A program made the position numbers and the translations under genes. Under the pieces are notes generated by a model that was given only the letters and a program-made list of their open reading frames with translations, was not told the DNA's origin and searched no databases. 64,000 bases of DNA from Eubacterium sp. GTDB taxonomy: Bacteria > Bacillota > Clostridia > Lachnospirales > Lachnospiraceae. The DNA lies in contig JAFYHN010000035.1 in the NCBI GenBank assembly GCA_017539165.1, positions 86,822 to 150,821 of the forward strand, given 5' to 3'. Positions within the stretch are counted from its first letter, which is position 1. Each line of letters opens with the position of its first letter. Shown here one piece after another: positions 1 to 64,000 of the stretch.

Positions 1-142
1 TAAGAACATTCTCCAGAGAATTGGTCATATCCATTGCAAGCATTCCTGTAAATGAACAGACCGCAATACTCAGAACGAGAAAAATCATTATCAAAGGTTT
101 CGCAAATATATTTCTGATTGTATGTTTTAAAATAGTACTCAT
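1..142 (-). CDS. FtsX-type ABC permease, N-terminus only
   Basis: The first 47 residues of a permease that continues past the left edge. The start reads MSTILKHTIRNIFAKPLIM, nearly the same as the full permease at 4916-7438 (MGTIIKHTLRNIFAKPLIT), and is followed by the same first membrane segment and the DMTNSL motif. The ATG at 142 sits one base after the stop codon of the M13 peptidase, exactly as in the complete unit, so the two are translationally coupled. It is the permease of the third peptidase-permease-ATPase unit. Whether the gene is complete cannot be seen. Confidence 0.85.
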   Translation of the reverse strand, partial: MSTILKHTIRNIFAKPLIMIFLVLSIAVCSFTGMLAMDMTNSLENVL

Positions 143-143
143 A

Positions 144-2111
144 TTACCACCTTTTCACTCTTTCTTCTGGAGACACGTACATTCCGTCTCCCTCTTTTAC
201 GTCAAATGCTTCATAGAATTTATCACATGATGAAAGCGGTGCATTAACCCTGACTATAGCCGGAGAATGCTCATCAGATGCTAAGGCTTGAAGGCTCTCA
301 ACATCGCTTGCGAATCTTCTCCAGATTAATCCGAAACTCTTATACATCGTCTGCAGGTCTTCTTTTTTCTGAGCAATATTAGAGATACATTCAAGAGCTC
401 CAATATCTGCATAATTCTCACCAAGCGTAAGTACACCATCTACGTGATATACGTCCATGATCGTATATTTTGAATAGTAATCTATACACATATTTGCACG
501 CTCTGTAAGAGCATTTCTATCTTCCTCATTGAGCCACTCAGGATTTAAGTTACCATCGGCATCCCATTTCATACAGTTTGAATCAAATGCATGACCAACT
601 TCATGTGCTATAACCATTCCGAGCCCACCGAGATTTGAGTAATAATCTCCATTTTCATCAAAGAAAACTCCGTTCTGAATTCCAGCTGGAATAACAACAA
701 CATTATCAACCCAATAGCATGCATTTACAGTCTGCGGGGTCATTACTGATCCCTCTTTCTCTCTCTTTGTCTTTAGTTTTTCAATTCTGTGATCCCATCT
801 AAACTTCAATATATTTTTATGGGTTTCATATAAATCTGCTCCGATAAGACTTTCTGAGCTCAGACCGTCATCGCCAAACTGTCCACCTGTTCTGTATTCT
901 ATATTCTCAAGTTTTTTCAAAAGCTTATCTCTACCATCCTGTGTAAGCCAGTCTGCATTTCCAATAAGTTCTCTGTAAGACTGTCTGATATCTTCACACA
1001 TAGCTCTGATCTTGTCATCTTTTTCCTTTGGATAATAAGCCGCTTTATAAAGTCTTCCAAGAGGATCTTCAAGATCTTTCATAATAAGATTCTTTGCAAG
1101 CAAATCACCCTCTTCGGTCACTTCACCGAAAATAAGTTTTAAATCATTATATTTATCTGATAAATAATAGTTATATTTGTCCGCATATTCCAGGAGGAGC
1201 CATATTTTAAAATTCTCTAGATTTTTTTCATCAGAAAGATTAGCAGATATAGTTTTAAATGATTCTGGATGAAATACTGCCCATACGTCATATGGATTTT
1301 CTACTCCCATGCCTTTTGAAAAGCTCTCAGTATCAAATCCCATCTCTTTCATTTCTTTACCATTAAGAGTCAGTACGTTATCATATATAAGTCTTTCATC
1401 AAGACTATGATAGGCTATATCAACTGCCATTGCAGTAAAATCATCTGCTTTTTTTCTTGCCTCTGAGTTGTCATATCCGATATGAATCAGAACATTTTTG
1501 ACTTTATTTCTGAGGTCAGTCCTGCCATCTTCTGTATTTGCAATAGTTTTATTTGAATATCCGAGTATAGTTCTGGATAGTTCAAATTCAAATGAATACT
1601 GATCTGCTCTCGTATATCCATTTGATATACTGAATTTTGCTAATGGAAATACACTGTAATCATGTTCATACTTTCCAAACATTTCCATCATCTCAGTCAT
1701 GGAGCTTATACTGCTTATTTCATTAATAGCATTTTCAAAATCTGAATCAGCGTTACTGTTATTTCCCGAATAATTGATTACCTGATCATAATAATCAGCT
1801 ATAAGTTTTGCATCGGTTGATGTGTGTGTGCTGCTCTTCATAACATTATCTATGAGTGCACGCTGCTGTTGATCAGAATAAATATTACATTCGGCAAATT
1901 TGCCGTATCCAAATTTAGGATCTACTTCAGCATCTCTCAGGTCAGCTTCATTCATATATCCGTAGAAATCATCCTGAGGTCTTATCTCCGTTTCCTGTTT
2001 CTCTGGTTCAGTTCCGGCCTCTTCCGCTTTCACGAAACTGGTGCCGATTGGAGAAACTATCATAGAGATAAGAGTTGTCCCTATTACAAAGTTTCTAAAT
2101 CCTTTCTTCAT
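144..2111 (-). CDS. Secreted M13 family zinc metallopeptidase (neprilysin/PepO-like), unit 3
   Basis: 655 aa, near the usual length of about 630-700 for M13 endopeptidases, which cut short peptides with a single zinc. An N-terminal signal segment (residues 1-30, KK charge then a hydrophobic run ending in VKA) suggests export. Catalytic features are intact: zinc motif HEVGH in the stretch LGMVIAHEVGHAFD, third ligand in ENYADIGAL, the VNACYW substrate-binding motif in the position of VNAYY, and the family C-terminus RVNAPLSS...W. AAGGAG lies 8 bases before the ATG. It is followed one base later by a permease start. It is a paralogue of 2359-3996 and 7440-9383. The substrate is unknown; coupling to an ABC exporter suggests peptide processing or defence, which is inference. 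Confidence 0.93.
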   Translation of the reverse strand: MKKGFRNFVIGTTLISMIVSPIGTSFVKAEEAGTEPEKQETEIRPQDDFYGYMNEADLRDAEVDPKFGYGKFAECNIYSDQQQRALIDNVMKSSTHTSTDAKLIADYYDQVINYSGNNSNADSDFENAINEISSISSMTEMMEMFGKYEHDYSVFPLAKFSISNGYTRADQYSFEFELSRTILGYSNKTIANTEDGRTDLRNKVKNVLIHIGYDNSEARKKADDFTAMAVDIAYHSLDERLIYDNVLTLNGKEMKEMGFDTESFSKGMGVENPYDVWAVFHPESFKTISANLSDEKNLENFKIWLLLEYADKYNYYLSDKYNDLKLIFGEVTEEGDLLAKNLIMKDLEDPLGRLYKAAYYPKEKDDKIRAMCEDIRQSYRELIGNADWLTQDGRDKLLKKLENIEYRTGGQFGDDGLSSESLIGADLYETHKNILKFRWDHRIEKLKTKREKEGSVMTPQTVNACYWVDNVVVIPAGIQNGVFFDENGDYYSNLGGLGMVIAHEVGHAFDSNCMKWDADGNLNPEWLNEEDRNALTERANMCIDYYSKYTIMDVYHVDGVLTLGENYADIGALECISNIAQKKEDLQTMYKSFGLIWRRFASDVESLQALASDEHSPAIVRVNAPLSSCDKFYEAFDVKEGDGMYVSPEERVKRW

Positions 2112-2202
2112 ACAAAATCTCCTTAATAATTTCTAATCGTATGTTGCGCACTCATACTATTTTTACGCCAATATTATACGTCATATATTATTGTATGGGC
2201 AT

Positions 2203-2231
2203 ATTATATTCCGTATAATATTATTTGTCAA
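2203..2231 (-). promoter_or_regulatory. Consensus sigma-A promoter of the unit-3 peptidase operon
   Basis: On the minus strand TTGACA (2231-2226), a 17-bp spacer and TATAAT (2208-2203) match the vegetative consensus exactly. Transcription would start near 2196, giving an 85-base leader before the peptidase ATG at 2111. Unlike the two other units, no phased TTAA array is visible here, so this copy may be constitutive. Confidence 0.8.
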
Positions 2232-2312
2232 TATATATTTTGGAAAATTTTTTCATTCTTATTTTTTCTATATTTTCAAGTATTTTCCAAAGCCGTAATA
2301 TCTCTAAAAGCA

Positions 2313-2353
2313 AAAATATGACAACTGAAATCAGATTTCAGTTGTCATATTTT
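2313..2353 (-). terminator. 41-bp perfect palindrome, copy 1 (probable bidirectional terminator)
   Basis: Two perfectly complementary 20-base arms (AAAATATGACAACTGAAATC and its complement) around a single A. The AAAA/TTTT ends make a hairpin with a U-tract on either strand. It lies directly after the chimeric peptidase gene (stop at 2359). Three other copies are at 4137, 9501 and 44399; arm positions 12-14 differ between copies with compensating changes. Confidence 0.8.
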
Positions 2354-2358
2354 GATTT

Positions 2359-3996
2359 TTACTCTGTCCTGCCTCCATCAAGACGCACTATTCTGTCACC
2401 GTATTCAGCACATTTCTCAGAATGGGTAACCTGCAATATACTGATTCCCTTTTCCTTATTTATCTTTTTAAAGAGTTCCCCCAGTCCACCAAGGTTAGCA
2501 TACTCACTTCGGTTCTCGTCAAAGAAAGGTCCATCCTGAATCGCCGCAGGAATAACCACTACATTATCTACCCAGAAATCAGCATTTACTTGCTGAGACG
2601 GCATTGCATCTCCACACTTAGGTCTTTTTGTTTTCAGAAGTTCCTTTAAATAATTCCACTCAGATCTGATAAGATTTTTACCTGTTTCATATGCGTCAGC
2701 ACCAAGAAGATTCAGATCGATCATTCCGCCATCCGCAGATTCTCCCCCCAATTTGAATTCAATATTTTCCAACTTGGAAAGGAGCTTATCTCTTCCGTCC
2801 TGTGAAAGCCAGTCTGCTTTACTTATAAGCTCTCTGTATGACTGCCTTATATCTTCACACATAGCTCTAACTTTCTCTTCTTTTTCCTTCGTATAATAAG
2901 CCTCCTTATAGAGTCGTCCAAGAGAATCAGTCAGATTTTTCTTCACCAAATATTTTCCTAACATATCACCCTGTTTTGTTTCTTCACCAAACATCCTGTG
3001 TATTGCTCTATAATTATCTGACAGATAAAATTCTTCACTAATCACATAATCCAATAGGAGCCAGATTTTGAAATTCTCAAGATTTTTTTCATCTGACAGT
3101 TTTTCTGTCATTTCCATAAACTGATCCACGCTGGAGATCAACCATTCATCATAAGGATTCTCAACTCCAAAACCTCTCGTAAAGCTGTCTATATCGAATC
3201 CTCTCTGTTTAATTTCTTCTGTATTACAGATAACCACACCATCAAAGTCCTGTGCCTTATCAAGTTTATGAAACGCTATGTCAACAGCCATTGCTGTAAA
3301 ATTATCTGCCGAGATACTAGCTTCTTGCTTATCATATCCGAGATTAATCAACATATTCCTGACTTTATCCCGGAGAGCAGACCTGCCCTCTCTAGATTCA
3401 GCTATATCCTGTACTGGAACTTCTAGAATTGAATCTATACCACTGAATCCTAATGAATACTGGTCACTTGTTGTAAATGATTTAGATATACTGAAATCAT
3501 TTACCGGATGAACCCCGTATTCATAATCATATTTACCTAGCATTTCCATCAGCTCCTGCATAGAACTGATTCCTTCAATCTCTTTTCTGGCATTTTCAAG
3601 ATCAGAATCTGCGTTACTGTTATTACCTGAATAATCGATGACCTGCTGATAATAACTTTTTATAAGCTTTGCATCAGTTGATGTATGTTCATCTTCCGCT
3701 ACTATCTTATCTATCAATTCATCCATTCTCGTATCAGCCAAATATTCACAATCTTCAAATGAACCATAGCCGTATTTCGGATCATATTTAGCATTCCTAA
3801 GAAAAGCTGCATTCATATATCCGTAGAAATCATCCTGTGGTCGGATATCAGCAAACTTTTCATTTTTCTCATTTTCTGCTTCTGCTTCAGTTTCAGTAGC
3901 AACGCCCTCTGCCTTCGTAACGATGTTTCCAACAGGAGATACAATCGTTGAGATAAGCATTGTCCCCAAAACAAAGTTTCTAAGTCCTTTCTTCAT
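2359..3996 (-). CDS. Chimera: M13 peptidase truncated before its zinc site, fused in frame to an ABC-ATPase tail
   Basis: 545 aa. Residues 1 to about 507 are an M13 peptidase paralogue with signal segment, the conserved AMCEDIRQSYRELI region and VNADFWVDNVVVIPA. At the point where relatives read NLGGLGMxxAHEVGH this protein reads [17 protein letters not shown] and ends with 38 residues matching the C-terminus of the ATPase at 4217-4894 ([23 protein letters not shown]). HEXXH and the third zinc ligand are lost, so it cannot be an active peptidase. The simplest origin is one in-frame deletion of about 3.8 kb through a former peptidase-permease-ATPase unit. Ribosome site (AAAGGAG, 7 bases) and signal peptide are intact, so an inactive secreted product is probably still made. 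Confidence 0.9.
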   Translation of the reverse strand: MKKGLRNFVLGTMLISTIVSPVGNIVTKAEGVATETEAEAENEKNEKFADIRPQDDFYGYMNAAFLRNAKYDPKYGYGSFEDCEYLADTRMDELIDKIVAEDEHTSTDAKLIKSYYQQVIDYSGNNSNADSDLENARKEIEGISSMQELMEMLGKYDYEYGVHPVNDFSISKSFTTSDQYSLGFSGIDSILEVPVQDIAESREGRSALRDKVRNMLINLGYDKQEASISADNFTAMAVDIAFHKLDKAQDFDGVVICNTEEIKQRGFDIDSFTRGFGVENPYDEWLISSVDQFMEMTEKLSDEKNLENFKIWLLLDYVISEEFYLSDNYRAIHRMFGEETKQGDMLGKYLVKKNLTDSLGRLYKEAYYTKEKEEKVRAMCEDIRQSYRELISKADWLSQDGRDKLLSKLENIEFKLGGESADGGMIDLNLLGADAYETGKNLIRSEWNYLKELLKTKRPKCGDAMPSQQVNADFWVDNVVVIPAAIQDGPFFDENRSEYANLGGLGELFKKINKEKGISILQVTHSEKCAEYGDRIVRLDGGRTE

Positions 3997-4085
3997 TTTT
4001 TTCTCCTTTAATGTTACTTCATAATGTATGTGCGCATTTCATACACGGATTTATATCCTATGACGTCATTCTAAATGCTGTAACA

Positions 4086-4121
4086 TTAATGTGCTTTAAC
4101 TCCACATTAAGTTTATATTAA
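4086..4121 (-). promoter_or_regulatory. Phased TTAA direct-repeat operator upstream of the chimeric unit
   Basis: TTAA boxes begin at 4086, 4096, 4107 and 4118 (spacing 10, 11, 11). The same spacing recurs upstream of the complete unit at 9434-9469, and a 17-bp core (4094-4110 against 9442-9458) is identical at 16 positions. About one-helical-turn spacing is typical of tandem OmpR/PhoB-family regulator sites. It lies about 90 bp before the start at 3996. Regulator identity is inference. Confidence 0.6.
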
Positions 4122-4136
4122 TTCCCATAAAGTCAA

Positions 4137-4177
4137 AAAATATGACACTTGAAATCTGATTTCAAGTGTCATATTTT
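4137..4177 (-). terminator. 41-bp perfect palindrome, copy 2 (probable bidirectional terminator)
   Basis: Two 20-base arms around a single T; same family as 2313, with compensating arm changes (ACACTTG paired with CAAGTGT). It lies 40 bases after the ATPase stop codon and closes the complete peptidase-permease-ATPase unit. Confidence 0.8.
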
Positions 4178-4216
4178 CTTGTAATCTTATGAAAAAAGGA
4201 CTATTTATATGATGTT

Positions 4217-4894
4217 TTACTCTGTCTTGCCTCCGTCAAGACGTACTATTCTGTCGCCAAATCCGGCGCATTTTTCGGAATGGGTAACCTGAAGAATACT
4301 GATTCCCTTTTCTTTATTTATCTTTTTGAACAGCTCCATGATCTCATTTCCGGAATTCTTATCAAGGTTACCTGTGGCCTCGTCTGCCAGGATAAGCTCA
4401 GGTTCTCCCATAACAGCTCTTGCTATCGCAACTCGCTGCTGCTGTCCTCCGGAGAGTCTGGAAGGATATTCCTTTCTCTTTTCTGTAAGTCCGGTAATCT
4501 TAAGTATCTCATCCAGCTTTTTCTTTAGACTAGCCTTACTCTTACCTGCAACAAGCGACGGAAGCATAATGTTATCCTCTACATTTAGATTCTGAACCAG
4601 ATTATAGAACTGGAAGATAAATCCTATCTTATTAAGTCTAAGTTCGGATAGTTCTTTCTCTTTAATCTTCGAGATATTCTTTCCGCATACGAATATATCT
4701 CCACTGTAATCCCTGTCGAGTCCTCCGATCATATAGAGTAGCGTTGATTTACCTGTTCCGGATGGTCCCATAAGGGATACAAACTCACCTTTCTTAACAT
4801 TCATACTTGCCCCGTCAAGAACCTTCGTTCTGACTGTCTTTGCTGATCCAAATTCTTTCTTAACTCCGCTTACTTCGATTATATTTTCCATCAT
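4217..4894 (-). CDS. ABC transporter ATP-binding protein (LolD/MacB family)
   Basis: 225 aa, normal for the family. Walker A is GPSGTGKST, the Q-loop region is FIFQFYNL, the ABC signature is LSGGQQQR, Walker B is [12 protein letters not shown] and the switch histidine is in VTHSEKC. It should power the FtsX-type permease encoded 21 bases upstream, acting at the membrane in mechanotransmission or export as known for LolD/MacB/BceA relatives. The start could be either of two adjacent ATGs (4894 or 4891) after GAGGTAAG. Its last 38 codons are duplicated at the end of the chimeric gene 2359-3996. Confidence 0.95.
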
Positions 4895-4915
4895 CTTACC
4901 TCTCGTTATTCATCT

Positions 4916-7438
4916 TTATTCATACTTAAGCTGTTCTGACAGTTTCATCTTCTTGATATTCTTTCTGGTCTTAAGAATTGTAATGCTAAATGCAACCAAC
5001 ATTCCCAGAAGTAGTAAACCTGTCTTTGCAAAGTCAATAACTATTTCCATCTTTATCAGTGATGCCAGTGCGCCAAACAAAAGTTTAGTAAGTACTAAGC
5101 CGATTGCCACACCGGAAACTATCGCTATCATGCTTGAGAACAAGTTTTCAAGCATAAACAGTTTGATAAGTTTTTTTCTGCTCATAGAGGTTGATACAAG
5201 AACCGCACTCTCCCTCTTTCTATTTTCAAATGCCACTATCTGGTTACAGATAACTCCGATAAGAGCAAGACCAACTCCCATAGCCATGATCATTCCTAAA
5301 AGTGCGAATTCAGACTTACTTTTATCTATTACGTCATCTATATATTCATCCATTGTCTTTACAGTCGATATCCTGCTGGATGAATAGCTCTCGATCAGAT
5401 CCTTTGTTCTGGCCGGATCAGTAGACTTGATATAAACTCTCGATGGACTATCAAAGTAGATTCTCTTATAGTTATCCATATTCATTAAAATGATTCTGTT
5501 TGAAGCATCTTCCTTAGATGAATCAATATATCCGGCAACTTTAAATGTCTCTCTGAATGGAATCGCACCCCTTCCTTTAAGAAGTATATCGAGATCATCT
5601 CCCTTCTTGACATTTATCTCTTTTGCTAATGTTTCAGTAATATAGATCTCATCGGATTTTATCTCATCAGGAATTCCGGATATATTTTTATATAATCTGT
5701 ATTTTCCATCAGCCCCGTAAACTCCTATCTGATTAAGAAGATCATCACTGTTTTCTTCATATTTCTTTTCGAGATAATCATCTATCTCTTTAGTACCTGT
5801 AACAACATAATCAAGTGCTGTACTGTAAATGAACTCAACATCGGTCACGCCTTCAAGTGTGTTATAAAACTCATATGTTTCTTTCCCTTTAGTAAGTCCA
5901 TTTACCACTATATCTGCATCTGCAGGTCTGAACATAATATAATTGTACTCAGACATTATATAAGTAAACAGACATACACAAACAGCTGTCGCAATGAATA
6001 TAAGTCTTGAACTTCCTATGGTAGTTTTCTTGCTTCTCAGATTTGTTGTAGCAAGCCCGACAATAGGCTTTCCTTTTCTAAATGCCCTCTTCTCAATAAG
6101 AGAACCTATACCTCTAAGCACGAATGGATATCCCATATATCCTGCGATAACTACAAATGTAAAACCAAGGAGACAGATAAAACCACTTTTAACAAATACT
6201 GTTCCTATCACGAAAAGGATAACCGATACGATACCAAGTATGATTGAAATGTACTTATACTTATTCTTAAACTTATAATCTGTTTCTTTATTATCAAATA
6301 TGATATCTCTTATCGGACGTTTAGTAGCTTTGAGAAGTTCTTTGAGAGGACAAAGCATTTCCACAACAATCGCTCCGACTATTATTGTCACAATGGCTGC
6401 CGGTGATATCTTTCCGAGATCCATCGTATATTCGATACCCGAAGCTAAATTAATATTAAACATACCGTTGAAGAAAGGGTCTCTTATCAAAGCATATGTC
6501 ATGGTACCGAAAATGCCACCGAATAATCCATAGAATAGGTTTTCAATAAGGATTACCCTGGCCGTAATAGAAGGTGAAACGCCCAGGCTTCGAAGCGTTC
6601 CCACAGTCGACATACGCTCAAGCATTATTCTCTCCGAAAGTGATATCGTAACGAATATAACCAGCAAGAGTGTTATCAGGAATAAACCAAGGAATATACC
6701 TGTTATCGTAGCAAGTTGTGATTTGAAGTCTTTTCCATTAATGACATCAAGAACACTTCCTGTAGGATCTTTCTTTTCAAGGATATCAGCTGCCTCAGAA
6801 CTCTTACTTGAATCCTTCATTTTTATATATGCTGTACTGTACTTTACCTTACCGTCGTGTACAAGCCTCGCCATACCATTTTCAGTAACTAATGCTGAGT
6901 ACTCACCACTGAGAAGTCCAGCAGGTTTTACGATCTTTTTGATCTTGAAATCAGCATCTATATCGTTATCTCCGAATATGGTAAATGTATCTCCCTCTTT
7001 AAGTCCCATATCTTCTGCTATCTTATCGGTAACGACACATTCATCATCATTTAACACAATATCTTTCGCCAATATCTTGAAATCAATAGCGGCGTCTATG
7101 TCAGTACAATATGTTGTCAGGCTCTTCTGATTGTAATATTCATACATATTGTCATTCTTTACACACATCGAAGAACTTTTACTACTGATCAGTATTGCTT
7201 CATGTTCAGGGATATCATCAAGGTCACCATCTTCTATACTGTCAGATGCATAGTACATAACCTCTGCTTTTCCAGTCTCCTGAGCCACTAAAGATTGGAT
7301 GACATTTGTCAAAGAATTACTCATGTCTAGAGCGAGTATACCTGTAAATGCACATACCGTAATACTCAATATCAAAAAGATTGTTATTAAAGGTTTAGCA
7401 AATATATTTCTTAAAGTATGTTTTATTATTGTTCCCAT
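4916..7438 (-). CDS. FtsX-type ABC transporter permease, two FtsX domains
   Basis: 840 aa membrane protein. Membrane segments can be seen near residues 15-40, then a large extracytoplasmic domain to about 235, a block of segments about 245-430, a second start-like segment near 480-500, a second extracytoplasmic domain to about 680, and a last block to about 820. This duplicated FtsX layout is typical of MacB/SalY-like permeases working with LolD-type ATPases. The ATG is one base after the stop of the M13 peptidase 7440-9383 and the ATPase follows at 4894, so the three are one operon. The substrate is unknown; an extracytoplasmic peptide or peptide-sensing role is inference from the linked peptidase and neighbouring LanFEG-like transporter. 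Confidence 0.92.
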   Translation of the reverse strand: MGTIIKHTLRNIFAKPLITIFLILSITVCAFTGILALDMSNSLTNVIQSLVAQETGKAEVMYYASDSIEDGDLDDIPEHEAILISSKSSSMCVKNDNMYEYYNQKSLTTYCTDIDAAIDFKILAKDIVLNDDECVVTDKIAEDMGLKEGDTFTIFGDNDIDADFKIKKIVKPAGLLSGEYSALVTENGMARLVHDGKVKYSTAYIKMKDSSKSSEAADILEKKDPTGSVLDVINGKDFKSQLATITGIFLGLFLITLLLVIFVTISLSERIMLERMSTVGTLRSLGVSPSITARVILIENLFYGLFGGIFGTMTYALIRDPFFNGMFNINLASGIEYTMDLGKISPAAIVTIIVGAIVVEMLCPLKELLKATKRPIRDIIFDNKETDYKFKNKYKYISIILGIVSVILFVIGTVFVKSGFICLLGFTFVVIAGYMGYPFVLRGIGSLIEKRAFRKGKPIVGLATTNLRSKKTTIGSSRLIFIATAVCVCLFTYIMSEYNYIMFRPADADIVVNGLTKGKETYEFYNTLEGVTDVEFIYSTALDYVVTGTKEIDDYLEKKYEENSDDLLNQIGVYGADGKYRLYKNISGIPDEIKSDEIYITETLAKEINVKKGDDLDILLKGRGAIPFRETFKVAGYIDSSKEDASNRIILMNMDNYKRIYFDSPSRVYIKSTDPARTKDLIESYSSSRISTVKTMDEYIDDVIDKSKSEFALLGMIMAMGVGLALIGVICNQIVAFENRKRESAVLVSTSMSRKKLIKLFMLENLFSSMIAIVSGVAIGLVLTKLLFGALASLIKMEIVIDFAKTGLLLLGMLVAFSITILKTRKNIKKMKLSEQLKYE

Positions 7439-7439
7439 C

Positions 7440-9383
7440 TTACCACCTGTTCACTCTTTTATCCGGAGAGACATACATTCCGTCTCCCTCTTTTACATCA
7501 AATGCTTCATAGAATTTTTCACAAGACGAAAGCGGGGCATTAACCCTGACTCTGTCCGGAGAATGCACATCAGTTGCTAGTAGTGTCAGAGCACCTACAT
7601 CACTTCCCAGACTCCTGTATATTCGAGCAAAGCTTTCATACATTTCCTTAAAATCCTCTTTATTCTTCGGAATGTTAGATATACATTCGATAGCTCCAAG
7701 ATCTGCATAGTTTTCACCAAGCGTAAGCTTACCGTCTACGTGATATACATCCATGATCGTGTATCTTCCATAATAATCTATACACATAGCTGAACGTTCT
7801 TCCAGAGCCTTTCTGTCCTCCTCGTTAAGCCACTCAGGATTTCTGTTTCCTTTTTCATCCCATTTAATACAGTTAGCATCAAATGCATGACCAACCTCAT
7901 GTGCTAAGATCATTCCTAGTCCACCGAGATTTGCGTACTCGCTGCGGCCGTCATCGAAGAAAGCTCCTTCCTGTATCGCAACAGGCACAACAACTACATT
8001 ATCAACACAGAAACATGCATTTACTGTCTGAGGAGTCATAGCTGCACCTCGTTTAGGTCTTTTAGTCTTAAGATCTTCTTTATAACAATCCTTCTTAAAT
8101 CTGATCATGTTCTTAGAAGTTTCATACGCATCAGCTCCGATAAGACTTTCAGAACTTCTTCCACAATCCTTATATTCACCACCGATCTTAAAATCTATAT
8201 TCTCCAGCTTTGTTAGAAGTTTGTCTCTTCCTTCCTGAGAAAGCCAGTCTGCATTTCCGATAAGATCTCTGTATGAATCCCTTATGTCTTCACACATAGC
8301 TCTTACTTTATCTTCTTTTTCCTTCGTATAATAAGCTTCGTGATACAACCTTCCTAAAGAATCTTCCAGATCACTCTTAACATATGCTTTAGCAAGCATA
8401 TCGCCTGATTTAGTCTGTTCACCGAAAACGTTCTTCAAACTCTTGTAATTATCAGACAGATAGTTTTCGAATCCACTCACATATTCCAGGAGGAGCCATA
8501 CCTTAAAATTCTCGAGATTTTTTTCATCTGATAACATTTCACATATAGTAGTAAACTGCTCCTCATACTCGATCATCCAACGATCATAAGGATTCGCAAT
8601 GCCATAACCTCGAGCATAGCTATCTATATCAAATCCTTTTGCTTTTAATTCATCCGTATTGCAATATACTATGTCATCAAATTCTATATTCATATTCTGA
8701 CTATGATATGCTATATCAACAGCCATAACAGTAAAATCATCTGCTATTTTACTTGCCTCAGCCTTATCGTAGCCGATATTGTAGAGGATATCCCTGGCTT
8801 TATCTCTAAGAGTGGATCTTCCTTTTTCCGTTGTTGCCAGTTCTTTAGTCTCTACTCCGAGGACTGACTTGATAGCTTCAAATCCTATCGAATACTCCTC
8901 GCTTTTGAACATACCCTCTCCAACTCCGAATTTAATAGGCTGAACTCCATATTCGTAGTTATATCTTCCGAGTACTACCATCAGCTCCTGCATGGAACTG
9001 ATTCCTTCTATCTCTTTTCTGACATTTTCAAGATCAGCATCTGCATTACTGTTTTCTCCTGAGTAATCGAGTACCTGCTGATAATAATCCTTGATAAGCT
9101 TTGCATCAGTTGAGGTATGTCCGTCACCTTTTACAATCTTATCTATCAGCTCATCCAATCTCTCATCAGCCAGGCGTGTGCAATCTTCAAATGAACCGTA
9201 ACCGTATTTCGGATCTCGTTCTGCATTCCTCAGATCCGCAGCATTTACATATCCATAAAAATCGTCCTGCGCCCTGATTTCAGACGAAACACCTTCTGCT
9301 CTCACAACAAAGCTCCCTATAGGAGAAACAATCGTCGAGATAAGCATTGTTCCTAAAACAAAGTTTTTAAATCCTTTCTTCAT
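7440..9383 (-). CDS. Secreted M13 family zinc metallopeptidase, complete unit 1
   Basis: 647 aa from the ATG at 9383. An in-frame ATG two codons earlier (9389) has GGAG directly against it and is too close; the chosen ATG has TAAGGAG 7 bases away and gives MKKGFKNF, matching both paralogues. There is a signal segment to about residue 30. The zinc site is LAHEVGHAFD, the third ligand is in ENYADLGAI, the substrate motif is VNACFCVDNVVVVPVAIQ, and the C-terminus RVNAPLSSC...RW is complete. It leads a peptidase-permease-ATPase operon with single-base spacing to the permease. It is similar throughout to 144-2111, so the units arose by tandem duplication. Confidence 0.94.
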   Translation of the reverse strand: MKKGFKNFVLGTMLISTIVSPIGSFVVRAEGVSSEIRAQDDFYGYVNAADLRNAERDPKYGYGSFEDCTRLADERLDELIDKIVKGDGHTSTDAKLIKDYYQQVLDYSGENSNADADLENVRKEIEGISSMQELMVVLGRYNYEYGVQPIKFGVGEGMFKSEEYSIGFEAIKSVLGVETKELATTEKGRSTLRDKARDILYNIGYDKAEASKIADDFTVMAVDIAYHSQNMNIEFDDIVYCNTDELKAKGFDIDSYARGYGIANPYDRWMIEYEEQFTTICEMLSDEKNLENFKVWLLLEYVSGFENYLSDNYKSLKNVFGEQTKSGDMLAKAYVKSDLEDSLGRLYHEAYYTKEKEDKVRAMCEDIRDSYRDLIGNADWLSQEGRDKLLTKLENIDFKIGGEYKDCGRSSESLIGADAYETSKNMIRFKKDCYKEDLKTKRPKRGAAMTPQTVNACFCVDNVVVVPVAIQEGAFFDDGRSEYANLGGLGMILAHEVGHAFDANCIKWDEKGNRNPEWLNEEDRKALEERSAMCIDYYGRYTIMDVYHVDGKLTLGENYADLGAIECISNIPKNKEDFKEMYESFARIYRSLGSDVGALTLLATDVHSPDRVRVNAPLSSCEKFYEAFDVKEGDGMYVSPDKRVNRW

Positions 9384-9433
9384 TTTCATCTCCTTATTAT
9401 TTCTAGTATGGTTCTATTGTAAACGTTATTACT

Positions 9434-9469
9434 TTAAACTTCTTTAACTCAACATTAACCTAAGCTTAA
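9434..9469 (-). promoter_or_regulatory. Phased TTAA direct-repeat operator of the complete unit
   Basis: TTAA boxes begin at 9434, 9444, 9455 and 9466 (10, 11, 11 bp), identical in spacing to 4086-4121. Reading towards the peptidase, a TACAAT -10 box follows at about 9416-9421 with no good -35 hexamer, which fits a promoter needing an activator bound to the repeats. The closest candidate regulator is the OmpR-family protein at 10946-11608. Confidence 0.62.
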
Positions 9470-9500
9470 CGCTTCACAAACTCATCCTTATTCATAACGC

Positions 9501-9541
9501 AAAATATGACAGTTGAAATCAGATTTCAACTGTCATATTTT
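9501..9541 (-). terminator. 41-bp perfect palindrome, copy 3 (probable bidirectional terminator)
   Basis: 20-base arms around a single A, 10 bases after the histidine kinase stop codon. Same family as 2313, 4137 and 44399. It ends the transporter/two-component operon. Confidence 0.82.
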
Positions 9542-9551
9542 TCAAAAACTA

Positions 9552-10958
9552 TTAAAATGTTATCGTTACGCGGGCGCCTCCGGTTTCGGTATTCTCAAGC
9601 TTGATGTTACCGCCATGTTTCTCCGCCACTTTCTTGGCTGAGAAGAGACCTATTCCATAATGCGTTCCACCTGATCGGCTCGAATCGCCCATGAAGAACT
9701 GCTCCGTACCATGTCTCAGAGCTTCTTCTGAAAAGCCGCATCCGGTGTCTTCTACTGTGAATACGAGTTTGTTTTTCTTATCACTCTGCTTATTACTCTT
9801 CTCATTATCTTCCCTATCGTTATTACTTATATCTCTGACTTTCACCTTGATAGTACCACCCGCCGGAGTATGTTCTGATGCATTCTTTACAATATTCATG
9901 ACCGCTCTTACAAGCTGGTCATAGATTACATTTACACTTTCCGTACTAACGTTTTCTTCCCATTCAGTCTTCAGATGGAAAACCTCCGTCAGTCCAATGG
10001 TCTGTTTCTTTATATCTTCGAGAAGGCTCTGTGTCTCCACTCTTTCAGGTGGATAATCATATACTTCTTCTGCTTTCGTAACTTCAATAAGTGTCTCCAC
10101 ATAATTCTGGATCTGCATAGCACTTCCGGCAATATAATCGGTGTAATTCTTCTGCTCGTCCGTTAATTCTGTCTCCTGAAGAAGTCCAGCATTGCCTCGT
10201 ACGACAGTAAGTGGCGTCTTGATATCATGTGCCAGAGCTGACATTTGTCTTGTTTTTTCCTGCTCCGCTTTCCACTGACTTTCTAGTGAAGTTTTCAGCT
10301 CACTTCGCAGGTCATCTATGGAAGTAAGACAATCATCTATCTCTTTCACTCCTGCAAATGTCGTCTCATAATCAAGATCCTGCTGCCTTATCTTATCAAC
10401 TGCATCCATGACAGGAAGCATCATCTTCTTCATCTTTTTACCAAACCTAATTGAAGAGATTATTATGAGAAGTAAACATCCGATTACAATAATGTATGTC
10501 ATCAGACTCTCCGGTGCAATCAGATGTTCTCTTAAAAATTCTGACTTATACTGAGCTACAAGGCTATACTGCAATACGACGTACTGATTTTTTCGAACGA
10601 TTACTTTATAGTAGTAACGGTCCATCACATTTTCATGAATTACAGCATTCCAGGCAACTTCTGCTGAATTATCGTCCATATTTCCATCCAGATAATGTCC
10701 ATCTGCGTCAAAAACCACATAACGGCAGCAATCCGGAATGATATCCTCTGTCACAACATCTGAGTTCTTTATATCCTGATACCTCTGGCCTATCATAACT
10801 TCAGGATAATTCGAAGGATATATCTGTCCCATTTCAATCAGAAGTAAAAATATGCCAAATGCAATCGCCGAATATACAAACAGCGATATTATCATGATAA
10901 CAACATACTGCAAAAAAAGACCGCCGAGGGTATTCTTCTTTTTCTTTATTCTGTCCAT
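9552..10958 (-). CDS. Sensor histidine kinase of a LanFEG/CprABC-like locus
   Basis: 468 aa from the ATG at 10958; a TTG at 10976 is also in frame but the ATG has GGGGGA about 10 bases before it. Two membrane segments (about residues 15-40 and 150-170) bracket a 110-residue extracytoplasmic sensor. The phosphoacceptor is in ALAHDIKTPLTVVRGN; ATP-binding boxes are NIVKNASEHT, VEDTGCGFS and HYGIGLFSAKKVAEKHGG. It overlaps the end of the regulator gene by 13 bases. Gene order (ATPase, two permeases, regulator, kinase) resembles SpaRK/CprRK loci that sense cationic antimicrobial peptides; the ligand is inference. Confidence 0.92.
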   Translation of the reverse strand: MDRIKKKKNTLGGLFLQYVVIMIISLFVYSAIAFGIFLLLIEMGQIYPSNYPEVMIGQRYQDIKNSDVVTEDIIPDCCRYVVFDADGHYLDGNMDDNSAEVAWNAVIHENVMDRYYYKVIVRKNQYVVLQYSLVAQYKSEFLREHLIAPESLMTYIIVIGCLLLIIISSIRFGKKMKKMMLPVMDAVDKIRQQDLDYETTFAGVKEIDDCLTSIDDLRSELKTSLESQWKAEQEKTRQMSALAHDIKTPLTVVRGNAGLLQETELTDEQKNYTDYIAGSAMQIQNYVETLIEVTKAEEVYDYPPERVETQSLLEDIKKQTIGLTEVFHLKTEWEENVSTESVNVIYDQLVRAVMNIVKNASEHTPAGGTIKVKVRDISNNDREDNEKSNKQSDKKNKLVFTVEDTGCGFSEEALRHGTEQFFMGDSSRSGGTHYGIGLFSAKKVAEKHGGNIKLENTETGGARVTITF

Positions 10959-11608
10959 TTGTATCCAATCCCCCAAACTGTTTTTATCGGCATGTAATCA
11001 TAGTTCGAAAGCTTCATCCTTATATTCTTGATGTGAGTAGTTATCGTATTGTCATTGCTTTCATTATCATATCCGAATACATTTTCCAGAATCTGTTCTT
11101 TTGAAAAAACCTGTCCACGATGTTTCGCAAGAAATTCACAGATCTCGTACTCACCCTTTGTAAGCGTAATCCTGTCATCATCTATCATCATCTGTTTTTC
11201 TGCGAGATTGAAACATATTCGCCCTACTACAAGTCTGGCAACGTGTTCTCGCCTCTCACGTCTCAGATGTGCTGAAATCCTGGCTCTGAGTTCCATAACC
11301 CCAAACGGCTTACAGATATAGTCATCTGCGCCGAGCGCAAGTCCATTTACAAGACTATTCTCTTCTGTCTTAGCCGTAATGAAAAGAATCGGGCAGTCAA
11401 CAATATCTCTGATTCTGGTGCACAGTTCGAATCCGTCAATCCCGGGCATCATAATGTCCAGAAGAATCAGGTCGTATTGATTAATCTTCTCCATGTTAAG
11501 TTGAGTTGGATCACCCACCTTGGTGACCATGTGTCCGTCTTTGCCGAGGATAGCGCCAATCATATCAAGGATTGCCACATCATCGTCGACTGCAAGTATA
11601 TTTGCCAT
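10946..11608 (-). CDS. OmpR-family response regulator
   Basis: 220 aa. The receiver domain has the acidic pocket VDDDVA, phosphoacceptor Asp in LILLDIMMPGIDG (about residue 53), Thr in ITAKTE and Lys in CKPFG. The C-terminal winged helix ends VWGIGYKWTE. It pairs with the kinase downstream (13-base overlap) and follows the ABC transporter genes by 9 bases, so it probably controls that operon. It is also the nearest candidate for binding the phased TTAA arrays before the M13 peptidase units, since OmpR-family proteins bind tandem half-sites one helical turn apart. Confidence 0.94.
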   Translation of the reverse strand: MANILAVDDDVAILDMIGAILGKDGHMVTKVGDPTQLNMEKINQYDLILLDIMMPGIDGFELCTRIRDIVDCPILFITAKTEENSLVNGLALGADDYICKPFGVMELRARISAHLRRERREHVARLVVGRICFNLAEKQMMIDDDRITLTKGEYEICEFLAKHRGQVFSKEQILENVFGYDNESNDNTITTHIKNIRMKLSNYDYMPIKTVWGIGYKWTE

Positions 11609-11617
11609 AATTTACCT

Positions 11618-12331
11618 CTACTCAGATATCTTTTTTCCTTCCCAACGGAAAGCCCAAAGTACATAATACACTATACTTGCCAATGTAACCACTGTAAAAT
11701 TAATTATCATAGATTTCTGATCAACTCCCTGCAGATATGATGCAGGAATTCTCGTTGTCCATGCTGCAGGAATAAATCTCCATATTCTTTCACCTAGTCC
11801 TGTCATCATAAGTGCACTTACCAGTCCTCCGAGGATACCAACTCCGATCGAAGCACCCTTACCGAGGCGAAATGCTATCACCATCTGCCAGATATAAAGT
11901 GGGATACCTGCAAGCCAAATGAGTGCTGTTGATGTAAGGTAAACTCTGAATAAATTCGATGTACCGGATAAACTCATACCTGTACCGAATATAAGTGTTG
12001 TCAAAACCAGTGAAAATAAACTGTATATATTAAGTATGATCACTTTTGATACAAATGCTGTGATCTTATGTTTTACAGAAAGTATATTCTGGTATGCTCC
12101 GGCACTCTGCTCAAGCTCAACCAGGCTTGCTGTAAAGATTCCTATCAGAACCGGGAAGCCTATTCCAACTGCCTCATAAAATGCAGATATTTTTGTCTGA
12201 TCATTCCATCCGCAGATCTTGTAGTATGCAAGGAACATTGCGCTTATCAGGATTGGGATTACTATATGTGCATATGTGATTGGAAGACGTTTCATCTTAA
12301 GAAGATCAACTCGAAGACATCTGAATAACAT
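11618..12331 (-). CDS. ABC transporter permease (LanG/MutG-like)
   Basis: 237 aa with about six membrane segments and no soluble domain, the pattern of the ABC-2-type permeases in lantibiotic immunity transporters (LanE/LanG, CprB/CprC). The N-terminus (MLFRCLRVDLLKMKRLPITYAHIVIPI) matches that group's cytoplasmic helix followed by the first membrane span. It begins 2 bases after the stop of the sister permease and is followed by the response regulator. Expected to expel or shed antimicrobial peptides from the membrane; substrate not known. Confidence 0.85.
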   Translation of the reverse strand: MLFRCLRVDLLKMKRLPITYAHIVIPILISAMFLAYYKICGWNDQTKISAFYEAVGIGFPVLIGIFTASLVELEQSAGAYQNILSVKHKITAFVSKVIILNIYSLFSLVLTTLIFGTGMSLSGTSNLFRVYLTSTALIWLAGIPLYIWQMVIAFRLGKGASIGVGILGGLVSALMMTGLGERIWRFIPAAWTTRIPASYLQGVDQKSMIINFTVVTLASIVYYVLWAFRWEGKKISE

Positions 12332-12333
12332 TA

Positions 12334-13065
12334 CTATCTCACCTCTCTCTTATTAAACCAGTTTAGATACAGGATTGTTCCAAGAACAAACCATACGAGT
12401 GATACGATGATTCCAGGAAGGATCACTGATGTATCAAGAAATGCGCTGCCAGCTTCGATTCGAAGTCCATTTGGCATAACATGAAGTATCGGACATAAAA
12501 CTCTCATTGGGATAGCAGATACACAGAAGATCCACTTTGAAGTAGGAGCTAATACTGTTCCTGCTACTGTTATAAAAAGACATACGATCAGTTCAACTAT
12601 CATTCCGAAGCGTTCACTAAGGAAAAGGAGGAGTGGGATTTCCCACATCTGAACTATAGTCAGAACAAAGATTGCAGCAACTGCACCCTTAATAGGAACG
12701 CAAGTTGTAAGGAGTTTACCACCTATTGTTGAACCTGCAAAAATGATCACATTTGCTACCAGCATGATAATCGCCATAAAAAATATCTTACCAAGCATCA
12801 GCTTTCTTCTTCCTGTTGAAAGTGTCATCAGATTGTAGTACTTTGTTTTCTTCTCTCTTGCTACTGAAAGATAACTAACGATTGCAAGCATTCCCGGAAG
12901 AAGCAGTGTGTACCACCAGTTCCAAACGCTTTCTGAGTACGCATTTTTAATTCCTGATGTGAATAAAAATGCCATTGCAAATACGATAACCGGAAATACT
13001 GGGATAAATAACATACTAACAGTTCTTCTTGTTTTTAAAAATTCAGCTTTAATTATACTAAGCAT
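12334..13065 (-). CDS. ABC transporter permease (LanE/MutE-like)
   Basis: 243 aa, about six membrane segments, N-terminus MLSIIKAEFLKTRRTVSMLFIPVFPV typical of LanE-type permeases. The ATG lies inside the last codons of the ATPase gene (8-base overlap) with GGAGG well placed, showing a tight operon. It should form a heterodimer with the next permease and the ATPase in an antimicrobial-peptide resistance transporter. Function is inferred from family and gene order. Confidence 0.86.
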   Translation of the reverse strand: MLSIIKAEFLKTRRTVSMLFIPVFPVIVFAMAFLFTSGIKNAYSESVWNWWYTLLLPGMLAIVSYLSVAREKKTKYYNLMTLSTGRRKLMLGKIFFMAIIMLVANVIIFAGSTIGGKLLTTCVPIKGAVAAIFVLTIVQMWEIPLLLFLSERFGMIVELIVCLFITVAGTVLAPTSKWIFCVSAIPMRVLCPILHVMPNGLRIEAGSAFLDTSVILPGIIVSLVWFVLGTILYLNWFNKREVR

Positions 13066-13771
13066 ATGCGACAGCCTCCATTCTACTTGCTCTTACAACA
13101 TCCATGAAAAGTGTTTCCAGATCAATGTTCTGATCCAGCGGACCCTCGTATCCGAGAACTCCGTCTGATATGATTCCTACGTGATCAGCAATAAGCTGAA
13201 CTTCCGAAAGTATATGACTCGAAAGTATTACCGTGATCCCCTGCTTTGGAAATGAACGGATCAGTTCTCTAAGTTCTTCAATTCCTATCGGATCAAGACC
13301 GTTTGTAGGTTCATCAAGGATCAGAAGTTTTGGACTTCCGAGAAGTGCCATCGCAATACCGAGGCGCTGCTTCATACCGAGTGAAAATTGTCCGGCTCTC
13401 TTTTTTCCCGTATTCTCAAGAGATACTGTCTTCAATACCTCATCAATTCTTTCATCACCCACACCCAGAAGAAGTGCTCTGACCTTCAGGTTTTCTCTTG
13501 CTGAAAGATTTTCATATATAGGAGGATTCTCGATAAGAGCTCCTATATCAGCAAGTGCATCTCTGTTCCAAGGTTTACCGTCAAAATCTATATCACCGTC
13601 AGTCGGCTTCAGGATTCCTGTGATCATCTTCAATGTTGTCGACTTACCTGCACCATTCGGTCCAAGAAGTCCATAAACCTGACCCTTTGGAATATTTAGT
13701 GAAACTCCATTCACCGCTGTCTGTTTCTTAAATCTCTTTGTAAGATTATCTGTTTTTAACATCATTTCCAT
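13058..13771 (-). CDS. ABC transporter ATP-binding protein (LanF/MutF/CprA-like)
   Basis: 237 aa from ATG 13771 (MEMMLKTDNLTKRF); an in-frame GTG at 13786 overlaps the ribosome site itself. Walker A is GPNGAGKST, signature FSLGMKQRLGIA, Walker B LLILDEPTNGLDPIG, and the H-loop is in LSSHILSEV. The motifs IENPPIYENLSARENL and LSSHILSEVQ are characteristic of lantibiotic-protection ATPases. First gene of a five-gene operon with two permeases, response regulator and kinase. Likely role: resistance to cationic peptides or lantibiotics. Confidence 0.93.
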   Translation of the reverse strand: MEMMLKTDNLTKRFKKQTAVNGVSLNIPKGQVYGLLGPNGAGKSTTLKMITGILKPTDGDIDFDGKPWNRDALADIGALIENPPIYENLSARENLKVRALLLGVGDERIDEVLKTVSLENTGKKRAGQFSLGMKQRLGIAMALLGSPKLLILDEPTNGLDPIGIEELRELIRSFPKQGITVILSSHILSEVQLIADHVGIISDGVLGYEGPLDQNIDLETLFMDVVRASRMEAVAYA

Positions 13772-13865
13772 AATTACCATCCTCACTTTCTTTCATCGTT
13801 TTTTCCTTAATTGCTTTCGATGATTGGAGTATATGGAAAAAAAATAAAGAATTTATGAAGATTTC

Positions 13866-13903
13866 AAAAAAAGAACCATACATTTCTGCATAGTTCTTTT
13901 TTT
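13866..13903 (-). terminator. Intrinsic terminator after the 108-aa membrane protein gene
   Basis: A hairpin flanked by an A-run and a T-run. Its two imperfect positions are A/C mismatches on the plus strand but G.U wobbles on the minus strand, so it evolved to end leftward transcription from 13908-14234. Confidence 0.75.
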
Positions 13904-13907
13904 GCTT

Positions 13908-14234
13908 CTATCCAAAGGCTTTTTTCTCGACGTATATCATCATCTTATTATACAGGTATATGTACGATGCCAGGAATGTAAGTCCTGCAAGGTATATGAT
14001 GACCGCCAATTGTGTGGCTATCCCGACTGCCACCATGGCAAGTACTCCCAGAATGAAGGCACACACTGTTTTTATATGATGCATCTTCCATTTGTGTTTA
14101 AAGAATACGATTCTAGCGTTAAGTTCAATATTATTACCGTATTTCCGTTTCGACCGCTTCTTATAAATGTATACCAAAACACTGAATATCAAACACATGA
14201 TTCCCAAAAATATAATCCCGGTACTTAACGACAT
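13908..14234 (-). CDS. Small membrane protein of unknown function
   Basis: 108 aa. One membrane segment at residues 4-23, a basic cytoplasmic stretch (KKRSKRKYG), then a hairpin of two long segments (about 55-98). GAGAGGTG lies 9 bases before the ATG. It resembles DUF3784-type small membrane proteins in length and layout, but I do not recognise a motif that proves this. It is transcribed alone, with its own terminator at 13866-13903. Confidence 0.7.
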   Translation of the reverse strand: MSLSTGIIFLGIMCLIFSVLVYIYKKRSKRKYGNNIELNARIVFFKHKWKMHHIKTVCAFILGVLAMVAVGIATQLAVIIYLAGLTFLASYIYLYNKMMIYVEKKAFG

Positions 14235-14394
14235 TTCTATTCACCTCTCTTTCTAATAAACTGGTATCTCTCTGTTCAACTGTAGAATACCTCATCTATA
14301 ACATGAAAGGTTGTCCGCTGTTGTGAGCTGTCGCATAAATGTCGTAAGCTGTTGGATTACTGTTATTTCATCCAGCTTTGGTGCACATACCTAA

Positions 14395-14697
14395 TTATAC
14401 TTCGTAGTCCAGGCATACTCTTGACTTTGTATATGGTCTAACTTTGCCGTCAGCAACCGCAACATGTGCAGGATGTACTGCATAGCCCTTCAGAGATGCT
14501 TCATCCTCAAAAGAAGAATCAAGCATCAGGTCTGCATTTGAAGAAGCAAGACCTTCTATATTCACCTTGATATCAATAAGTCCCGGTATCTGACCTGCAA
14601 GTCCCTCAAGTCCGGCTTTGATATCCGCCTTAACCTGTGCTTTTTCTGCATCAGATAATTCATCCTTAAGCTGCCATAAGATTACGTGTTTAACCAT
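14395..14697 (-). CDS. Dabb (stress-responsive alpha/beta barrel) family protein
   Basis: 100 aa. Starts MVKHVILWQLKDE and contains the spaced FEDEASLKGYAVHPAH segment typical of the Dabb domain, a small dimeric ferredoxin-like barrel found in plants and bacteria; biochemical role mostly unknown. AGGAGG lies 7 bases before the ATG. The single domain covers the whole protein. Confidence 0.85.
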   Translation of the reverse strand: MVKHVILWQLKDELSDAEKAQVKADIKAGLEGLAGQIPGLIDIKVNIEGLASSNADLMLDSSFEDEASLKGYAVHPAHVAVADGKVRPYTKSRVCLDYEV

Positions 14698-14730
14698 TTT
14701 GTTTCCTCCTAATAATTTGAAAATATTATT

Positions 14731-15873
14731 TTATTGTTGCCTCAAACGAATTCTATTCTGTTTAAACAAGTATTTTCCTTTACCCTTGCCTTTCATAGAA
14801 TAAATAATATCTAAATCACGCATTTTCTTTATTAATTCCGATGCTGGAGAAGCTGTTATCTTCAATATATTCATTACTTCTGTCCGTCCGAAAAAACAAT
14901 CAAAACCATACTCATCAAACAATCGCTGAATATTCTGTTTGGTTTTATTTGTTATGAAATCAGGGATATCAATGTCCTGTTTTTTATCTTCAATGTCCTG
15001 TTTTTTATCTTCAATGTCCTGTTTTTTATCTTCAATGTCCTGTTTATGTTTCTCCCATCGGATATGTGTGTAACGATTTTTAAGTTCATTTGTTTCTCCT
15101 AAAAGAAGATTTTTCAAAAACATTTCTAAATACTCTGTCGTCTCACGAATTCCTTTGGAAAAATCATTATAATTTGCTCTTACCAACGAGTTTCTAAAAT
15201 ACCATGCATTCTCTGCAAAAATATCATTTGTCACATCAAATCCCATAGACCGAAGATACTTGATAAAAAATACAGCTGTAGTTCTGGTGTTTCCTTCACC
15301 AAATGCATGAATCTGCCATAATCGAGCAACAAACTTAGCAAGATGTGAAATAATTGAAGAAATACTGTCTGTAGAATACTCATACTCTTTTTCTGTTCGA
15401 ATATCATATTCCAACATTTCTCTCAATTCCAAGGCATTACCATAATGAACAGAGGCTCCATCTAAAACCCATTCTTTTTTTGAAATATTGTAGTCTCTAA
15501 TCTTTCCTGCATGAGAAAAAACACCCTCAAACAATCTTTTATGGATTCCAACATACTGTGGAACAGAAAATGTGAATGCATTTTCTGAAAGAATAGTTGC
15601 TATTCGAACAGAAACAACATCAGCTTCTTTAGTACGATTCTCATCTCTATTCGAGTTTTCTTTATAATAGCTTTCGATTAGTTTTCCAGCCTCTGATATC
15701 GTTATTTTGCCATCGATATTATCCTTAGCTGTCTTCTTCAGATAATCAGATGTATCAAGTCCATCAACAGCCTGCAAACCAATCGCTGTATACCAAGCAT
15801 AACCCAATTCCCTTTTTGCAGGTTCTGTCTGCTTTATATATTCCTCAAAAGGATCTTTTTTTATATCATCCAC
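14731..15873 (-). CDS. Fic family protein with heptad tandem repeat and C-terminal winged helix
   Basis: 380 aa. The catalytic Fic motif is intact (HAFGEGNTRT, about residues 190-199), so AMP or another nucleotide moiety may be transferred to a target protein. The N-terminal segment (residues about 35-70, GKITISEAGKLIESYYKEN) looks like a VbhA-type antitoxin helix that inhibits the active site in cis. Residues about 275-305 are four repeats of (E/H)(D/K)KKQDI, a charged heptad linker; the C-terminus (about 325-375) looks like a winged helix. The start is GTG, with GGAGG 8 bases upstream. It stands alone and could regulate its own target or act as a self-restrained toxin. Confidence 0.88.
   Translation of the reverse strand: MDDIKKDPFEEYIKQTEPAKRELGYAWYTAIGLQAVDGLDTSDYLKKTAKDNIDGKITISEAGKLIESYYKENSNRDENRTKEADVVSVRIATILSENAFTFSVPQYVGIHKRLFEGVFSHAGKIRDYNISKKEWVLDGASVHYGNALELREMLEYDIRTEKEYEYSTDSISSIISHLAKFVARLWQIHAFGEGNTRTTAVFFIKYLRSMGFDVTNDIFAENAWYFRNSLVRANYNDFSKGIRETTEYLEMFLKNLLLGETNELKNRYTHIRWEKHKQDIEDKKQDIEDKKQDIEDKKQDIDIPDFITNKTKQNIQRLFDEYGFDCFFGRTEVMNILKITASPASELIKKMRDLDIIYSMKGKGKGKYLFKQNRIRLRQQ
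14969..15052. repeat. 21-bp tandem repeat, four units, inside the Fic gene
   Basis: Units of 21 bp beginning at 14969, 14990, 15011 and 15032 are almost identical. Because 21 is a multiple of three, gain or loss of units changes the linker by seven residues without a frameshift. The encoded heptads may form a coiled coil between the catalytic and winged-helix domains. Confidence 0.85.
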
Positions 15874-16006
15874 TACATATTCCTCCTTTTTGGAATTTTC
15901 TATAATATAATAACCATCTGTATCTATACCAATTCAACATGTTCCCTCACTCCTAACCCACGTAAGGAACGTAGCTTCTTCATCATACATCGTTTACGGA
16001 TATATA

Positions 16007-16288
16007 TCAATCGTCGAGGTCCAATTCCTCTTTCTTTTTCTTTCCTTCCACAAACCACCTGTAGTCATCTCCGTAATACAGATGGCTCTCATATCCGTCC
16101 ACATAAATAGTATATCTGATTCCGGTAGCTCCGGCTCTCAGATTCGCAGCGCGCCTCACATCCGTTATCCTCTGAACCTCATACGTCGTCCCGTCATCCC
16201 AATGAATCGCCTTCGGAATCAGGCTGCCATCCTTTGTAAATTCAACATTAACATCCACATATATCTTATACGGGCTCTCATCAAACAT
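16007..16288 (-). CDS. Conserved hypothetical protein divergent from a LexA-like gene
   Basis: 93 aa from the ATG at 16288 (GGAG 10 bases before); a GTG at 16306 is also in frame. The core (PKAIHWDDGTTYEVQRITDVRRAA...GIRYTIYVDG...YRWFVEGK) is a short all-beta pattern that, from memory, is conserved in Clostridia beside LexA-like repressors and Y-family polymerase genes. Function unknown. It is transcribed away from the repressor at 16510, so the two probably share a regulated intergenic region. Confidence 0.7.
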   Translation of the reverse strand: MFDESPYKIYVDVNVEFTKDGSLIPKAIHWDDGTTYEVQRITDVRRAANLRAGATGIRYTIYVDGYESHLYYGDDYRWFVEGKKKKEELDLDD

Positions 16289-16416
16289 ATCCAAATCACT
16301 CCTCACTTAACTCACCTACCAATTAAACACTGTCTTTTATGCCTTTATTATAATTCGTATTTTTTGCGATTTCAAGTGTATTTTAAAAATATTTATCTTT
16401 TATTGTGCGATTTTTC

Positions 16417-16445
16417 TTGATTAACCTTATAAAATGTAGTATAGT
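16417..16445 (+). promoter_or_regulatory. Sigma-A promoter of the LexA-like gene
   Basis: TTGATT (16417-16422), a 17-bp spacer, TATAGT (16440-16445). Downstream, before the start at 16510, lies an interrupted inverted repeat (ATACAT and ATGTAT near 16464-16490) that could be an autoregulatory operator. Confidence 0.7.
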
Positions 16446-16509
16446 CCTATATAACGAAACCATACATATCAATAACTATGGAAATGTATTTATAACGGAC
16501 GGTGATCAT

Positions 16510-17223
16510 ATGTTAAATATAGGAGAAGTGTTAGCAAAAAGCAGAAAAGAAAACAGTCTGTCTCAGATTGAGGTTTCAAAGATTATGGAGTCATACAATT
16601 ATCCCATCAATAACAAAGTTCTGTCAGCATGGGAAAAAGGTAAATCAACACCAAATCCCGCTCAGTTTCTGCACCTGTGCAAGATATACGGAATAACAGA
16701 TATATACTCTGCTTTTCTGGAACCGAATCCGGACAATCCGATGAGCGAGCTGAACGAGGCCGGAAAAGCTAAAGTTATGGAATATATAGAACTCCTTAAG
16801 CTCGATAAACGATATACTATCGCACCTGCAGTTCATGAGGAGAATATTATAGAATTCCCACACCGTGAACTTCCTCTATTCATTCTGCCTGCATCTGCAG
16901 GTTCAGGAGAATTTCTCGACGATGGAAAATATGAGATGGTTGTAGTTGGAAGTGAAGTTCCGGATACAGCAAGTTTCGGAATAAGACTTAACGGAGACAG
17001 CATGACTCCGCGTTACCTTGACGGTCAGATTGTGTGGGTATACAGAACAACAGAACTTGTTAACGGAGATATAGGTATCTTCTATCTTGATGGAAATGCA
17101 TACTGCAAGAGACTTCACAAAAAGAAGAACTCACTTGAACTGGTATCCATCAACCCTAAATACGCGCCTATCCCTGTAACAGCAAACAGTGATTTTAGAA
17201 TATTTGGACGAGTTGTATCGTAA
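16510..17223 (+). CDS. XRE/S24-type self-cleaving transcriptional repressor (LexA-like)
   Basis: 237 aa. N-terminal helix-turn-helix (about residues 5-65, SQIEVSKIMESY...SAWEKGKSTPNPAQ). C-terminal S24 peptidase domain has cleavage site ASAGSGEF, nucleophile serine in GDSMTPRYLDG and general-base lysine in AYCKRL. Such proteins cleave themselves when RecA filaments form and release DNA-damage or mobile-element genes. An open frame extends upstream to 16405, but the helix-turn-helix begins at this ATG and the promoter lies between, so 16510 is the start. One of the few plus-strand genes in the window. Confidence 0.92.
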   Translation: MLNIGEVLAKSRKENSLSQIEVSKIMESYNYPINNKVLSAWEKGKSTPNPAQFLHLCKIYGITDIYSAFLEPNPDNPMSELNEAGKAKVMEYIELLKLDKRYTIAPAVHEENIIEFPHRELPLFILPASAGSGEFLDDGKYEMVVVGSEVPDTASFGIRLNGDSMTPRYLDGQIVWVYRTTELVNGDIGIFYLDGNAYCKRLHKKKNSLELVSINPKYAPIPVTANSDFRIFGRVVS

Positions 17224-17240
17224 ATAGCTATATGGCAAAC

Positions 17241-17270
17241 AAAATGTGGGGACAGTATCCCCACATTTTT
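17241..17270 (+). terminator. Intrinsic terminator of the LexA-like gene
   Basis: Perfect 12-bp stem (AAAATGTGGGGA with its complement) around a 5-base loop, followed by T5. It also carries an A-run on the other side and so can stop the convergent gene 17269-17610. Confidence 0.9.
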
Positions 17271-17610
17271 AATCCCATTCTTTCCAGACTTCCGGCTTAT
17301 ATCCAACAGTCGCCTTCTTGCCATTACGAACGATAGGCATAATAATGATCTGTTGATTCTCAAGAATCTTTTCTTCTTTATCTTCATCAGCTATATACTG
17401 AATCAGTGCCAGTGTATCTTTGTCCTTTGCGTTAGTGTCAATCATGTTATCAAGTCCACCAACAGCCTGTTTAACAGAATTGAACTCACCCTTGCTTAGT
17501 CCTTTCTCCTTCATATCGACAAACTGGAACTTGATCCCACGTTCCTTGAAGTATCTCTCAGCCTTACGTGAATCCGCACTCTTCTTAGTACCAAATATCT
17601 GAATGTTCAT
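17269..17610 (-). CDS. ArsC/Spx-family thioredoxin-fold protein lacking the active cysteine
   Basis: 113 aa, full length for the family. Begins MNIQIFGTKKSADSRKAERYF, where ArsC/Spx proteins have a Cys or CxxC after the first strand; here the positions are Thr/Lys/Ser, and no cysteine is visible anywhere in the protein. The later cis-proline region (IIIMPIVRNGKKATVGY) is conserved. It is therefore unlikely to be an arsenate reductase and may be a binding protein; RNA polymerase binding as for Spx is possible but unproven. Confidence 0.8.
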   Translation of the reverse strand: MNIQIFGTKKSADSRKAERYFKERGIKFQFVDMKEKGLSKGEFNSVKQAVGGLDNMIDTNAKDKDTLALIQYIADEDKEEKILENQQIIIMPIVRNGKKATVGYKPEVWKEWD

Positions 17611-17672
17611 ATTAAAACGCCACCTTTTTCTATTTATATTTTTCTATTTATATTTTTCTAATCACATTCTTC

Positions 17673-18308
17673 TTAAAAAACAAGTTTAATCTCAACCTTA
17701 ATGTCATCATCAACAAGTTTTTTAAATGTTTCACCATCTTCAGGTTTTCCAACCAATTTACCGTAATGAGTAGGTATAGCATACTCCGGCTTGATCTTAT
17801 TTATAAGCCCTGCAGCATCCTTTGGATTCATAGTATAGAATCCTCCTATAGGAATCAAAGCAATATCACACTTCACCTGTTCTGCTTCCTTAGTAGCATC
17901 CATATCCCCTGCTACATAGATTCTCTTTCCATCAATGTTAAGAACATATCCCACCCATCCTGCATTCTTAGAATGGAATGGTTTCAGAACATTATATGCC
18001 GGAACAGTTTCAAATGTAAAATCAGCCGTCTCATAAGTCTGTCCCTGGATAACCTCAATAATATTCTCAACCGGTGTATTCTTATCTACTTTCTTGCGCA
18101 TGGGCTGTGGAACGACTAATACAGTATCACTTTTCAGGATCTTTTTAACATCCTCCGGTGAATAATGATCATAATGATCATGCGTAATAAAAATGTAATC
18201 TGCATCCCCCACACTACCATCAATCTCAAAAGGATCGAAATATATTATCTTCCCGATATCGATTCGTATACTACTGTGTGTGTTTACTGTAATACTTGAA
18301 ATATCCAT
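17673..18308 (-). CDS. MBL-fold metal-dependent hydrolase (UPF0173-like)
   Basis: 211 aa. Zinc-binding motif ITHDHYDHYSPEDV (HxHxDH), second ligand in AGDMDAT and terminal histidine in IPTHYGK. Length and motifs fit the UPF0173/UlaG-like branch of the metallo-beta-lactamase fold. The substrate is unknown. AGGAGG lies 8 bases before the ATG. A lipoprotein gene lies 21 bases upstream on the same strand. Confidence 0.88.
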   Translation of the reverse strand: MDISSITVNTHSSIRIDIGKIIYFDPFEIDGSVGDADYIFITHDHYDHYSPEDVKKILKSDTVLVVPQPMRKKVDKNTPVENIIEVIQGQTYETADFTFETVPAYNVLKPFHSKNAGWVGYVLNIDGKRIYVAGDMDATKEAEQVKCDIALIPIGGFYTMNPKDAAGLINKIKPEYAIPTHYGKLVGKPEDGETFKKLVDDDIKVEIKLVF

Positions 18309-18329
18309 AACAAATACCTCCTACATTTA

Positions 18330-18896
18330 TTATTCCCACTCAATCTCATCACCATGTTTATCAAGAAAATCAAGTGCTGCAGACTCATCCTCGATAAGAT
18401 GATCTATAATCATACCAAAATCACGCGCTAATTTCTTATTCTCTTCACTAACCCCTTCAATATAAGCCGCATACATACAATATTCTGGATCTGGAGAAAT
18501 AACCTCTAAAATCTCAGGTTCATTGTATTCAAGATATTTATTTAAAAACACATCCCAATTATATCCAGACATATTAGCATGACGATTTTTTTTAATCATT
18601 TTAGATTCTAATCGTTGAACTTTATCACGATTCAAATATAAACAAATACTAATTTCATCTTCAATATCCTTAAATATAACTACCGATACGTAATTATGAG
18701 AATAAATATCCTCTTTTACTATTGAATCATCCAAACTACTAACCGTATCACTTGTAATACTTTCTTCTGAATCCGTGAAATATGTTGTGTCATAACTCGA
18801 ACCTCTTGATGAACACCCAAATAAAATAAAACACAATATCAAAACAAGTATACAATATAAGTAACATTTCATATCACCTAATATTTTAGTCTTCAT
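18330..18896 (-). CDS. Lipoprotein of unknown function
   Basis: 188 aa from 18896. The N-terminal hydrophobic segment ends in a lipobox (LFGC), so the protein is lipidated and surface anchored. The remainder is acidic and Ser/Asp rich with no motif I recognise. A second in-frame ATG (MKCYL, 18872) is preceded by AGGTGAT and may be the true start. It follows relics of a polymorphic-toxin array and could be immunity-related, but nothing in the sequence proves this. Confidence 0.65.
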   Translation of the reverse strand: MKTKILGDMKCYLYCILVLILCFILFGCSSRGSSYDTTYFTDSEESITSDTVSSLDDSIVKEDIYSHNYVSVVIFKDIEDEISICLYLNRDKVQRLESKMIKKNRHANMSGYNWDVFLNKYLEYNEPEILEVISPDPEYCMYAAYIEGVSEENKKLARDFGMIIDHLIEDESAALDFLDKHGDEIEWE

Positions 18897-18935
18897 AACA
18901 AAAACTGCTTCGCCTTTCCTGAAATCCTTTTACTT

Positions 18936-19205
18936 TTAATACGTTGGGCTGGAATTCCCCCTCATATTTTCCCTTAATTCTTCAATCAATTTTTGTTCAT
19001 ATTTCTGCTCTGTCTTAGAAAGTACTGCCTTTACATTTTCTTCCGCTTTATCAGCCTGAGCAAGAGTAATCTCAGCAAGATCTGGTCTTTTTAAGACATA
19101 ATACTGAAAATAAGCCAGAACTCTTCGTCCATTTAGATCCATATCGGTTTCTAAAATAGGTCTAATCTTTTCATAAAACTTCATCGCATTGTTTGGATTA
19201 TACAT
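18936..19205 (-). CDS. Short hypothetical protein, possibly a fragment
   Basis: 89 aa, mostly helical and charged (MYNPNNAMKFYEKIRPILE...). No ribosome-binding site precedes the ATG. It opens with MYNP like the gene at 19567-19761, which has a good ribosome site, so the first codons may derive from a duplicated neighbour. It sits beside a YD-repeat relic and is probably decaying toxin-locus DNA. Confidence 0.4.
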   Translation of the reverse strand: MYNPNNAMKFYEKIRPILETDMDLNGRRVLAYFQYYVLKRPDLAEITLAQADKAEENVKAVLSKTEQKYEQKLIEELRENMRGNSSPTY

Positions 19206-19273
19206 CAAATACGACTAATAGAATATAATATCATAATAACATCCAACACTACTATCTTGCAAAAGCAATCACT

Positions 19274-19456
19274 TTACACATTAGTATACTCTGTAGTATT
19301 TCCGAGTGCATCTGTTACTTTTTTAAGGTTTCCATTTTCATCATAAGTATACTCATAACTATTACTTTCAGCATCAGTAGTCTTACTGATAAGATTTCCA
19401 TTCAGGTCATATTCATAAACCGTCTTATCTGAACCATTAGATGTTTCCTCAGATAC
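19274..19456 (-). pseudogene. YD-repeat (Rhs) gene relic
   Basis: The minus strand encodes VSEETSNGSDKTVYEYDLN, then GNLISKTTDAE...YTYDENGNLKKVTDALGN and a stop. The first 26 residues match the giant YD protein at 25626 (EETSNDGDKTVYEYDLNGNL) almost exactly. Upstream the frame shifts near 19457-19500. It is a leftover piece of a former Rhs gene or alternative tip of that locus. Confidence 0.8.
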
Positions 19457-19566
19457 CTACTTTTTCATACTGATATGAATCAGCATCCAAGAATATTAAA
19501 GAAAACCAAATATTAATAGTCAAAACAAGCCAGATAATTATACCATTATCTGACTCGTCGATTATA

Positions 19567-19761
19567 TTAGGAAATATAATTCCTAATCACGATATTAGCT
19601 ACTTTTCTTAATGTATGTTCTCCAAAATCTCCACCTATAGAATAAGTAGTTTGAAAGATTTCATCTACTATTTTTTCATATTCCTTTTCCCTAAATCCTC
19701 TTAATAACTCTCTAACAATACTGTAACATATTTCCTTTTCACTTTCGCTTGGATTATACAT
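19567..19761 (-). CDS. Small protein, candidate immunity protein
   Basis: 64 aa, acidic and helical, cytoplasmic, no known motif. A strong ribosome site (AGGAGGTG, 5 bases) supports it as real. It starts 11 bases after the stop of the secreted toxin-like gene 19773-20330, the usual toxin-immunity order, so an immunity role is inferred from position only. Confidence 0.65.
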   Translation of the reverse strand: MYNPSESEKEICYSIVRELLRGFREKEYEKIVDEIFQTTYSIGGDFGEHTLRKVANIVIRNYIS

Positions 19762-19772
19762 TAATACACCTC

Positions 19773-20330
19773 CTAATGTTTAGATAATTTTGTAATAAGA
19801 TCAATTATTATACGACTACGAGTAATTACTTGTGTGGCTCCTCCTTTTCCAAATTCAGGAAAATCTTTAGTAATAGGTTCCAAATATGAAGCTTTTCCCC
19901 AATTACCGTTTGGAACACTAATATCATCAATAATCTGGAGCGTATCAAACTCCACTCTTATAGACGCATCATGTGGAACCTGCAAAGCTCCTGGATTAGC
20001 TTCATCATAACAATCAAACGAAAAATATGTCCCTTCTTCATTAGCAGGAATAGTCATACTTTCTGACATCGAATCCAAATATGAAGCATTCTCTGATACA
20101 TATCTGTAACCTGTAGATGGAACAGTTTCTCCATTAGGTTTAACGTAAAAATCCGGCTTACTTCCACCCTTGACAGAGAGTCTTTGGCTTATGGTTATAC
20201 AAGCATCCGCATCTTGCCTATCATAAACAGTGCTTGCCGATACCCCTATTGAAAAATTGAGTACCAGAAGCAGACTGACAACCACCATCAGCAGACACTT
20301 CAATATTCTTTTATTCTTGATGACAGCCAC
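19773..20330 (-). CDS. Small secreted protein with polymorphic-toxin-like C-terminus
   Basis: 185 aa. Signal peptide at residues 1-33 (basic start, long hydrophobic run, SIGVSAS). The C-terminal half contains PNGNWGKASYLEPITKDF then GKGGATQVIT, resembling C-terminal enzymatic tips in polymorphic toxins (a closing GGG/GGxxQ motif), though I cannot name the family. The only reasonable start is a GTG overlapping GGAGG, which is poor; an ATC codon 8 bases after GGAGG is better placed, so the start is uncertain or the gene was cut from a larger one. A candidate immunity gene follows and a YD relic lies downstream. Confidence 0.6.
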   Translation of the reverse strand: MAVIKNKRILKCLLMVVVSLLLVLNFSIGVSASTVYDRQDADACITISQRLSVKGGSKPDFYVKPNGETVPSTGYRYVSENASYLDSMSESMTIPANEEGTYFSFDCYDEANPGALQVPHDASIRVEFDTLQIIDDISVPNGNWGKASYLEPITKDFPEFGKGGATQVITRSRIIIDLITKLSKH

Positions 20331-20437
20331 CTCCAGTCTCTGTAATACTTTCAGCTTCTGTCATTCTATCACAGCATTTAAGATACTACTATACTTCTAC
20401 GACAAATACTTCAAAAAGTTTAATCAACCTCTTATTC

Positions 20438-21727
20438 CTAAGATGCTTCTTTCGTTACACTACAGGAATCTGACACCTTATCTTCCTTACTTCCCAGAAC
20501 TTCTGGCATTTCATAAGAAGTCTTATTCTTAAGCATGGCATATATAACCTTAACCAGCTTCCTTGAAATACATATCAAAGCCTGCTTCGGATTCTTACCT
20601 TCCAACAGCTTCTGCTCATAATAGTTTCTGAAATATGGATTTCTTGGCTTACCACTTGGCGATATCTGTATCTGCTGTACCGCCAGATAATAAATGGTAG
20701 CTTGCAGTCTTCGGTTACCTTGCTTAGTGGCATAGTTCTTATTCTTACCTGCTGAGCCATACGGCATAGGTGCGATACCTGCATACTGAGCCAATTTCTC
20801 CGAACTCTTAAATCTTCTTATATCACCTATCTCCGCTATAAGTTTCATGGACATGATTATCTTCATGCCTGGCATGGTCGCAAGAGTAAGTTCAAGCTCC
20901 TTATACAGCCTTTCCAATTCTGTATCTATCTCTGAAAGCATCTTATCCGAATGCTGTATATCGGATATAATACCTCTTGTAACTATGTCTCTTGAATCCT
21001 GATACTCGCATAGCTTTGATGTATCTGCCGAAACTGCATCATAGATACTCTGACACACTTTAGTTGAACACTTATTATGACTGACTGGTAACAGTTCTTC
21101 TCTGATATCCTCTGCTGACACTCCTACAAGATACTTCCGAGATGGATATGTCTCAAAGAAATGAAGTGCAGTCGGTCTGGATATATCTTGAAAGAACTCT
21201 TTGTAATAAGGGAACGCTCTATGCAACTGTTCATGCAACTGATTAACCAGACGCACTCGCTGGTTCATAATCGTATCTCTGCGATGCACTAACTGTTGAA
21301 TGCTCCAATATTCATCCAAAGGACAGGCATCTGGCAGTTTCTCAAATTCATGAATACCCGCCATAGCAATAGCTCTTGCATCATCTTCATCTGACTTACG
21401 ATACATAGCTCTATGCTTTGCTTGTCGATTAGACAGGGCAGGATTGACATCCTTAACAATATAACCCTTATCTATCAACCAAACAGCCAATGCTCGACCA
21501 TAACCATAAGCATTTTCAAGGCAATAGAAAGCTTCAGTTTCTATCCCTTGCGACAACTTCATCTTCTGAATACATTTCTTCACTTTGCGTACAAGCTTTG
21601 AATAATCAGATGGAACATTCTCAAATGTAATATCACCTAACTCACGACCACTACTATCGATAACAACAGCAGTATGAGTGAGTTTATGTAAGTCAATGCC
21701 TACATAAATAAAATCTTGTAATCTCAT
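20438..21727 (-). CDS. IS110-family transposase (DEDD recombinase)
   Basis: 429 aa. N-terminal RuvC-like DEDD domain: YVGIDLHK, ENAYGYGR, KSDEDDARAIA. C-terminal Tnp_20 domain with the serine region: ATMPGMK...IAEIGDIRRF...LAQYAGIAPMPYGSAGKNKN. Both are complete, so the enzyme looks functional. IS110 enzymes move circular intermediates without terminal inverted repeats, guided by a bridge RNA from the non-coding end. GGAGGAG lies 9 bases before the ATG. Confidence 0.95.
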   Translation of the reverse strand: MRLQDFIYVGIDLHKLTHTAVVIDSSGRELGDITFENVPSDYSKLVRKVKKCIQKMKLSQGIETEAFYCLENAYGYGRALAVWLIDKGYIVKDVNPALSNRQAKHRAMYRKSDEDDARAIAMAGIHEFEKLPDACPLDEYWSIQQLVHRRDTIMNQRVRLVNQLHEQLHRAFPYYKEFFQDISRPTALHFFETYPSRKYLVGVSAEDIREELLPVSHNKCSTKVCQSIYDAVSADTSKLCEYQDSRDIVTRGIISDIQHSDKMLSEIDTELERLYKELELTLATMPGMKIIMSMKLIAEIGDIRRFKSSEKLAQYAGIAPMPYGSAGKNKNYATKQGNRRLQATIYYLAVQQIQISPSGKPRNPYFRNYYEQKLLEGKNPKQALICISRKLVKVIYAMLKNKTSYEMPEVLGSKEDKVSDSCSVTKEAS

Positions 21728-21784
21728 AAAATGAAACTCCTCCTTAACAAAATATGAACAGCCTCAACAATTAAATCGTGAATG

Positions 21785-21950
21785 GGATTTACGCATTGCA
21801 ACCCAATCCGACACGGGTGGATAAGTTCTGTATTTCTGGTCGGTCTCAAGGTGTCTGCTACAGACAGTACCGCCGACTTTTACAGGAGCATGTAATCCCA
21901 TACATGAATATGGGCAATCCTTGAAGGCTTACGAACCGCTTCAAGAATTG
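21785..21950 (-). ncRNA. Candidate IS110 bridge RNA
   Basis: The transposase leader contains a dense set of exact hairpins: CTTGAAG/CTTCAAG (920-926 with 939-945, prefix 21), CCCATA/TATGGG (21897-21902 with 21909-21914), an outer GTCGG/CCGAC (21839-21843 with 21873-21877) enclosing GTCTG/CAGAC (21853-21857 with 21861-21865), and ACCC/GGGT (21801-21804 with 21815-21818). Size (about 170 nt) and position before the transposase match the bridge RNA known for IS621 and other IS110 members. Identification rests on position and structure, not on homology. Confidence 0.6.
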
Positions 21951-22396
21951 TGTGTGATGTTAACTCTGCCGAAACCACTATTCAAGTCATTTCCGCAGAA
22001 AATCACATTAAAAAAATAATTATTTTTCATAGAACGATTATACCAAACGCACTTTTTCATACATGCCCCACAGATGCGTTATTTCATGCACTTTGTGAGC
22101 GATTCAGAAGCCCAGATTTGATGATTACAGACATGGATGGAGTAATTCGACAGGTTAAGAGAAAACAGAGCAAACAAGAGGGCGTGTCAAGCACTTTTTT
22201 CAAAATATTTGCAGGATACCGACAACCTCAGGAGGACAGCCTACCCCATAGCAAAGAAAAAACTGTAGTTCCCTGTAATTCAACAAGTAGCCTACAGCCT
22301 TTTCGCATTAGCTCATATTTTTAGTTCGATATTATACAATCAATAATCATACACTTATATAACCGATAACACAGCTTCTGATTATATCAATGATAT
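21951..22396. other. Intergenic DNA between IS110 leader and recombinase
   Basis: 446 bp with no convincing gene. A 124-codon plus-strand frame (21950-22324) begins inside the structured RNA, lacks a ribosome site and has no recognisable domain. The right end of the IS110 element and an att site of the neighbouring element may lie here, but I see no clear repeat marking them. Confidence 0.5.
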
Positions 22397-22975
22397 TTAC
22401 CCCAGACATACGCTCTTCAAAATAACTTCTTCCATCTCCTTAGTTCCGATACCGATGTACTTCTGCGTAGTATCCAGACTGGAGTGCTGCAGGAGATTTC
22501 TGACAAGCTCTATATTATAATCACTATTGATATAGGCATTCGTCGCAAATGCCTTACGAAAAGAATGAGTGCCGATACCATCAAGTCCCAGATACTCACA
22601 AGTTATCTTAAGAAGCTTTGATACCACTCGCTCCGATATCGGAAAGAGCTTCTGTGTCGGCAGGATATTATGGGCATTGGCATACTCTTGGATAAAGAGA
22701 TATACATCTATCGGAATTGTATATCCTCTATGCTTGCCAGTCTTCTGCTCTGTGATATCAAAGCAGTACCGCTTTCCATCTTTCACGAGATTACACATTC
22801 GAAGTTGCAGGACATCACCGATGCGGATGCCGAGATTGTACTCTATAGTCAGAACTGTAGCTATCCTCACATTAGGGTGTCTCTCTACCCCATCATTATC
22901 TGTAAAACCTGTTCTGATTGTACTGACAATAAGCTTAAATGTATCTTCATCAATGCACCTTGAACGTTTATTCAT
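22397..22975 (-). CDS. Tyrosine recombinase/integrase, catalytic-domain-sized
   Basis: 192 aa from the ATG at 22975 (GGTGAGG 4 bases before); an open frame continues to 23059 without a start signal. The active-site set is complete: Arg in LGIRIGDVLQLR, Lys in EQKTGKHRGY, HxxR in GTHSFRKAFA, His in LLQHSSLD and Tyr in TTQKYIG. It lacks the usual N-terminal core-binding domain, like short XerC-type integrases of Firmicutes elements. It probably integrates the element carrying the Rep gene at 23934. Confidence 0.9.
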   Translation of the reverse strand: MNKRSRCIDEDTFKLIVSTIRTGFTDNDGVERHPNVRIATVLTIEYNLGIRIGDVLQLRMCNLVKDGKRYCFDITEQKTGKHRGYTIPIDVYLFIQEYANAHNILPTQKLFPISERVVSKLLKITCEYLGLDGIGTHSFRKAFATNAYINSDYNIELVRNLLQHSSLDTTQKYIGIGTKEMEEVILKSVCLG

Positions 22976-23076
22976 AAACCTCACCAATCCTTTCAATCTC
23001 CATAAAAAATCTACAATGATTAAACTGTCGGTGTCGTTACCGGAACTGGAACATACCAAAATGTATGTCTTGCGGA

Positions 23077-23158
23077 AGTTCCTATAACATGAATTTCAAG
23101 TTCCTATATTTCATAATCAAAATCAGAGAAGCCAGTATATAAAGGATAGTTCCTATAA
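23077..23158. repeat. Three AGTTCCTATA direct repeats upstream of the integrase
   Basis: AGTTCCTATA occurs at 23078, 23099 and 23149 (the first two 21 bp apart, the third 50 bp further). Direct repeats just upstream of a tyrosine recombinase gene may be arm-type binding sites or iterons. No function is shown by the sequence. Confidence 0.5.
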
Positions 23159-23313
23159 TAACCATAATAAGCTCTCTGATATCAGAACAAATGAAAACAC
23201 ATATCATGAATACCCCGACAATGAGATTTAAACAAAATCAGCGATACTCAAAACATCTGAAGATTGGATAGAGTTCCTTAAATCCACAGAGAATTATTGC
23301 AACATTTTTTAAC

Positions 23314-23322
23314 TGTGGATAA
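23314..23322 (-). promoter_or_regulatory. DnaA-type box
   Basis: The minus strand reads TTATCCACA, a perfect DnaA box, in an A/T-rich stretch of the element 600 bp downstream of the Rep gene. A single box may be chance, but it lies in the long non-coding part of an element with a Rep gene. Confidence 0.35.
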
Positions 23323-23933
23323 CATTTAGTGCATCATAAGAGATATATTTTATTTTTCCAAACAGCCATATAAAAGCAAGGATAATTCAGAAAAAAATAT
23401 ATTGATGAGAATTTTATGTTGCAATGCATCACAATACAAATCATAAAATGCATCATCCGATAAACCCATGCATCAGAAAACAAATCATAAAACCGAACTT
23501 TATCTGCGGTTAAAGTTCCGAAAATACTATTAAAAACTTTACTGCCTGTGCAGGGCTTAAAACAAATCAAGTCCGACAATAACAATATTAGCTTAAGACA
23601 AATATAAGATAAGATTAAAACAACGATGGCTCTACTTGAAACAGTATCAGCTTTTATCAATTCAAAAACTGTTCTTCTAAAAACAAATTCATGAGATATA
23701 ATAACAGCTACAGATGATATGAAAACAGGTATTCATTGTCTTATAGGTGCAAGTAAATGCGACTATTCTACCCCTCTGTAATCTTCCGAAATTTCAAAAC
23801 TTCTTACCGCTTCATCTTCCCGATAATACTATTGATGCAGACAGAGGATATCATATAGCAGGAATCATATCAGTCAATTCAACTTGGGATAATCTTCTCT
23901 GTAAGAACAAATTATCATTTTTTCAGTACTGTT

Positions 23934-25127
23934 CTATGTAATAACCTTTTTAGCTCCAAAAATTTTCAGAATCTCAGGTACATTATCATCCATTGGTCTG
24001 ATATTGGTTATGTCTGGAACACATCCATTAAGTCCATTCTTGCAGATTTCCTTAATTTTCCATAATGGATCTGCTGGCTTAACAGGCTTATCTTGCATAC
24101 CCGCCACATCAGTCTTTCTCCAATATCTTCCTGAACCAGTACCTTTCTTTTGAAAGTATCGCTTATCAACTATATTTCCTTTATCTTTGTCACCAATTAT
24201 AAACGACTGTCTGAAAGATAAATAATAGTTCTTCAACTTATCCTTGATATCCTTATTTACAATACGCTCTACTGTTGGTCTGTTCATTCCTCTACTGCAG
24301 GAATACAATGGCATACCTGTCGGATAATATTTAAGTCTTTCACCTTTGATGAATTTCTTATTTACCCCACCGACATTTTTAGTAACTATATTTGCGTTAG
24401 ATACCTCATCTTTTGTCTTTTCAAGTTGCTCTCTCTCATACTCCGAAAGAATATCATAATATATATCAGCAGAATCATCACTTTTATCATCATCTACATA
24501 TTCTACATCCGAAAGGTATGCTCGAAAATATAATGCAAGAGTATCTGCATCATACACTTTATGAGTATCTGTCATACCATATCCCCATAAATCAGCGATA
24601 TCTTGATTACTGATATAAGGTGCTTTTGAACTAAATATAAGAAGCAGATGGATATGCCAAGCATTACCATGATTCTCACCTTGTGGCTCGGCTACTGCAA
24701 TAAACTTAAAATCTTTCTTTGACTCTGTAAGCTTTTGCTTTTTCAGATAATTGCGGAGTTTACGCAGAAAGGCTTTGTTATCTTTAAATACTCTCTTACA
24801 ATCTGTCATTTCTTCTCTATAAGTAAGAGTAATCCATTTACAGTTTGCAGGATTGGTAGCATTGCACCGAATCAAATCCATAAGTGAATTGATACTTTTT
24901 CGAACACTTTTCGGAGATTGAAAACGATTTTCTGAATGTTGCCTTTTCTTAACCTCACCTGTCGATAAATCTACGAACTCATCTTTGGAAAGATTTTTAA
25001 TTGGACATTTTCTGTTTTTACCAGCAGTAAAAGTTACCTGTGCTGTGTTACCTGCTAACTTCAGCGATACTTCGACATTCTGAGCGATATAAAGCTGACT
25101 TGGATTGATAGATTTAATTTTGATCAT
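23934..25127 (-). CDS. HUH-type replication initiator (rolling-circle Rep)
   Basis: 397 aa. The central domain contains the HUH metal motif WHIHLLLIF (about residues 180-188) after a strand-rich region (KWITLTYREEM) and before helices with tyrosines (LALYFRAYLSD), the usual order of a rolling-circle Rep nuclease that nicks the origin through a Tyr. The basic C-terminus suggests DNA binding. It pairs with the recombinase at 22397 to form a small integrated element able to replicate by rolling circle. Its ribosome site is buried in a hairpin (25135-25166) and a cruciform candidate origin lies upstream. Confidence 0.82.
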   Translation of the reverse strand: MIKIKSINPSQLYIAQNVEVSLKLAGNTAQVTFTAGKNRKCPIKNLSKDEFVDLSTGEVKKRQHSENRFQSPKSVRKSINSLMDLIRCNATNPANCKWITLTYREEMTDCKRVFKDNKAFLRKLRNYLKKQKLTESKKDFKFIAVAEPQGENHGNAWHIHLLLIFSSKAPYISNQDIADLWGYGMTDTHKVYDADTLALYFRAYLSDVEYVDDDKSDDSADIYYDILSEYEREQLEKTKDEVSNANIVTKNVGGVNKKFIKGERLKYYPTGMPLYSCSRGMNRPTVERIVNKDIKDKLKNYYLSFRQSFIIGDKDKGNIVDKRYFQKKGTGSGRYWRKTDVAGMQDKPVKPADPLWKIKEICKNGLNGCVPDITNIRPMDDNVPEILKIFGAKKVIT

Positions 25128-25134
25128 AGAAAAA

Positions 25135-25166
25135 CACTCCTAACAAAAATAATTTTGTTAAGAGTG
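25135..25166 (-). promoter_or_regulatory. Hairpin sequestering the Rep ribosome-binding site
   Basis: In the mRNA, arms 25166-25153 and 25148-25135 form a 14-bp stem (one G.U pair) with a 4-base loop. The 3' arm contains TTAGGAGTG, the only Shine-Dalgarno sequence of Rep, 7 bases before its ATG. The stem should mask the site and limit Rep synthesis, a common form of copy-number control. Confidence 0.7.
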
Positions 25167-25256
25167 CTTTGATATCAGCTTAATGGAACTAAACTGAAAA
25201 TTCATTATTGTGTTTTACTTAAGTATTCCCAACTGGGGCTAAAAACGCTATATCTT

Positions 25257-25345
25257 GCTCGTTACTACCGTAACGAGCTCCCCTCACACTCATCGACTGA
25301 CATCAGCGTAGCTGAGAAGCGATGAGTGTGAGGGATAGTGGGAGC
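25257..25345. other. Cruciform region, candidate rolling-circle origin
   Basis: Two exact inverted repeats lie side by side: GCTCGTTAC/GTAACGAGC (25257-25265 with 25270-25278, loop TACC) and a 15-bp CCCTCACACTCATCG with its complement (25281-25295 with 25320-25334) holding an inner CAGC-GTA-GCTG stem. A GGGAGC at 25340-25345 can also pair with 25277-25282. Dense hairpins beside a HUH Rep gene are where nick sites normally lie. Confidence 0.6.
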
Positions 25346-25399
25346 ATTTAGTTGGTTGGATTTGATTGGAAGGGGTTGGTGGTGCTAAGGTATTGACAA

Positions 25400-25624
25400 T
25401 CATATATACTTATCTATCTCTGATAAAAATGCATCAACAACTTCATCCTCATTATCATAATAATTAATAGTTTCTTTTACACCTCTTTCACTATAATACA
25501 AATGCCATTTATCCTCAGTCTTCTCTATGCAGTATGATTCACTCGGCAAACCTCCTTTAAGAGAATATAAATCTTGAGGAACATTTTTCTCCTTTAATAA
25601 TATTTGTAATTCTTCGATATTCAT
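25400..25624 (-). CDS. Imm59-like immunity protein for the TNT toxin
   Basis: 74 aa. The pattern LKEKNVPQDLYSLKGG, then ESYCIEKTEDKWHLYYSERG with an acidic end, fits the Imm59 family of polymorphic-toxin immunity proteins. It starts one base after the toxin stop codon, using AAGG inside the toxin's last codons, so toxin and antidote are translationally coupled. It should bind and block the TNT domain in the cytoplasm. Confidence 0.8.
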   Translation of the reverse strand: MNIEELQILLKEKNVPQDLYSLKGGLPSESYCIEKTEDKWHLYYSERGVKETINYYDNEDEVVDAFLSEIDKYI

Positions 25625-25625
25625 T

Positions 25626-28600
25626 TTAATGCTCTACCTTTCTTAATATTCCTTGTTCTAATAATTCAGATATTTTATTACTGAATTCATACTGAATTCC
25701 ACCACCTTTTTCTCCAAACCACGGTGCTATTTTTCCTGATTGAACCTCTACTGGTTTAACTACTTCAAATATTGTATATGGTTTTTTGTCTGTACCAACA
25801 GGTAATGCTCTTTCTGTATATGATGTTCCCTGTGGAGAAACGAAGTATCCTCCATCATATCCATATCTATCTACCATCGTGCCTGGCTCTAAAGTAATAG
25901 TAACTGGTTCACCATCAAAGCCACGATTAGGTGGCCATATTGGACTTCCATCAGCATTATAATATGTGCCACTTCCCCCCTCTACTTCAACTACGTCTCC
26001 AACTCCATTTTCGTTTAATGTATATTTTTTTAGACAATTTTCTCCATAAACAATAGCCTGTCCTTGCAAGCCATACAAATGGCAAAATTGAGCAGCTGAA
26101 ATAATTGCCATGCCGAAATAAAGAATTGCATTTAGATTATCTCCTTTTAATGCATAATACAGCGATGTAAAAATACTAGTTATTGACATGGCACCAGCAT
26201 TACACATCATAAACTGAGTCATTGAAATGCCCAATGCTGCCGTACAGAAGAATCCTAAAGCACCTAAACCAGCACCCATGACAAATCCTTTGATCATGCC
26301 CTTAAGAACTTCATCTTCGGGACATCCCATCAATGTCATAATACCACCAGTAATTGTGCTATTGATCAACCCCATAACAACAATCTTATCCATGTTGTTG
26401 AGTACATTCATTATACCAGTACAGATCATCTGCGAAGTTATAAAGAAATGTCCACTTGGATCGGTATAGTTTACTGGGTCAGCATTTGCATACAAATATT
26501 TATGGAGTGTATCCGGGTCAGTGATACTGCCTTCATATGTATCCATACTTGTGAATACTCCGATTGAAGTATCCATATATCTGGCTCTTAGGTAGTATAA
26601 TCCTGTTTCAGCGTCTAAATATTCTCCGGCATATAAATAGCTATTATCTATAGTACCTGTTTTTTCGAGAAGTTCTCCATATGCATTATACTTATATGTT
26701 GCCTTTTCAGCACTATTTTCATCTGTAAGAATTCTTACATCGCCGTGACCATCACTTATATAATAAATGTTCTGGTTCGAGAAATCCATACTTATGATTT
26801 CTCCGGCTGTTATATATCCTCTATTCAGTTTTCCGTTCTTGTCAGTTTCTGCAAGGGTTGTTGAATATTCACAGTTTGTATCTGTTACAAAAAGAATTGT
26901 TTCTTTTGCAGAATTATTAGTCTTGCTTCTTCTTACTCCTTCTGCATCATATGCATATGAATAATCAATATCCCCGCATCTGTATCCGATCATTCTGTTG
27001 TATACATCATATGTATACAGAGCTTTTTCAGTATTATTGATCTTGCTGATAAGATTTCCGTTCAGGTCATATTCATAAACTGTCTTATCTCCATCATTAG
27101 ATGTTTCCTCAGATACGAGCTGATTCTTAGAATTATACTTATATGTTGTCTCTACTCCATCTACAGTCTGAGAAGTTCTATTTCCGACTTTATCATATTC
27201 ATATGAGTAGGTTGTTACATTTTCTTTACCATTCTTCTTTTCTGTTATCTTATCAGTTATTAATCGGTCTTCGTCATCTCGTTCATATTCTGATATTGTT
27301 TCAGAATCAGACTTCTTTTCTGAAGCTTTTACCTTAAGACCATTCTCATATACATAACTGTATTCTGCCAGAAGCTTATCTGTTCTATCAGTAGCTTTTT
27401 CTGTTTCAAGACGATTGCATTTGTCATAAGTATATACGATACTTACTCCATTTGAATACTTTGTGCTTGCTCTGTTACCATTAGAATCATATGTATATTC
27501 TGAAACAGTTTTATTATCATCTATAACTTTTGATAATCTGCCCTGAGAATCATATTCGTACTTAACAGCTGTATATGTTTCATTTTCACCAAATGACTCT
27601 ACGCTGTTCTCTCTTCCGAATTCGTCATAACCATATCTTATCTTTTGTCCGTTCTCATATAACTTTTCTTCTAATTCTCCATATTTATTATAAGAATAGG
27701 ATATCTGACTATCATCAGTCTTAATGGATTTTACACGACCAAAATCATCATAGAAATATTCGATAACACTGTCGCCAGACTTTATTACACTTGGTCTATC
27801 TTCATCATCATAGGTATAGATAGTCTTAACACCTTTATAATCAGTAATCTCATTTATTCTTCCATGCGAATCATAGCTGTAACTCATATTGCTTCCGTCT
27901 GGAAGGATAGTTGCTACTCTTCTGGAATTTACATCATATTTATACTGAGTTTCATTTCCATTCCCGTCTTTTACAGATATCAGATTCCCCTGACTGTCAT
28001 ACGAATAAACAGTTTCTGATCCAGAATTCTGAGTCACCTTAATCAGACGGTCAGCTGAATCATATGTATAATCTGTTTTTCTACCCGTTGTCGATGTTTT
28101 TGATAAACATCTTCCACGGCTATCGGTTGTAATACTTTCTGAACTTCCATCAGCATAGATAGTTTTTACTCTTTCACCTCTGTCATTGTACTCATAATTA
28201 GTGATACTTCCTTTAGAATCAGTAACACTTGTTAATAATGATCTTTCATCATAAGCAAATGAAGTTGTATTACCATCTTTATCTGTTGTCTTTGTATTCC
28301 TGTTCAGCGCATCAAAATAATAAGTTATGCTATATCCAGTCGGATAAATAACCTTTGTCAGATTGTTATTCTCATCATATTCGAAATTAGTAATATTGCC
28401 TCTTGAATCAGATTCCTTGACAAGATTTCCAACTTTATCATACGCAAACTCTTTTTTAATTCCAATTCTGTCTGTTGAAGAAAGAGTTCTTCCTTCCGCA
28501 TCATATGTAAATTCTTCCTTTGTACCATCGGAATAAACAATTTTACTTACTTTACCAAGCGAAGTATAGTCATAACTTGTACGTCTTCCCTCTGAATCTA

Positions 28601-31600
28601 CAGTAGCTGTTGTCTGACCATTTTTATTTCTTTCAACAGTAGTCAGATTTCCATCTGCATCTTCTGAAGAAACAAGTTCACCACTGCTATTATAGTTGTA
28701 TTTGATTGTTCTACTTACATCACCTTCCTCAGTCTTTACTATGGTTGTTTCTGTAAGTCTATTACCAGAGTCATCGTATGTATAGTTTGTTACATTACCA
28801 GATTGATCTGATACAGCAATAACGTTGCCGCTTGAATCATATTCAGCCGAATAAACTTTTCCTATTTCGTCTGAAATACTCTTGATATTACCATCTGAGG
28901 CTCTATCGTATGATATAACACTTCCATCCACATTCTTAGTGCTAAGAATATTTCCGGCTTTATCATAATCTACTATTATTTCTTTATCATCTACAGTTGA
29001 TATCTTAACAGGTTTATTATCACTGTTATACTCCATCGATATACTATTACCATCTGCATCAGTTATCGATGTAGCATTTCCAAAGCTATCATATTTTGTA
29101 GTTGTTACATTTCCTCTGGCATCTGTAAATGTTAATACATTTCCGAATTCATCATAAGTTGATTTCTGTGTATGACCATTTGCATCTGTTGTCTGAAGAA
29201 CGTTTCCGTTATCATCATAAACATATACAGTTTTATTACCTAATCTGTCAGAAACAACTTTTTGCCTGCCATCAATGTCATGATCATACTCAATCCTATT
29301 GCCTTCAGCATCGATTGTAGCAATGAGTCTTCCTTCAGCATCGTACTCATTTCGTGACACAGCTATACCCATAGGATCCGTTATAGACATAAGATTGTGG
29401 TCGTTATCATATGTAAATGAAACAGTTCTGTCAGCACTGTCAGTTACTGATACCAGGTCACCATTAAGGTCGTACTTGTATATAGTTGTATTGCCATTGG
29501 GCTCAGTAATGCTGCTAATCCTGCCTTCGCTGTCTCGCTTAAACTCGATATTCTTTCCATCTTCGGAATGATATCCGTTCTTATCAACTTTGATCACATG
29601 ACCTGCAGCATCAACTATCTTATAAACACCTAAGGACTTGTTAAGATATAGCTCATTTCCGTCAGCAGTAGTCAGCTTATAGTTTAATGTATCATATACG
29701 GACTCATCATAGAATGCTACCTGACCACCTTCATAGAACGCCGTCGTATCTGCCAGGATTTCAAGTTTAACTTTCTGACTAGTCTCACACTTATAACCAA
29801 AATATATCTCTGATATAGGTCTAAGTGCACTGATTCCATTTCCTATAACAAGTGAGAATCTGTCACTTGTTCCGTCACCATATGATACGATCACATCATG
29901 ATTCTTAGTCTCTTTGATTCTATAAGTGGTAGAAAACGCAGAACCTGTACGTTCCATGGTATATCCACTAGCAATACTGTTACTTTCAGTAAGTCTTGTG
30001 CCCGTGAGGTCCATAGTCCAACCATAACCAAAATCGCCCTGCTTCTTATTTCTTGTATCATAGATTCTGTTTACATTTACAGTTGTTCCACCCATAGAGG
30101 TTGTAACATCTGTAAATCCGATATGGAAGTTACCAATCTTCAGATCTCCCTCTACAACAAAATCACGCGTAACTGTTTTTATATTTCCGCCCTGATCCTG
30201 TACTTTGAGCCTCAGCTCATACTCTCCATTCATCATGAGAGTAGGATCTATCTTTCCAAACTCTCCATCCTTTATGCTTTCTGTACCTTCAGCTATGAGA
30301 GTATAATCCGCATAAGGTTTCAGTCTATATTCGAGTCTCCAGAAATCAAGCTCTGTCTCGTCAGTTGCCGTACCAGTTATAGTAGTAATCTGTTTAATTG
30401 GTTCAGTAAATGTATCTGTTGTTATCTCAGCAACCGGCGCTGTCTTATCAGAACCGTTAAAAAATGTGCATTCTGCTGTAAGGACTATATCATCGCCCTT
30501 GTTATTCTCTTTTTCAGTTTCATCAAGAGTGTATACAGCTCTGATTTTAACCCTGCCAGTTTTTTCAGAAGTAAACTTAGCTGCAAGACTGTTCTCTGCA
30601 AGAATCTCATCACCTTTATAAAGCTTAAGATTCTCTTTCTTCATTCCATCTGCCAGTGTAACCTGTGCGGTAACCTGTGTTCCTACAGAAGTACGGCTAT
30701 GTGACAGATTTAATGAGAATTTCTTGTTCTCATTCTGTTCTGTACTTGAAGTGTCCGGGGTTTCAACTTTTTCTTCTGTCTTACTATTATCTGTGTCCGG
30801 ATCAACTGTTTCACCTTCCTTATAATCAAATGAAGCATCACATCTTACCCTCGTTCCGGTTGTATCTTCTACATACAGATAAAGATTATATTTTCCTGAT
30901 TTGAGAGTAGTTAATGGAATCTTTCCTAGAAGTTCATCCTTTACTTCTTTAGTTCCCTCTGAGATTTCAGTAACCTCATCTGAACCTTCTGGCTGATATA
31001 CCAGCTCATACTTAGAAAAATGTCCCTCTGCTTCAGCACTACCTTTTATCTCAATCTCTTCAGTTTCTTTGTTAAGGACAATATCCTTTATTTCACAAGA
31101 AATAGTATATTTCTCAGTTTTACCTGCTTCCACATATATCTGCATATCAATGATTCTTGCATTTCCTGCAGCATCTTCTACATGGAATCTGATATCGTAC
31201 AATCCATCTTCAAAACCAGTTATATCAAGTTTTCCAAGTAGTCCATTCTCTATCGGTTCTTTTCCTTCTGCAAAAGTTTTATATTCTTCATCAGAAGTCT
31301 TTTTATATGACAGAGTATATGAATCAAGTTTATTTTCATCTTTTGCTGTTCCAATAAATTCGATATCAAAACCAAGCTCCGATCCCGGTGCCGGTGATAT
31401 AATCTCCGCTACTGGAAGAGTTACATCCCTGTCATCTATTACCGTTATCTGAACTGTTTTTTCTGAAGTATTTCCAGCCATATCAGTTGCTACGGCTTTC
31501 ATCTTCATTATTCCTTCTTTTTCTGGAACAATATATGTAATACCGGAATGATCAAGCTCCTTTTTATCATCTACATATAATGCAAAATCAGATACCCCAT

Positions 31601-34600
31601 GATCATCCACAGCATACGCATCCACCATTATAGAATCTCCAAGAGATATCATGGTTTTAGATACGTCAATATGCACTTCCGGTGCCTGATCATCCTCAAC
31701 TGACTTATAGTCTTTCAGATTATTAGTCTTTATTACTGCTGTCGCAGGATATGACCATGTTCCTTCCACATCAGCGACTTGATACTTAACAACATATGTT
31801 TTTCCTATCTCAATGCTGTTTGACAGTCTTCCTTCCGTCCATGAACTGTCACCGATTTCTTTATAATAGAATTTTTCCTGTCTGATACCATGCTTCGAAT
31901 CTTCTGGATGATCTGGATCATATGCCGAATAAATGATATTCGCCAGAGCTTTATTCTTTACACGTGAATCCTTAGAAACCTCTGCTTTTATCTCCGCAAC
32001 AGGTCGACTCTGTACTATAAGAAGCTTCTGATATTCATTAGTAGAAGACCATTTGCGATATGGTGCTATGAAACTATTTCCATATGTAGGGTCATCCATA
32101 ACCCTTGAACGGATTGCATATGCTCCTGTTATATCAAATACCGTTATCGGATTATTTATTCTCTTTAATATATGTCCGTTGGAAAGAGTTACTTCTCCTT
32201 CTTTCCACAAGTTTCCTTTATCATCTTTATCTGCATCAGTTGGAGTAGCACTCTGTGCATCAGTCGCTGTTGCTACTATTCCAAACTCTTCATCATTTTC
32301 AGCCACATTACTCTCAAGAAGTGATGAAACATCAAATGCATCGGGTACATATTCATACTCCCACTGCTGTGAATACTGTGGATCATTCTCTTTATCTGAA
32401 TATATATCTTTATAGTTGATGACATCATTTGTTGTTATATTGTCTTTTATCGAATAATCTTTTGATAAAATTGAGCTAAGTATGTAGTTGTTAACAGCAT
32501 CCATCTCTTCAGTTAGGTTTTCTGAAGAACGTGTCAGTCCTTTACATTCTGCATAACCCATAAAAGACTGATACTGCATATCATTTGTTTCATTTCCAAT
32601 TCCTACGAAATGAGCATCATTCTTAAGTACTGCAGCTGCAAGATCAGCCATACTCTCATCCGTTGAAAGCTCCGGAACTCGATTATCACTAAGATTAAGG
32701 ACATAATGCTCTGCATTAGGTCTCCATTCATAACCATCAATTATGTCTGAAAGACCACTACCCGACATAGACTGCATAGTTATATTCTTGAATGTGAAGA
32801 ATGAACGCTGACTGCAGGCATGATTTAAATGTCTTGTTATCGGTCCAAATCCTGTTCCGCTTTCCAATTCAGGAAGGATAAAGTTATCGATGACAAGCTT
32901 GTCATCACACCATACAGATATTGATCTTGGATCAACTACGATCTTTAAATGATGGTTGTCATACACATTTCCTATTGAGCAAGTACAATAACATGTATAA
33001 TCTTCACTCGCTCTTCCAGAAGTATTTCCAGTAAATATATCAAACCTATTACAGTCTATTCTTCTGAGCCTTAATCCTCCGGATGTTACAAGAATACAAT
33101 AACCACGTATGTAGTTCTCTTCCTCTGATATGTCTGTATTAAAGAGGAAACCTCCACCTTCCATACTATGCCAGTCTGTATTATCTCTCTGAAGATCGAA
33201 TTCAAATATCTTCTTTCCTGTATCGTGATCATCTAGATAAAGGAAATCAGAAAGAGGGTTCCTAACATATCCAAGCATTCGGATATCATCACCTTCATAT
33301 ACTATATGATCCTGATATCCGTCTAGATTATGATGAGCGTATTCTTTCCATGCAAACTTATCCTGTGCTGTATACTTCTTAGATGAAACTGTCTCAATTC
33401 TTGTATCAACACCTTTAGCTTTAAGTATATTTTCAAGCTCAGCTGCCTTTTCATTGTATATCTGCAGCTTCTCATCTGAAACATCACCGACTGTAAATAC
33501 GATATCTGCAGCTTTTGCCTTTTCTATCTCCAGATTTGCTTCAGGTGCTTCATTATCCACCTCAAAAACACCATACTGTTCCTGCATTTCATCTTCTGTT
33601 GAATCCTTCAGATAATCTGCATCTGTAAGTAATTCAGGAATAGTATTTCCAAAAGTTTCCTGTACATCAAGTACGACTTTATATTTTCCTACTTTATCTG
33701 TATCTACTGATACTTCTTTTTCATTCTTATCAGATAAAAGAACTGACTCACTTTCTTCAAATATACCGTTATTATTCTTATCGTAATAAACTGTCCATCT
33801 TCTTATATCTATCTCATCTCCGTCCGGTGATACTGACGCATCAGCTATTTTTATATGTGCTTTTCCATCAGAGGTTCTGAAATATTTATCAGAATCAAGT
33901 ATAAATCCTGCAATAGGAGAAGCATCTGGGATTATATCAATCTCTTCTGATGCAGTTCCGACATTTCCTTTTACGGATACTGATACGGTTACTGTGTAAT
34001 GTCCAGGTTCTTTAAATAGTCCCACCTTCTTAATGTCAGTACTATCTTTAGTTGTCACAAAGATATCAGACGCATCTTCTCCATCTCTGGTGACAGTCCA
34101 AGTAAAGATACTTTCTGGCTTGAAATCCTTTCCATCCTTTCCTTCTGCAGTAAATGTCACACTTCTGTTCTGCTTGAAAGTGCCATCTGACTTAAGAAAA
34201 ACTTCTGGCTTAAATACAAAAGAAATCAAATCCAGATCCTGAGGTCCCGCATTTATCTCTATTATTGAACCATTGATATTTACAGCCTTAGCTATGATTC
34301 GACCATTCAGATGAAATTCATTTGCATTTATATTTACTATTCCATTTGGAGCATATATCGTAGCATTAAGATTTATCGAAGAACCATTGATAGTGATATT
34401 TCCTGCCTCTGACATAAGAAAGACTCTGCTATCACGTGGCGTAGCTATACTTCCGACATTATATGTTATATTCTTTTTAGCATATATGATTCCCTGTCCA
34501 AGGAAGGATGTTGAACTGAATGTCATATGTCCTTCTGAAAGAATAGGCTTATCTACTACTACTTTGTCTGAATCAAAAAACTTGTCGTTTTTATAAACTG

Positions 34601-35129
34601 TTCCATTCTCTAATACATTTTCTTTAATATCATTCGATATATCAGGAATCTCAATCTTATCAGCTTTTTCCTTTTTTGAACCAACCTTCTGAAACTCTTT
34701 TCCGCTTGCAGTAGTAATATCAATCTTTTTACTTGCTTCTACTGTACCGCTTACTTCAAGATTTGTACCCTGAAAGAAAAAATTCTTGTTTGTATGTACA
34801 TCTCCATTTATCTTTGTCTTATATGTATATAATGAGATGTCTTTGTTATCGGATGTAAAAAGCGCATAGCCTAATGCCTTATATTCATCTGGTAATGTAT
34901 ATCCTTCCTGATTACCAGTCTCGGGGTTTACATCCGTTTTCTCTTTGAACTCAAAAACACAGTCATCATCAACTGACTTTACGTCTGATGAAGACTGTGT
35001 AACATTATTCTGTACACTGCTGGCTGCAAATGCAGTCTCAGGTACGAGTCCTATAACCATTCCGATCACTAACACAAAAGAGATAACTCTTCTAATGATA
35101 GCAAACCTTCCGCATCTAATAATTTCCAA
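25626..35129 (-). CDS. Giant secreted YD-repeat (Rhs-like) protein with C-terminal TNT NAD-glycohydrolase toxin
   Basis: 3167 aa from a TTG at 35129 that has GGAGG 8 bases upstream; an ATG at 35156 is in frame but has no ribosome site. Order: signal peptide (to about 36, ending TAFAAS); repetitive beta region with bactofilin-like NGDVHTNKNFFFQG (about 75-290); PKD/Ig-like domains (about 310-560); a lectin/LamG-like region (about 630-800); several Ig-like units with DMAGN motifs (about 1130-1660); a YD-repeat shell (about 1850-2830); the Rhs core YLYAGEYLDAETGLYYLRARY ending YTDPSGH (about 2850); a hydrophobic stretch (about 2890-3030); and a TNT domain (last 90 residues: DRYG, FVSPQGTSYTERALP, IAPWFGEKGGGIQYEF). 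TNT toxins hydrolyse NAD+. An Imm59-like gene follows. Confidence 0.93.
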   Translation of the reverse strand: MEIIRCGRFAIIRRVISFVLVIGMVIGLVPETAFAASSVQNNVTQSSSDVKSVDDDCVFEFKEKTDVNPETGNQEGYTLPDEYKALGYALFTSDNKDISLYTYKTKINGDVHTNKNFFFQGTNLEVSGTVEASKKIDITTASGKEFQKVGSKKEKADKIEIPDISNDIKENVLENGTVYKNDKFFDSDKVVVDKPILSEGHMTFSSTSFLGQGIIYAKKNITYNVGSIATPRDSRVFLMSEAGNITINGSSINLNATIYAPNGIVNINANEFHLNGRIIAKAVNINGSIIEINAGPQDLDLISFVFKPEVFLKSDGTFKQNRSVTFTAEGKDGKDFKPESIFTWTVTRDGEDASDIFVTTKDSTDIKKVGLFKEPGHYTVTVSVSVKGNVGTASEEIDIIPDASPIAGFILDSDKYFRTSDGKAHIKIADASVSPDGDEIDIRRWTVYYDKNNNGIFEESESVLLSDKNEKEVSVDTDKVGKYKVVLDVQETFGNTIPELLTDADYLKDSTEDEMQEQYGVFEVDNEAPEANLEIEKAKAADIVFTVGDVSDEKLQIYNEKAAELENILKAKGVDTRIETVSSKKYTAQDKFAWKEYAHHNLDGYQDHIVYEGDDIRMLGYVRNPLSDFLYLDDHDTGKKIFEFDLQRDNTDWHSMEGGGFLFNTDISEEENYIRGYCILVTSGGLRLRRIDCNRFDIFTGNTSGRASEDYTCYCTCSIGNVYDNHHLKIVVDPRSISVWCDDKLVIDNFILPELESGTGFGPITRHLNHACSQRSFFTFKNITMQSMSGSGLSDIIDGYEWRPNAEHYVLNLSDNRVPELSTDESMADLAAAVLKNDAHFVGIGNETNDMQYQSFMGYAECKGLTRSSENLTEEMDAVNNYILSSILSKDYSIKDNITTNDVINYKDIYSDKENDPQYSQQWEYEYVPDAFDVSSLLESNVAENDEEFGIVATATDAQSATPTDADKDDKGNLWKEGEVTLSNGHILKRINNPITVFDITGAYAIRSRVMDDPTYGNSFIAPYRKWSSTNEYQKLLIVQSRPVAEIKAEVSKDSRVKNKALANIIYSAYDPDHPEDSKHGIRQEKFYYKEIGDSSWTEGRLSNSIEIGKTYVVKYQVADVEGTWSYPATAVIKTNNLKDYKSVEDDQAPEVHIDVSKTMISLGDSIMVDAYAVDDHGVSDFALYVDDKKELDHSGITYIVPEKEGIMKMKAVATDMAGNTSEKTVQITVIDDRDVTLPVAEIISPAPGSELGFDIEFIGTAKDENKLDSYTLSYKKTSDEEYKTFAEGKEPIENGLLGKLDITGFEDGLYDIRFHVEDAAGNARIIDMQIYVEAGKTEKYTISCEIKDIVLNKETEEIEIKGSAEAEGHFSKYELVYQPEGSDEVTEISEGTKEVKDELLGKIPLTTLKSGKYNLYLYVEDTTGTRVRCDASFDYKEGETVDPDTDNSKTEEKVETPDTSSTEQNENKKFSLNLSHSRTSVGTQVTAQVTLADGMKKENLKLYKGDEILAENSLAAKFTSEKTGRVKIRAVYTLDETEKENNKGDDIVLTAECTFFNGSDKTAPVAEITTDTFTEPIKQITTITGTATDETELDFWRLEYRLKPYADYTLIAEGTESIKDGEFGKIDPTLMMNGEYELRLKVQDQGGNIKTVTRDFVVEGDLKIGNFHIGFTDVTTSMGGTTVNVNRIYDTRNKKQGDFGYGWTMDLTGTRLTESNSIASGYTMERTGSAFSTTYRIKETKNHDVIVSYGDGTSDRFSLVIGNGISALRPISEIYFGYKCETSQKVKLEILADTTAFYEGGQVAFYDESVYDTLNYKLTTADGNELYLNKSLGVYKIVDAAGHVIKVDKNGYHSEDGKNIEFKRDSEGRISSITEPNGNTTIYKYDLNGDLVSVTDSADRTVSFTYDNDHNLMSITDPMGIAVSRNEYDAEGRLIATIDAEGNRIEYDHDIDGRQKVVSDRLGNKTVYVYDDNGNVLQTTDANGHTQKSTYDEFGNVLTFTDARGNVTTTKYDSFGNATSITDADGNSISMEYNSDNKPVKISTVDDKEIIVDYDKAGNILSTKNVDGSVISYDRASDGNIKSISDEIGKVYSAEYDSSGNVIAVSDQSGNVTNYTYDDSGNRLTETTIVKTEEGDVSRTIKYNYNSSGELVSSEDADGNLTTVERNKNGQTTATVDSEGRRTSYDYTSLGKVSKIVYSDGTKEEFTYDAEGRTLSSTDRIGIKKEFAYDKVGNLVKESDSRGNITNFEYDENNNLTKVIYPTGYSITYYFDALNRNTKTTDKDGNTTSFAYDERSLLTSVTDSKGSITNYEYNDRGERVKTIYADGSSESITTDSRGRCLSKTSTTGRKTDYTYDSADRLIKVTQNSGSETVYSYDSQGNLISVKDGNGNETQYKYDVNSRRVATILPDGSNMSYSYDSHGRINEITDYKGVKTIYTYDDEDRPSVIKSGDSVIEYFYDDFGRVKSIKTDDSQISYSYNKYGELEEKLYENGQKIRYGYDEFGRENSVESFGENETYTAVKYEYDSQGRLSKVIDDNKTVSEYTYDSNGNRASTKYSNGVSIVYTYDKCNRLETEKATDRTDKLLAEYSYVYENGLKVKASEKKSDSETISEYERDDEDRLITDKITEKKNGKENVTTYSYEYDKVGNRTSQTVDGVETTYKYNSKNQLVSEETSNDGDKTVYEYDLNGNLISKINNTEKALYTYDVYNRMIGYRCGDIDYSYAYDAEGVRRSKTNNSAKETILFVTDTNCEYSTTLAETDKNGKLNRGYITAGEIISMDFSNQNIYYISDGHGDVRILTDENSAEKATYKYNAYGELLEKTGTIDNSYLYAGEYLDAETGLYYLRARYMDTSIGVFTSMDTYEGSITDPDTLHKYLYANADPVNYTDPSGHFFITSQMICTGIMNVLNNMDKIVVMGLINSTITGGIMTLMGCPEDEVLKGMIKGFVMGAGLGALGFFCTAALGISMTQFMMCNAGAMSITSIFTSLYYALKGDNLNAILYFGMAIISAAQFCHLYGLQGQAIVYGENCLKKYTLNENGVGDVVEVEGGSGTYYNADGSPIWPPNRGFDGEPVTITLEPGTMVDRYGYDGGYFVSPQGTSYTERALPVGTDKKPYTIFEVVKPVEVQSGKIAPWFGEKGGGIQYEFSNKISELLEQGILRKVEH

Positions 35130-35186
35130 CTTGTTGTCCTCCATTAAGATTGTCATTAAGAAATAACATTTAATATTTCCCGGATG

Positions 35187-35215
35187 ATATTATTCTAATC
35201 AACGAAATAAATCAA
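35187..35215 (-). promoter_or_regulatory. Promoter of the giant YD/TNT gene
   Basis: Minus strand: TTGATT (35215-35210), 17-bp spacer, TAATAT (35192-35187), about 60 bp before the TTG start. The -35 box is imperfect and directly downstream of two direct repeats, which suggests activation. Confidence 0.65.
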
Positions 35216-35226
35216 CAACAATCTGA

Positions 35227-35255
35227 TGAACGACACTTTTAGTTAGTGAACGACA
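35227..35255 (-). promoter_or_regulatory. Two TGTCGTTCA direct repeats, activator site
   Basis: On the minus strand TGTCGTTCA occurs twice, exactly, at 35255-35247 and 35235-35227, 20 bp apart start to start, ending 11 bp before the -35 box. Paired 9-bp repeats with two-turn spacing are the pattern of response regulators such as LytTR or OmpR types. Toxin expression is probably controlled by a signalling system not in the immediate neighbourhood. Confidence 0.6.
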
Positions 35256-35280
35256 TATTTTTATGTTTTTTTCTAGAAAA

Positions 35281-36117
35281 TCACACCTCAACCTCATCCC
35301 CGGAATGCACATACTGCAGCTGGTCACCCAGGATAAGTTTCATCTCTTCATATGCCGGCACACCGGTGCAGTGGCATGTGAAGTACCTGGATGGATAGTT
35401 CTTCAGCTCGCGAGCGATTGCCCTGACTTCTTCAAGTTCGTCAGCTGTATAATCGCGATGCACCATCAGATGGAATCCGCTGATAACTGCATCCGGATAT
35501 TCTCCGTACTTTTCCTTAAATGCATCGAGTATACTTAAGATTCCGTTATGTGCGCAGCCTGACATAAGAATCTTCTTTGAGCCTTCTTTGATCACCAGAA
35601 AATGTTCATGTCTGAAATCATCTTGTACATATCCATCCCCAACTTTAATAATAAGTTCAAGATTGGTTGAAGGAAGCTGGTGAGTTCTGTTTTTTATAGT
35701 GATCAACTCCATCTCATCATCTATCACATGGTCACCATCAACGAACTTAACCTGCGGCAGCTTCGCTATCTCCGGATCGATACCTATATACTTGTAGCGA
35801 CCGCCTTCAGCACCTTCACCATCATCCGCATAGTAGTTTCCTACTGCGAGCTTCTGCATATATATTGGTGCATGATCATTTACTTTTGCAAATGGCATTA
35901 TACCGCCTGAGTGATCGTAATGACCGTGGCTAAGTGCAACCATATCTACCTTGTTCAGATCAATTCCAAGTATAGATGCATTTGCGATCGTATCCTCTGA
36001 CGGACCAACGTCCATCAACATCTTATGCTTCTCTGTCTCAACGTAAAATGAAAGACCGTGGGCAAATGCACATCCCTTTGATCCTTCTGTATTCTCTATA
36101 AGATTTATTATTTTCAT
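35281..36117 (-). CDS. MBL-fold hydrolase of the COG1237 group
   Basis: 278 aa. Metal motif ALSHGHYDHSGG, C-terminal features LMSGCAHNGILSI and ISGFHLM, and the opening IINLIENTEGSKGCAFAHGLSFYVET match the archaeal-type 7,8-dihydropterin-6-methyl-4-(beta-D-ribofuranosyl)-aminobenzene-5'-phosphate synthase-like group. In bacteria its substrate is uncertain. Metal ligands are intact. The next gene upstream (ATPase) ends 28 bases before it. Confidence 0.88.
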   Translation of the reverse strand: MKIINLIENTEGSKGCAFAHGLSFYVETEKHKMLMDVGPSEDTIANASILGIDLNKVDMVALSHGHYDHSGGIMPFAKVNDHAPIYMQKLAVGNYYADDGEGAEGGRYKYIGIDPEIAKLPQVKFVDGDHVIDDEMELITIKNRTHQLPSTNLELIIKVGDGYVQDDFRHEHFLVIKEGSKKILMSGCAHNGILSILDAFKEKYGEYPDAVISGFHLMVHRDYTADELEEVRAIARELKNYPSRYFTCHCTGVPAYEEMKLILGDQLQYVHSGDEVEV

Positions 36118-36145
36118 TTTTCTACCAACTTTCTCAATACTTCAC

Positions 36146-36871
36146 TCAACCCTCAAACAAGCTTCCAAGAACCTGATCCCGGCGATTTATAAACATCTCA
36201 GTTATCTTATAGCTCTCCGTCTCCTCGTACTCGATTCTATGAATCTCGCCCTCATCAAAGCTGAGGATATCTGCATCTGGATATCCGAGCAGGATTGGAG
36301 AATGCGTTACTATGATGAACTGTGAACCTTCCTTAACACATCTATCTATCTCATATAAAAGTGTAAGCTGTCTCTGCGGTGACAATGCTGCCTCAGGCTC
36401 GTCGAGGATATAGATACCATTTGCCCCAAAATAGCTTTTAACAACCTCTATAAAGCTCTCGCCATGCGACTTCTTATGAAACTCCTTCGGGATATACATA
36501 TCCGAACCGCCTCTGCTGTATTCCTCTTCCATCGTAGCAACATTATAGAAACTCTCGGCTCTCAGGAAGTAATTCCGCTTAGGCTTGATGTATCCCTTCG
36601 AAAGCCTTATCGAATCGCATAGTTCTGAATGCGAATCATAAGTGGAAAATGTATAATTCTTCGTACCACCTTCCGGATTAAACCCATATGCTATAGCTAT
36701 CGCCTCGAGAAGTGTCGACTTTCCGCTTCCATTTTCGCCTACAAAAAAAGTGACAGGTCTTTCAAATGTCATCTCATCCAGCTGTGATATCGACGGTATA
36801 CTTCTTAAATAACTTGAATTACTTATATCTTCCCACTTAATCCATAAGTCTTTTATGTACATATTATTCAT
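36146..36871 (-). CDS. AAA/ABC-type ATPase (COG3910-like)
   Basis: 241 aa. Walker A is FFVGENGSGKST, Walker B is IYILDEPEAALSP, and the His-switch is IVTHSPILLGYPDAD; the signature segment is a degenerate region before the Walker B. The protein resembles SMC/RecF-like predicted ATPases with no transporter domain. AAGGAG is 8 bases before the ATG. Its cellular role is unknown; relatives occur in DNA-repair and anti-phage contexts, but nothing nearby supports that here. Confidence 0.87.
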   Translation of the reverse strand: MNNMYIKDLWIKWEDISNSSYLRSIPSISQLDEMTFERPVTFFVGENGSGKSTLLEAIAIAYGFNPEGGTKNYTFSTYDSHSELCDSIRLSKGYIKPKRNYFLRAESFYNVATMEEEYSRGGSDMYIPKEFHKKSHGESFIEVVKSYFGANGIYILDEPEAALSPQRQLTLLYEIDRCVKEGSQFIIVTHSPILLGYPDADILSFDEGEIHRIEYEETESYKITEMFINRRDQVLGSLFEG

Positions 36872-37020
36872 AGTTTAGTCTCCTTATGAATACTATCGAA
36901 GATGAAAACATATGTCATTATATTATTACACTCCGAATTAATCAACCAATACGACAGCTAACCTTCTATACAATACAACAATATGAATTCTATAATATAT
37001 AACTCTCAAATCCGCATCAA

Positions 37021-37070
37021 AATCGAGTAGGAGGAATTTCCCATAATTAAGAAACTCCTCCTACTCGATT
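37021..37070 (-). terminator. Strong 20-bp-stem terminator of the riboswitch-controlled gene
   Basis: Arms 37021-37040 and 37051-37070 pair over 20 bp around a 10-base loop. The only imperfect pair is a mismatch on the plus strand but G.U on the minus strand, showing leftward transcription. It lies 30 bases after the stop codon at 37101. Confidence 0.75.
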
Positions 37071-37100
37071 TCTGTCAGAATACTGATACCTTTCATAAAC

Positions 37101-37316
37101 TCAAGCATCCTTTTTTGCACTCTTCTTTCTCCAACCCCTGTACTTTCCACTCTTAACTCTTCCATCTGCAGGACGCTCTGCATCCTCGGGTACAGCCCAA
37201 ACCCCACCAAATTTCATTGCTCCCGGAATAGTTCCATCAGAGCACATAAGCTGAACCCTCCTTGGTGTAACGTTCCATTTTTCCGCTACTTCTTTGATCG
37301 TTAAGAATCCTTCCAT
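37101..37316 (-). CDS. Small helix-turn-helix protein under a c-di-GMP riboswitch
   Basis: 71 aa. Residues 1-45 (FLTIKEVAEKWNVTPRRVQLMCSDGTIPGA..FGGVWAVPE) are an excisionase/MerR-like winged helix; the rest is a basic tail (KSGKYRGWRKKSAKKDA). It has its own promoter (37485-37513), a c-di-GMP-I aptamer, an attenuator hairpin and a final terminator, so it forms a stand-alone transcript switched by the second messenger. Target DNA is unknown; a role as a relay from c-di-GMP to transcription is inference. Confidence 0.85.
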   Translation of the reverse strand: MEGFLTIKEVAEKWNVTPRRVQLMCSDGTIPGAMKFGGVWAVPEDAERPADGRVKSGKYRGWRKKSAKKDA

Positions 37317-37344
37317 AACATTAACCTCGCTTCTCTATATATTT

Positions 37345-37381
37345 AAAAACACCAAACTAGACTTCAAGCCTAATTTGGTGT
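37345..37381 (-). terminator. Riboswitch expression-platform terminator
   Basis: ACACCAAA/TTTGGTGT arms (37381-37374 with 37356-37349) followed on the minus strand by U5, lying between the aptamer and the gene start. Inner pairs are wobbles only on the minus strand. It should abort or allow transcription depending on aptamer state. Confidence 0.85.
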
Positions 37382-37387
37382 AATAAA

Positions 37388-37470
37388 CAAGGTTGCAACT
37401 GGCTGCCATAATATCATCTTAGGCCCTGTAGTTTTGCGTCGCAGAGTTTCCTCTGTTTTGCCGAGTATTA
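37388..37470 (-). promoter_or_regulatory. Cyclic di-GMP-I riboswitch aptamer (GEMM-I)
   Basis: The minus strand shows the GEMM-I consensus elements in order: CGGCAAAAC, a hairpin AGAG-GAAA-CTCT with the GNRA tetraloop, GCGACGCAAAACTACAGGGC, CCTAAG, a variable stem, and ATGGCAGCCAGTTGC containing the tetraloop receptor. It begins just after the predicted transcription start and is followed by a terminator hairpin. Confidence 0.93.
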
Positions 37471-37484
37471 ATATTTATAGTTAT

Positions 37485-37513
37485 ATTGTATTCCTATTAA
37501 CGAAAACCGTCAA
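37485..37513 (-). promoter_or_regulatory. Promoter of the c-di-GMP riboswitch transcript
   Basis: TTGACG (37513-37508), 17-bp spacer, TACAAT (37490-37485) on the minus strand; the start of transcription would be near 37478, a few bases before the aptamer. Confidence 0.8.
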
Positions 37514-37543
37514 CGAAAAAATGCGTTTTTCCGAAAAAAATTT

Positions 37544-38206
37544 TTACTTACATTTCCTGCCGCTAACTATCTCAAAATTATACTTAACAATTCCAAGATC
37601 TATCCTTGTATAAGCGCCCTTCTGAGCAGTTATGATAACTTCGTCACCATCGAGTGTAACAAAGAATTTCTGCTGATTAAGAGCTGTTGGAGCCATCATA
37701 GCGGCTACCAATCCATTCTTAAACCAGTTTGGCATTTCTTCTTCAGTAACATTGCATAGCTTTCTTACTTTTTTCGACCTGTGTTTAACCCCTTCGGTCT
37801 CTCCATAGCCAAATGCTATAACACATACAAGTTTCTCGCCCTTGCTGCATTCAGCTTTACATTTGCCCTTCTTATAAGAACCGGCTACCCAACATGAGTT
37901 AAGCCCCATCTTCTGTGCGGCGATAACCATCTTCTCCCCATAGTATCCACATACTTCCTCAAGATTATCCATCTTCTTATCGCCGACTAAAGCTATATAA
38001 TTCACGGCATTCTTAAACTTTCCGTAATGTGCCAGAAATGAATCAAAACATTCGGGATCATCATATATCACCTGAATCTTAAGTCCACTTTCTTCATTAC
38101 ATTCCCTGGCAAGCTCATCCAGTTTTGTACGGATGTCCTCTTCTATTGGGATATCCTTGTACTGCCGTACACTATGCCGCCTCTTGATCACTTCTTTTAC
38201 GTCCAT
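37544..38206 (-). CDS. Nitroreductase-family protein
   Basis: 220 aa from the ATG at 38206, which has AAGGAG 9 bases upstream; the open frame continues to 38248 without a signal. MDVKEVIKRRHSVRQYKDIP is the classic FMN-binding start of the family, and YGEKMVIAAQKMGLNSCWVAG and IAFGYGE complete the fold. The tail (TALNQQKFFV...YTRIDLGIVKYNFEI) is the TM1586-like nitroreductase type. It probably reduces nitro or quinone compounds using NAD(P)H. Confidence 0.9.
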   Translation of the reverse strand: MDVKEVIKRRHSVRQYKDIPIEEDIRTKLDELARECNEESGLKIQVIYDDPECFDSFLAHYGKFKNAVNYIALVGDKKMDNLEEVCGYYGEKMVIAAQKMGLNSCWVAGSYKKGKCKAECSKGEKLVCVIAFGYGETEGVKHRSKKVRKLCNVTEEEMPNWFKNGLVAAMMAPTALNQQKFFVTLDGDEVIITAQKGAYTRIDLGIVKYNFEIVSGRKCK

Positions 38207-38348
38207 CGGGTCATTCTCCTTTTGCAACACTAATACATTATAAAACATCTTTTGCTTTAAAATACCACATTTCCTAATATAGCATATTTAGGTATTTTTC
38301 CACAACACCAAAAAATAATATATAGTTTCCAAAGAATGACCATTCCTC

Positions 38349-39737
38349 TTAAGCCGTTACTCTTAGCGGCAGCTTAAGGATCACCGTTGTACCTATACCC
38401 AGTTTACTTTTTATATCAAGATTGCCACCATGAAAATTCATGATCCTATTGCAGAGTGCAAGCCCAAGTCCTGCGCCATGCTCCTTTCGGCTTCTTGATT
38501 TATCGACCATATAGAAAGCCTCTTTAACTCTGCTGAGTTCATTTTCCGATATTCCGATCCCGTTATCCTCTATAGCGAGAACATAAGCAGACGAACCGGC
38601 TTTATTACCTTTTATCTTAATCTGTTTAGCACCTGCTTTAAGGGCATTATCAATTACATTTATGACAACAGTCTTGAAGAGGTCATAATCGACGAATATG
38701 TATTCATCTTCTACATTGCAATCAATAACTGCTTCACGCTTTTCAATCTTCGGATTGATAGAAAGTCTGACATCCTCGATCATCTCATTAGTCTGGATCT
38801 CTTCTTTCTTAAGTCCGGATTGTTTCAGTGAAACTATATCCATTAGTTTCTCCGATAAAGCAAGAAGTCGCATCCCCTCATTCATTATAGCTGACGCAGC
38901 TTCTTTTCTCTCTTCATCATCAAGTCGCATCTGGTATATATAATCCGCATATCCGATAACACTCGTCATCGGTGATTTAGTCTCATGTGCAAATGCAGCA
39001 ATAAAATCTTCTTTCTGTTTAACAGAAAGCTCGAGAGCATCAATCTTTTCGCGTATCATTTCCGACATGTAATTAAATGTATGAGCCAGTTCTCCTAACT
39101 CGTCATTTGAAGTAACATCAATCTTAAATCCATAGTTTCCATCAGCAATCTCCTTACTTGCTTCAGACATATGTCTGATAGGCTTAGTAAGATGATTAGA
39201 GAACAGAACTGCAAAGATCGTACCGCCAAGCAAGACGCACAAAAAAATAACCACATACCATCTTCGTTGCGCGTTAACATCATTAATAAACTCTGTCACA
39301 TCGTCCGCCGAGGTACATTTGTACACAACATTATCCTTTTTATATATACTGTAACAGACTACATATGTAGAACCATCAATCTTACATATCTCATATCCAG
39401 TACCTTTTCCAGAAGCATTATCATACTCAATGTCTGGATTGATACTATTGTAAACCTCTTTACCGTTCATCTCGATGGCAACCATAGGTCTACCGTCTAT
39501 TACGGTCTCATCAGCAACTTTTTTTACAAGAACAGGATCCGCTATCTGTTCTTTAGTAGCTGTTTCAAGTTTATTCTTAAATACGCACATGAATATGCTG
39601 TATCGGTCAAGACAGTTTTTAATCTCTCGCTCCTTGGTATGATTCAGAAATGAACCAATCGTAAGATATCCCGTGATCAGAAGCGACACGATGATAACTG
39701 CCATCATCCCGATGTACAGCTTAACAAATATCTTCAA
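38349..39737 (-). CDS. Sensor histidine kinase
   Basis: 462 aa from a TTG at 39737, preceded by AGGAAGAGACGA and overlapping the regulator gene by 17 bases; a longer frame to 39842 would overlap it by 122 bases and is unlikely. Two membrane segments (about residues 8-30 and 158-180) with an extracytoplasmic sensor, then HAMP (SNHLTKPIRHMSEA), the His box AAFAHETKSPMTSVIGYADY, and ATPase boxes NVIDNALKAG, IEDNGIGIS and HGAGLGLALCNRI. Partner of the response regulator upstream. The signal is unknown. Confidence 0.92.
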   Translation of the reverse strand: MKIFVKLYIGMMAVIIVSLLITGYLTIGSFLNHTKEREIKNCLDRYSIFMCVFKNKLETATKEQIADPVLVKKVADETVIDGRPMVAIEMNGKEVYNSINPDIEYDNASGKGTGYEICKIDGSTYVVCYSIYKKDNVVYKCTSADDVTEFINDVNAQRRWYVVIFLCVLLGGTIFAVLFSNHLTKPIRHMSEASKEIADGNYGFKIDVTSNDELGELAHTFNYMSEMIREKIDALELSVKQKEDFIAAFAHETKSPMTSVIGYADYIYQMRLDDEERKEAASAIMNEGMRLLALSEKLMDIVSLKQSGLKKEEIQTNEMIEDVRLSINPKIEKREAVIDCNVEDEYIFVDYDLFKTVVINVIDNALKAGAKQIKIKGNKAGSSAYVLAIEDNGIGISENELSRVKEAFYMVDKSRSRKEHGAGLGLALCNRIMNFHGGNLDIKSKLGIGTTVILKLPLRVTA

Positions 39738-40401
39738 TCGTCTCTTCCTCTGTAACTTCCATCCTGTATCCAATTCTGAAAATAGTCTTGATAACATCTT
39801 CATATCCAAGTTTCTGACGCAGTCTCTTAATGTGATTATCAAGAGTTCTTGTATCTCCTAAGTATTCTTCCTGCCAAACTGTCTCATAAAGCTGTTCACG
39901 GCTTAAAGCAACATTCTTATTCAGAATAAACATATTAAGAAGCTCATATTCCTTTGGCGCAAGACCTACTTCCACACCTTCCTTCAAAACCTGTCTGGAC
40001 GAACGATTAATCGTTACACCTTTGTATGTGAAAATGTCATCATACGGCATGGTTCTGCGCATCAGTGCTTCTACTCTTGCCACCAGCTCACCAAGCTGAA
40101 AAGGTTTGCTGAGATAATCATCTGCTCCCATATTCAAACCTCTTATCCTGTCGCTCACCTGATTCATGGCAGACATAATGATTATTGGAGTCCTGGTCGG
40201 ACGGATATATTCCAAAAGCTCATATCCACTGACCTTTGGAAGCATCAGATCCAACAATACCATATCCCAATTATTTGAGTCGAAAAGCTCCTCCCCTTCT
40301 TCGCCATCGTATGCAAACTTGCAGTTGTAACCATTTCCCGTAAGAGACTTACCGATAAGTTTAGAGATATCCTTATCATCTTCAATAATCAAAACATTCA
40401 T
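39721..40401 (-). CDS. OmpR-family response regulator
   Basis: 226 aa. Receiver: IIEDDKDI, phosphoacceptor in MVLLDLMLPKVSGYE, MSAMNQ, KPFQLGE. Winged-helix effector ends IFRIGYRMEV with a short acidic tail. Followed by its kinase with a 17-base overlap. First gene of a two-gene operon; target genes cannot be told from the sequence. Confidence 0.94.
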   Translation of the reverse strand: MNVLIIEDDKDISKLIGKSLTGNGYNCKFAYDGEEGEELFDSNNWDMVLLDLMLPKVSGYELLEYIRPTRTPIIIMSAMNQVSDRIRGLNMGADDYLSKPFQLGELVARVEALMRRTMPYDDIFTYKGVTINRSSRQVLKEGVEVGLAPKEYELLNMFILNKNVALSREQLYETVWQEEYLGDTRTLDNHIKRLRQKLGYEDVIKTIFRIGYRMEVTEEETIEDIC

Positions 40402-40577
40402 AATAAATAATAACCCTTCACTAAATATTCTTAAATTCTTTCTCCGAATTGGAGAATATACTATAAACGATTATTATTTTTTACTTCTATAACTTTCCCC
40501 TGTTATTTACTTTTTTGATATTGTACTCAAATATTCCATCTTATTGCAATCAAACATATTCATTTAAAGAAAAAAGC

Positions 40578-41384
40578 TTAAAATGCACTCTGAAGATATT
40601 GTTTTCTCAACTCGTCTATATCCCCATCCGACAAGCCAAGTCCTTTATGGATAAATGTTTCAAAATCCCCATACTTCTCTTCGACAGCATCATAATATGC
40701 TTGAATATATTCTTCCTCTGCTCCAAAAAGATAACGAAGCGCCTCATCAGCAAGATCACTATCTGTACCGAGTTGCTTCTTTACAAAACCAGTCAGGAAT
40801 GCTATATCTTTCTCCAGATATTTATTTGTAGACATATAATCTTCTATTATATCTTCTCTCGGAATCCCGAGTATCTCCTCAACAATAACAGATGCGATTC
40901 CTGCCCTGTCCTTACCTGCTGTACAGTGCCACAGAACCGCACCCTCGTGTGGTTTTATAAGAGATCGAATAAACTTAGAATACTGCGAAACCGCAAAGTC
41001 CTCAACGAATCCCCTGTACATCTTACACATATATTTCTTAGCCTCTGTCGGCTTCTGTGCAAGAGTAGCAAATATCTTCTTATCCGCATCTTTCTCTCTA
41101 GTAACTCCAGCGGTAAGATTATCCATGATCGGATTATGAATATATGATATACTCTCAAGTTCGATATCAGGTTTCTCAGATCTTTCCTGCTCTGTTCTAA
41201 AGTCTATAACTGTTTTGACATTTCCCTTAAGCTTTTCACGGTCATCGTCGGAAAGCTCTGAAAGATGCCCTGCCCTGATAAAGCATCCCTGCTTTATAAC
41301 TGAACCGTCTCTGTTCTTCATTCCTCCTAAGTCACGTATGTTGTGTAACTTATCAAATTCAAGTTTTCTACTTATGTTGCTCAT
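40578..41384 (-). CDS. Protein tyrosine phosphatase (Y_phosphatase3 type)
   Basis: 268 aa. The P-loop HCTAGKDRAGIAS carries the catalytic Cys and Arg; an upstream VIDFRTEQERSEKPD segment and NIRDLGG near the start match the IphP/LipA-like family of dual-specificity or lipid phosphatases. Its ATG is one base after the stop of the MgtC-like gene with GGAGCAG overlapping that gene's end, so the two are co-translated. No signal peptide. Confidence 0.92.
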   Translation of the reverse strand: MSNISRKLEFDKLHNIRDLGGMKNRDGSVIKQGCFIRAGHLSELSDDDREKLKGNVKTVIDFRTEQERSEKPDIELESISYIHNPIMDNLTAGVTREKDADKKIFATLAQKPTEAKKYMCKMYRGFVEDFAVSQYSKFIRSLIKPHEGAVLWHCTAGKDRAGIASVIVEEILGIPREDIIEDYMSTNKYLEKDIAFLTGFVKKQLGTDSDLADEALRYLFGAEEEYIQAYYDAVEEKYGDFETFIHKGLGLSDGDIDELRKQYLQSAF

Positions 41385-41385
41385 T

Positions 41386-42060
41386 TTACTGCTCCAATTT
41401 CTCGTAAGATACGGAAAGTACGTTCATCTCAAAGATGTCATTTGTCAGCTTGACAAAATAATCATCTTCATGACCTGTACCAACCTTGATATTGATTCTA
41501 AACTTATCAGGAGTAATGCTGTTTACTGCAATAGAATTAACAAGATTCTTGTCGTTTATGATCCTCTCATAAACAGTTTCTTTGATCCCGTTGACCTCTT
41601 CTTTCATACATACAATGTTCACCTGATAAGTATTGCTGTCATTGTCCACCAGGAAACTGATCGGCTTTATCTTCTTTGCGGTAATATTCAGTATCAGATT
41701 CAGCAGGATCAGGATGCTCGTTATGATAAAAGCATACTTGAAGTATCCATACGCTACTAAGATACTGATTCCGGAAGTACTCCACAGCGTTGCACTTGTA
41801 TTAAGTCCATTTACAGTCAACCCATTCTTGAAGATAACGCCACTACAGAGAAAACCGATTCCAGTTACTATATTTGCTGACATCCTGATATCTGGATAAC
41901 CAAGCAGAATCTCAATCATGCAAAAAGCAAAAGTACCGACTGCTATAAGAAATGTAGTCTTAATCTCAATATGATGACCACCGATCTGTCTCTCAATTCC
42001 GATAAGCAGACCAATAGCTGCGACTACAAAAAGCCTGACGATAAATTCATGTACGGTCAT
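41386..42060 (-). CDS. MgtC/SapB family membrane protein
   Basis: 224 aa. Starts MTVHEFIVRLFVVAAIGLLIGIERQIGGHHIEIKT with the family motif IGxERQ, then three to four more membrane segments (VTGIGFLCSGVIFKNG), and a cytoplasmic ACT-like C-terminal domain (about 145-224). MgtC-type proteins modulate Mg2+ homeostasis, ATP synthase or membrane potential. The ribosome site AAGGAGGTGATTCC is an almost full anti-16S match. It is co-transcribed with a tyrosine phosphatase. Confidence 0.92.
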   Translation of the reverse strand: MTVHEFIVRLFVVAAIGLLIGIERQIGGHHIEIKTTFLIAVGTFAFCMIEILLGYPDIRMSANIVTGIGFLCSGVIFKNGLTVNGLNTSATLWSTSGISILVAYGYFKYAFIITSILILLNLILNITAKKIKPISFLVDNDSNTYQVNIVCMKEEVNGIKETVYERIINDKNLVNSIAVNSITPDKFRINIKVGTGHEDDYFVKLTNDIFEMNVLSVSYEKLEQ

Positions 42061-42106
42061 AAGGAATCACCTCCTTACCAACATATATATCTATATTTTA
42101 ACACAA

Positions 42107-42139
42107 AATCAGCACGGACAAAACCCATCCGTGCTGATT
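42107..42139 (-). terminator. Terminator of the WYL regulator gene
   Basis: A 12-bp exact stem AATCAGCACGGA with its complement (42107-42118, 42128-42139) around a 9-base loop, followed by a T-run on the minus strand, 25 bases after the WYL stop codon. Confidence 0.85.
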
Positions 42140-42164
42140 GATAATCATCTTTCTCCTTTTTGTA

Positions 42165-43148
42165 TTATTCTGTAAATGATCTTGCAAGCAATTCATTCAT
42201 ATCTTTTTTTACAGACTCCGGTTTAGTGATAACCGCATCTCCTCCAAGTGCGAGTAACCAGCCAAAGAACTGATAGCTCACTGCCACATCGACATTAACT
42301 GTAAAATGTTCTTCATCAACAGGACGCATTCTGACGTCATTTCCAAACTGATCTACTATAACGTTAGATAGATAATTCTTGCACTTAAGAGTCACCGTCT
42401 GCTCTTCCCCGGCAAACATCCTGAACCTCTTCTTTGTGTAAATGGCTTTATCCTGATTCTTGAATATAACTGTTCCCTTTCTCTTCTTGTCGATCACTTC
42501 AATATCAGTCATCTTATCAACACGGTAATGCTTCAGCATATCATTTTCAGCATCAAAACCGATCATATAATAATTCTCATCATCCCAGCAAAGCGCCCAC
42601 GGACTGATCTCATATAGCATGCCATCATGACGGTATTCCTTCTCGCCCTTTATATTCCAGCTGAAATACTTGAACCGTATCATATTCCCTTCGCTTATAG
42701 CCGTATGAACCGCATCAATCGCATAGTATATGGTCTCATCCATATTTTTAATACGACCTGCAACATACACTTCACGTTCCAGAAGCTTCGCATCATAAAT
42801 GCTGACCAAAGACTCCAGCTTCTTGATCAGCTCTCTAGTCTTTCTGACCGTTATAAACTTAGATGATTGAATCGCATCCACCAGAAACTTAAGCTCAGCT
42901 ATCTCAAATTCTCTATCACCACAATGATAAAAAGTCTGCGGTCCTATCCTCTCTTTAATGATATCAAGACCAAATGTATTCAAAGCCTCGATATCATCAT
43001 AGACACTTTTTCTGTTAGCATCGATTCCATATCTTCCTAATTCCGCGATGATCTGCGGCATAGTAAGATAATGTTCATCATCAGTTTTTTCCTTAAATAT
43101 CTTCGATAGATATAGTAACTTAAGCTTCTGATTATTGCCCCTTGCCAT
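42165..43148 (-). CDS. WYL-domain transcriptional regulator
   Basis: 327 aa from the ATG at 43148 (GGAGG 5 bases before); a frame extends to 43160. N-terminal helix-turn-helix (about 10-65, MPQIIAELGRYGI.ANRKSVYDDIEAL), then a WYL domain (about 140-215, YHDGM/LYEISPWALCWDDENYYMIGF...HYRVDKM) and a C-terminal WCX segment. WYL proteins sense nucleic acids or nucleotide ligands and often control defence or DNA-damage genes. Transcribed alone with its own terminator. Confidence 0.92.
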   Translation of the reverse strand: MARGNNQKLKLLYLSKIFKEKTDDEHYLTMPQIIAELGRYGIDANRKSVYDDIEALNTFGLDIIKERIGPQTFYHCGDREFEIAELKFLVDAIQSSKFITVRKTRELIKKLESLVSIYDAKLLEREVYVAGRIKNMDETIYYAIDAVHTAISEGNMIRFKYFSWNIKGEKEYRHDGMLYEISPWALCWDDENYYMIGFDAENDMLKHYRVDKMTDIEVIDKKRKGTVIFKNQDKAIYTKKRFRMFAGEEQTVTLKCKNYLSNVIVDQFGNDVRMRPVDEEHFTVNVDVAVSYQFFGWLLALGGDAVITKPESVKKDMNELLARSFTE

Positions 43149-43247
43149 AAGCGCCTCCATTCAAAACATTCCATTTAATATCGGTTCAATATCAAATCAA
43201 ACATCTTTATAATTATAACACATGGGGCGATAAAGGGACACCTGAAT

Positions 43248-43475
43248 TCAGGCAGATTTACGCTGATAACGTTCAGGCATTCTCTTTCTCATTATAGACT
43301 CTATCACAAGATCTCTTTCATAAGCTTCACGCTCATACATTTCTCTCTCCTGCGCACTAATTGCATCCACAACTCCGAATACATCTTCTCTGCACTCATC
43401 GAAGAATGAACAACCAAGGCAGCAGCCTGCACAATCTTTATAACCCATCATCCAGAATTTAAGTCTTTCCCACAT
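43248..43475 (-). CDS. Small cysteine-rich protein
   Basis: 75 aa. Four or five cysteines (DCAGCCLGCSFFDEC, residues 14-28) form a likely metal-binding cluster, followed by a charged helix (AQEREMYEREAYERDLV). AGGAGGT lies close before the ATG. The role is unknown; it may be a zinc or iron-sulphur scaffold. Confidence 0.7.
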   Translation of the reverse strand: MWERLKFWMMGYKDCAGCCLGCSFFDECREDVFGVVDAISAQEREMYEREAYERDLVIESIMRKRMPERYQRKSA

Positions 43476-43655
43476 ATTTCCGACCTCCTAATCAGATTTT
43501 GTTATTAACTGATTCTATAGTATTACATAAGGTGTCCCATAATATTGCCATCTATAAAAACTAAGTTTTTCTTCATCACTTCTTAATAATTACTATATTC
43601 TTTCTAAAAATTTAGAGACTAGTATATCCCCCAGAAAGGAAAAAAGGTGACGCTT

Positions 43656-44399
43656 ATGAAATCAAACAAGAAAATGATAACAAAATACGTTTTAATAGCG
43701 GGAACTTCTCTAATGTTTTCCGTCGGAACACTTTCCGTTCTGACAAAAATCGTTACAGAAGCCAAAACACCAGATTCAAATACTTCAAAAAATTCTGATG
43801 AATTAGATTCCGACGAATATGACGAAAAATGGACATTACTCCTTGTAAATGAAAAAAATCCTGTTCCAGAAGACTACAGTGTCGAACTGACAGATCTTGC
43901 TAACGGAAAACAGGTTGATTCTAGAATATACTCAGATCTGCAGGAAATGTTTGATGCCGCACGAAACACAGGATTGGACCTCTATGTAAGAGAGGGATAT
44001 AGAACGCGTGAAGAACAGCAGAACCTTATGGACGAAAGAATACAGGCATATGAAAATGAAGGATACACATATAAAGAAGCAAAGAAAAAGACCGAAGAAT
44101 ACGTTGCTCTTCCAGGAACAAGCGAACACGAGCTTGGAATCAGCATTGATATAAATGCCAACAACGAAGTCTGTGATGACGAATCAGTATACACCTGGCT
44201 CAACGAAAACGCATACAAATACGGTTTCATCAAAAGATATCCCGAAAACAAAACAGATATAACAGGAATAAACGATGAACCATGGCACTATAGATACGTC
44301 GGCAAAAAAGCCGCAAAAGAGATGAAAGAAAAAGACCTCTGCCTTGAAGAATACGTAGGAAGTACCTCATGGATAAAATCCTTGCTCCACACCGACTAA
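43656..44399 (+). CDS. VanY-like M15 D-alanyl-D-alanine carboxypeptidase
   Basis: 247 aa from the ATG at 43656 (AAGGTG 6 bases upstream; a GTG at 43647 overlaps that site). N-terminal membrane anchor/signal (about 5-30). Zinc and catalytic residues are in LPGTSEHELGISIDIN and NDEPWHYRYVG, with YREGYRTREEQ before them, the standard M15B set. It should trim the terminal D-Ala from peptidoglycan precursors at the cell surface. It is a lone plus-strand gene, ended by palindrome copy 4. Confidence 0.93.
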   Translation: MKSNKKMITKYVLIAGTSLMFSVGTLSVLTKIVTEAKTPDSNTSKNSDELDSDEYDEKWTLLLVNEKNPVPEDYSVELTDLANGKQVDSRIYSDLQEMFDAARNTGLDLYVREGYRTREEQQNLMDERIQAYENEGYTYKEAKKKTEEYVALPGTSEHELGISIDINANNEVCDDESVYTWLNENAYKYGFIKRYPENKTDITGINDEPWHYRYVGKKAAKEMKEKDLCLEEYVGSTSWIKSLLHTD

Positions 44400-44439
44400 A
44401 AATATGACAGTTGAAATCTGATTTCAACTGTCATATTTT
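44399..44439. terminator. 41-bp perfect palindrome, copy 4, between convergent genes
   Basis: 20-base arms around a T, starting at the last base of the VanY stop codon and ending 12 bases before the stop of the convergent dehydrogenase gene. This position, plus A/T tracts on both sides, strongly supports bidirectional termination. Same family as copies at 2313, 4137 and 9501, although 35 kb away. Confidence 0.85.
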
Positions 44440-44451
44440 TATGTAAACTAA

Positions 44452-45561
44452 TTATTCAAAGCTGAATTTATAGTTGAGACCGAGGGCGTCTCGTACTGTG
44501 ATGAGATCTTTCTGTACGCCTTCACCTACAGGCACGCCTTTATCTTTGCGGAAGAGCCAGACGTCGTATTCTTTCTCACCGGCTGTATATATTCTACTTT
44601 CACCCGGTGCTTTCTTTGAAGCTCTGAGTGCACGGCATATATCGCCTGCAATCTTCTTAAACTCTTCTCTTCCCATAAAAGCTTCCGGGTCAACAACGAA
44701 GAAGAAATGACCCAGATGGTACATCTGAGGTTTTCCGTCTTGTCCTACTCCGGTCAGGGCTTTCATGAATTCTCCACCAGACAGCGCAGCTGACAGGATT
44801 TCTACAACTGTCGCATACCCGTATCCTTTATATCCAGCCAGTTCATCTCCTATTCCACCAAGTGGAGCAAGTGCCGCCGTTCCATCAACAAGCGCCTTCA
44901 GAATCTCACTGCTGTTCGTAAGAGCCTCACCATTTTCGGAAATAACTGTACCCTTAGGCGTATCCTTACCCTCTCTTGCATAATACTCAATGCGTCCACG
45001 CTGAACGATTGAAGTCGCACAATCAAGGCAGAACGGAAATTCCTCATCCGTTGGAAGTGAAAATGTAAGTGGATTCGTTCCAAGCATATTTTCAACACCA
45101 AAAGTAGGAGCAATAGAAGGTCTGGCATTTGTACCGGTTATACCTACCATGCCCTCTTTGCTGGCCATAGAAGTCCAGTACCCCGCAATTCCATAATGCG
45201 TAGAATTACGGATAGCACCGCCTGCCATACCGTACGTCTTAGCTTTCTCGATAAGCTTCTCCATCATCCGGTAGCTTGCGACCATACCCATACCATCATG
45301 AGCATCCATAACCACCGTAGTCGGAGTCTCTTTTAATATTTCAATATTGGTAACGGGAAGAAGCGTTCCCTTAACGATTCGATCGATATAGATAGGCTTG
45401 AACCTGTTACATCCATGGCTTTCTATACCTCTTCTGTCAGATTCAAGAAGAACATCCGCGCAGATCTTTGCATCCTCTTCAGGCACCCCATAGCCCTTAA
45501 ATGCATCTACCATAAAATCATTCATCTGTTCCCATGGAACAAAAGGTCTTGTTTCCTGCAT
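44452..45561 (-). CDS. Ldh2/malate-lactate dehydrogenase family oxidoreductase
   Basis: 369 aa from the ATG at 45561 (GAGGGG about 10 bases before; a GTG at 45570 is in frame). Family marks: ESDRRGIESHGCNRF, the catalytic His in RNSTHYGIAGYW, GTNARPSIAPTFG, LGTNPLTFSLPT and DCATSIVQRGRIE. NAD(P)-dependent, acting on 2-hydroxy acids such as malate, lactate or ureidoglycolate; exact substrate cannot be told. Single gene. Confidence 0.92.
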   Translation of the reverse strand: MQETRPFVPWEQMNDFMVDAFKGYGVPEEDAKICADVLLESDRRGIESHGCNRFKPIYIDRIVKGTLLPVTNIEILKETPTTVVMDAHDGMGMVASYRMMEKLIEKAKTYGMAGGAIRNSTHYGIAGYWTSMASKEGMVGITGTNARPSIAPTFGVENMLGTNPLTFSLPTDEEFPFCLDCATSIVQRGRIEYYAREGKDTPKGTVISENGEALTNSSEILKALVDGTAALAPLGGIGDELAGYKGYGYATVVEILSAALSGGEFMKALTGVGQDGKPQMYHLGHFFFVVDPEAFMGREEFKKIAGDICRALRASKKAPGESRIYTAGEKEYDVWLFRKDKGVPVGEGVQKDLITVRDALGLNYKFSFE

Positions 45562-45672
45562 ACTATTCACCCCTCAATAGTTTGGTTAACGTTCAATAGA
45601 TACATTTCCATTTTAACATAATTCGCTGAATTAGTGAACACAATATACATTCATATTATTGCAAATGTTATA

Positions 45673-45887
45673 TTCACGGTTAACTCAAAACACACTCTTA
45701 AGTCCGCATCGAAAATAAGATTGTTCTTATGCAAGCATAAACAATCTTAATATTCGATGCTCTATTGCTGCTATCGCAGCACTGAATCGTGTGTTTTGAG
45801 TTCCTGCTTCGCAGGTTTTATGAGATAAATCACACCCAAATGCCTGTAAACAGTCATTTGGGTGTGATTTATCTCATAAACCGTGAA
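45673..45887. repeat. Nested multi-hairpin palindromic element
   Basis: Exact inverted repeats nest inside each other: TTCACGGTT/AACCGTGAA at the ends (45673-45681, 45879-45887); a 14-bp pair (45682-45695 with 45789-45802) enclosing GCATCGAA/TTCGATGC (45706-45713, 45753-45760), a 10-bp pair (45716-45725, 45740-45749) and GCTGC-TATC-GCAGC; then CCTGC-TTC-GCAGG; then a perfect 26-bp stem (45817-45842 with 45855-45880). It fits either a MITE-like element with terminal inverted repeats or a structured RNA. It begins right after the end of the CmpB-like gene. Confidence 0.75.
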
Positions 45888-45900
45888 AAGTAACATCATA

Positions 45901-46452
45901 TTATTTCATATTACTTCCCAGCCATATACGACTGATAAGGTCAACAAAAAACAGAATCGTTATTATCGTGAAAATGACCTCATGAATCTTATTATCCTTG
46001 AACTTCTCCTGAAACTTGACGAGCAGCGGTTGAATGATGCAGATCGCAAGCCAGATTAGAAAACCGAACATCAGTGACGGTTCGAGTGCTATCCTTCCAT
46101 CGAAGTTCATGAAATAACCCGTGTAATCCCACAGCGGTTTCCCAACAGTAGCTTCAATTATATAACTCGCAATAAGTTCAGCAAGCGTTGCAACAGTCAT
46201 TCCGACAAGGAACACCAATACCGGTTTCTTAACCTTCAGCAAGGCAAATATCCCCAGTATGATAAAGAATCCTATCCCATATATCGGAAGCCACGGTCCG
46301 AACAGGAAACCTCGGTTGATGAATCCTCTGTGATGATATATCATACAGCACCAGACCGATTCATATACCCAGCCTATAAAAGCATAAAACAGGAAGTATT
46401 CCATATACTTGGTGAATACCTTCCAATATTTTGACAAACTCTTCTTATCCAT
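45901..46452 (-). CDS. CmpB-like putative ABC-transporter permease (PF06541)
   Basis: 183 aa from the ATG at 46452 (GGAG 6 bases before; a codon at 46464 is also open). About five membrane segments. The run GWVYESVWCCMIYHHRG, then FINRGFLFGPWLPIYG is diagnostic for the family, as is LWDYTGYFMNFDGRIALEPS. Despite its name no transport function is proven. It lies between two multi-hairpin regions and is not in an operon. Confidence 0.88.
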   Translation of the reverse strand: MDKKSLSKYWKVFTKYMEYFLFYAFIGWVYESVWCCMIYHHRGFINRGFLFGPWLPIYGIGFFIILGIFALLKVKKPVLVFLVGMTVATLAELIASYIIEATVGKPLWDYTGYFMNFDGRIALEPSLMFGFLIWLAICIIQPLLVKFQEKFKDNKIHEVIFTIITILFFVDLISRIWLGSNMK

Positions 46453-46577
46453 GATCAACTCCATGTTTTAAAAATATTACTCATGCAATACAAGCAGAAA
46501 TATAACTGCAAGTAAAACAAGCATCTTCTACAGTATAACACAATCAGCCCAAATAGTTAGAATATTCTAAAGAACAA

Positions 46578-46704
46578 AGAGTGTCGCTTGCGACACTCTC
46601 CGCGCGAGGCGCGTGTTGCCAACGGCAACTATTTACCTATCGCGCCGAGACGCATCCTTAGCGGATCGTTTTTTATGTAACAGGAAACGCAGTTTCCTAT
46701 TACA
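46578..46704. repeat. Cluster of GC-rich hairpins
   Basis: Successive exact hairpins: AGAGTGTCGC-TT-GCGACACTCT-type stem (46578-46599), CGCG/CGCG (46603-46613), GTTGCC-AAC-GGCAAC (46615-46629), and TGTAA..AGGAAA/TTTCCT..TTACA (46676-46704). The region is markedly richer in GC than its surroundings and has no frame. It lies in the gap of about 350 bp between 46452 and 46806; a REP-like repeat or structured RNA is possible. Confidence 0.65.
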
Positions 46705-46705
46705 C

Positions 46706-46767
46706 AAAAAAAAATGCTCAAACGAACCTTCGGAGGGACATCCTTAATATTTCGTAAGAGCATTTTT
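46706..46767 (-). terminator. Terminator of the small membrane gene 46806-47087
   Basis: AAAAATGCTC/GAGCATTTTT arms (46710-46719, 46758-46767) enclose a 38-base branched loop with ACGAA/TTCGT pairing, followed by nine T on the minus strand. A rather elaborate loop for a plain terminator. Confidence 0.75.
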
Positions 46768-46805
46768 CACACACAAAAACTTTATTAAATATATTATCTA
46801 TGGAA

Positions 46806-47087
46806 TTATAATCCCATAACAAATATAGCGATAGCATAGAAAACTATTACTAGAACAACTGCTAAACAGTCAATGATTCCAAGAACAAGAACTGCCTTAT
46901 CACCCTTAGCAAGCTTTCTGGCTATAATGAAGAATACGAAACCTAAAACTGACAGAATCATTGTAACAGCAAGAACAGACTTAACCCAAGCTCCTTCAAT
47001 AGGACCATAGAATAAAACTGCAGATGCAATTCCTGCCAAAATAGGAATCAGCTCCAAAAAGATAGCTAGTTTCTTTTTACCCATCAT
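46806..47087 (-). CDS. Small three-span membrane protein
   Basis: 93 aa, three membrane segments (about 7-27, 35-56, 66-91) separated by short loops (ARKLAKGDK). No family recognised. Two adjacent ATGs follow GGAAGTAATGA. It has its own downstream terminator. Function unknown. Confidence 0.7.
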   Translation of the reverse strand: MMGKKKLAIFLELIPILAGIASAVLFYGPIEGAWVKSVLAVTMILSVLGFVFFIIARKLAKGDKAVLVLGIIDCLAVVLVIVFYAIAIFVMGL

Positions 47088-47181
47088 TCATTACTTCCCT
47101 TCCGTACATATTTACTACGGGTCATATGATAAAACCTGATATCATCAAACCAGCATCTTTCGTCCATAAGAAAAACATATT

Positions 47182-47808
47182 TTAATCTTCGTAATTTAGA
47201 ACGAGTTTTATGAGTTTTTCATTCTCATTTCCAGGATTGATATTATAGATGTCAATCTTCTCTCTGTCAGAGCTTCTATCCGAAAATGCAGGAAAAAGGA
47301 ATCCGAACTCAGGCTTTCCAACTTCGTAGTCGCCTGAATAAGGAGCGATGGCACCGATTATAAAGTCGTACACTTCTTCCGAACCTTCGTTCCACTGACC
47401 ATCAGTCCCCTTAACCGGAATATCGTATGTTCCAAAGAATACCATGATTGCATACTCCGATAATCCCTTATACTTCTCCGTTATCACCTCATAAAGAATC
47501 GTAAGAAGCGCATCATCTTTTAGACCAGTCTCCTTAAGTCCCGTCAGCAAAGCCCACATACTGTCCTTACGTCTCGCATCCTTAGGAAACTCATACTCCT
47601 TCAGCTGCTTATTCGTATCTGCAAATGGAATAGTCTTTGCTATTTCCAGATTGGTCTTCTTTTCACTTTCTTTCAGTTTTCCGAAATGTATATTAAATGT
47701 ACCATCAATATATCCATCTTCAACATAACATCCTGCTACACGCGAAAAGCACGTACGCTTCGGTGTCATTCTTCTGGTAAGCTCCAGCATATCATCTCTA
47801 TTTATCAT
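47182..47808 (-). CDS. DUF4317-like protein, short form
   Basis: 208 aa. The opening (MINRDDMLELTRRMTPKRTCFSRVAGCYV) and the middle (LLTGLKETGLKDDALLTILYEVI...EYAIMVFFGTYDIPVK) match DUF4317, whose members are usually about twice as long, so this is a naturally short or truncated relative. AAGGATG lies 6 bases before the ATG. Function unknown. Confidence 0.78.
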   Translation of the reverse strand: MINRDDMLELTRRMTPKRTCFSRVAGCYVEDGYIDGTFNIHFGKLKESEKKTNLEIAKTIPFADTNKQLKEYEFPKDARRKDSMWALLTGLKETGLKDDALLTILYEVITEKYKGLSEYAIMVFFGTYDIPVKGTDGQWNEGSEEVYDFIIGAIAPYSGDYEVGKPEFGFLFPAFSDRSSDREKIDIYNINPGNENEKLIKLVLNYED

Positions 47809-47860
47809 AACATCATCCTTATAAATTCAAAGTACATTCACTCTGAGCATAAGTCAAAGT

Positions 47861-48925
47861 TTATTTACCTTCAGACTGAATCTTCGCTATATCATGTATA
47901 TATTCAGAGAACTCCTCAGATCTTGATTCAAGAAGACCGTGGGTTCCATCCTTCATAACATACATCTTCTTATTTGGGGCATTTACCTGCTCAAAATACT
48001 CACATGCCAGCTCAAAATTAGTCTGATAATCCTTATCTCCATCTATATTATAATATGGTATCTCATAGTCATATCTTCCAGTCAGACTAAACCCAGGAAT
48101 TCCATCATCAAAGAACTTATTGTATGGTTCCAAGGCGACATTTAGATTCTTTATAAATGAAATGTAATCTATAACCGTATAATTCGGATTAAATAGTAAC
48201 GCTGCTATAATACTATAATCTGTTCCATCCTTCAACATTCCGTAACCATATCTAGCCATTGTTGCTGATCTTGCCTTTATTGCTTCGGAACTATCCTCAG
48301 TTCCGGGAGCCCACTTAGCAAGCAGCGCCTGGCCCTCTTCATCACCTTCCGTCCATGTCTTTGCAGCTTCGTAGAGTCGTTTTTCATTTTCTACAAGATC
48401 TACACACTGTCCCGTGCCGATAAATGCCTCATAATAATCAGGGTACTCAAGTGCAAGATTCGCACCAAATATTGAACCCCATGAATGGCCAAGCAGCGTG
48501 ATCTTATCCTTATTCAGATAACTCAGCAGAAACTCTGTCATTTCCTTGCCATCTTCCATCATGACATCTCTATTGATCTCTACCGATTCGTTTTTATGAA
48601 AACTTTTTCCTACATTTCTCTGATCCCAGGTTACTACCGTATATACGTCACTCCACTTTCTTGTAAATGCATGGTCATATGGACTTGTCGGTGAACCAGG
48701 TCCTCCGTGAAGATACAACAGCACCGGATTATCCTTATTCTTTCCGTATATATTGATCCACTGTTTTGAGCCGTTTATATCTACATACATAGACTCATTT
48801 ATACCGCCCTCCGGCGTCCTGCTTTTGATTCCTCGTCCAACCGTCCTAACAACTGCTATGGCAAATATAATAACTAATAAAACAATTAATATCCTCTTAA
48901 AAATCCCTTTTATCTTTTTCATCAT
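47861..48925 (-). CDS. Membrane-anchored alpha/beta hydrolase, proline iminopeptidase-like
   Basis: 354 aa. One N-terminal membrane segment (about 8-28), then an alpha/beta hydrolase with oxyanion motif LYLHGGPGSPTSPYD, nucleophile GHSWGS, and the terminal His in MKDGTHGLLE. HGGPG is typical of proline iminopeptidases and related aminopeptidases. The catalytic domain should lie outside the membrane. It starts 12 bases after a transcriptional regulator gene, which probably controls it. Confidence 0.88.
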   Translation of the reverse strand: MMKKIKGIFKRILIVLLVIIFAIAVVRTVGRGIKSRTPEGGINESMYVDINGSKQWINIYGKNKDNPVLLYLHGGPGSPTSPYDHAFTRKWSDVYTVVTWDQRNVGKSFHKNESVEINRDVMMEDGKEMTEFLLSYLNKDKITLLGHSWGSIFGANLALEYPDYYEAFIGTGQCVDLVENEKRLYEAAKTWTEGDEEGQALLAKWAPGTEDSSEAIKARSATMARYGYGMLKDGTDYSIIAALLFNPNYTVIDYISFIKNLNVALEPYNKFFDDGIPGFSLTGRYDYEIPYYNIDGDKDYQTNFELACEYFEQVNAPNKKMYVMKDGTHGLLESRSEEFSEYIHDIAKIQSEGK

Positions 48926-48937
48926 AAATTAAAATCC

Positions 48938-50041
48938 TCATACTTTTCCCTCCCAACAAGTGATAAATCTTTTCAAAGCCTTTTTATTGATCCCAGATAC
49001 TTTCATAAGCTGATCCCGAAACGCTGATTCAATTCCTACAACTGCTTTATCCCCGATACTATCGTTATAAGGAAATGTATCTATATCTATAAAACTGAAT
49101 CTCATATGCTTCACGATACTATTTGAGCCAGATTCATCAAACTTTTTAGCAAGCTTCATTCCTTCAGAGACAAACCGTTCCATCATCACATCATCACCAA
49201 GACAAGCATAAAGATACGCCTTAAAAGCATAGTAGAATGCCTCTATCTTACTAAAATAACCTATCTCATCTTTACTGAACTTTTCCATCATTTCAAGAAT
49301 AGTATCCGCAATGATGATGGCCGAATCAATATTCTTCTTCGAGCCTTTACATATAAGTGATACGATCATATATGTCGATGAATTTATAAGTTCTGTAAAA
49401 TGATTTATCATTCCACTAGTACTGTATCTGAGAGCCTCGTCGTGCTCCGAATTATACAGATAAATAAGCGCTATGATCGTGTCATGAATTCCGGCAAAAT
49501 TAATCTCTTTTATCTTCTCAAGTGCCACTTTGCTATCGATGATCATATAGTCATAAGCAATCTCAGTTCTGATCACAAATTCATTTATATCCGGATTCTT
49601 ATTCTGAGATATATAGTTTAGTGACCTTGTCAAAAGATCTATAGCCATCTTCGCGTCTTCTATCGAATGCTTCTCAATAGCTTTAGAATGATATATCTGA
49701 GCTGATGCATATATGACCGAGAAATCATAAGGATATCTCGTCAGAGCATCCCTTGAAACAGCTTCCGCCTCCTCAAAATTATGCTCTATGATAAATGTAT
49801 TTATTTTATTTACATAAGCATCCGCATTCTTGAGTGACATTTCATGTTCAAGAAGGACATCGACCGAAACATCAAAATAGTCCGCGATAACCATCAGCAT
49901 CATTATGTCAGGAGTATTTATTCCATTTTCCCACTTTGATACAGCCCCAACTGTAACACCTAGCGCCTCTGCCAGTTTTTCCTGCGTGAGATTCTTCTCC
50001 TTTCTGAATCTTTTTATAGTTTCATGCAGTTTTAACTCCAT
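48938..50041 (-). CDS. XRE-type regulator with TPR-like C-terminal domain
   Basis: 367 aa from the ATG at 50041 (AAGGAG 6 bases upstream; frame open to 50062). Residues 1-65 are a Cro/CI helix-turn-helix (NLTQEKLAEALGVTVGAVSKWENGINTPD). The remaining 290 residues are all-helical, like the TPR-type regions of Rgg/PlcR-type regulators that bind peptides. Followed 12 bases later by a membrane-anchored hydrolase with aminopeptidase features, so a peptide-sensing pair is possible; that is inference. Confidence 0.88.
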   Translation of the reverse strand: MELKLHETIKRFRKEKNLTQEKLAEALGVTVGAVSKWENGINTPDIMMLMVIADYFDVSVDVLLEHEMSLKNADAYVNKINTFIIEHNFEEAEAVSRDALTRYPYDFSVIYASAQIYHSKAIEKHSIEDAKMAIDLLTRSLNYISQNKNPDINEFVIRTEIAYDYMIIDSKVALEKIKEINFAGIHDTIIALIYLYNSEHDEALRYSTSGMINHFTELINSSTYMIVSLICKGSKKNIDSAIIIADTILEMMEKFSKDEIGYFSKIEAFYYAFKAYLYACLGDDVMMERFVSEGMKLAKKFDESGSNSIVKHMRFSFIDIDTFPYNDSIGDKAVVGIESAFRDQLMKVSGINKKALKRFITCWEGKV

Positions 50042-50239
50042 TTGATTCTCCTTTATAAACAATCGAGCTCACCATTGCTTATGGTGTAATTATATATTTA
50101 CTATATCCGTATTATAATACATCATTTGTACAGTTAGTACAGCATTTTCTTTCCGGTCAGTATAATCAGAGAGCGTGCTATATGTATAAAATGAAAGAGA
50201 CCAATAGCTGTAACTATTGATCTCCTGAATGGTACTACC

Positions 50240-50608
50240 TTATTCCTCTCGCCTATATATTATTTCAATATCTCCATCTACAAATCCAATTCCAACTCCA
50301 TCATACGCCTTCAAAGTTTCTGAATTTGCTCCTTCGTTGACATACTTTTCAACATTCTTCTTAGCAGCTTTAAGAGCCTTCTCCCATCCACCTTTTTCCT
50401 TCCAAATATATAAGTTGTTTTCAGAAGAAAATGTTTCGTCACAAGCCCAGTCTTCTTCATCAAACACCCTAGCCCCTACGATCTGGACAGAATAAGTGTC
50501 TTGTTCTGACTCTTGATACAGATTAAAACAGATCGCAACAGTGTCATCCGGAAACTCATTCTTAAATACAGAATCAGCCCACGCAGAAAAATCATCATAC
50601 TTAAACAT
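50240..50608 (-). CDS. Hypothetical acidic protein, possible immunity protein
   Basis: 122 aa, soluble and acidic, alpha/beta pattern (TVAICFNLYQESEQDTYSVQIVGARVFDEEDW..). AAGGGAG lies 7 bases before the ATG. I do not recognise the family. It is the outermost gene of the second Rhs locus, where immunity genes accumulate, which suggests but does not prove such a role. Confidence 0.6.
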   Translation of the reverse strand: MFKYDDFSAWADSVFKNEFPDDTVAICFNLYQESEQDTYSVQIVGARVFDEEDWACDETFSSENNLYIWKEKGGWEKALKAAKKNVEKYVNEGANSETLKAYDGVGIGFVDGDIEIIYRREE

Positions 50609-50698
50609 AGTCTTCTCCCTTCTCTTACTTTTTATGTAAAAACGTTTGAATCAGTCTAACCAACGAAAACCCAAGTATATAAAAATATAACCGTATGC

Positions 50699-50753
50699 TG
50701 CCTAGGAGAATGCTCCACACTGCCTTCGCATTAGAAAAAAGAGTCCCTAGGCA
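50699..50753. repeat. Inverted repeat between toxin-locus genes
   Basis: TGCCTAGG (50699-50706) and CCTAGGCA (50746-50753) enclose AATGC/GCATT (50709-50713, 50728-50732). Two exact stems make a clover-like hairpin in a 235-bp gap of the toxin locus. It could be a recombination or termination element. Confidence 0.5.
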
Positions 50754-50843
50754 ATTCAGTCGAAACTAAACTCATCATGAACACACGGTAATATACTCAT
50801 TATATAACGATTAATAACTAGCATCAACATTCAATTACTAGAT

Positions 50844-51128
50844 TCAATCCACAAATGAACTTTTCAGACTTAAAACTGGCGATTTTTTCTTCTTATTTTT
50901 TGTTTTCATCATATAATCAATCATGAATTTAATCGAACCCAACCTTAATTCCCCTCTATAAATCTCTAACAATTCCGTGATCATATGATAGCATATAACT
51001 CCAGTTTTCATGTAGTCTATTCTAACTCTTTTCTCATCATTAAAATCCACTAAAGCCCATTCTCCAGAATAATCTATCTCTAAAAATGTTCCTAATAATG
51101 CAGCAAGTCTTATGAACTCTTTCTCATA
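50844..51128 (-). pseudogene. Start-less fragment of a small gene (immunity relic)
   Basis: The minus-strand frame runs from a TGA at 51129-51131 to the stop at 50844 (YEKEFIRLAALLGTFLEIDY... onwards, 94 codons) with no ATG at its beginning; the first possible start is GTG 51050 without a ribosome site. The reading frame is well preserved, so the 5' end of the gene was probably lost when the preceding cassette was inserted. Family unknown; position suggests an immunity gene. Confidence 0.5.
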
Positions 51129-51894
51129 TCAATATCGCACCAATAATCCCTAATAAAATCAACACTATTGCAAGTATTTTAAGTAGTGTTTCTTTTTCAT
51201 TATCTCTTTTCTCGAAAGAAACATATGCATTGGAATCTTCATTTGAGATATCGACATATATGTCTACAGATTCTCCCATTCTAAAACTGTTCTTCAATGC
51301 CGATGTCCAAATTCCTTTTCTATATTTATTCCCGTTATCCTCAAACTCAGCAATAAAAGTAATATCATTTTTCTTCTTTTGTTTTTCTACGATAACAGCT
51401 TTTTTCTCTAGATATTTACCACCTGTTTTTATATATTCTACTTGTTCTTTTATCTTTTTAGAAAAATAATAGTTTATTAGACCAGCTATTCCGAATAAAA
51501 CTACGCTTAAAAACTTAGCGACAGTTTTCCCTGCAATTTCACTTTCTGTATCGTCCGAAGGACTAAATATACGAACTATGAGAAGAAGGCCTAATGGAAT
51601 AGATACATATATCACAAATGGAATCATAACACTTAATATATCTTCAGTGACATAGATACTTTTATATTTTATCAACTTTACTCTTGTTCCAACTTCAAGA
51701 TTTCCATATTTTTTAGACTTTATTATCTTGCTGTCTACTTCAACTTTTATATTCGACATTGCAGTTTCAGAAACGTTACACTCATTAATAACTCCAAAAA
51801 CAATTTTACCTTTAAATTTTAATAGCCCCCAAAGAATCAGTATTGTTGCTAAAAACATTCCAACCATAATAAACATTATATCTACAATAACCAT
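51124..51894 (-). CDS. Membrane protein, candidate immunity protein of the orphan Rhs tip
   Basis: 256 aa from the ATG at 51894 (GGAGG 9 bases before). An ATG at 51927 overlaps the stop of the Rhs tip as ATGA and could be used by coupling. Four membrane segments in pairs (N-terminal, about 90-150, and the C-terminal end) with soluble beta-rich parts that resemble DUF3592 (KYRKGIWTSALKNSFRMGESVDIYVD). Location right after a toxin tip suggests immunity; a membrane immunity protein fits a membrane-targeting toxin. Confidence 0.6.
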   Translation of the reverse strand: MVIVDIMFIMVGMFLATILILWGLLKFKGKIVFGVINECNVSETAMSNIKVEVDSKIIKSKKYGNLEVGTRVKLIKYKSIYVTEDILSVMIPFVIYVSIPLGLLLIVRIFSPSDDTESEIAGKTVAKFLSVVLFGIAGLINYYFSKKIKEQVEYIKTGGKYLEKKAVIVEKQKKKNDITFIAEFEDNGNKYRKGIWTSALKNSFRMGESVDIYVDISNEDSNAYVSFEKRDNEKETLLKILAIVLILLGIIGAILI

Positions 51895-51923
51895 GTATTT
51901 TTCCCTCCGCATTTGAATAATAC

Positions 51924-52796
51924 TCATTCATCACACACTGTACTTAATGTATTCCAAATAGACTCCAAAGTGACGTCATATAACATTTTTAAATATTCAA
52001 ATACTAATTTAATAATTTTCTTATCTATTTCACTTGCATCCTTTATTAAATCATTATAAATCGATTTTCCTAAAACTTTCTCAGATAACCCGTAACCCAC
52101 TCCCGCTGATACAGCTCCTATTAACGCACTTACCAATATCTTCTTTAGTGTTATTTTATCTTCCTCAACTAATGTATTGAATTCACTTCCAAGTGCTCCT
52201 CCTATAATCGCAAATCCCAATCCAGATGACATTCCTATTCCTGATATCATCCCTCCTGCAAATCCATTAATTAAATGATCCCAGTTTTGTCCACTTATTA
52301 TCCAATTTCCAGCTCCTCCTACAACTCCACCCATAAGAGCACCAGACGATAATGCAGCTGTTTCTCCAGGAATAGTAATAACCCCCCAAGCTGCTCCTCC
52401 CGTTACTGCACCTAATGTTAATACACCTCCAACAAATATAGGGATTCTATATTTATCAACTACAGTCGCAACATTATATATACCATCTATAAACCAATCC
52501 TCAATATCTTCCAAACTAGGAAACTTTCCATTTAAATCTCTTAAACCAATTGAATTATTCAAACAATAAATATATGGATTCATAGAAGGTAACGAAACAA
52601 TATTTCCCTTTATCCAGTCTTCACCTGCGAATCTGCCTATATCTGACTTGTACTCTCTTGCCTGGGCAAAGTATGTATTTGATATACTGTCTATCTGGTA
52701 TCCTGTATATCCAAATGGCTGAGTGACTCCTTGGTTGCTATATAAGTCGTTACCAAATTCATCATAGCCATATGTACACTTTTTTCTTCTAATCAA
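51924..52796 (-). CDS. Orphan Rhs C-terminal tip (alternative toxin cassette)
   Basis: 290 aa from a TTG at 52796 with no ribosome site. Residues 8-50 (YGYDEFGNDLYSNQGVTQPF, then the GYQIDSISN...AQAREY core) are nearly identical to the Rhs core of the gene at 53648-58888, and the DNA match (52660-52780 against 54510-54640) is about 95 percent by eye. Beyond that the sequence differs completely: a Gly-rich hydrophobic zipper region (about 110-205) and a helical end (about 215-290). It is a silent replacement tip that could be joined to the main gene by recombination. The toxin may act on membranes, judged from the hydrophobic part. Confidence 0.85.
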   Translation of the reverse strand: MIRRKKCTYGYDEFGNDLYSNQGVTQPFGYTGYQIDSISNTYFAQAREYKSDIGRFAGEDWIKGNIVSLPSMNPYIYCLNNSIGLRDLNGKFPSLEDIEDWFIDGIYNVATVVDKYRIPIFVGGVLTLGAVTGGAAWGVITIPGETAALSSGALMGGVVGGAGNWIISGQNWDHLINGFAGGMISGIGMSSGLGFAIIGGALGSEFNTLVEEDKITLKKILVSALIGAVSAGVGYGLSEKVLGKSIYNDLIKDASEIDKKIIKLVFEYLKMLYDVTLESIWNTLSTVCDE

Positions 52797-52861
52797 GTCT
52801 GCATCAAGAATCTGTCTATACTCTCCTTAAGGAGTCTCCATCTGAACCCTTGTATATATTT

Positions 52862-53060
52862 TTAATTGTTTAGGTATACAAATATGGCTTCAACAGTCCC
52901 GATAACAAATAAACTTAATGACAAAAATAGTAACAGTTTTTCTTTTCCATTGTCTTTTTTTCTGTGAAACGAAAACAAATTCTTTTATTGCCTCCTCCAC
53001 ATTTTCAATTTTATAGAGACAAATTTCCTTCCAAAAAGAGTTGATGACTGCATTAGACAT
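52862..53060 (-). pseudogene. Frameshifted small membrane-protein gene
   Basis: An ATG at 53060 opens MSNAVINSFWKEICLYKIEN, then VEEAIKEFVFVSQKK up to a run of seven A near 52950. Changing frame at the A-run gives DNGKEKLLLFLSLSLFVIGT and VEAIFVYLNN, a clean membrane segment ending at a stop (52862). One indel in the A-run restores a 65-residue protein. No ribosome site is obvious. It may be a dead immunity gene, or one switched by slippage. Confidence 0.45.
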
Positions 53061-53104
53061 ATATCTATTTGTTTAAGATTCAATTACTTTTATAGCCTAT
53101 TCAA

Positions 53105-53569
53105 CTATTCAACTGTTCCAAGATCAATCTCATTTAACATGGAATCAAATTTTTCATTCTTTATTTCTGTTTTCCCATCTACTACTCTAATATTAATATA
53201 AGATTCTGTTAAGTCATTTATAATAATTTCAAAATATCCATTTTGATACCAATTTGATTTAAATTCGTAAATCCTTAATACACGAGTTTTTCTACTATCA
53301 GAAACCTGAATAGTATATTCATATTTTCCATATTTCATACCTTTTTGGAAAAAACCATTATTAGAAATATTATTTAAAATTTTCACCTTAACAGGAGGAT
53401 CCGAATTTAAATATCTACATTCTATTTTATCAATTTTTATTTTATCCGATTCCGATATTACTTTCATAGAAGTAGATCCTAAGTTTATATATCCAACCAA
53501 CATCAATAAAAAAACAATAAATAAAATTATTAATGTTTTTATAACATTTCTTTTATATTTCTCTTTCAT
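53105..53569 (-). CDS. Membrane-anchored protein, candidate immunity for the His/Cys Rhs tip
   Basis: 154 aa. One membrane segment (about 10-30) with a Lys-rich N-terminus, then a soluble beta-rich domain (KYEYTIQVSDSRKTRVLRIY). No family recognised. It is the first gene after the Rhs gene at 53648, the standard place for its immunity gene, and would guard the outer side of the membrane. Function is inferred from position. Confidence 0.6.
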   Translation of the reverse strand: MKEKYKRNVIKTLIILFIVFLLMLVGYINLGSTSMKVISESDKIKIDKIECRYLNSDPPVKVKILNNISNNGFFQKGMKYGKYEYTIQVSDSRKTRVLRIYEFKSNWYQNGYFEIIINDLTESYINIRVVDGKTEIKNEKFDSMLNEIDLGTVE

Positions 53570-53647
53570 TTTCTAATATATATAATGCATCCTCTACAAA
53601 ACACATTATATTCTCCTTTCTCCCATCATAATAACGTTATAATATAT

Positions 53648-56600
53648 TTAATCATCGCACGGATAAAAATGTGTCATCGGAATACGAGTCCTTCCTGCCA
53701 GAGTTCCTAATGTATGATATTCAATATATCCTATTAATCCCTCTCTAAAAATACCATATACTCCTAAATATACATCTCCGACCTCATCATAATTTTTTAT
53801 ACGCCTATATTTATTTTTTTTACATGAAAAATTCGCCGAAAAATTATTACCATATGTATCAACACCTTGATAATCTGCAAATTTCTGCAAACCACTAGTT
53901 TGTGCTGTATGACACCCGTAAAAGTATGCGCCTGGAACCGATGTGTATTTATCCGTTTTCCAATTCAGTTTTCCGAAATAATCACCATCATAAATATTAT
54001 TATTTGTTCCATATGCCACCTCAGGACTACCTGGACATCCATGAGAATATACATGTAATTCTTGAACAGAATCCAACTTACTCCACTCACTCCAGCAAGA
54101 AACAAATGCATCGCTATTATCTATTCTTTCTACCACAATATCATTGGGATCAACGCCTTGTTCTATCAATTCGTTTTTCTTTGTAATTGCCGCTCTATAA
54201 TATGAATTTTTATTGATAAACTCTTCCCATACTTCATCACTCCAATCATCCGTATACCCATCACTCTTTAAAAAATCTGAATAAGATACAGGATCATTTG
54301 TATTAGACATATACGTAAGGTTATACCAATACTCAAATTCCTTTACATCCTGTTTTGAATATGACCACGCAATTATATATGTATTTCCCGATGGATCAAT
54401 CACATTCATAGGATTCATAAGACTATATCCATACAAATTCATTGTAATTATATGTTCGATATATCCTTTATTTACATCTACTCCCTCAAATCTTCCAACT
54501 AATTGGTTATATTCTCTCGCCTGAGCAAAGTATGTATTCGATATACTGTCTATCTGATATCCTGTATATCCAAATGGTTGAGTGACTCCTTGGTTGCTGT
54601 ATAAGTCGTTACCAAATTCATCATAGCCGTATGTATCCTTAAGACTGCCTTCTTCATCCAGAAGTCTTGTTGTACTTCCTAGTTCATCTTTTAGATAATA
54701 ATCTCTCTTGTTTTCTTTTATTCGCCCTGCTATGTTTCCATCCCAGATGAATGTTTCTTTCTCTGTCAGTTTTTCTACTTCGGATGTTATATCTCTTTCC
54801 AGAAGATTGTGATATTCTTTTGTCAGATCTATCAGATAGTTTATCTGCTTTTCCGGAACAGGTATCTCTGCAGCCGGAAGTGATGCTTCCAGATATTCTT
54901 CTCTTCCTACTCTGTGACCTAATCCGTCATATATATACTTTGCACTTCCCTTTTCAGGATTCATCGCTTCTTCAAGTCTGTTTATCGCTCCATATATATA
55001 CTGATTCTTAAGTTTTTCGTTGCTGAGTACTTCTGTAAGGTTTCCCCTCTTATCATAGAGATACGTTTCCTTGTCAATCAACGAATCAGCTGTGTTATAG
55101 GTTGTCTTTTCTGTAAGCTGATTCAGTGCATCATAACTGTATCTTGTTACTCCTGCTTTTTCTCCTGTCATCTCTTCAAGAAGTGTTCTGTTACTGAAGG
55201 CATCATAAGAATACTTCCTGAGAAGTTCTTTGTCCTTTGTAACTGTACTGAGTCTTCCTATAGGATCATAGCCATAAGAATATGTTCCGCTCTCAGCGTC
55301 AAGTCCTCGTCTGTTCTTTACTATTCCTGTTTTATTAGAAGCTGCATCATAGCTATAGATGTATTCATCGAGTAGTCCTTCTTTATCTGTATGTGCAAGA
55401 CGTGATAATAGGCCTTTACTGTTATACTCATATGTTGTTTCCATTCCATTCGGGAATGTCTTTTCTGCAAGTCTTCCAAGATTATTGTAAGAATACTTTA
55501 TTACAGATGGTTCTGATACCTCTGTATTTGTTTCTTCTTTATAAATTGTTACAAGCTCTGATAATCTTGCATTCTCATCAAATGTATAGCTTACCTGTTT
55601 TCCATCCGGATATGTTATTCCTGTTCTCTGATTAAGTGAGTTATAGGTATAGCTTACTTTTCTATTATCCGGATAGATCACCTCTGTTGTTCTTCCTAGA
55701 CTGTCATTCACTATACTTGTTGTTCCTAGCCAGTCTTTTACTTCTGTCAGATGTCTCAGGGCATCATAAGAGAGCATGACTTCTCTTCCATCTGAATACT
55801 GAAGAGACGATACATCTCCTCTTGAAGTATAGCCATACTTTGTTATATATCCTTCTTTATCTATCTTTTCTATAAGTTCTCCGCGTTTATTGTACTTATA
55901 GCTTTCCTGCTGTCCTATTGCATCTGTTACTGTTTCAACCTGTCCCAACAGGTTTCTCTTATATTCTGTTACTCTAGGTGGTTCTTCCGGAGTTCCTTTC
56001 TGATTGATTCCTATAAGTCTGTCATTCAGATCATAAGTATACTCAGCAGAGTTCCCAAGAGCATCTGTTACTTTTATAAGTTTTCCTGAAAGTGAGTATT
56101 CATACTTTGTTACATTGCCAAGTACATCTGTCATGGATGTAACGTTACCAAGTACATCATATGTATACTTCTTACTTTCACCATCTGATCCTGTTATCTC
56201 TGTCAGTCTGTTTAGACTGTCATAAGTATAAGTAAGTGTTATTCCATATATATCTGTTCTGCTTGCTACATATCCATTAGCATTGTATGTATAGCTTTCT
56301 TTATTACCATCATTATATATAACTTCAGTTACTTTATCTGTTCCTGGCAGATAAGAATACTTTGTTACAAGTCCTGTTTCTGTTGTTATAGATGTAACAT
56401 TACCAAGAAAGTCATAAGTGTATCTTCTATAAGATCCTTTTGAGCATTCATCTGCTTGATTTTTGTTATTTTCTTCTGTAAGTTCAGCATCTGATGATGG
56501 AACGAGTCTTTCTTCAATAACCTGACCTGCCTCATCAAAAGATCTTGTAAGACCATTGCCTGCTTTATCAGTTACTTTTATGAGATTTCCTTCGTTATCA

Positions 56601-58888
56601 TACTCGTAGTTTATCTCATAACCTTCCGGATCTGTGACTCTTGTCATTCTTCCAAGAGCATCATATTCAAAAACTGTTTTTGCTCCTTCTGCATCTTCTA
56701 CAGATAGTCTGTTTCCCATTCCATCATAAGTAAACCTGGTTGTATTACCAAGTGCATCTTTGATTCTTGTGAGTCTGTTATTCTCATTGTAGATGTATGT
56801 GGTCTTTCCTCCGTCCGGTGCTGTTACTCTTGCAAGATTCCACATCGAATCATACTGGAGTTTTGTCTCACGGCCTTCTTTATCTGTTACTGTTTCCGGT
56901 TTGTTCAGTACGTTATAAGTTCTGCTTATTCTGTTACCATCGTAATCTGTTATCTCTGTTACTTTACCACTTTCGTTATACTTATAACTTCTGGTATTTC
57001 CTTCAGCATCTGTTTCTTCTGTGATGTTATCCATTACATCATACTTGAAACTTCTTTTTGCTCCAGTAGGTTCTATTACTTCTGTTACTCTGTTTAATGT
57101 ATCGTAACTATATCTTGTTTTGTTACCCTGGGCATCTTTTATTTCAACAACATTGCCTTTTTCATCATATGTAACTTCTGTAACACTTCCATCTGGTGCT
57201 GTTATCTGAACAGGTTTTCCAACCTCATTATAAGTTAGGACTGTTTTTCTTCCGAGTGCATCTTCTGTTTCTAACAGATTACCCTTACTGTCAAAGCTGT
57301 TGTGGAACTTAGTCTTTCCATCCACGCTTCCTGTCATGGGTTTATTCAGACTGTTGTATGTGATTGAAACTTTTGTTCCTAATGGATTGATTATTCCTGT
57401 CAGATTACCTCTGTTATCATATGACAGTTTTGTTGTATTTCCGTTCTTATCATTGATCTCTGTCTTCTGACTTCTTGCATTGTATAAAAAACTTTCTTCT
57501 CCGTCCGGATAAACATTCTTTACATTTCTGAAGAGTTCGTCATGATAATGTTCTGTTACTGCTCCGTTTCTTTCTGTCTGGGTTATGATTCTGTTCTCGT
57601 CATCATATTCATATGACATGCTTGTTCCATCTGGAAAGTGCTGTTTTGTTACTCTGAATTCAGAGTCATAATCATTTTCAACAGTTACTATTGATCGTGG
57701 ATTTATTATTCCTCTAAGTTTTCCACTTGCTGAATATATATACTTAAAAGCTGTACCATCAGGTCTTGTTACTGATGTGAGCTTTTCATCTTCTACGTTA
57801 TATCTAACAGTTCTTCCCTCAGAATCTGTTACAGTACTTAAATACCCTTCTTCAGAGTACGCAAAAACAAAGTACTCTCCACTATCTTTAATAACTTTTT
57901 GCAGAATACTATTATTTTCGCTGTTTTCACATTCGGCTTCAGTTTTGTCTTGGGATTGTTTCAGATATTCCAGACTGTAACCCTGTTTGTTACTATTTTC
58001 ATATCTATTTAAGATGCCTTCTTTATCAAATAAGAATCTACTTCCATCCAGAGTTACATACTCATATCCATCTTCCAGGATATGAATCTCGGCAAGGCTG
58101 TTAAACTCCGGAACATAACGATGTTCATCAGCTGGAAGAAAGATTTCTTCCTTTCCGTCTTCTTTTATTATCGTTATCTCAGATCTGTCAAATACCTTGC
58201 TTTCTTTAAAGAAAAGCCTTATCTCAAAATTCGTGATCCAGTCTTTTCCAAGTACTCCTTCATAATCATTAACAGAGTTGTAGAATCTCTTGAAACAAAG
58301 ACTATCTATACCACTATACGCAATGTCTGTTTTATCATATATGAAGTTTCCTGTTGAGAGGTTAACAGGATCTGAACTGAATATAGAACTAAATAATTCA
58401 CCGCCCTTTGACGCCTTTTTGATTGCATCTATGTCGGAATCAACATCGTTAAGTATCTTTTCCCAGACAGCGATTTTAGCTGAAAGAAGGGCTTCAAAAT
58501 CCTTTGAAGGAGTATCTAGTGGCGTATTTAAGATGAACGAATTTAATCCATTTATTACTTTCTTAATCTTATTGGTACTCTGTGTAATCTTAGATATTTC
58601 CTTAGCATAAAAGGAATCCATTTTCTCTATATGACCAAGATTTTTTTCACAACAATCAAGTTTCTTTTTTACAATGTCATATGCTTCATCATCTATACTT
58701 CTCTGAATAGTTCCTGCAGCACCAGAAACATCTCCACTCAACGCCTCATCTGGGACTTCAGACATATGCTGAGAGGCATTTGATGCAACCGTTTTAATAT
58801 CTCCAATAATATCAAGAACATCCTTAATTACTTTTTTGTCTGTAGATATGATATCTTTTACTTCAGACATTGTAAATATTCTGTTCAT
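53648..58888 (-). CDS. Rhs/YD-repeat toxin with helical N-terminus and caspase/CHAT-like tip
   Basis: 1746 aa. Residues 1-165 are helical and charged without a signal peptide, like the N-termini of type VII-exported LXG toxins. Then a DUF6531-type start (SSDPVNLSTGNFIYDK, about 170-185), YD repeats (about 395-1400), and the Rhs core GYDEFGNDLYSN...YFAQAREYNQLVGRF, ending DPSG (about 1420-1500). The last 240 residues are the tip: ELHVYSHGCPGSPEVAYG (about 1611) and GAYFYGCHTAQTSG (about 1655) give a His and a Cys in the arrangement of caspase/CHAT-like proteases. The family call for the tip is tentative. AAGGGG is 7 bases before the ATG. A candidate immunity gene and an alternative tip follow. 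Confidence 0.88.
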   Translation of the reverse strand: MNRIFTMSEVKDIISTDKKVIKDVLDIIGDIKTVASNASQHMSEVPDEALSGDVSGAAGTIQRSIDDEAYDIVKKKLDCCEKNLGHIEKMDSFYAKEISKITQSTNKIKKVINGLNSFILNTPLDTPSKDFEALLSAKIAVWEKILNDVDSDIDAIKKASKGGELFSSIFSSDPVNLSTGNFIYDKTDIAYSGIDSLCFKRFYNSVNDYEGVLGKDWITNFEIRLFFKESKVFDRSEITIIKEDGKEEIFLPADEHRYVPEFNSLAEIHILEDGYEYVTLDGSRFLFDKEGILNRYENSNKQGYSLEYLKQSQDKTEAECENSENNSILQKVIKDSGEYFVFAYSEEGYLSTVTDSEGRTVRYNVEDEKLTSVTRPDGTAFKYIYSASGKLRGIINPRSIVTVENDYDSEFRVTKQHFPDGTSMSYEYDDENRIITQTERNGAVTEHYHDELFRNVKNVYPDGEESFLYNARSQKTEINDKNGNTTKLSYDNRGNLTGIINPLGTKVSITYNSLNKPMTGSVDGKTKFHNSFDSKGNLLETEDALGRKTVLTYNEVGKPVQITAPDGSVTEVTYDEKGNVVEIKDAQGNKTRYSYDTLNRVTEVIEPTGAKRSFKYDVMDNITEETDAEGNTRSYKYNESGKVTEITDYDGNRISRTYNVLNKPETVTDKEGRETKLQYDSMWNLARVTAPDGGKTTYIYNENNRLTRIKDALGNTTRFTYDGMGNRLSVEDAEGAKTVFEYDALGRMTRVTDPEGYEINYEYDNEGNLIKVTDKAGNGLTRSFDEAGQVIEERLVPSSDAELTEENNKNQADECSKGSYRRYTYDFLGNVTSITTETGLVTKYSYLPGTDKVTEVIYNDGNKESYTYNANGYVASRTDIYGITLTYTYDSLNRLTEITGSDGESKKYTYDVLGNVTSMTDVLGNVTKYEYSLSGKLIKVTDALGNSAEYTYDLNDRLIGINQKGTPEEPPRVTEYKRNLLGQVETVTDAIGQQESYKYNKRGELIEKIDKEGYITKYGYTSRGDVSSLQYSDGREVMLSYDALRHLTEVKDWLGTTSIVNDSLGRTTEVIYPDNRKVSYTYNSLNQRTGITYPDGKQVSYTFDENARLSELVTIYKEETNTEVSEPSVIKYSYNNLGRLAEKTFPNGMETTYEYNSKGLLSRLAHTDKEGLLDEYIYSYDAASNKTGIVKNRRGLDAESGTYSYGYDPIGRLSTVTKDKELLRKYSYDAFSNRTLLEEMTGEKAGVTRYSYDALNQLTEKTTYNTADSLIDKETYLYDKRGNLTEVLSNEKLKNQYIYGAINRLEEAMNPEKGSAKYIYDGLGHRVGREEYLEASLPAAEIPVPEKQINYLIDLTKEYHNLLERDITSEVEKLTEKETFIWDGNIAGRIKENKRDYYLKDELGSTTRLLDEEGSLKDTYGYDEFGNDLYSNQGVTQPFGYTGYQIDSISNTYFAQAREYNQLVGRFEGVDVNKGYIEHIITMNLYGYSLMNPMNVIDPSGNTYIIAWSYSKQDVKEFEYWYNLTYMSNTNDPVSYSDFLKSDGYTDDWSDEVWEEFINKNSYYRAAITKKNELIEQGVDPNDIVVERIDNSDAFVSCWSEWSKLDSVQELHVYSHGCPGSPEVAYGTNNNIYDGDYFGKLNWKTDKYTSVPGAYFYGCHTAQTSGLQKFADYQGVDTYGNNFSANFSCKKNKYRRIKNYDEVGDVYLGVYGIFREGLIGYIEYHTLGTLAGRTRIPMTHFYPCDD

Positions 58889-59016
58889 ATAAATTCCCCT
58901 TAACCATATAGTTCACTAATACGTTAATTCAACGACAAACATATGAATCATAACATCATAATTCTATTATATCAAGTTGCTCATTTTCAAAACAAAACAC
59001 TATTTTCATAATCAAC

Positions 59017-59379
59017 TCACATCGGTGTCCCAACTTCTATCAGGTTACCATCTGAATCATAGAAGCGTACAACCTTCTGTCCCCAGCTATGAGTCATTAG
59101 TTCGTTGACAAACTCCGTTTCAGGGTACAAGGATTTCAACTTCTCAATAAACGCTTCGATGTTTGGTTCTTCAAAATAGAGCTCACTGGAGTTATTCTTC
59201 ACGATAACATCTCTTCCAAGGAATTCTTTCCAATACTTTTCCGCCTGAAGAACAAGTCCCTCCATAAGGATGACATTTCCATCATTATCGAGGATCACTT
59301 CCAGTCCGAAAAGATCGTGATAGAACTTCTTCGCTTTCTCTATATCCTTTACTACGATCAGAAAGTTTTTTAATCTCAT
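59017..59379 (-). CDS. VOC-family protein (glyoxalase/bleomycin-resistance fold)
   Basis: 120 aa. Two beta-alpha-beta-beta-beta halves: MRLKNFLIVVKDIEKAKKFY with FHDLFGLEV-like pattern, and the ending VVRFYDSDGNLIEVGTPM, typical of the vicinal oxygen chelate fold. Metal positions (Glu in LIEVG) are present, but the N-terminal His is not visible (FLIVV), so catalysis is doubtful; binding or resistance are alternatives. GAGG lies 8 bases before the ATG. Confidence 0.85.
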   Translation of the reverse strand: MRLKNFLIVVKDIEKAKKFYHDLFGLEVILDNDGNVILMEGLVLQAEKYWKEFLGRDVIVKNNSSELYFEEPNIEAFIEKLKSLYPETEFVNELMTHSWGQKVVRFYDSDGNLIEVGTPM

Positions 59380-59447
59380 ACTTTATCCTCTGTTCTAAAC
59401 AGCTCTATAACTTCACCAGTCTTCTAGCCTTCTTGTCTTCAAGCCTT

Positions 59448-59807
59448 CTAGACTTGTATCATCTCTTCAAGTATCTCCGCCGCATCTGTAACACAGGCTC
59501 TGCAGGAACCAGGAACCTTGCCTCGCAGATCTGCGCACATGACTGAACCCTTATCAGTTGCTTTGAATCTTTCTTCGAACTTTGCAATCTTCGCATCAGA
59601 CTCCGAACCAAACTTTTCATCTAGTACATACTCAGCCGCCAGTACCGCTCCGCACTTTCCAGCCTTTCCTCCAGCGAAAGGAATCGCTATAGTCTTAGCC
59701 TGATTCTCATCGATTCCGATAGTATCAGCAAATGCACTTAATACCGACGCTGAACAAGAATAGAAACTCTTGTGATTATCAACTGCTTTCTCTGCCAGTT
59801 TACCCAT
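59448..59807 (-). CDS. C_GCAxxG_C_C family redox-type protein
   Basis: 119 aa from the ATG at 59807 (GAGGGG 7 bases before; frame open to 59822). Conserved cysteines in YSCSASVL, AGKCGAV, VMCADLRG and SCRACV give the family pattern. These small proteins are thought to be redox or metal-binding, often next to electron-transfer genes. It is preceded 34 bases upstream by a short DUF3006-like gene. Confidence 0.87.
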   Translation of the reverse strand: MGKLAEKAVDNHKSFYSCSASVLSAFADTIGIDENQAKTIAIPFAGGKAGKCGAVLAAEYVLDEKFGSESDAKIAKFEERFKATDKGSVMCADLRGKVPGSCRACVTDAAEILEEMIQV

Positions 59808-59840
59808 AAACATACCCCTCAACTTTCTTATAACGATACT

Positions 59841-60014
59841 TTATATCACACTATATTGAAACATCTCGTATGCCAGCTTTGTTCCCTCTCCAACTTCAGC
59901 CGGAAGCAATGCTCTGGCAACACATTTAAGTTCTTCTTCGGGAGCAGCTTCATTCTTGAGATATGCATAATCTCCATCCAGTCTCTCTACTGTATATTCT
60001 ATACTTTCAAACAT
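59841..60014 (-). CDS. Very short DUF3006-like protein (57 aa)
   Basis: 57 aa: begins MFESIEYTVERLDGDYAYLKN and ends LAYEMFQYSVI. AAAGGG sits 7 bases before the ATG. The opening strand-turn-strand (YTVERLDGDYAYL) and the LLPAEVGEGTKL segment match DUF3006-type small beta-barrel proteins. It lies between the deformylase and the C_GCAxxG_C_C gene on the same strand, so the three likely form an operon. Function unknown; easily missed because of its size. Confidence 0.7.
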   Translation of the reverse strand: MFESIEYTVERLDGDYAYLKNEAAPEEELKCVARALLPAEVGEGTKLAYEMFQYSVI

Positions 60015-60069
60015 TTCTTTGCCCTTTCATCAAAATACACACTTTCAGGTCTGACCTCATATTTTACTT

Positions 60070-60480
60070 CTAGATTATAATCCCCTCCAGATGATCCATC
60101 TCATGCTGGATTATCTGCGCTGTGAAATCAGTAAACTTCTGTCTCTGTTTAGTGAAGTTGATATCTTCGTACTCTACTTCTATCTCTTTATATCTAGTCG
60201 TCTTTCGTGTACCTATAAGGGAAAGGCATCCTTCCTCTGCCTCATATGACCCGGTCTTTGATAAGATGATCGGGTTATTCATGATCAGGTTCATAAAACC
60301 CAGCGAAACTATGATCGAGCGTTTCTTATATCCGATCATATTTGCAGCCATACCGACGCAGCCTTCCCTATGGGCTGCAAGTGTATCCTGCAGATCATCC
60401 ATTATATAGATGTCATCTTTACTTACCGGAAGTGATTTCTGACTCAAGAAAAAAGTGTCCTTAACTATTGGTTTTATCAT
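60070..60480 (-). CDS. def: Peptide deformylase, divergent
   Basis: 136 aa from the ATG at 60480 (GAGAGAGG 9 bases before; a TTG at 60498 is open). Motif 2 EGCLSL and motif 3 QHEMDHLEG with the zinc ligands are intact. Motif 1 reads GCVGMAANMIG, with Asn where normal deformylases have the catalytic Gln. The protein is also short (about 136 against 150-190). It may be a secondary deformylase with altered activity; removal of the N-formyl group from nascent proteins is the family role. Confidence 0.88.
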   Translation of the reverse strand: MIKPIVKDTFFLSQKSLPVSKDDIYIMDDLQDTLAAHREGCVGMAANMIGYKKRSIIVSLGFMNLIMNNPIILSKTGSYEAEEGCLSLIGTRKTTRYKEIEVEYEDINFTKQRQKFTDFTAQIIQHEMDHLEGIII

Positions 60481-60570
60481 TTGTTGTTCCTCTCTCAATA
60501 TATCTCACAAGTTGTGGCAATTTCCCTGAATCATTTTTTTACTTTACTTTTTATTTATCTTTTACTTAGT

Positions 60571-60615
60571 TTTGACTTAACTTTTTTTGACTTAACTTTT
60601 TTTGACTTAACTTTT
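60571..60615. repeat. 15-bp tandem repeat, three exact copies
   Basis: TTTGACTTAACTTTT is repeated three times without mismatch at 60571, 60586 and 60601, ending one base before the stop codon of the esterase gene. A partly degenerate fourth unit precedes it. Possibly a slippage-made VNTR. Confidence 0.9.
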
Positions 60616-60616
60616 T

Positions 60617-61201
60617 TTAATTCATCGTACTGTTCAATATCCACGCAAATCCCTTGGCCGTTCTCAAGTCGGGTTCCTTAAAATGATTACCCTGATTCCA
60701 CTCGAGCGTAACATTCACGTCATCCTTCTTCCTTAGCTGATCGTAAATGCGCCTGATGGCATTCCCAACCTGAGACATAACAGGATTTCTCGTTTTCTCC
60801 TCCTTATCGCCAAGGCTCAGATAGATTTTATCCGTCAATGGCTCTTTATCGGAAATGTACTCCGCAAGTCCCGGAAACCAGGCTGATGGGGATGCAGCAA
60901 CACATCCAGAGAATATATCATTTTGATATATAGTCCAAAAGGCAAAGAGCCCAGCCAGAGAATATCCTCCGATGTAGAGCTTCAGTTCATCCGAAGTCGG
61001 TCCAAACACCGCCGGCGATTCCCACGGAGATAGGTCGTCATTCCAGTTATCGACCTTGACTGCGATCAGCCGAATATCCGAATACCCGCTCAGCTCCCTG
61101 ATCAGATTCACTTCATTTGCAAGAAGAGCCATATCATGGTCACCGACCAGCTGAATGAGGACTATGTTCGAATCTACATTTCCAAAATTATAAACTTCCA
61201 T
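60617..61201 (-). CDS. Esterase-like alpha/beta hydrolase
   Basis: 194 aa. Nucleophile motif GGYSLAGLFA (Ser at about residue 81), then SGCVAASPSAWFPG and the terminal His in WNQGNHFKEPD, as in the esterase D / enterobactin-esterase-like fold. The start overlaps the macro-domain gene upstream by 14 bases, so the products are coupled. A natural reading is a hydrolase acting with an ADP-ribose-processing partner. Confidence 0.85.
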   Translation of the reverse strand: MEVYNFGNVDSNIVLIQLVGDHDMALLANEVNLIRELSGYSDIRLIAVKVDNWNDDLSPWESPAVFGPTSDELKLYIGGYSLAGLFAFWTIYQNDIFSGCVAASPSAWFPGLAEYISDKEPLTDKIYLSLGDKEEKTRNPVMSQVGNAIRRIYDQLRKKDDVNVTLEWNQGNHFKEPDLRTAKGFAWILNSTMN

Positions 61202-61727
61202 ATGTCATGTCCAATTCATCCTGATAAGCCTTAAACGTATTGTCATCAAAGAGCACCCACTTTATCACATCGATCTTCCCGGGGTTCTCTTCCACGAATC
61301 TCTTCGCTGTTCCGATTGCAATCTTCACAGCCTTATCGAGCGGAAAGCTATAGATTCCGGTTGATATGGACGGAAATGCAATCCTCCGAACTCCATTTGC
61401 CACAGCGAGCTGAAGGCAGGAGCGGTAACATGATTCAAGGAGTGCCTCTTCATTATAATTGCCACCATTCCATACCGGACCTGGTGTATGAATTATAAAC
61501 TTGCACGGAATGTTATAAGCCTTCGTAATCTTGGCCTGCCCGGTCTTGCAGCCATTCAGCATTCGGCACTCGTCTAGCAGTTCCCGACCGGCAGCACGGT
61601 GAATAGCACCATCTACTCCACCACCGCCAAGAAGGCTCGTATTGGCTGCATTTACTATAGCATCCACATCATGGTCCTTCGTGATGTCGCCTTTTATCAT
61701 TATAATCTCAGTTTTAGAATCAAGCAT
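61188..61727 (-). CDS. Macro-domain protein (O-acetyl-ADP-ribose/ADP-ribose hydrolase)
   Basis: 179 aa, the whole length being one MacroD-type domain: ITKDHDVDAIVNAANTSLLG with GGGGVDGAIHRAAG, HTPGPVW, and the phosphate loop AFPSISTGIYSFPLDKA. It should bind ADP-ribose and remove it from proteins, or deacetylate O-acetyl-ADP-ribose. GGAGGGG lies 6 bases before the ATG. In an operon with an esterase and next to an ADP-ribosylglycohydrolase and a second macro protein. Confidence 0.94.
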   Translation of the reverse strand: MLDSKTEIIMIKGDITKDHDVDAIVNAANTSLLGGGGVDGAIHRAAGRELLDECRMLNGCKTGQAKITKAYNIPCKFIIHTPGPVWNGGNYNEEALLESCYRSCLQLAVANGVRRIAFPSISTGIYSFPLDKAVKIAIGTAKRFVEENPGKIDVIKWVLFDDNTFKAYQDELDMTYGSL

Positions 61728-61816
61728 ATTTACCCCTCCAAATTGCTATGTAATATTCCCCCGATACAAAACCAATATACAACAACTATAACATATATTG
61801 GGATACTTTACAGCCA

Positions 61817-62608
61817 CTAGATTCGGTTAAATCTCTCAAGCACTTCTATCATCTCCGGTTCAAGATACTCCCTGCACTTTATCTTAAACTTCTCCGGAAT
61901 CACATACATTCCTTCAGCCATGGCACAGGCGATGTCTGTAAGAGTATCACAGTCTCCTCCGAGTGAGACTGCATTTCGCACTACATCCTCAAAGTCATTT
62001 CCCTCAAGAAATGCAATCATTGCTTCAGGTACTGTCTTCTGGCAGCTTTCAACATGTCTGTATTTCGGTCTTATATCGTCGCAGGTTCTGCTAAGATCAT
62101 ATCCAAATTCATTGGCAACATACTTCCTTATATATTCCTTACTGTATCCATTTCTGGCAAGAAATATCACAGCAGCTACGGACTCAGCTCCTTTCACTCC
62201 TTCAGGATGATTGTGAGTCACCTCTGCAGTCCATCTTGCCACTTCTCTTGTCTTATCCAGATTATCATATAACCAGCCGACAGGAGAAACTCTCATAGCT
62301 GATCCATTACCATAACTTCGATAAGGACCAATTCCCGGAATAAAAAGCCATCTATAGAACATTACACCGTATCCTGCATCCGGAATCCTTTTACCCCATA
62401 CTCTCATAGACTTCTCAAGTTTCTTCTTCACATTCTCCTCACTTGCATCCACTCCGGCATCCATCAAAGCATCGGCCACTGCTATAGTCATAACAGAATC
62501 ATCAGTAAAATGATTCGTCCTGGTAAAAATCTTAAATTCCTTCACCTTCGGACTTCTATCGAATTCAAATCTGCTCCCTACTATATCTCCTATAATTGCT
62601 CCTAACAT
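61817..62608 (-). CDS. ADP-ribosylglycohydrolase family protein
   Basis: 263 aa from the ATG at 62608 (GGAGG 8 bases before; frame open to 62617). DraG/ARH fold: MLGAIIGDIVGSRFEF, metal motif HFTDDSVMTIA and the second GGDCDTLTDIACAMAEG, holding the acidic residues that bind two Mg2+ ions. It should remove ADP-ribose from modified proteins or DNA. Overlaps by 7 bases the small membrane-protein gene upstream and so may depend on it. Confidence 0.94.
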   Translation of the reverse strand: MLGAIIGDIVGSRFEFDRSPKVKEFKIFTRTNHFTDDSVMTIAVADALMDAGVDASEENVKKKLEKSMRVWGKRIPDAGYGVMFYRWLFIPGIGPYRSYGNGSAMRVSPVGWLYDNLDKTREVARWTAEVTHNHPEGVKGAESVAAVIFLARNGYSKEYIRKYVANEFGYDLSRTCDDIRPKYRHVESCQKTVPEAMIAFLEGNDFEDVVRNAVSLGGDCDTLTDIACAMAEGMYVIPEKFKIKCREYLEPEMIEVLERFNRI

Positions 62609-62790
62609 ACTCTCCACCTCCTATGATATAACTTTAAAAGCCCACCTATTGCGGTTGACATAATACCGATACAAATATAATCCAAATCCTTATCAAGTAC
62701 CGACAATATAGTCAGTACAATCCCGAACGTGAATACAAATGTCCTTATCGCATACATCAGTACATCCAACATAAACTCAAGCTTCATCAT
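62602..62790 (-). CDS. Small two-span membrane protein
   Basis: 62 aa from the ATG at 62790 (GAGAGGTGG 6 bases before; frame open to 62838). Two membrane segments (about 7-30, 35-53) and a basic end KLYHRRWRVC. No family recognised. Overlaps the ADP-ribosylglycohydrolase start, hence coupled to it. Confidence 0.65.
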   Translation of the reverse strand: MMKLEFMLDVLMYAIRTFVFTFGIVLTILSVLDKDLDYICIGIMSTAIGGLLKLYHRRWRVC

Positions 62791-62886
62791 ATTGACCACC
62801 TCTCTTTCTTTGATTTTCCCCATCTTAATACAAAACAAAAGAAAAATGGTCGAATAAAAAGCGACACTTTTCAGTGCCGCCTTTAG

Positions 62887-63930
62887 TCAAGCTCCGAGAG
62901 TATCCTCTCCATGTTCGAAGAGCGATAAGTTTATCGTCTGAACATCATATATTCCATTCTTTACAAAGTATTCAACTATCTTATCGAACTTACTGCTGGG
63001 CGAAAATGCAATCCCCGCTCTCATCAGCAAATCGACCATCTCATCAAACTCAAGTTCCAGAGCCAATGCCAATGCAACCGCAGTCTTCTTTCTCGGTTTA
63101 TAATCCTGAGTACATCTGATTTTCGAAAAGAGTTTTCTGTCCAGATTCGCCTTCTTATAGACTTCTGGATCAGTCATGCCTCTCTCATCAATCAGAGATA
63201 GAAGTTTATCATGGAAGTTCAGCTCGCTAGTGTCTATCATCTCATCAAGTGATTTCGTCTGATTCCTTCTACCAAATACTCGCCTTATAACTGCCTGGCG
63301 AGATGCGTCATCGGCATTTCTGATAAAATGCATTGCCTCTTCTCTTCGCTCAGGATCCACCCTCTCCAATATGGCTCTATATTCTTCTCCCTGACTTTCA
63401 AATACAGAGTCATCATCGATATAATCATCTACATCCGTAAATACCTTTCCGGTAAGCTGAAATGACTTTTTATCAAATACCACGAGATATACTGTCATAT
63501 CATATTCGAAAAGAATTTCACTGATGGTACTCATAGCCACCTGCAAAGCTTTATCACGAGGAAACATATAAACACCGGTTGAAATAAGTGGAAATGCAAT
63601 CGACTCACAATTAAGCTCCACCGCCTTATCAAGCGACTTTCTGTAGCAGGACTTAAGATAATCCAACTCCCCGGAATTACCACCAAACCAGATTGGTCCA
63701 ACTGTATGTATGATATATTTAGCATTCAGATTAAATGCCGGGGTAACCGCTATCTCTCCAACAAGAAGCTCACCAATCTTCTTTCTCTCAGCAAGAAGCT
63801 CATCAATCCCCGCCGCACTATAGATAGCATGATCTGTCCCAGTCTCATAGATAGGTTTCGGATTGGCAGAGTTGACTATTATATCAGCTGCGACTTTCGT
63901 TATGTCGTTTCGGATAATCTTGAGTGGCAT
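62887..63930 (-). CDS. Macro-domain protein with C-terminal helical (HTH-like) domain
   Basis: 347 aa. Residues 1-150 are a macro domain (DIIVNSANPKPIYETGTD, IHTVGPIWFGG, AFPLISTGVYMFPRDKA); the usual GGGVDGAI loop is altered to ETGTDHAIYSAAG. Residues about 190-345 form a helical domain whose end (DRKLFSKIRCTQDYKPRKKT, then AVALALALELEFDEMVDLL) resembles a helix-turn-helix/death-like fold that often accompanies such macro domains in Clostridia. It may recognise ADP-ribosylated targets. AAGGAG is 7 bases before the ATG. Confidence 0.9.
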   Translation of the reverse strand: MPLKIIRNDITKVAADIIVNSANPKPIYETGTDHAIYSAAGIDELLAERKKIGELLVGEIAVTPAFNLNAKYIIHTVGPIWFGGNSGELDYLKSCYRKSLDKAVELNCESIAFPLISTGVYMFPRDKALQVAMSTISEILFEYDMTVYLVVFDKKSFQLTGKVFTDVDDYIDDDSVFESQGEEYRAILERVDPERREEAMHFIRNADDASRQAVIRRVFGRRNQTKSLDEMIDTSELNFHDKLLSLIDERGMTDPEVYKKANLDRKLFSKIRCTQDYKPRKKTAVALALALELEFDEMVDLLMRAGIAFSPSSKFDKIVEYFVKNGIYDVQTINLSLFEHGEDTLGA

Positions 63931-63959
63931 AATGTCTCCTTCAAACTTATATACTCTTA

Positions 63960-64000
63960 TTAGTCTTCGTCTTCAACTTCATCATCCAAGTTTGGTAGAT
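63960..64000 (-). CDS. C-terminal end of an unidentified gene
   Basis: The last 13 codons of a minus-strand frame (LPNLDDEVEDED then TAA at 63962-63960) enter from the right edge. The strongly acidic tail is typical of many cytoplasmic proteins and does not identify it. It ends 30 bases before the start of the macro-domain gene. Confidence 0.4.
   Translation of the reverse strand, partial: LPNLDDEVEDED

Follow-up and report, generated by a model that had tools for sequence, protein, structure and literature searches.

A repeated M13 peptidase and FtsX-type ABC transporter unit with a possible role in envelope defence among Lachnospiraceae

A secreted zinc peptidase and an FtsX-type ABC transporter are encoded side by side, in repeated units, at one edge of the 64,000-nucleotide stretch of Eubacterium sp. 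DNA analysed here (the window). This arrangement raises the question of whether the two form a single system and what such a system would do. We lean towards the view that the M13–permease–ATPase unit serves as an inducible defence of the envelope against membrane-active peptides. On the minus strand, the gene order is M13 peptidase, FtsX permease, LolD-like ATPase. Unit 1 comprises an M13 (neprilysin/PepO family) zinc endopeptidase of 649 amino acids (7440–9389; Pfam PF05649 and PF01431), a permease of 840 amino acids (4916–7438; PF02687 in two stretches, hydropathy) and a LolD/DevA-like ABC ATPase of 225 amino acids (4217–4894; PF00005). Unit 2 has collapsed into a 545-amino-acid fusion of an M13 N-lobe, without HExxH, and an ATPase C terminus (2359–3996, minus strand). 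Unit 3 starts with an M13 endopeptidase of 655 amino acids (144–2111, minus strand); it is complete because its permease (840 amino acids, contig C22:84441–86963, one base from the M13 gene) and ATPase (231 amino acids, C22:83753–84448) were found on the contig left of the window. This bore out the three successive units in constant order described by the first-pass annotation. An alpha/beta hydrolase gene, with a Pfam match slightly below the cut-off, follows the unit 3 ATPase.

The units differ in sequence and integrity. Units 1 and 3 share 62% identity in the M13 peptidase, 57% in the permease and 91% in the ATPase and, judged by these sequences, are old paralogues; in a second species of the genus (G269), too, one M13 resembles that of unit 1 and one permease that of unit 3. 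Unit 2 is a single open reading frame in which M13 residues 1 to about 506 continue in frame into the final 39 residues of an ATPase. Its breakpoint, near window position 2480, has a short GG overlap like that of a simple deletion, which marks unit 2 as an in-frame deletion product, with an assembly error as a possible alternative. The one-base spacing between peptidase and permease, first remarked on in this window, holds in units 1 and 3 but overall is found at 6 of the 23 loci where the two genes are linked. A 7-base overlap occurs at eight, and spacing ranges from −35 to +40, with start codons assigned mechanically.

The link between peptidase and transporter was initially left open to chance, depending on whether M13 genes lie beside such permeases in related genomes. 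They do. A sample of 250 genomes from the family contained 36 further M13 places, 6 of which have an FtsX-type permease directly behind them, and across 291 genomes of the class the seven best permeases other than the window's own all come after an M13 gene. None of the 29 weaker permeases in the class sample was found behind an M13 gene (20 examined; 9 in genomes with no M13 match). The adjacency is kept across genera and in two families. The family and class counts reject chance adjacency and support the claim that peptidase and transporter are one conserved genetic system. Its distribution is patchy (7 of 60 other genomes in the genus sample have the unit), and beyond the class none of 14 other permeases in a phylum sample had an M13 match within the stretches examined. 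A first scan of the collection, with a single protein as query, returned one close relative. Transporter linkage of the whole M13 family was rejected, as 30 of those 36 places in the family sample have no adjoining FtsX-type permease; neither has an M13 gene on contig C31 of the window's own genome. A second M13 group (L028, L030, L033 and L038) precedes LanF-like ATPases and clusters apart from the FtsX-linked peptidases.

Phylogenies place each partner largely within one lineage. The linked M13 peptidases form one clade (9 of 9; support 100/97) in a tree built without hits shorter than 500 amino acids and without unit 2. In a quick permease tree, which omitted the truncated L048 and unlinked permeases shorter than 700 amino acids, 21 of 22 linked permeases fall in one clade with an SH-aLRT of 100. 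The branch uniting all 22 has a support of only 8, with L023 an outlier to the clade of 21. Distances among the M13s track those among the permeases with a correlation of 0.98 (21 pairs; none of 2,000 shuffles reached that value) and those among the ATPases with one of 0.90, in a Mantel test covering 21 of the 23 loci, 18 of them with an ATPase. Such co-divergence would also be expected from plain co-inheritance, which counts against reading it as a mark of defence. A further point against is that one locus, L016, has no adjoining ATPase.

The peptidases retain their catalytic motifs. The unit 1 enzyme has a Sec-type signal sequence, HEVGH at residue 497 and ENYAD at residue 559, and both M13_N and M13 domains exceed Pfam cut-offs in units 1 and 3; in unit 2 the N domain alone passes, the C-domain match falling below. 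The zinc site (HExxH with ENxAD, or ExxxD) is intact in 21 of 21 linked full-length M13s, which are predicted from family membership to be endopeptidases. Peptide destruction, as suggested at the outset, is plausible. Signal sequences are of the lipoprotein type in most relatives and plain Sec in the window's M13s and their closest relatives. No lipobox was found in the window's M13s, which leaves tethering there without explanation and counts against a defence machine. So does the range of the family, as M13 enzymes are known for short peptides and many antimicrobial peptides are longer.

The unit 1 permease consists of two FtsX/LolC-like halves with extracytoplasmic domains at about residues 41–235 and 501–705. 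The FtsX-type permease, the transmembrane segments flanking its ectodomains and the LolD-like ATPase place the transporter among type VII ABC systems (the MacB/LolCDE/FtsEX superfamily). The original 'LolD/FtsX' label stands at the level of fold but not of family, with every score below NCBI's cut-offs: the ATPase reaches 218.5 of 307.75 bits for the LolD equivalog (TIGR02211), the permease 52 of 362.45 bits for LolCE and 20.6 of 999 bits for YbbP (the partner here being M13 in place of TesA), and FtsE/FtsX families likewise fall short. Permease profiles gave weak matches to LolC, LolE, LolF, YtrF and MacB chains. The best are to LolC/LolE/LolF, as might be expected of lipoprotein or membrane-protein quality control, in which a LolCE-like machine would extract misfolded lipoproteins or leftover signal peptides for M13 to degrade, and the stress-type PadR control described below would suit such damaged-membrane housekeeping. 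We nonetheless consider this improbable, as neither the patchy presence in the genus sample nor duplicates with diverged ectodomains resemble housekeeping. In all five pairs compared (two being same-genome paralogues), conservation is lower in the ectodomains than in the first transmembrane block, a divergence that would be expected if substrates change, although loops often evolve faster anyway. Between units 1 and 3, however similar the first block, the second transmembrane block is hardly above the ectodomains (56% versus 50% and 53%), which counts against the defence reading.

Genes at related loci bear on the direction of transport. Of 24 M13-free relative loci, 10 carry a MacA/HlyD-type adaptor (BLAST with three adaptors; Pfam on three), and BLAST of open reading frames against three adaptors found none at the 23 linked loci, some of which reach contig ends. 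The remaining 14 M13-free loci are also without an HlyD match, so exchange of adaptor for peptidase is not the sole pattern. Because no HlyD/MacA relative was found at linked loci, export by the unit, one of the functions first proposed, is not favoured. Nutritional use of peptides, through an extracellular peptidase and an importer, would be in line with the unlinked M13 genes of genome G190, which neighbour other peptidases. We give it very little credence: FtsX/LolCE-type permeases are not known as importers, and the regulators are of stress type.

The setting of unit 1 suggested a connection to lantibiotics. Immediately upstream on the same strand lie LanG, LanE and LanF lantibiotic-immunity transporter genes (11618–13786; TIGR03733, TIGR03732 and TIGR03740 above cut-off), an OmpR-type response regulator (10946–11608; PF00072/PF00486) and a histidine kinase (9552–10976; PF00512/PF02518). 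With a LanM gene elsewhere in the genome, the unit could be a self-immunity or resistance module of these LanFEG and regulator–kinase genes. This seems quite unlikely, since only 1 of 23 linked loci, that of the window, has LanE/LanG relatives (several loci reach contig ends), and LanM, accompanied by a separate transporter and AgrB genes, lies on a different contig. The same count left the general lantibiotic link of the first-pass annotation unsupported and led us to reject general lantibiotic immunity.

Regulatory sites vary between units. Ahead of unit 1 lies a TTAA direct-repeat box (9442–9458, minus strand), possibly an OmpR-type regulator site, which recurs upstream of unit 2 (4094–4110, minus strand). 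As chance gives 1.35 matches per window at up to three mismatches, the box is weak alone and was not taken to prove that the adjacent response regulator controls these units. By eye, L048 has a comparable box. Two candidate PadR-type operators (2171–2191 and 2201–2221, two mismatches each) lie over the unit 3 promoter. The PadR-Toastrack envelope-stress module has an operator that recurs upstream of M13 units in the window's genus: 24 of 61 genomes contain it, at 32 sites (versus 4 control sites), and of the 32, 24 lie before padR, 7 before M13 units and 1 before an Rce1-like protease. The operator is absent at units 1 and 2, at the unit-1-like copy of G269 and in G304 and G292, which counts against the defence reading. 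The PadR-Toastrack stress module itself is known from comparative genomics. A parallel is a PadR operon whose membrane protein raises resistance; enterocin AS-48 induces this operon, though nisin does not (PMC2774856).

Twelve of the 23 linked loci have a two-component, LytTR or GHKL regulator nearby. GHKL histidine kinases occur at five (L107, L109, L112, L113 and L031), with receiver-type regulators beside four (LytTR by Pfam at L107, L109 and L112; a receiver-like open reading frame by BLAST at L113), and LytTR-DUF3021 occurs at L108 and L111. The GHKL/receiver loci would fit pheromone sensing at least as well as defence: the ABC machine would release or clear a self-made signal, M13 would destroy it and the GHKL/LytTR pair would be its receptor. 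PepO and pheromone also appear together in streptococcal papers. We still rate pheromone turnover as rather unlikely, given that no AgrB was found among three similar-size neighbours scanned (L113, L107 and L110), that regulator type differs between loci and that PadR-Toastrack control in the window's genus indicates envelope stress.

For envelope defence, we propose that the fused LolCE-like permease and its ATPase would lift peptides off the outer leaflet through ATP-driven movement of the permease's extracytoplasmic domains. The M13 endopeptidase would occupy the place of the MacA-type adaptor of many M13-free relatives and cut the peptide once released. Copies would have been duplicated and then put under different regulators, unit 3 under the PadR-Toastrack module and units 1 and 2 possibly under the adjacent two-component system. 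The data show the gene order, a single clade for each partner, their co-divergence, intact catalytic motifs and the shared PadR operator; physical contact, substrate, direction and resistance we infer. The repeated unit in this gut-type bacterium probably strips and destroys membrane-attacking peptides. More tentatively, a type VII ABC mechanotransmitter might dock a neprilysin-family peptidase in the MacA adaptor's place and feed it membrane-extracted peptides, turning efflux into extraction and destruction, with stress-controlled duplicates tuned to different peptides. Through the PadR-Toastrack operator, induction of the unit can be tested, and the stress module gains a concrete candidate effector. 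Anti-phage defence was rejected: a PADLOC scan gave ATPase-domain matches only, with none for either peptidase or for the permease.

No description of an M13–FtsX–LolD gene set was found in the literature, and the nearest known systems each share part of it. The lactococcal PepO gene adjoins oppDFBCA and so also sets an M13 gene beside a peptide ABC transporter; unlike the linked unit, Opp is an importer, uses a binding protein and belongs to another ABC class. MadEFG and Spr0693-0695, described in the cited preprint text as MacAB-like pumps that shield Gram-positive cells from LL-37 (PMC10614854), resemble the transporter and the MacA-type adaptors of many M13-free relatives. In that text, however, export is proposed and no peptidase partner appears, and the linked loci lack an adaptor match. 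The NSR operon, also present in Corynebacterium, unites an extracellular peptidase (NSR), an FtsX-superfamily ABC transporter (the BceAB-type NsrFP) and a two-component system (NsrRK) at one locus, giving nisin resistance; in the Corynebacterium casei version, as the cited passages report, the nisin minimum inhibitory concentration doubled with the set lacking its peptidase and reached four-fold once the peptidase was included (PMC8003753). By that account NSR has an S41 serine peptidase and a 10-transmembrane BceB-type permease, whereas here the peptidase is an M13 zinc enzyme, the permease is a fused double LolC/E type and many loci have other regulators. If defence is correct, the unit would be a zinc-peptidase analogue of NSR among gut bacterial defences against bacteriocins and host peptides. 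Finally, YbbAP-TesA pairs a type VII ABC transporter with an extracytoplasmic hydrolase, for membrane extraction and then hydrolysis (PMC12646458). In the text cited, this known hydrolase-coupled system acts on esters and thioesters and its esterase lies in a neighbouring divergent operon, whereas the peptidase here is directly upstream in the same gene run. A peptidase-coupled version, if true, would mean that one membrane-extraction engine has been given different enzymes.

ORF and Pfam analysis upheld the gene order proposed in the first-pass annotation, with M13 peptidase, FtsX permease and ABC ATPase genes succeeding one another on the minus strand of the window (C22:86822-150821 of a 3.2 Mb draft genome). 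Unit 1 is complete (7440-9389, 4916-7438 and 4217-4894). Unit 3 enters the window with its M13 gene (144-2111, minus strand; ORF and Pfam), and the contig beyond the left edge, where that annotation had the unit running off, completes it: an 840-aa permease begins 1 base after the M13 gene, followed by a 231-aa ATPase and an alpha/beta hydrolase. Between them, unit 2 (2359-3996) consists of one reading frame, M13-like through residue 506, with the final 39 residues forming an ATPase tail. It has a short GG overlap at the joint, lacks HExxH and would most simply be a deletion remnant. Identity between units is 62% for the peptidase, 57% for the permease and 91% for the ATPase, and the units are diverged paralogues. 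Two ORFs in the window are very long, at 3176 aa (25626-35156) and 1746 aa (53648-58888). Four copies of a near-perfect palindrome of 29 bp (TGACAGTTGAAATC/GATTTCAACTGTCA) lie at 2319-2347, 4143-4171, 9507-9535 and 44405-44433; those that come after the histidine kinase gene, unit 1 and unit 2 are trailed by a short run of T. Genome-wide the palindrome has 69 copies within 2 mismatches (reversed control, 0), stem changes are paired in the copies listed, and we read it as a dispersed terminator-like element.

The peptidase-permease link recurs in other Lachnospiraceae. Among 250 genomes of the family, PF01431 matched 36 places outside the source genome; all were fetched, and a related permease directly follows the M13 gene in 6 (G002, G112, G068, G116, G089 and G241). 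Eight non-own places in 61 genus genomes match the linked-M13 profile strongly (7 at >500 bits and one fragment at 366 bits), and the permease adjoins in 8/8 (twice in G269, a second species, and in G279, G257, G304, G256, G253 and G292). A search of 291 class genomes showed an M13 gene before each of the 7 top-scoring permeases outside our own (556-869 bits), which come from 5 genomes of a single genus in another family. For 29 weaker permeases (≤319 bits), M13 was absent among the neighbours listed in all 20 fetched, and the genomes of the remaining 9 gave no match in the M13 profile search. As a cross-check, 59 loci brought in by two M13 profile searches had a related permease in the flank at 15, namely our own two and 13 with strong M13s (518-1033 bits, plus the 366-bit fragment), and at none of the 44 with weaker M13s (≤486 bits). 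In 398 genomes of the phylum, 14 other permeases (210-294 bits) had no M13 match within the flanks examined. Two families of the class, the window's own and one other, are the only ones to show the unit in these samples. M13-permease spacing ranges from -35 to +40 bases, most commonly -7 or +1. Of the 21 loci whose contig extends far enough, 20 have the ATPase next, L016 being the exception. A tandem pair of 781-aa M13 genes (L124:6559-11284) has no related permease among the neighbours listed. In a separate M13 group (L028, L030, L033 and L038), LanF-like ABC-2 ATPase genes come after the peptidase, and L038 also has ABC-2 permeases, a second peptidase-transporter link.

Linked M13s in the first sample form a single clade (9/9; support 100/97). 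A quick tree placed 21 of 22 linked permeases in one clade (SH-aLRT 100), the branch joining all 22 having support of 8. The remaining permease, from L023, lies beside that of L044 (7311-11735), a locus with permease and ATPase relatives in which a GH3-type hydrolase takes the place of M13, 18 bases before. Over 21 pairs, the correlation between M13 and permease distances is 0.98 (0/2000 shuffles as high), and it is 0.97 over 17 with four near-copies dropped; for M13 and ATPase distances it is 0.90 over 18. These correlations show that the unit's genes travel together, which is not proof of contact. HExxH and ENxAD are kept in 21/21 linked peptidases. A lipobox was called in 9/21 by script and in 4 more by eye (L025, L026, L027 and L112); the window, L005 and L116-L120 have plain Sec-type signals, and the signal type of L121 is unclear.

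The permease carries two FtsX stretches. Its ectodomains span roughly residues 41-235 and 501-705, and there are hydrophobic peaks near 17-35, 245-263, 347-365, 397-415, 473-491 and 713-817. Its profile weakly matched LolC, LolE, LolF, YtrF and MacB chains among solved structures; no YbbP chain was among these matches. An HlyD/MacA-type adaptor occurs at 10/24 M13-free permease loci (upheld by Pfam on the 3 scanned) and at 0/23 linked loci. That count covers all ORFs of the loci, several linked ones being truncated by contig ends, and the matching search for LanFEG genes had LanE and LanG relatives at 1/23 linked loci, the window itself. Lower conservation of the ectodomains than of the first TM block is seen in 5/5 unit pairs; between the window and L005 permeases the ectodomains share 50 and 53%, against 65% for the first TM block and 56%, just slightly higher, for the second. 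Elsewhere in the source genome, a class II lanthionine synthetase (LanM) cluster (L163:10067-18222, contig C95) carries after LanM an ABC ATPase (by eye), an FtsX permease, a LytTR response regulator and AgrB.

Regulators of the TCS, LytTR or GHKL kind are found near 12/23 linked loci: OmpR-type pairs at the window, L025, L026, L027 and L120; GHKL kinases at L107, L109, L112, L113 and L031, with LytTR regulators Pfam-confirmed at the first three; and LytTR with DUF3021 at L108 and L111. Given the GHKL neighbours, a rival though less probable reading is that the unit acts on peptide pheromones. Units 1 and 2 have another box in common, distinct from the palindrome at unit 3, which hints weakly at a response regulator.

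The strongest clue to control of the units is that palindrome, ATATTATACGNCGTATAATAT, a PadR-type operator that overlaps the unit 3 promoter twice. Allowing up to 2 mismatches, it has 32 sites in 24/61 genus genomes (reversed control, 4), and all 32 could be placed: 24 before padR of a PadR-HAAS-Toastrack module, 7 before M13 units (our own unit 3, two in G253, two in G256 and one in G257) and one upstream of an Rce1-like protease gene of our own genome. Relaxing the limit to 3 mismatches adds one site in our own genome, before a second Rce1-like gene, and the control likewise gives 1 at that level. Sites at the G279 unit carry 3 and 5 mismatches; no site was found at units 1 and 2, the unit-1-like copy of G269, G304 or G292. 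Pfam directly names PadR, DUF4097 Toastrack and the Rce1-like protein; the middle gene of the module had no Pfam match, and we read it as HAAS from its position and the description in PMC11237479. At one such module (L171:6110-10178, own genome, contig C14), four tandem similar lipoprotein-like genes diverge from padR-HAAS-Toastrack, the last being cut off at the contig edge.

The gene set is conserved, peptidase and permease each fall in one clade, the active site is intact, the permease class is assigned and an envelope-stress operator is present. Our best reading is that the unit extracts and destroys membrane-active peptides: these would be its substrate, the permease would hand them over to the peptidase, and the outcome would be resistance. 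The stress reading is supported by PMC2774856, in which enterocin AS-48, and not nisin, induces a PadR operon, and overexpression of the membrane protein of that operon increases resistance. Full-text literature, judged in part by the titles listed, yielded no description of an M13-transporter combination; the parts are of known kinds, and the combination and its control seem to be a new variation on these. Among described systems, the NSR operon (PMC8003753) comes closest in function and YbbAP-TesA (PMC12646458) closest in mechanics, with MadEFG (PMC10614854, a preprint) as the adaptor-based counterpart.
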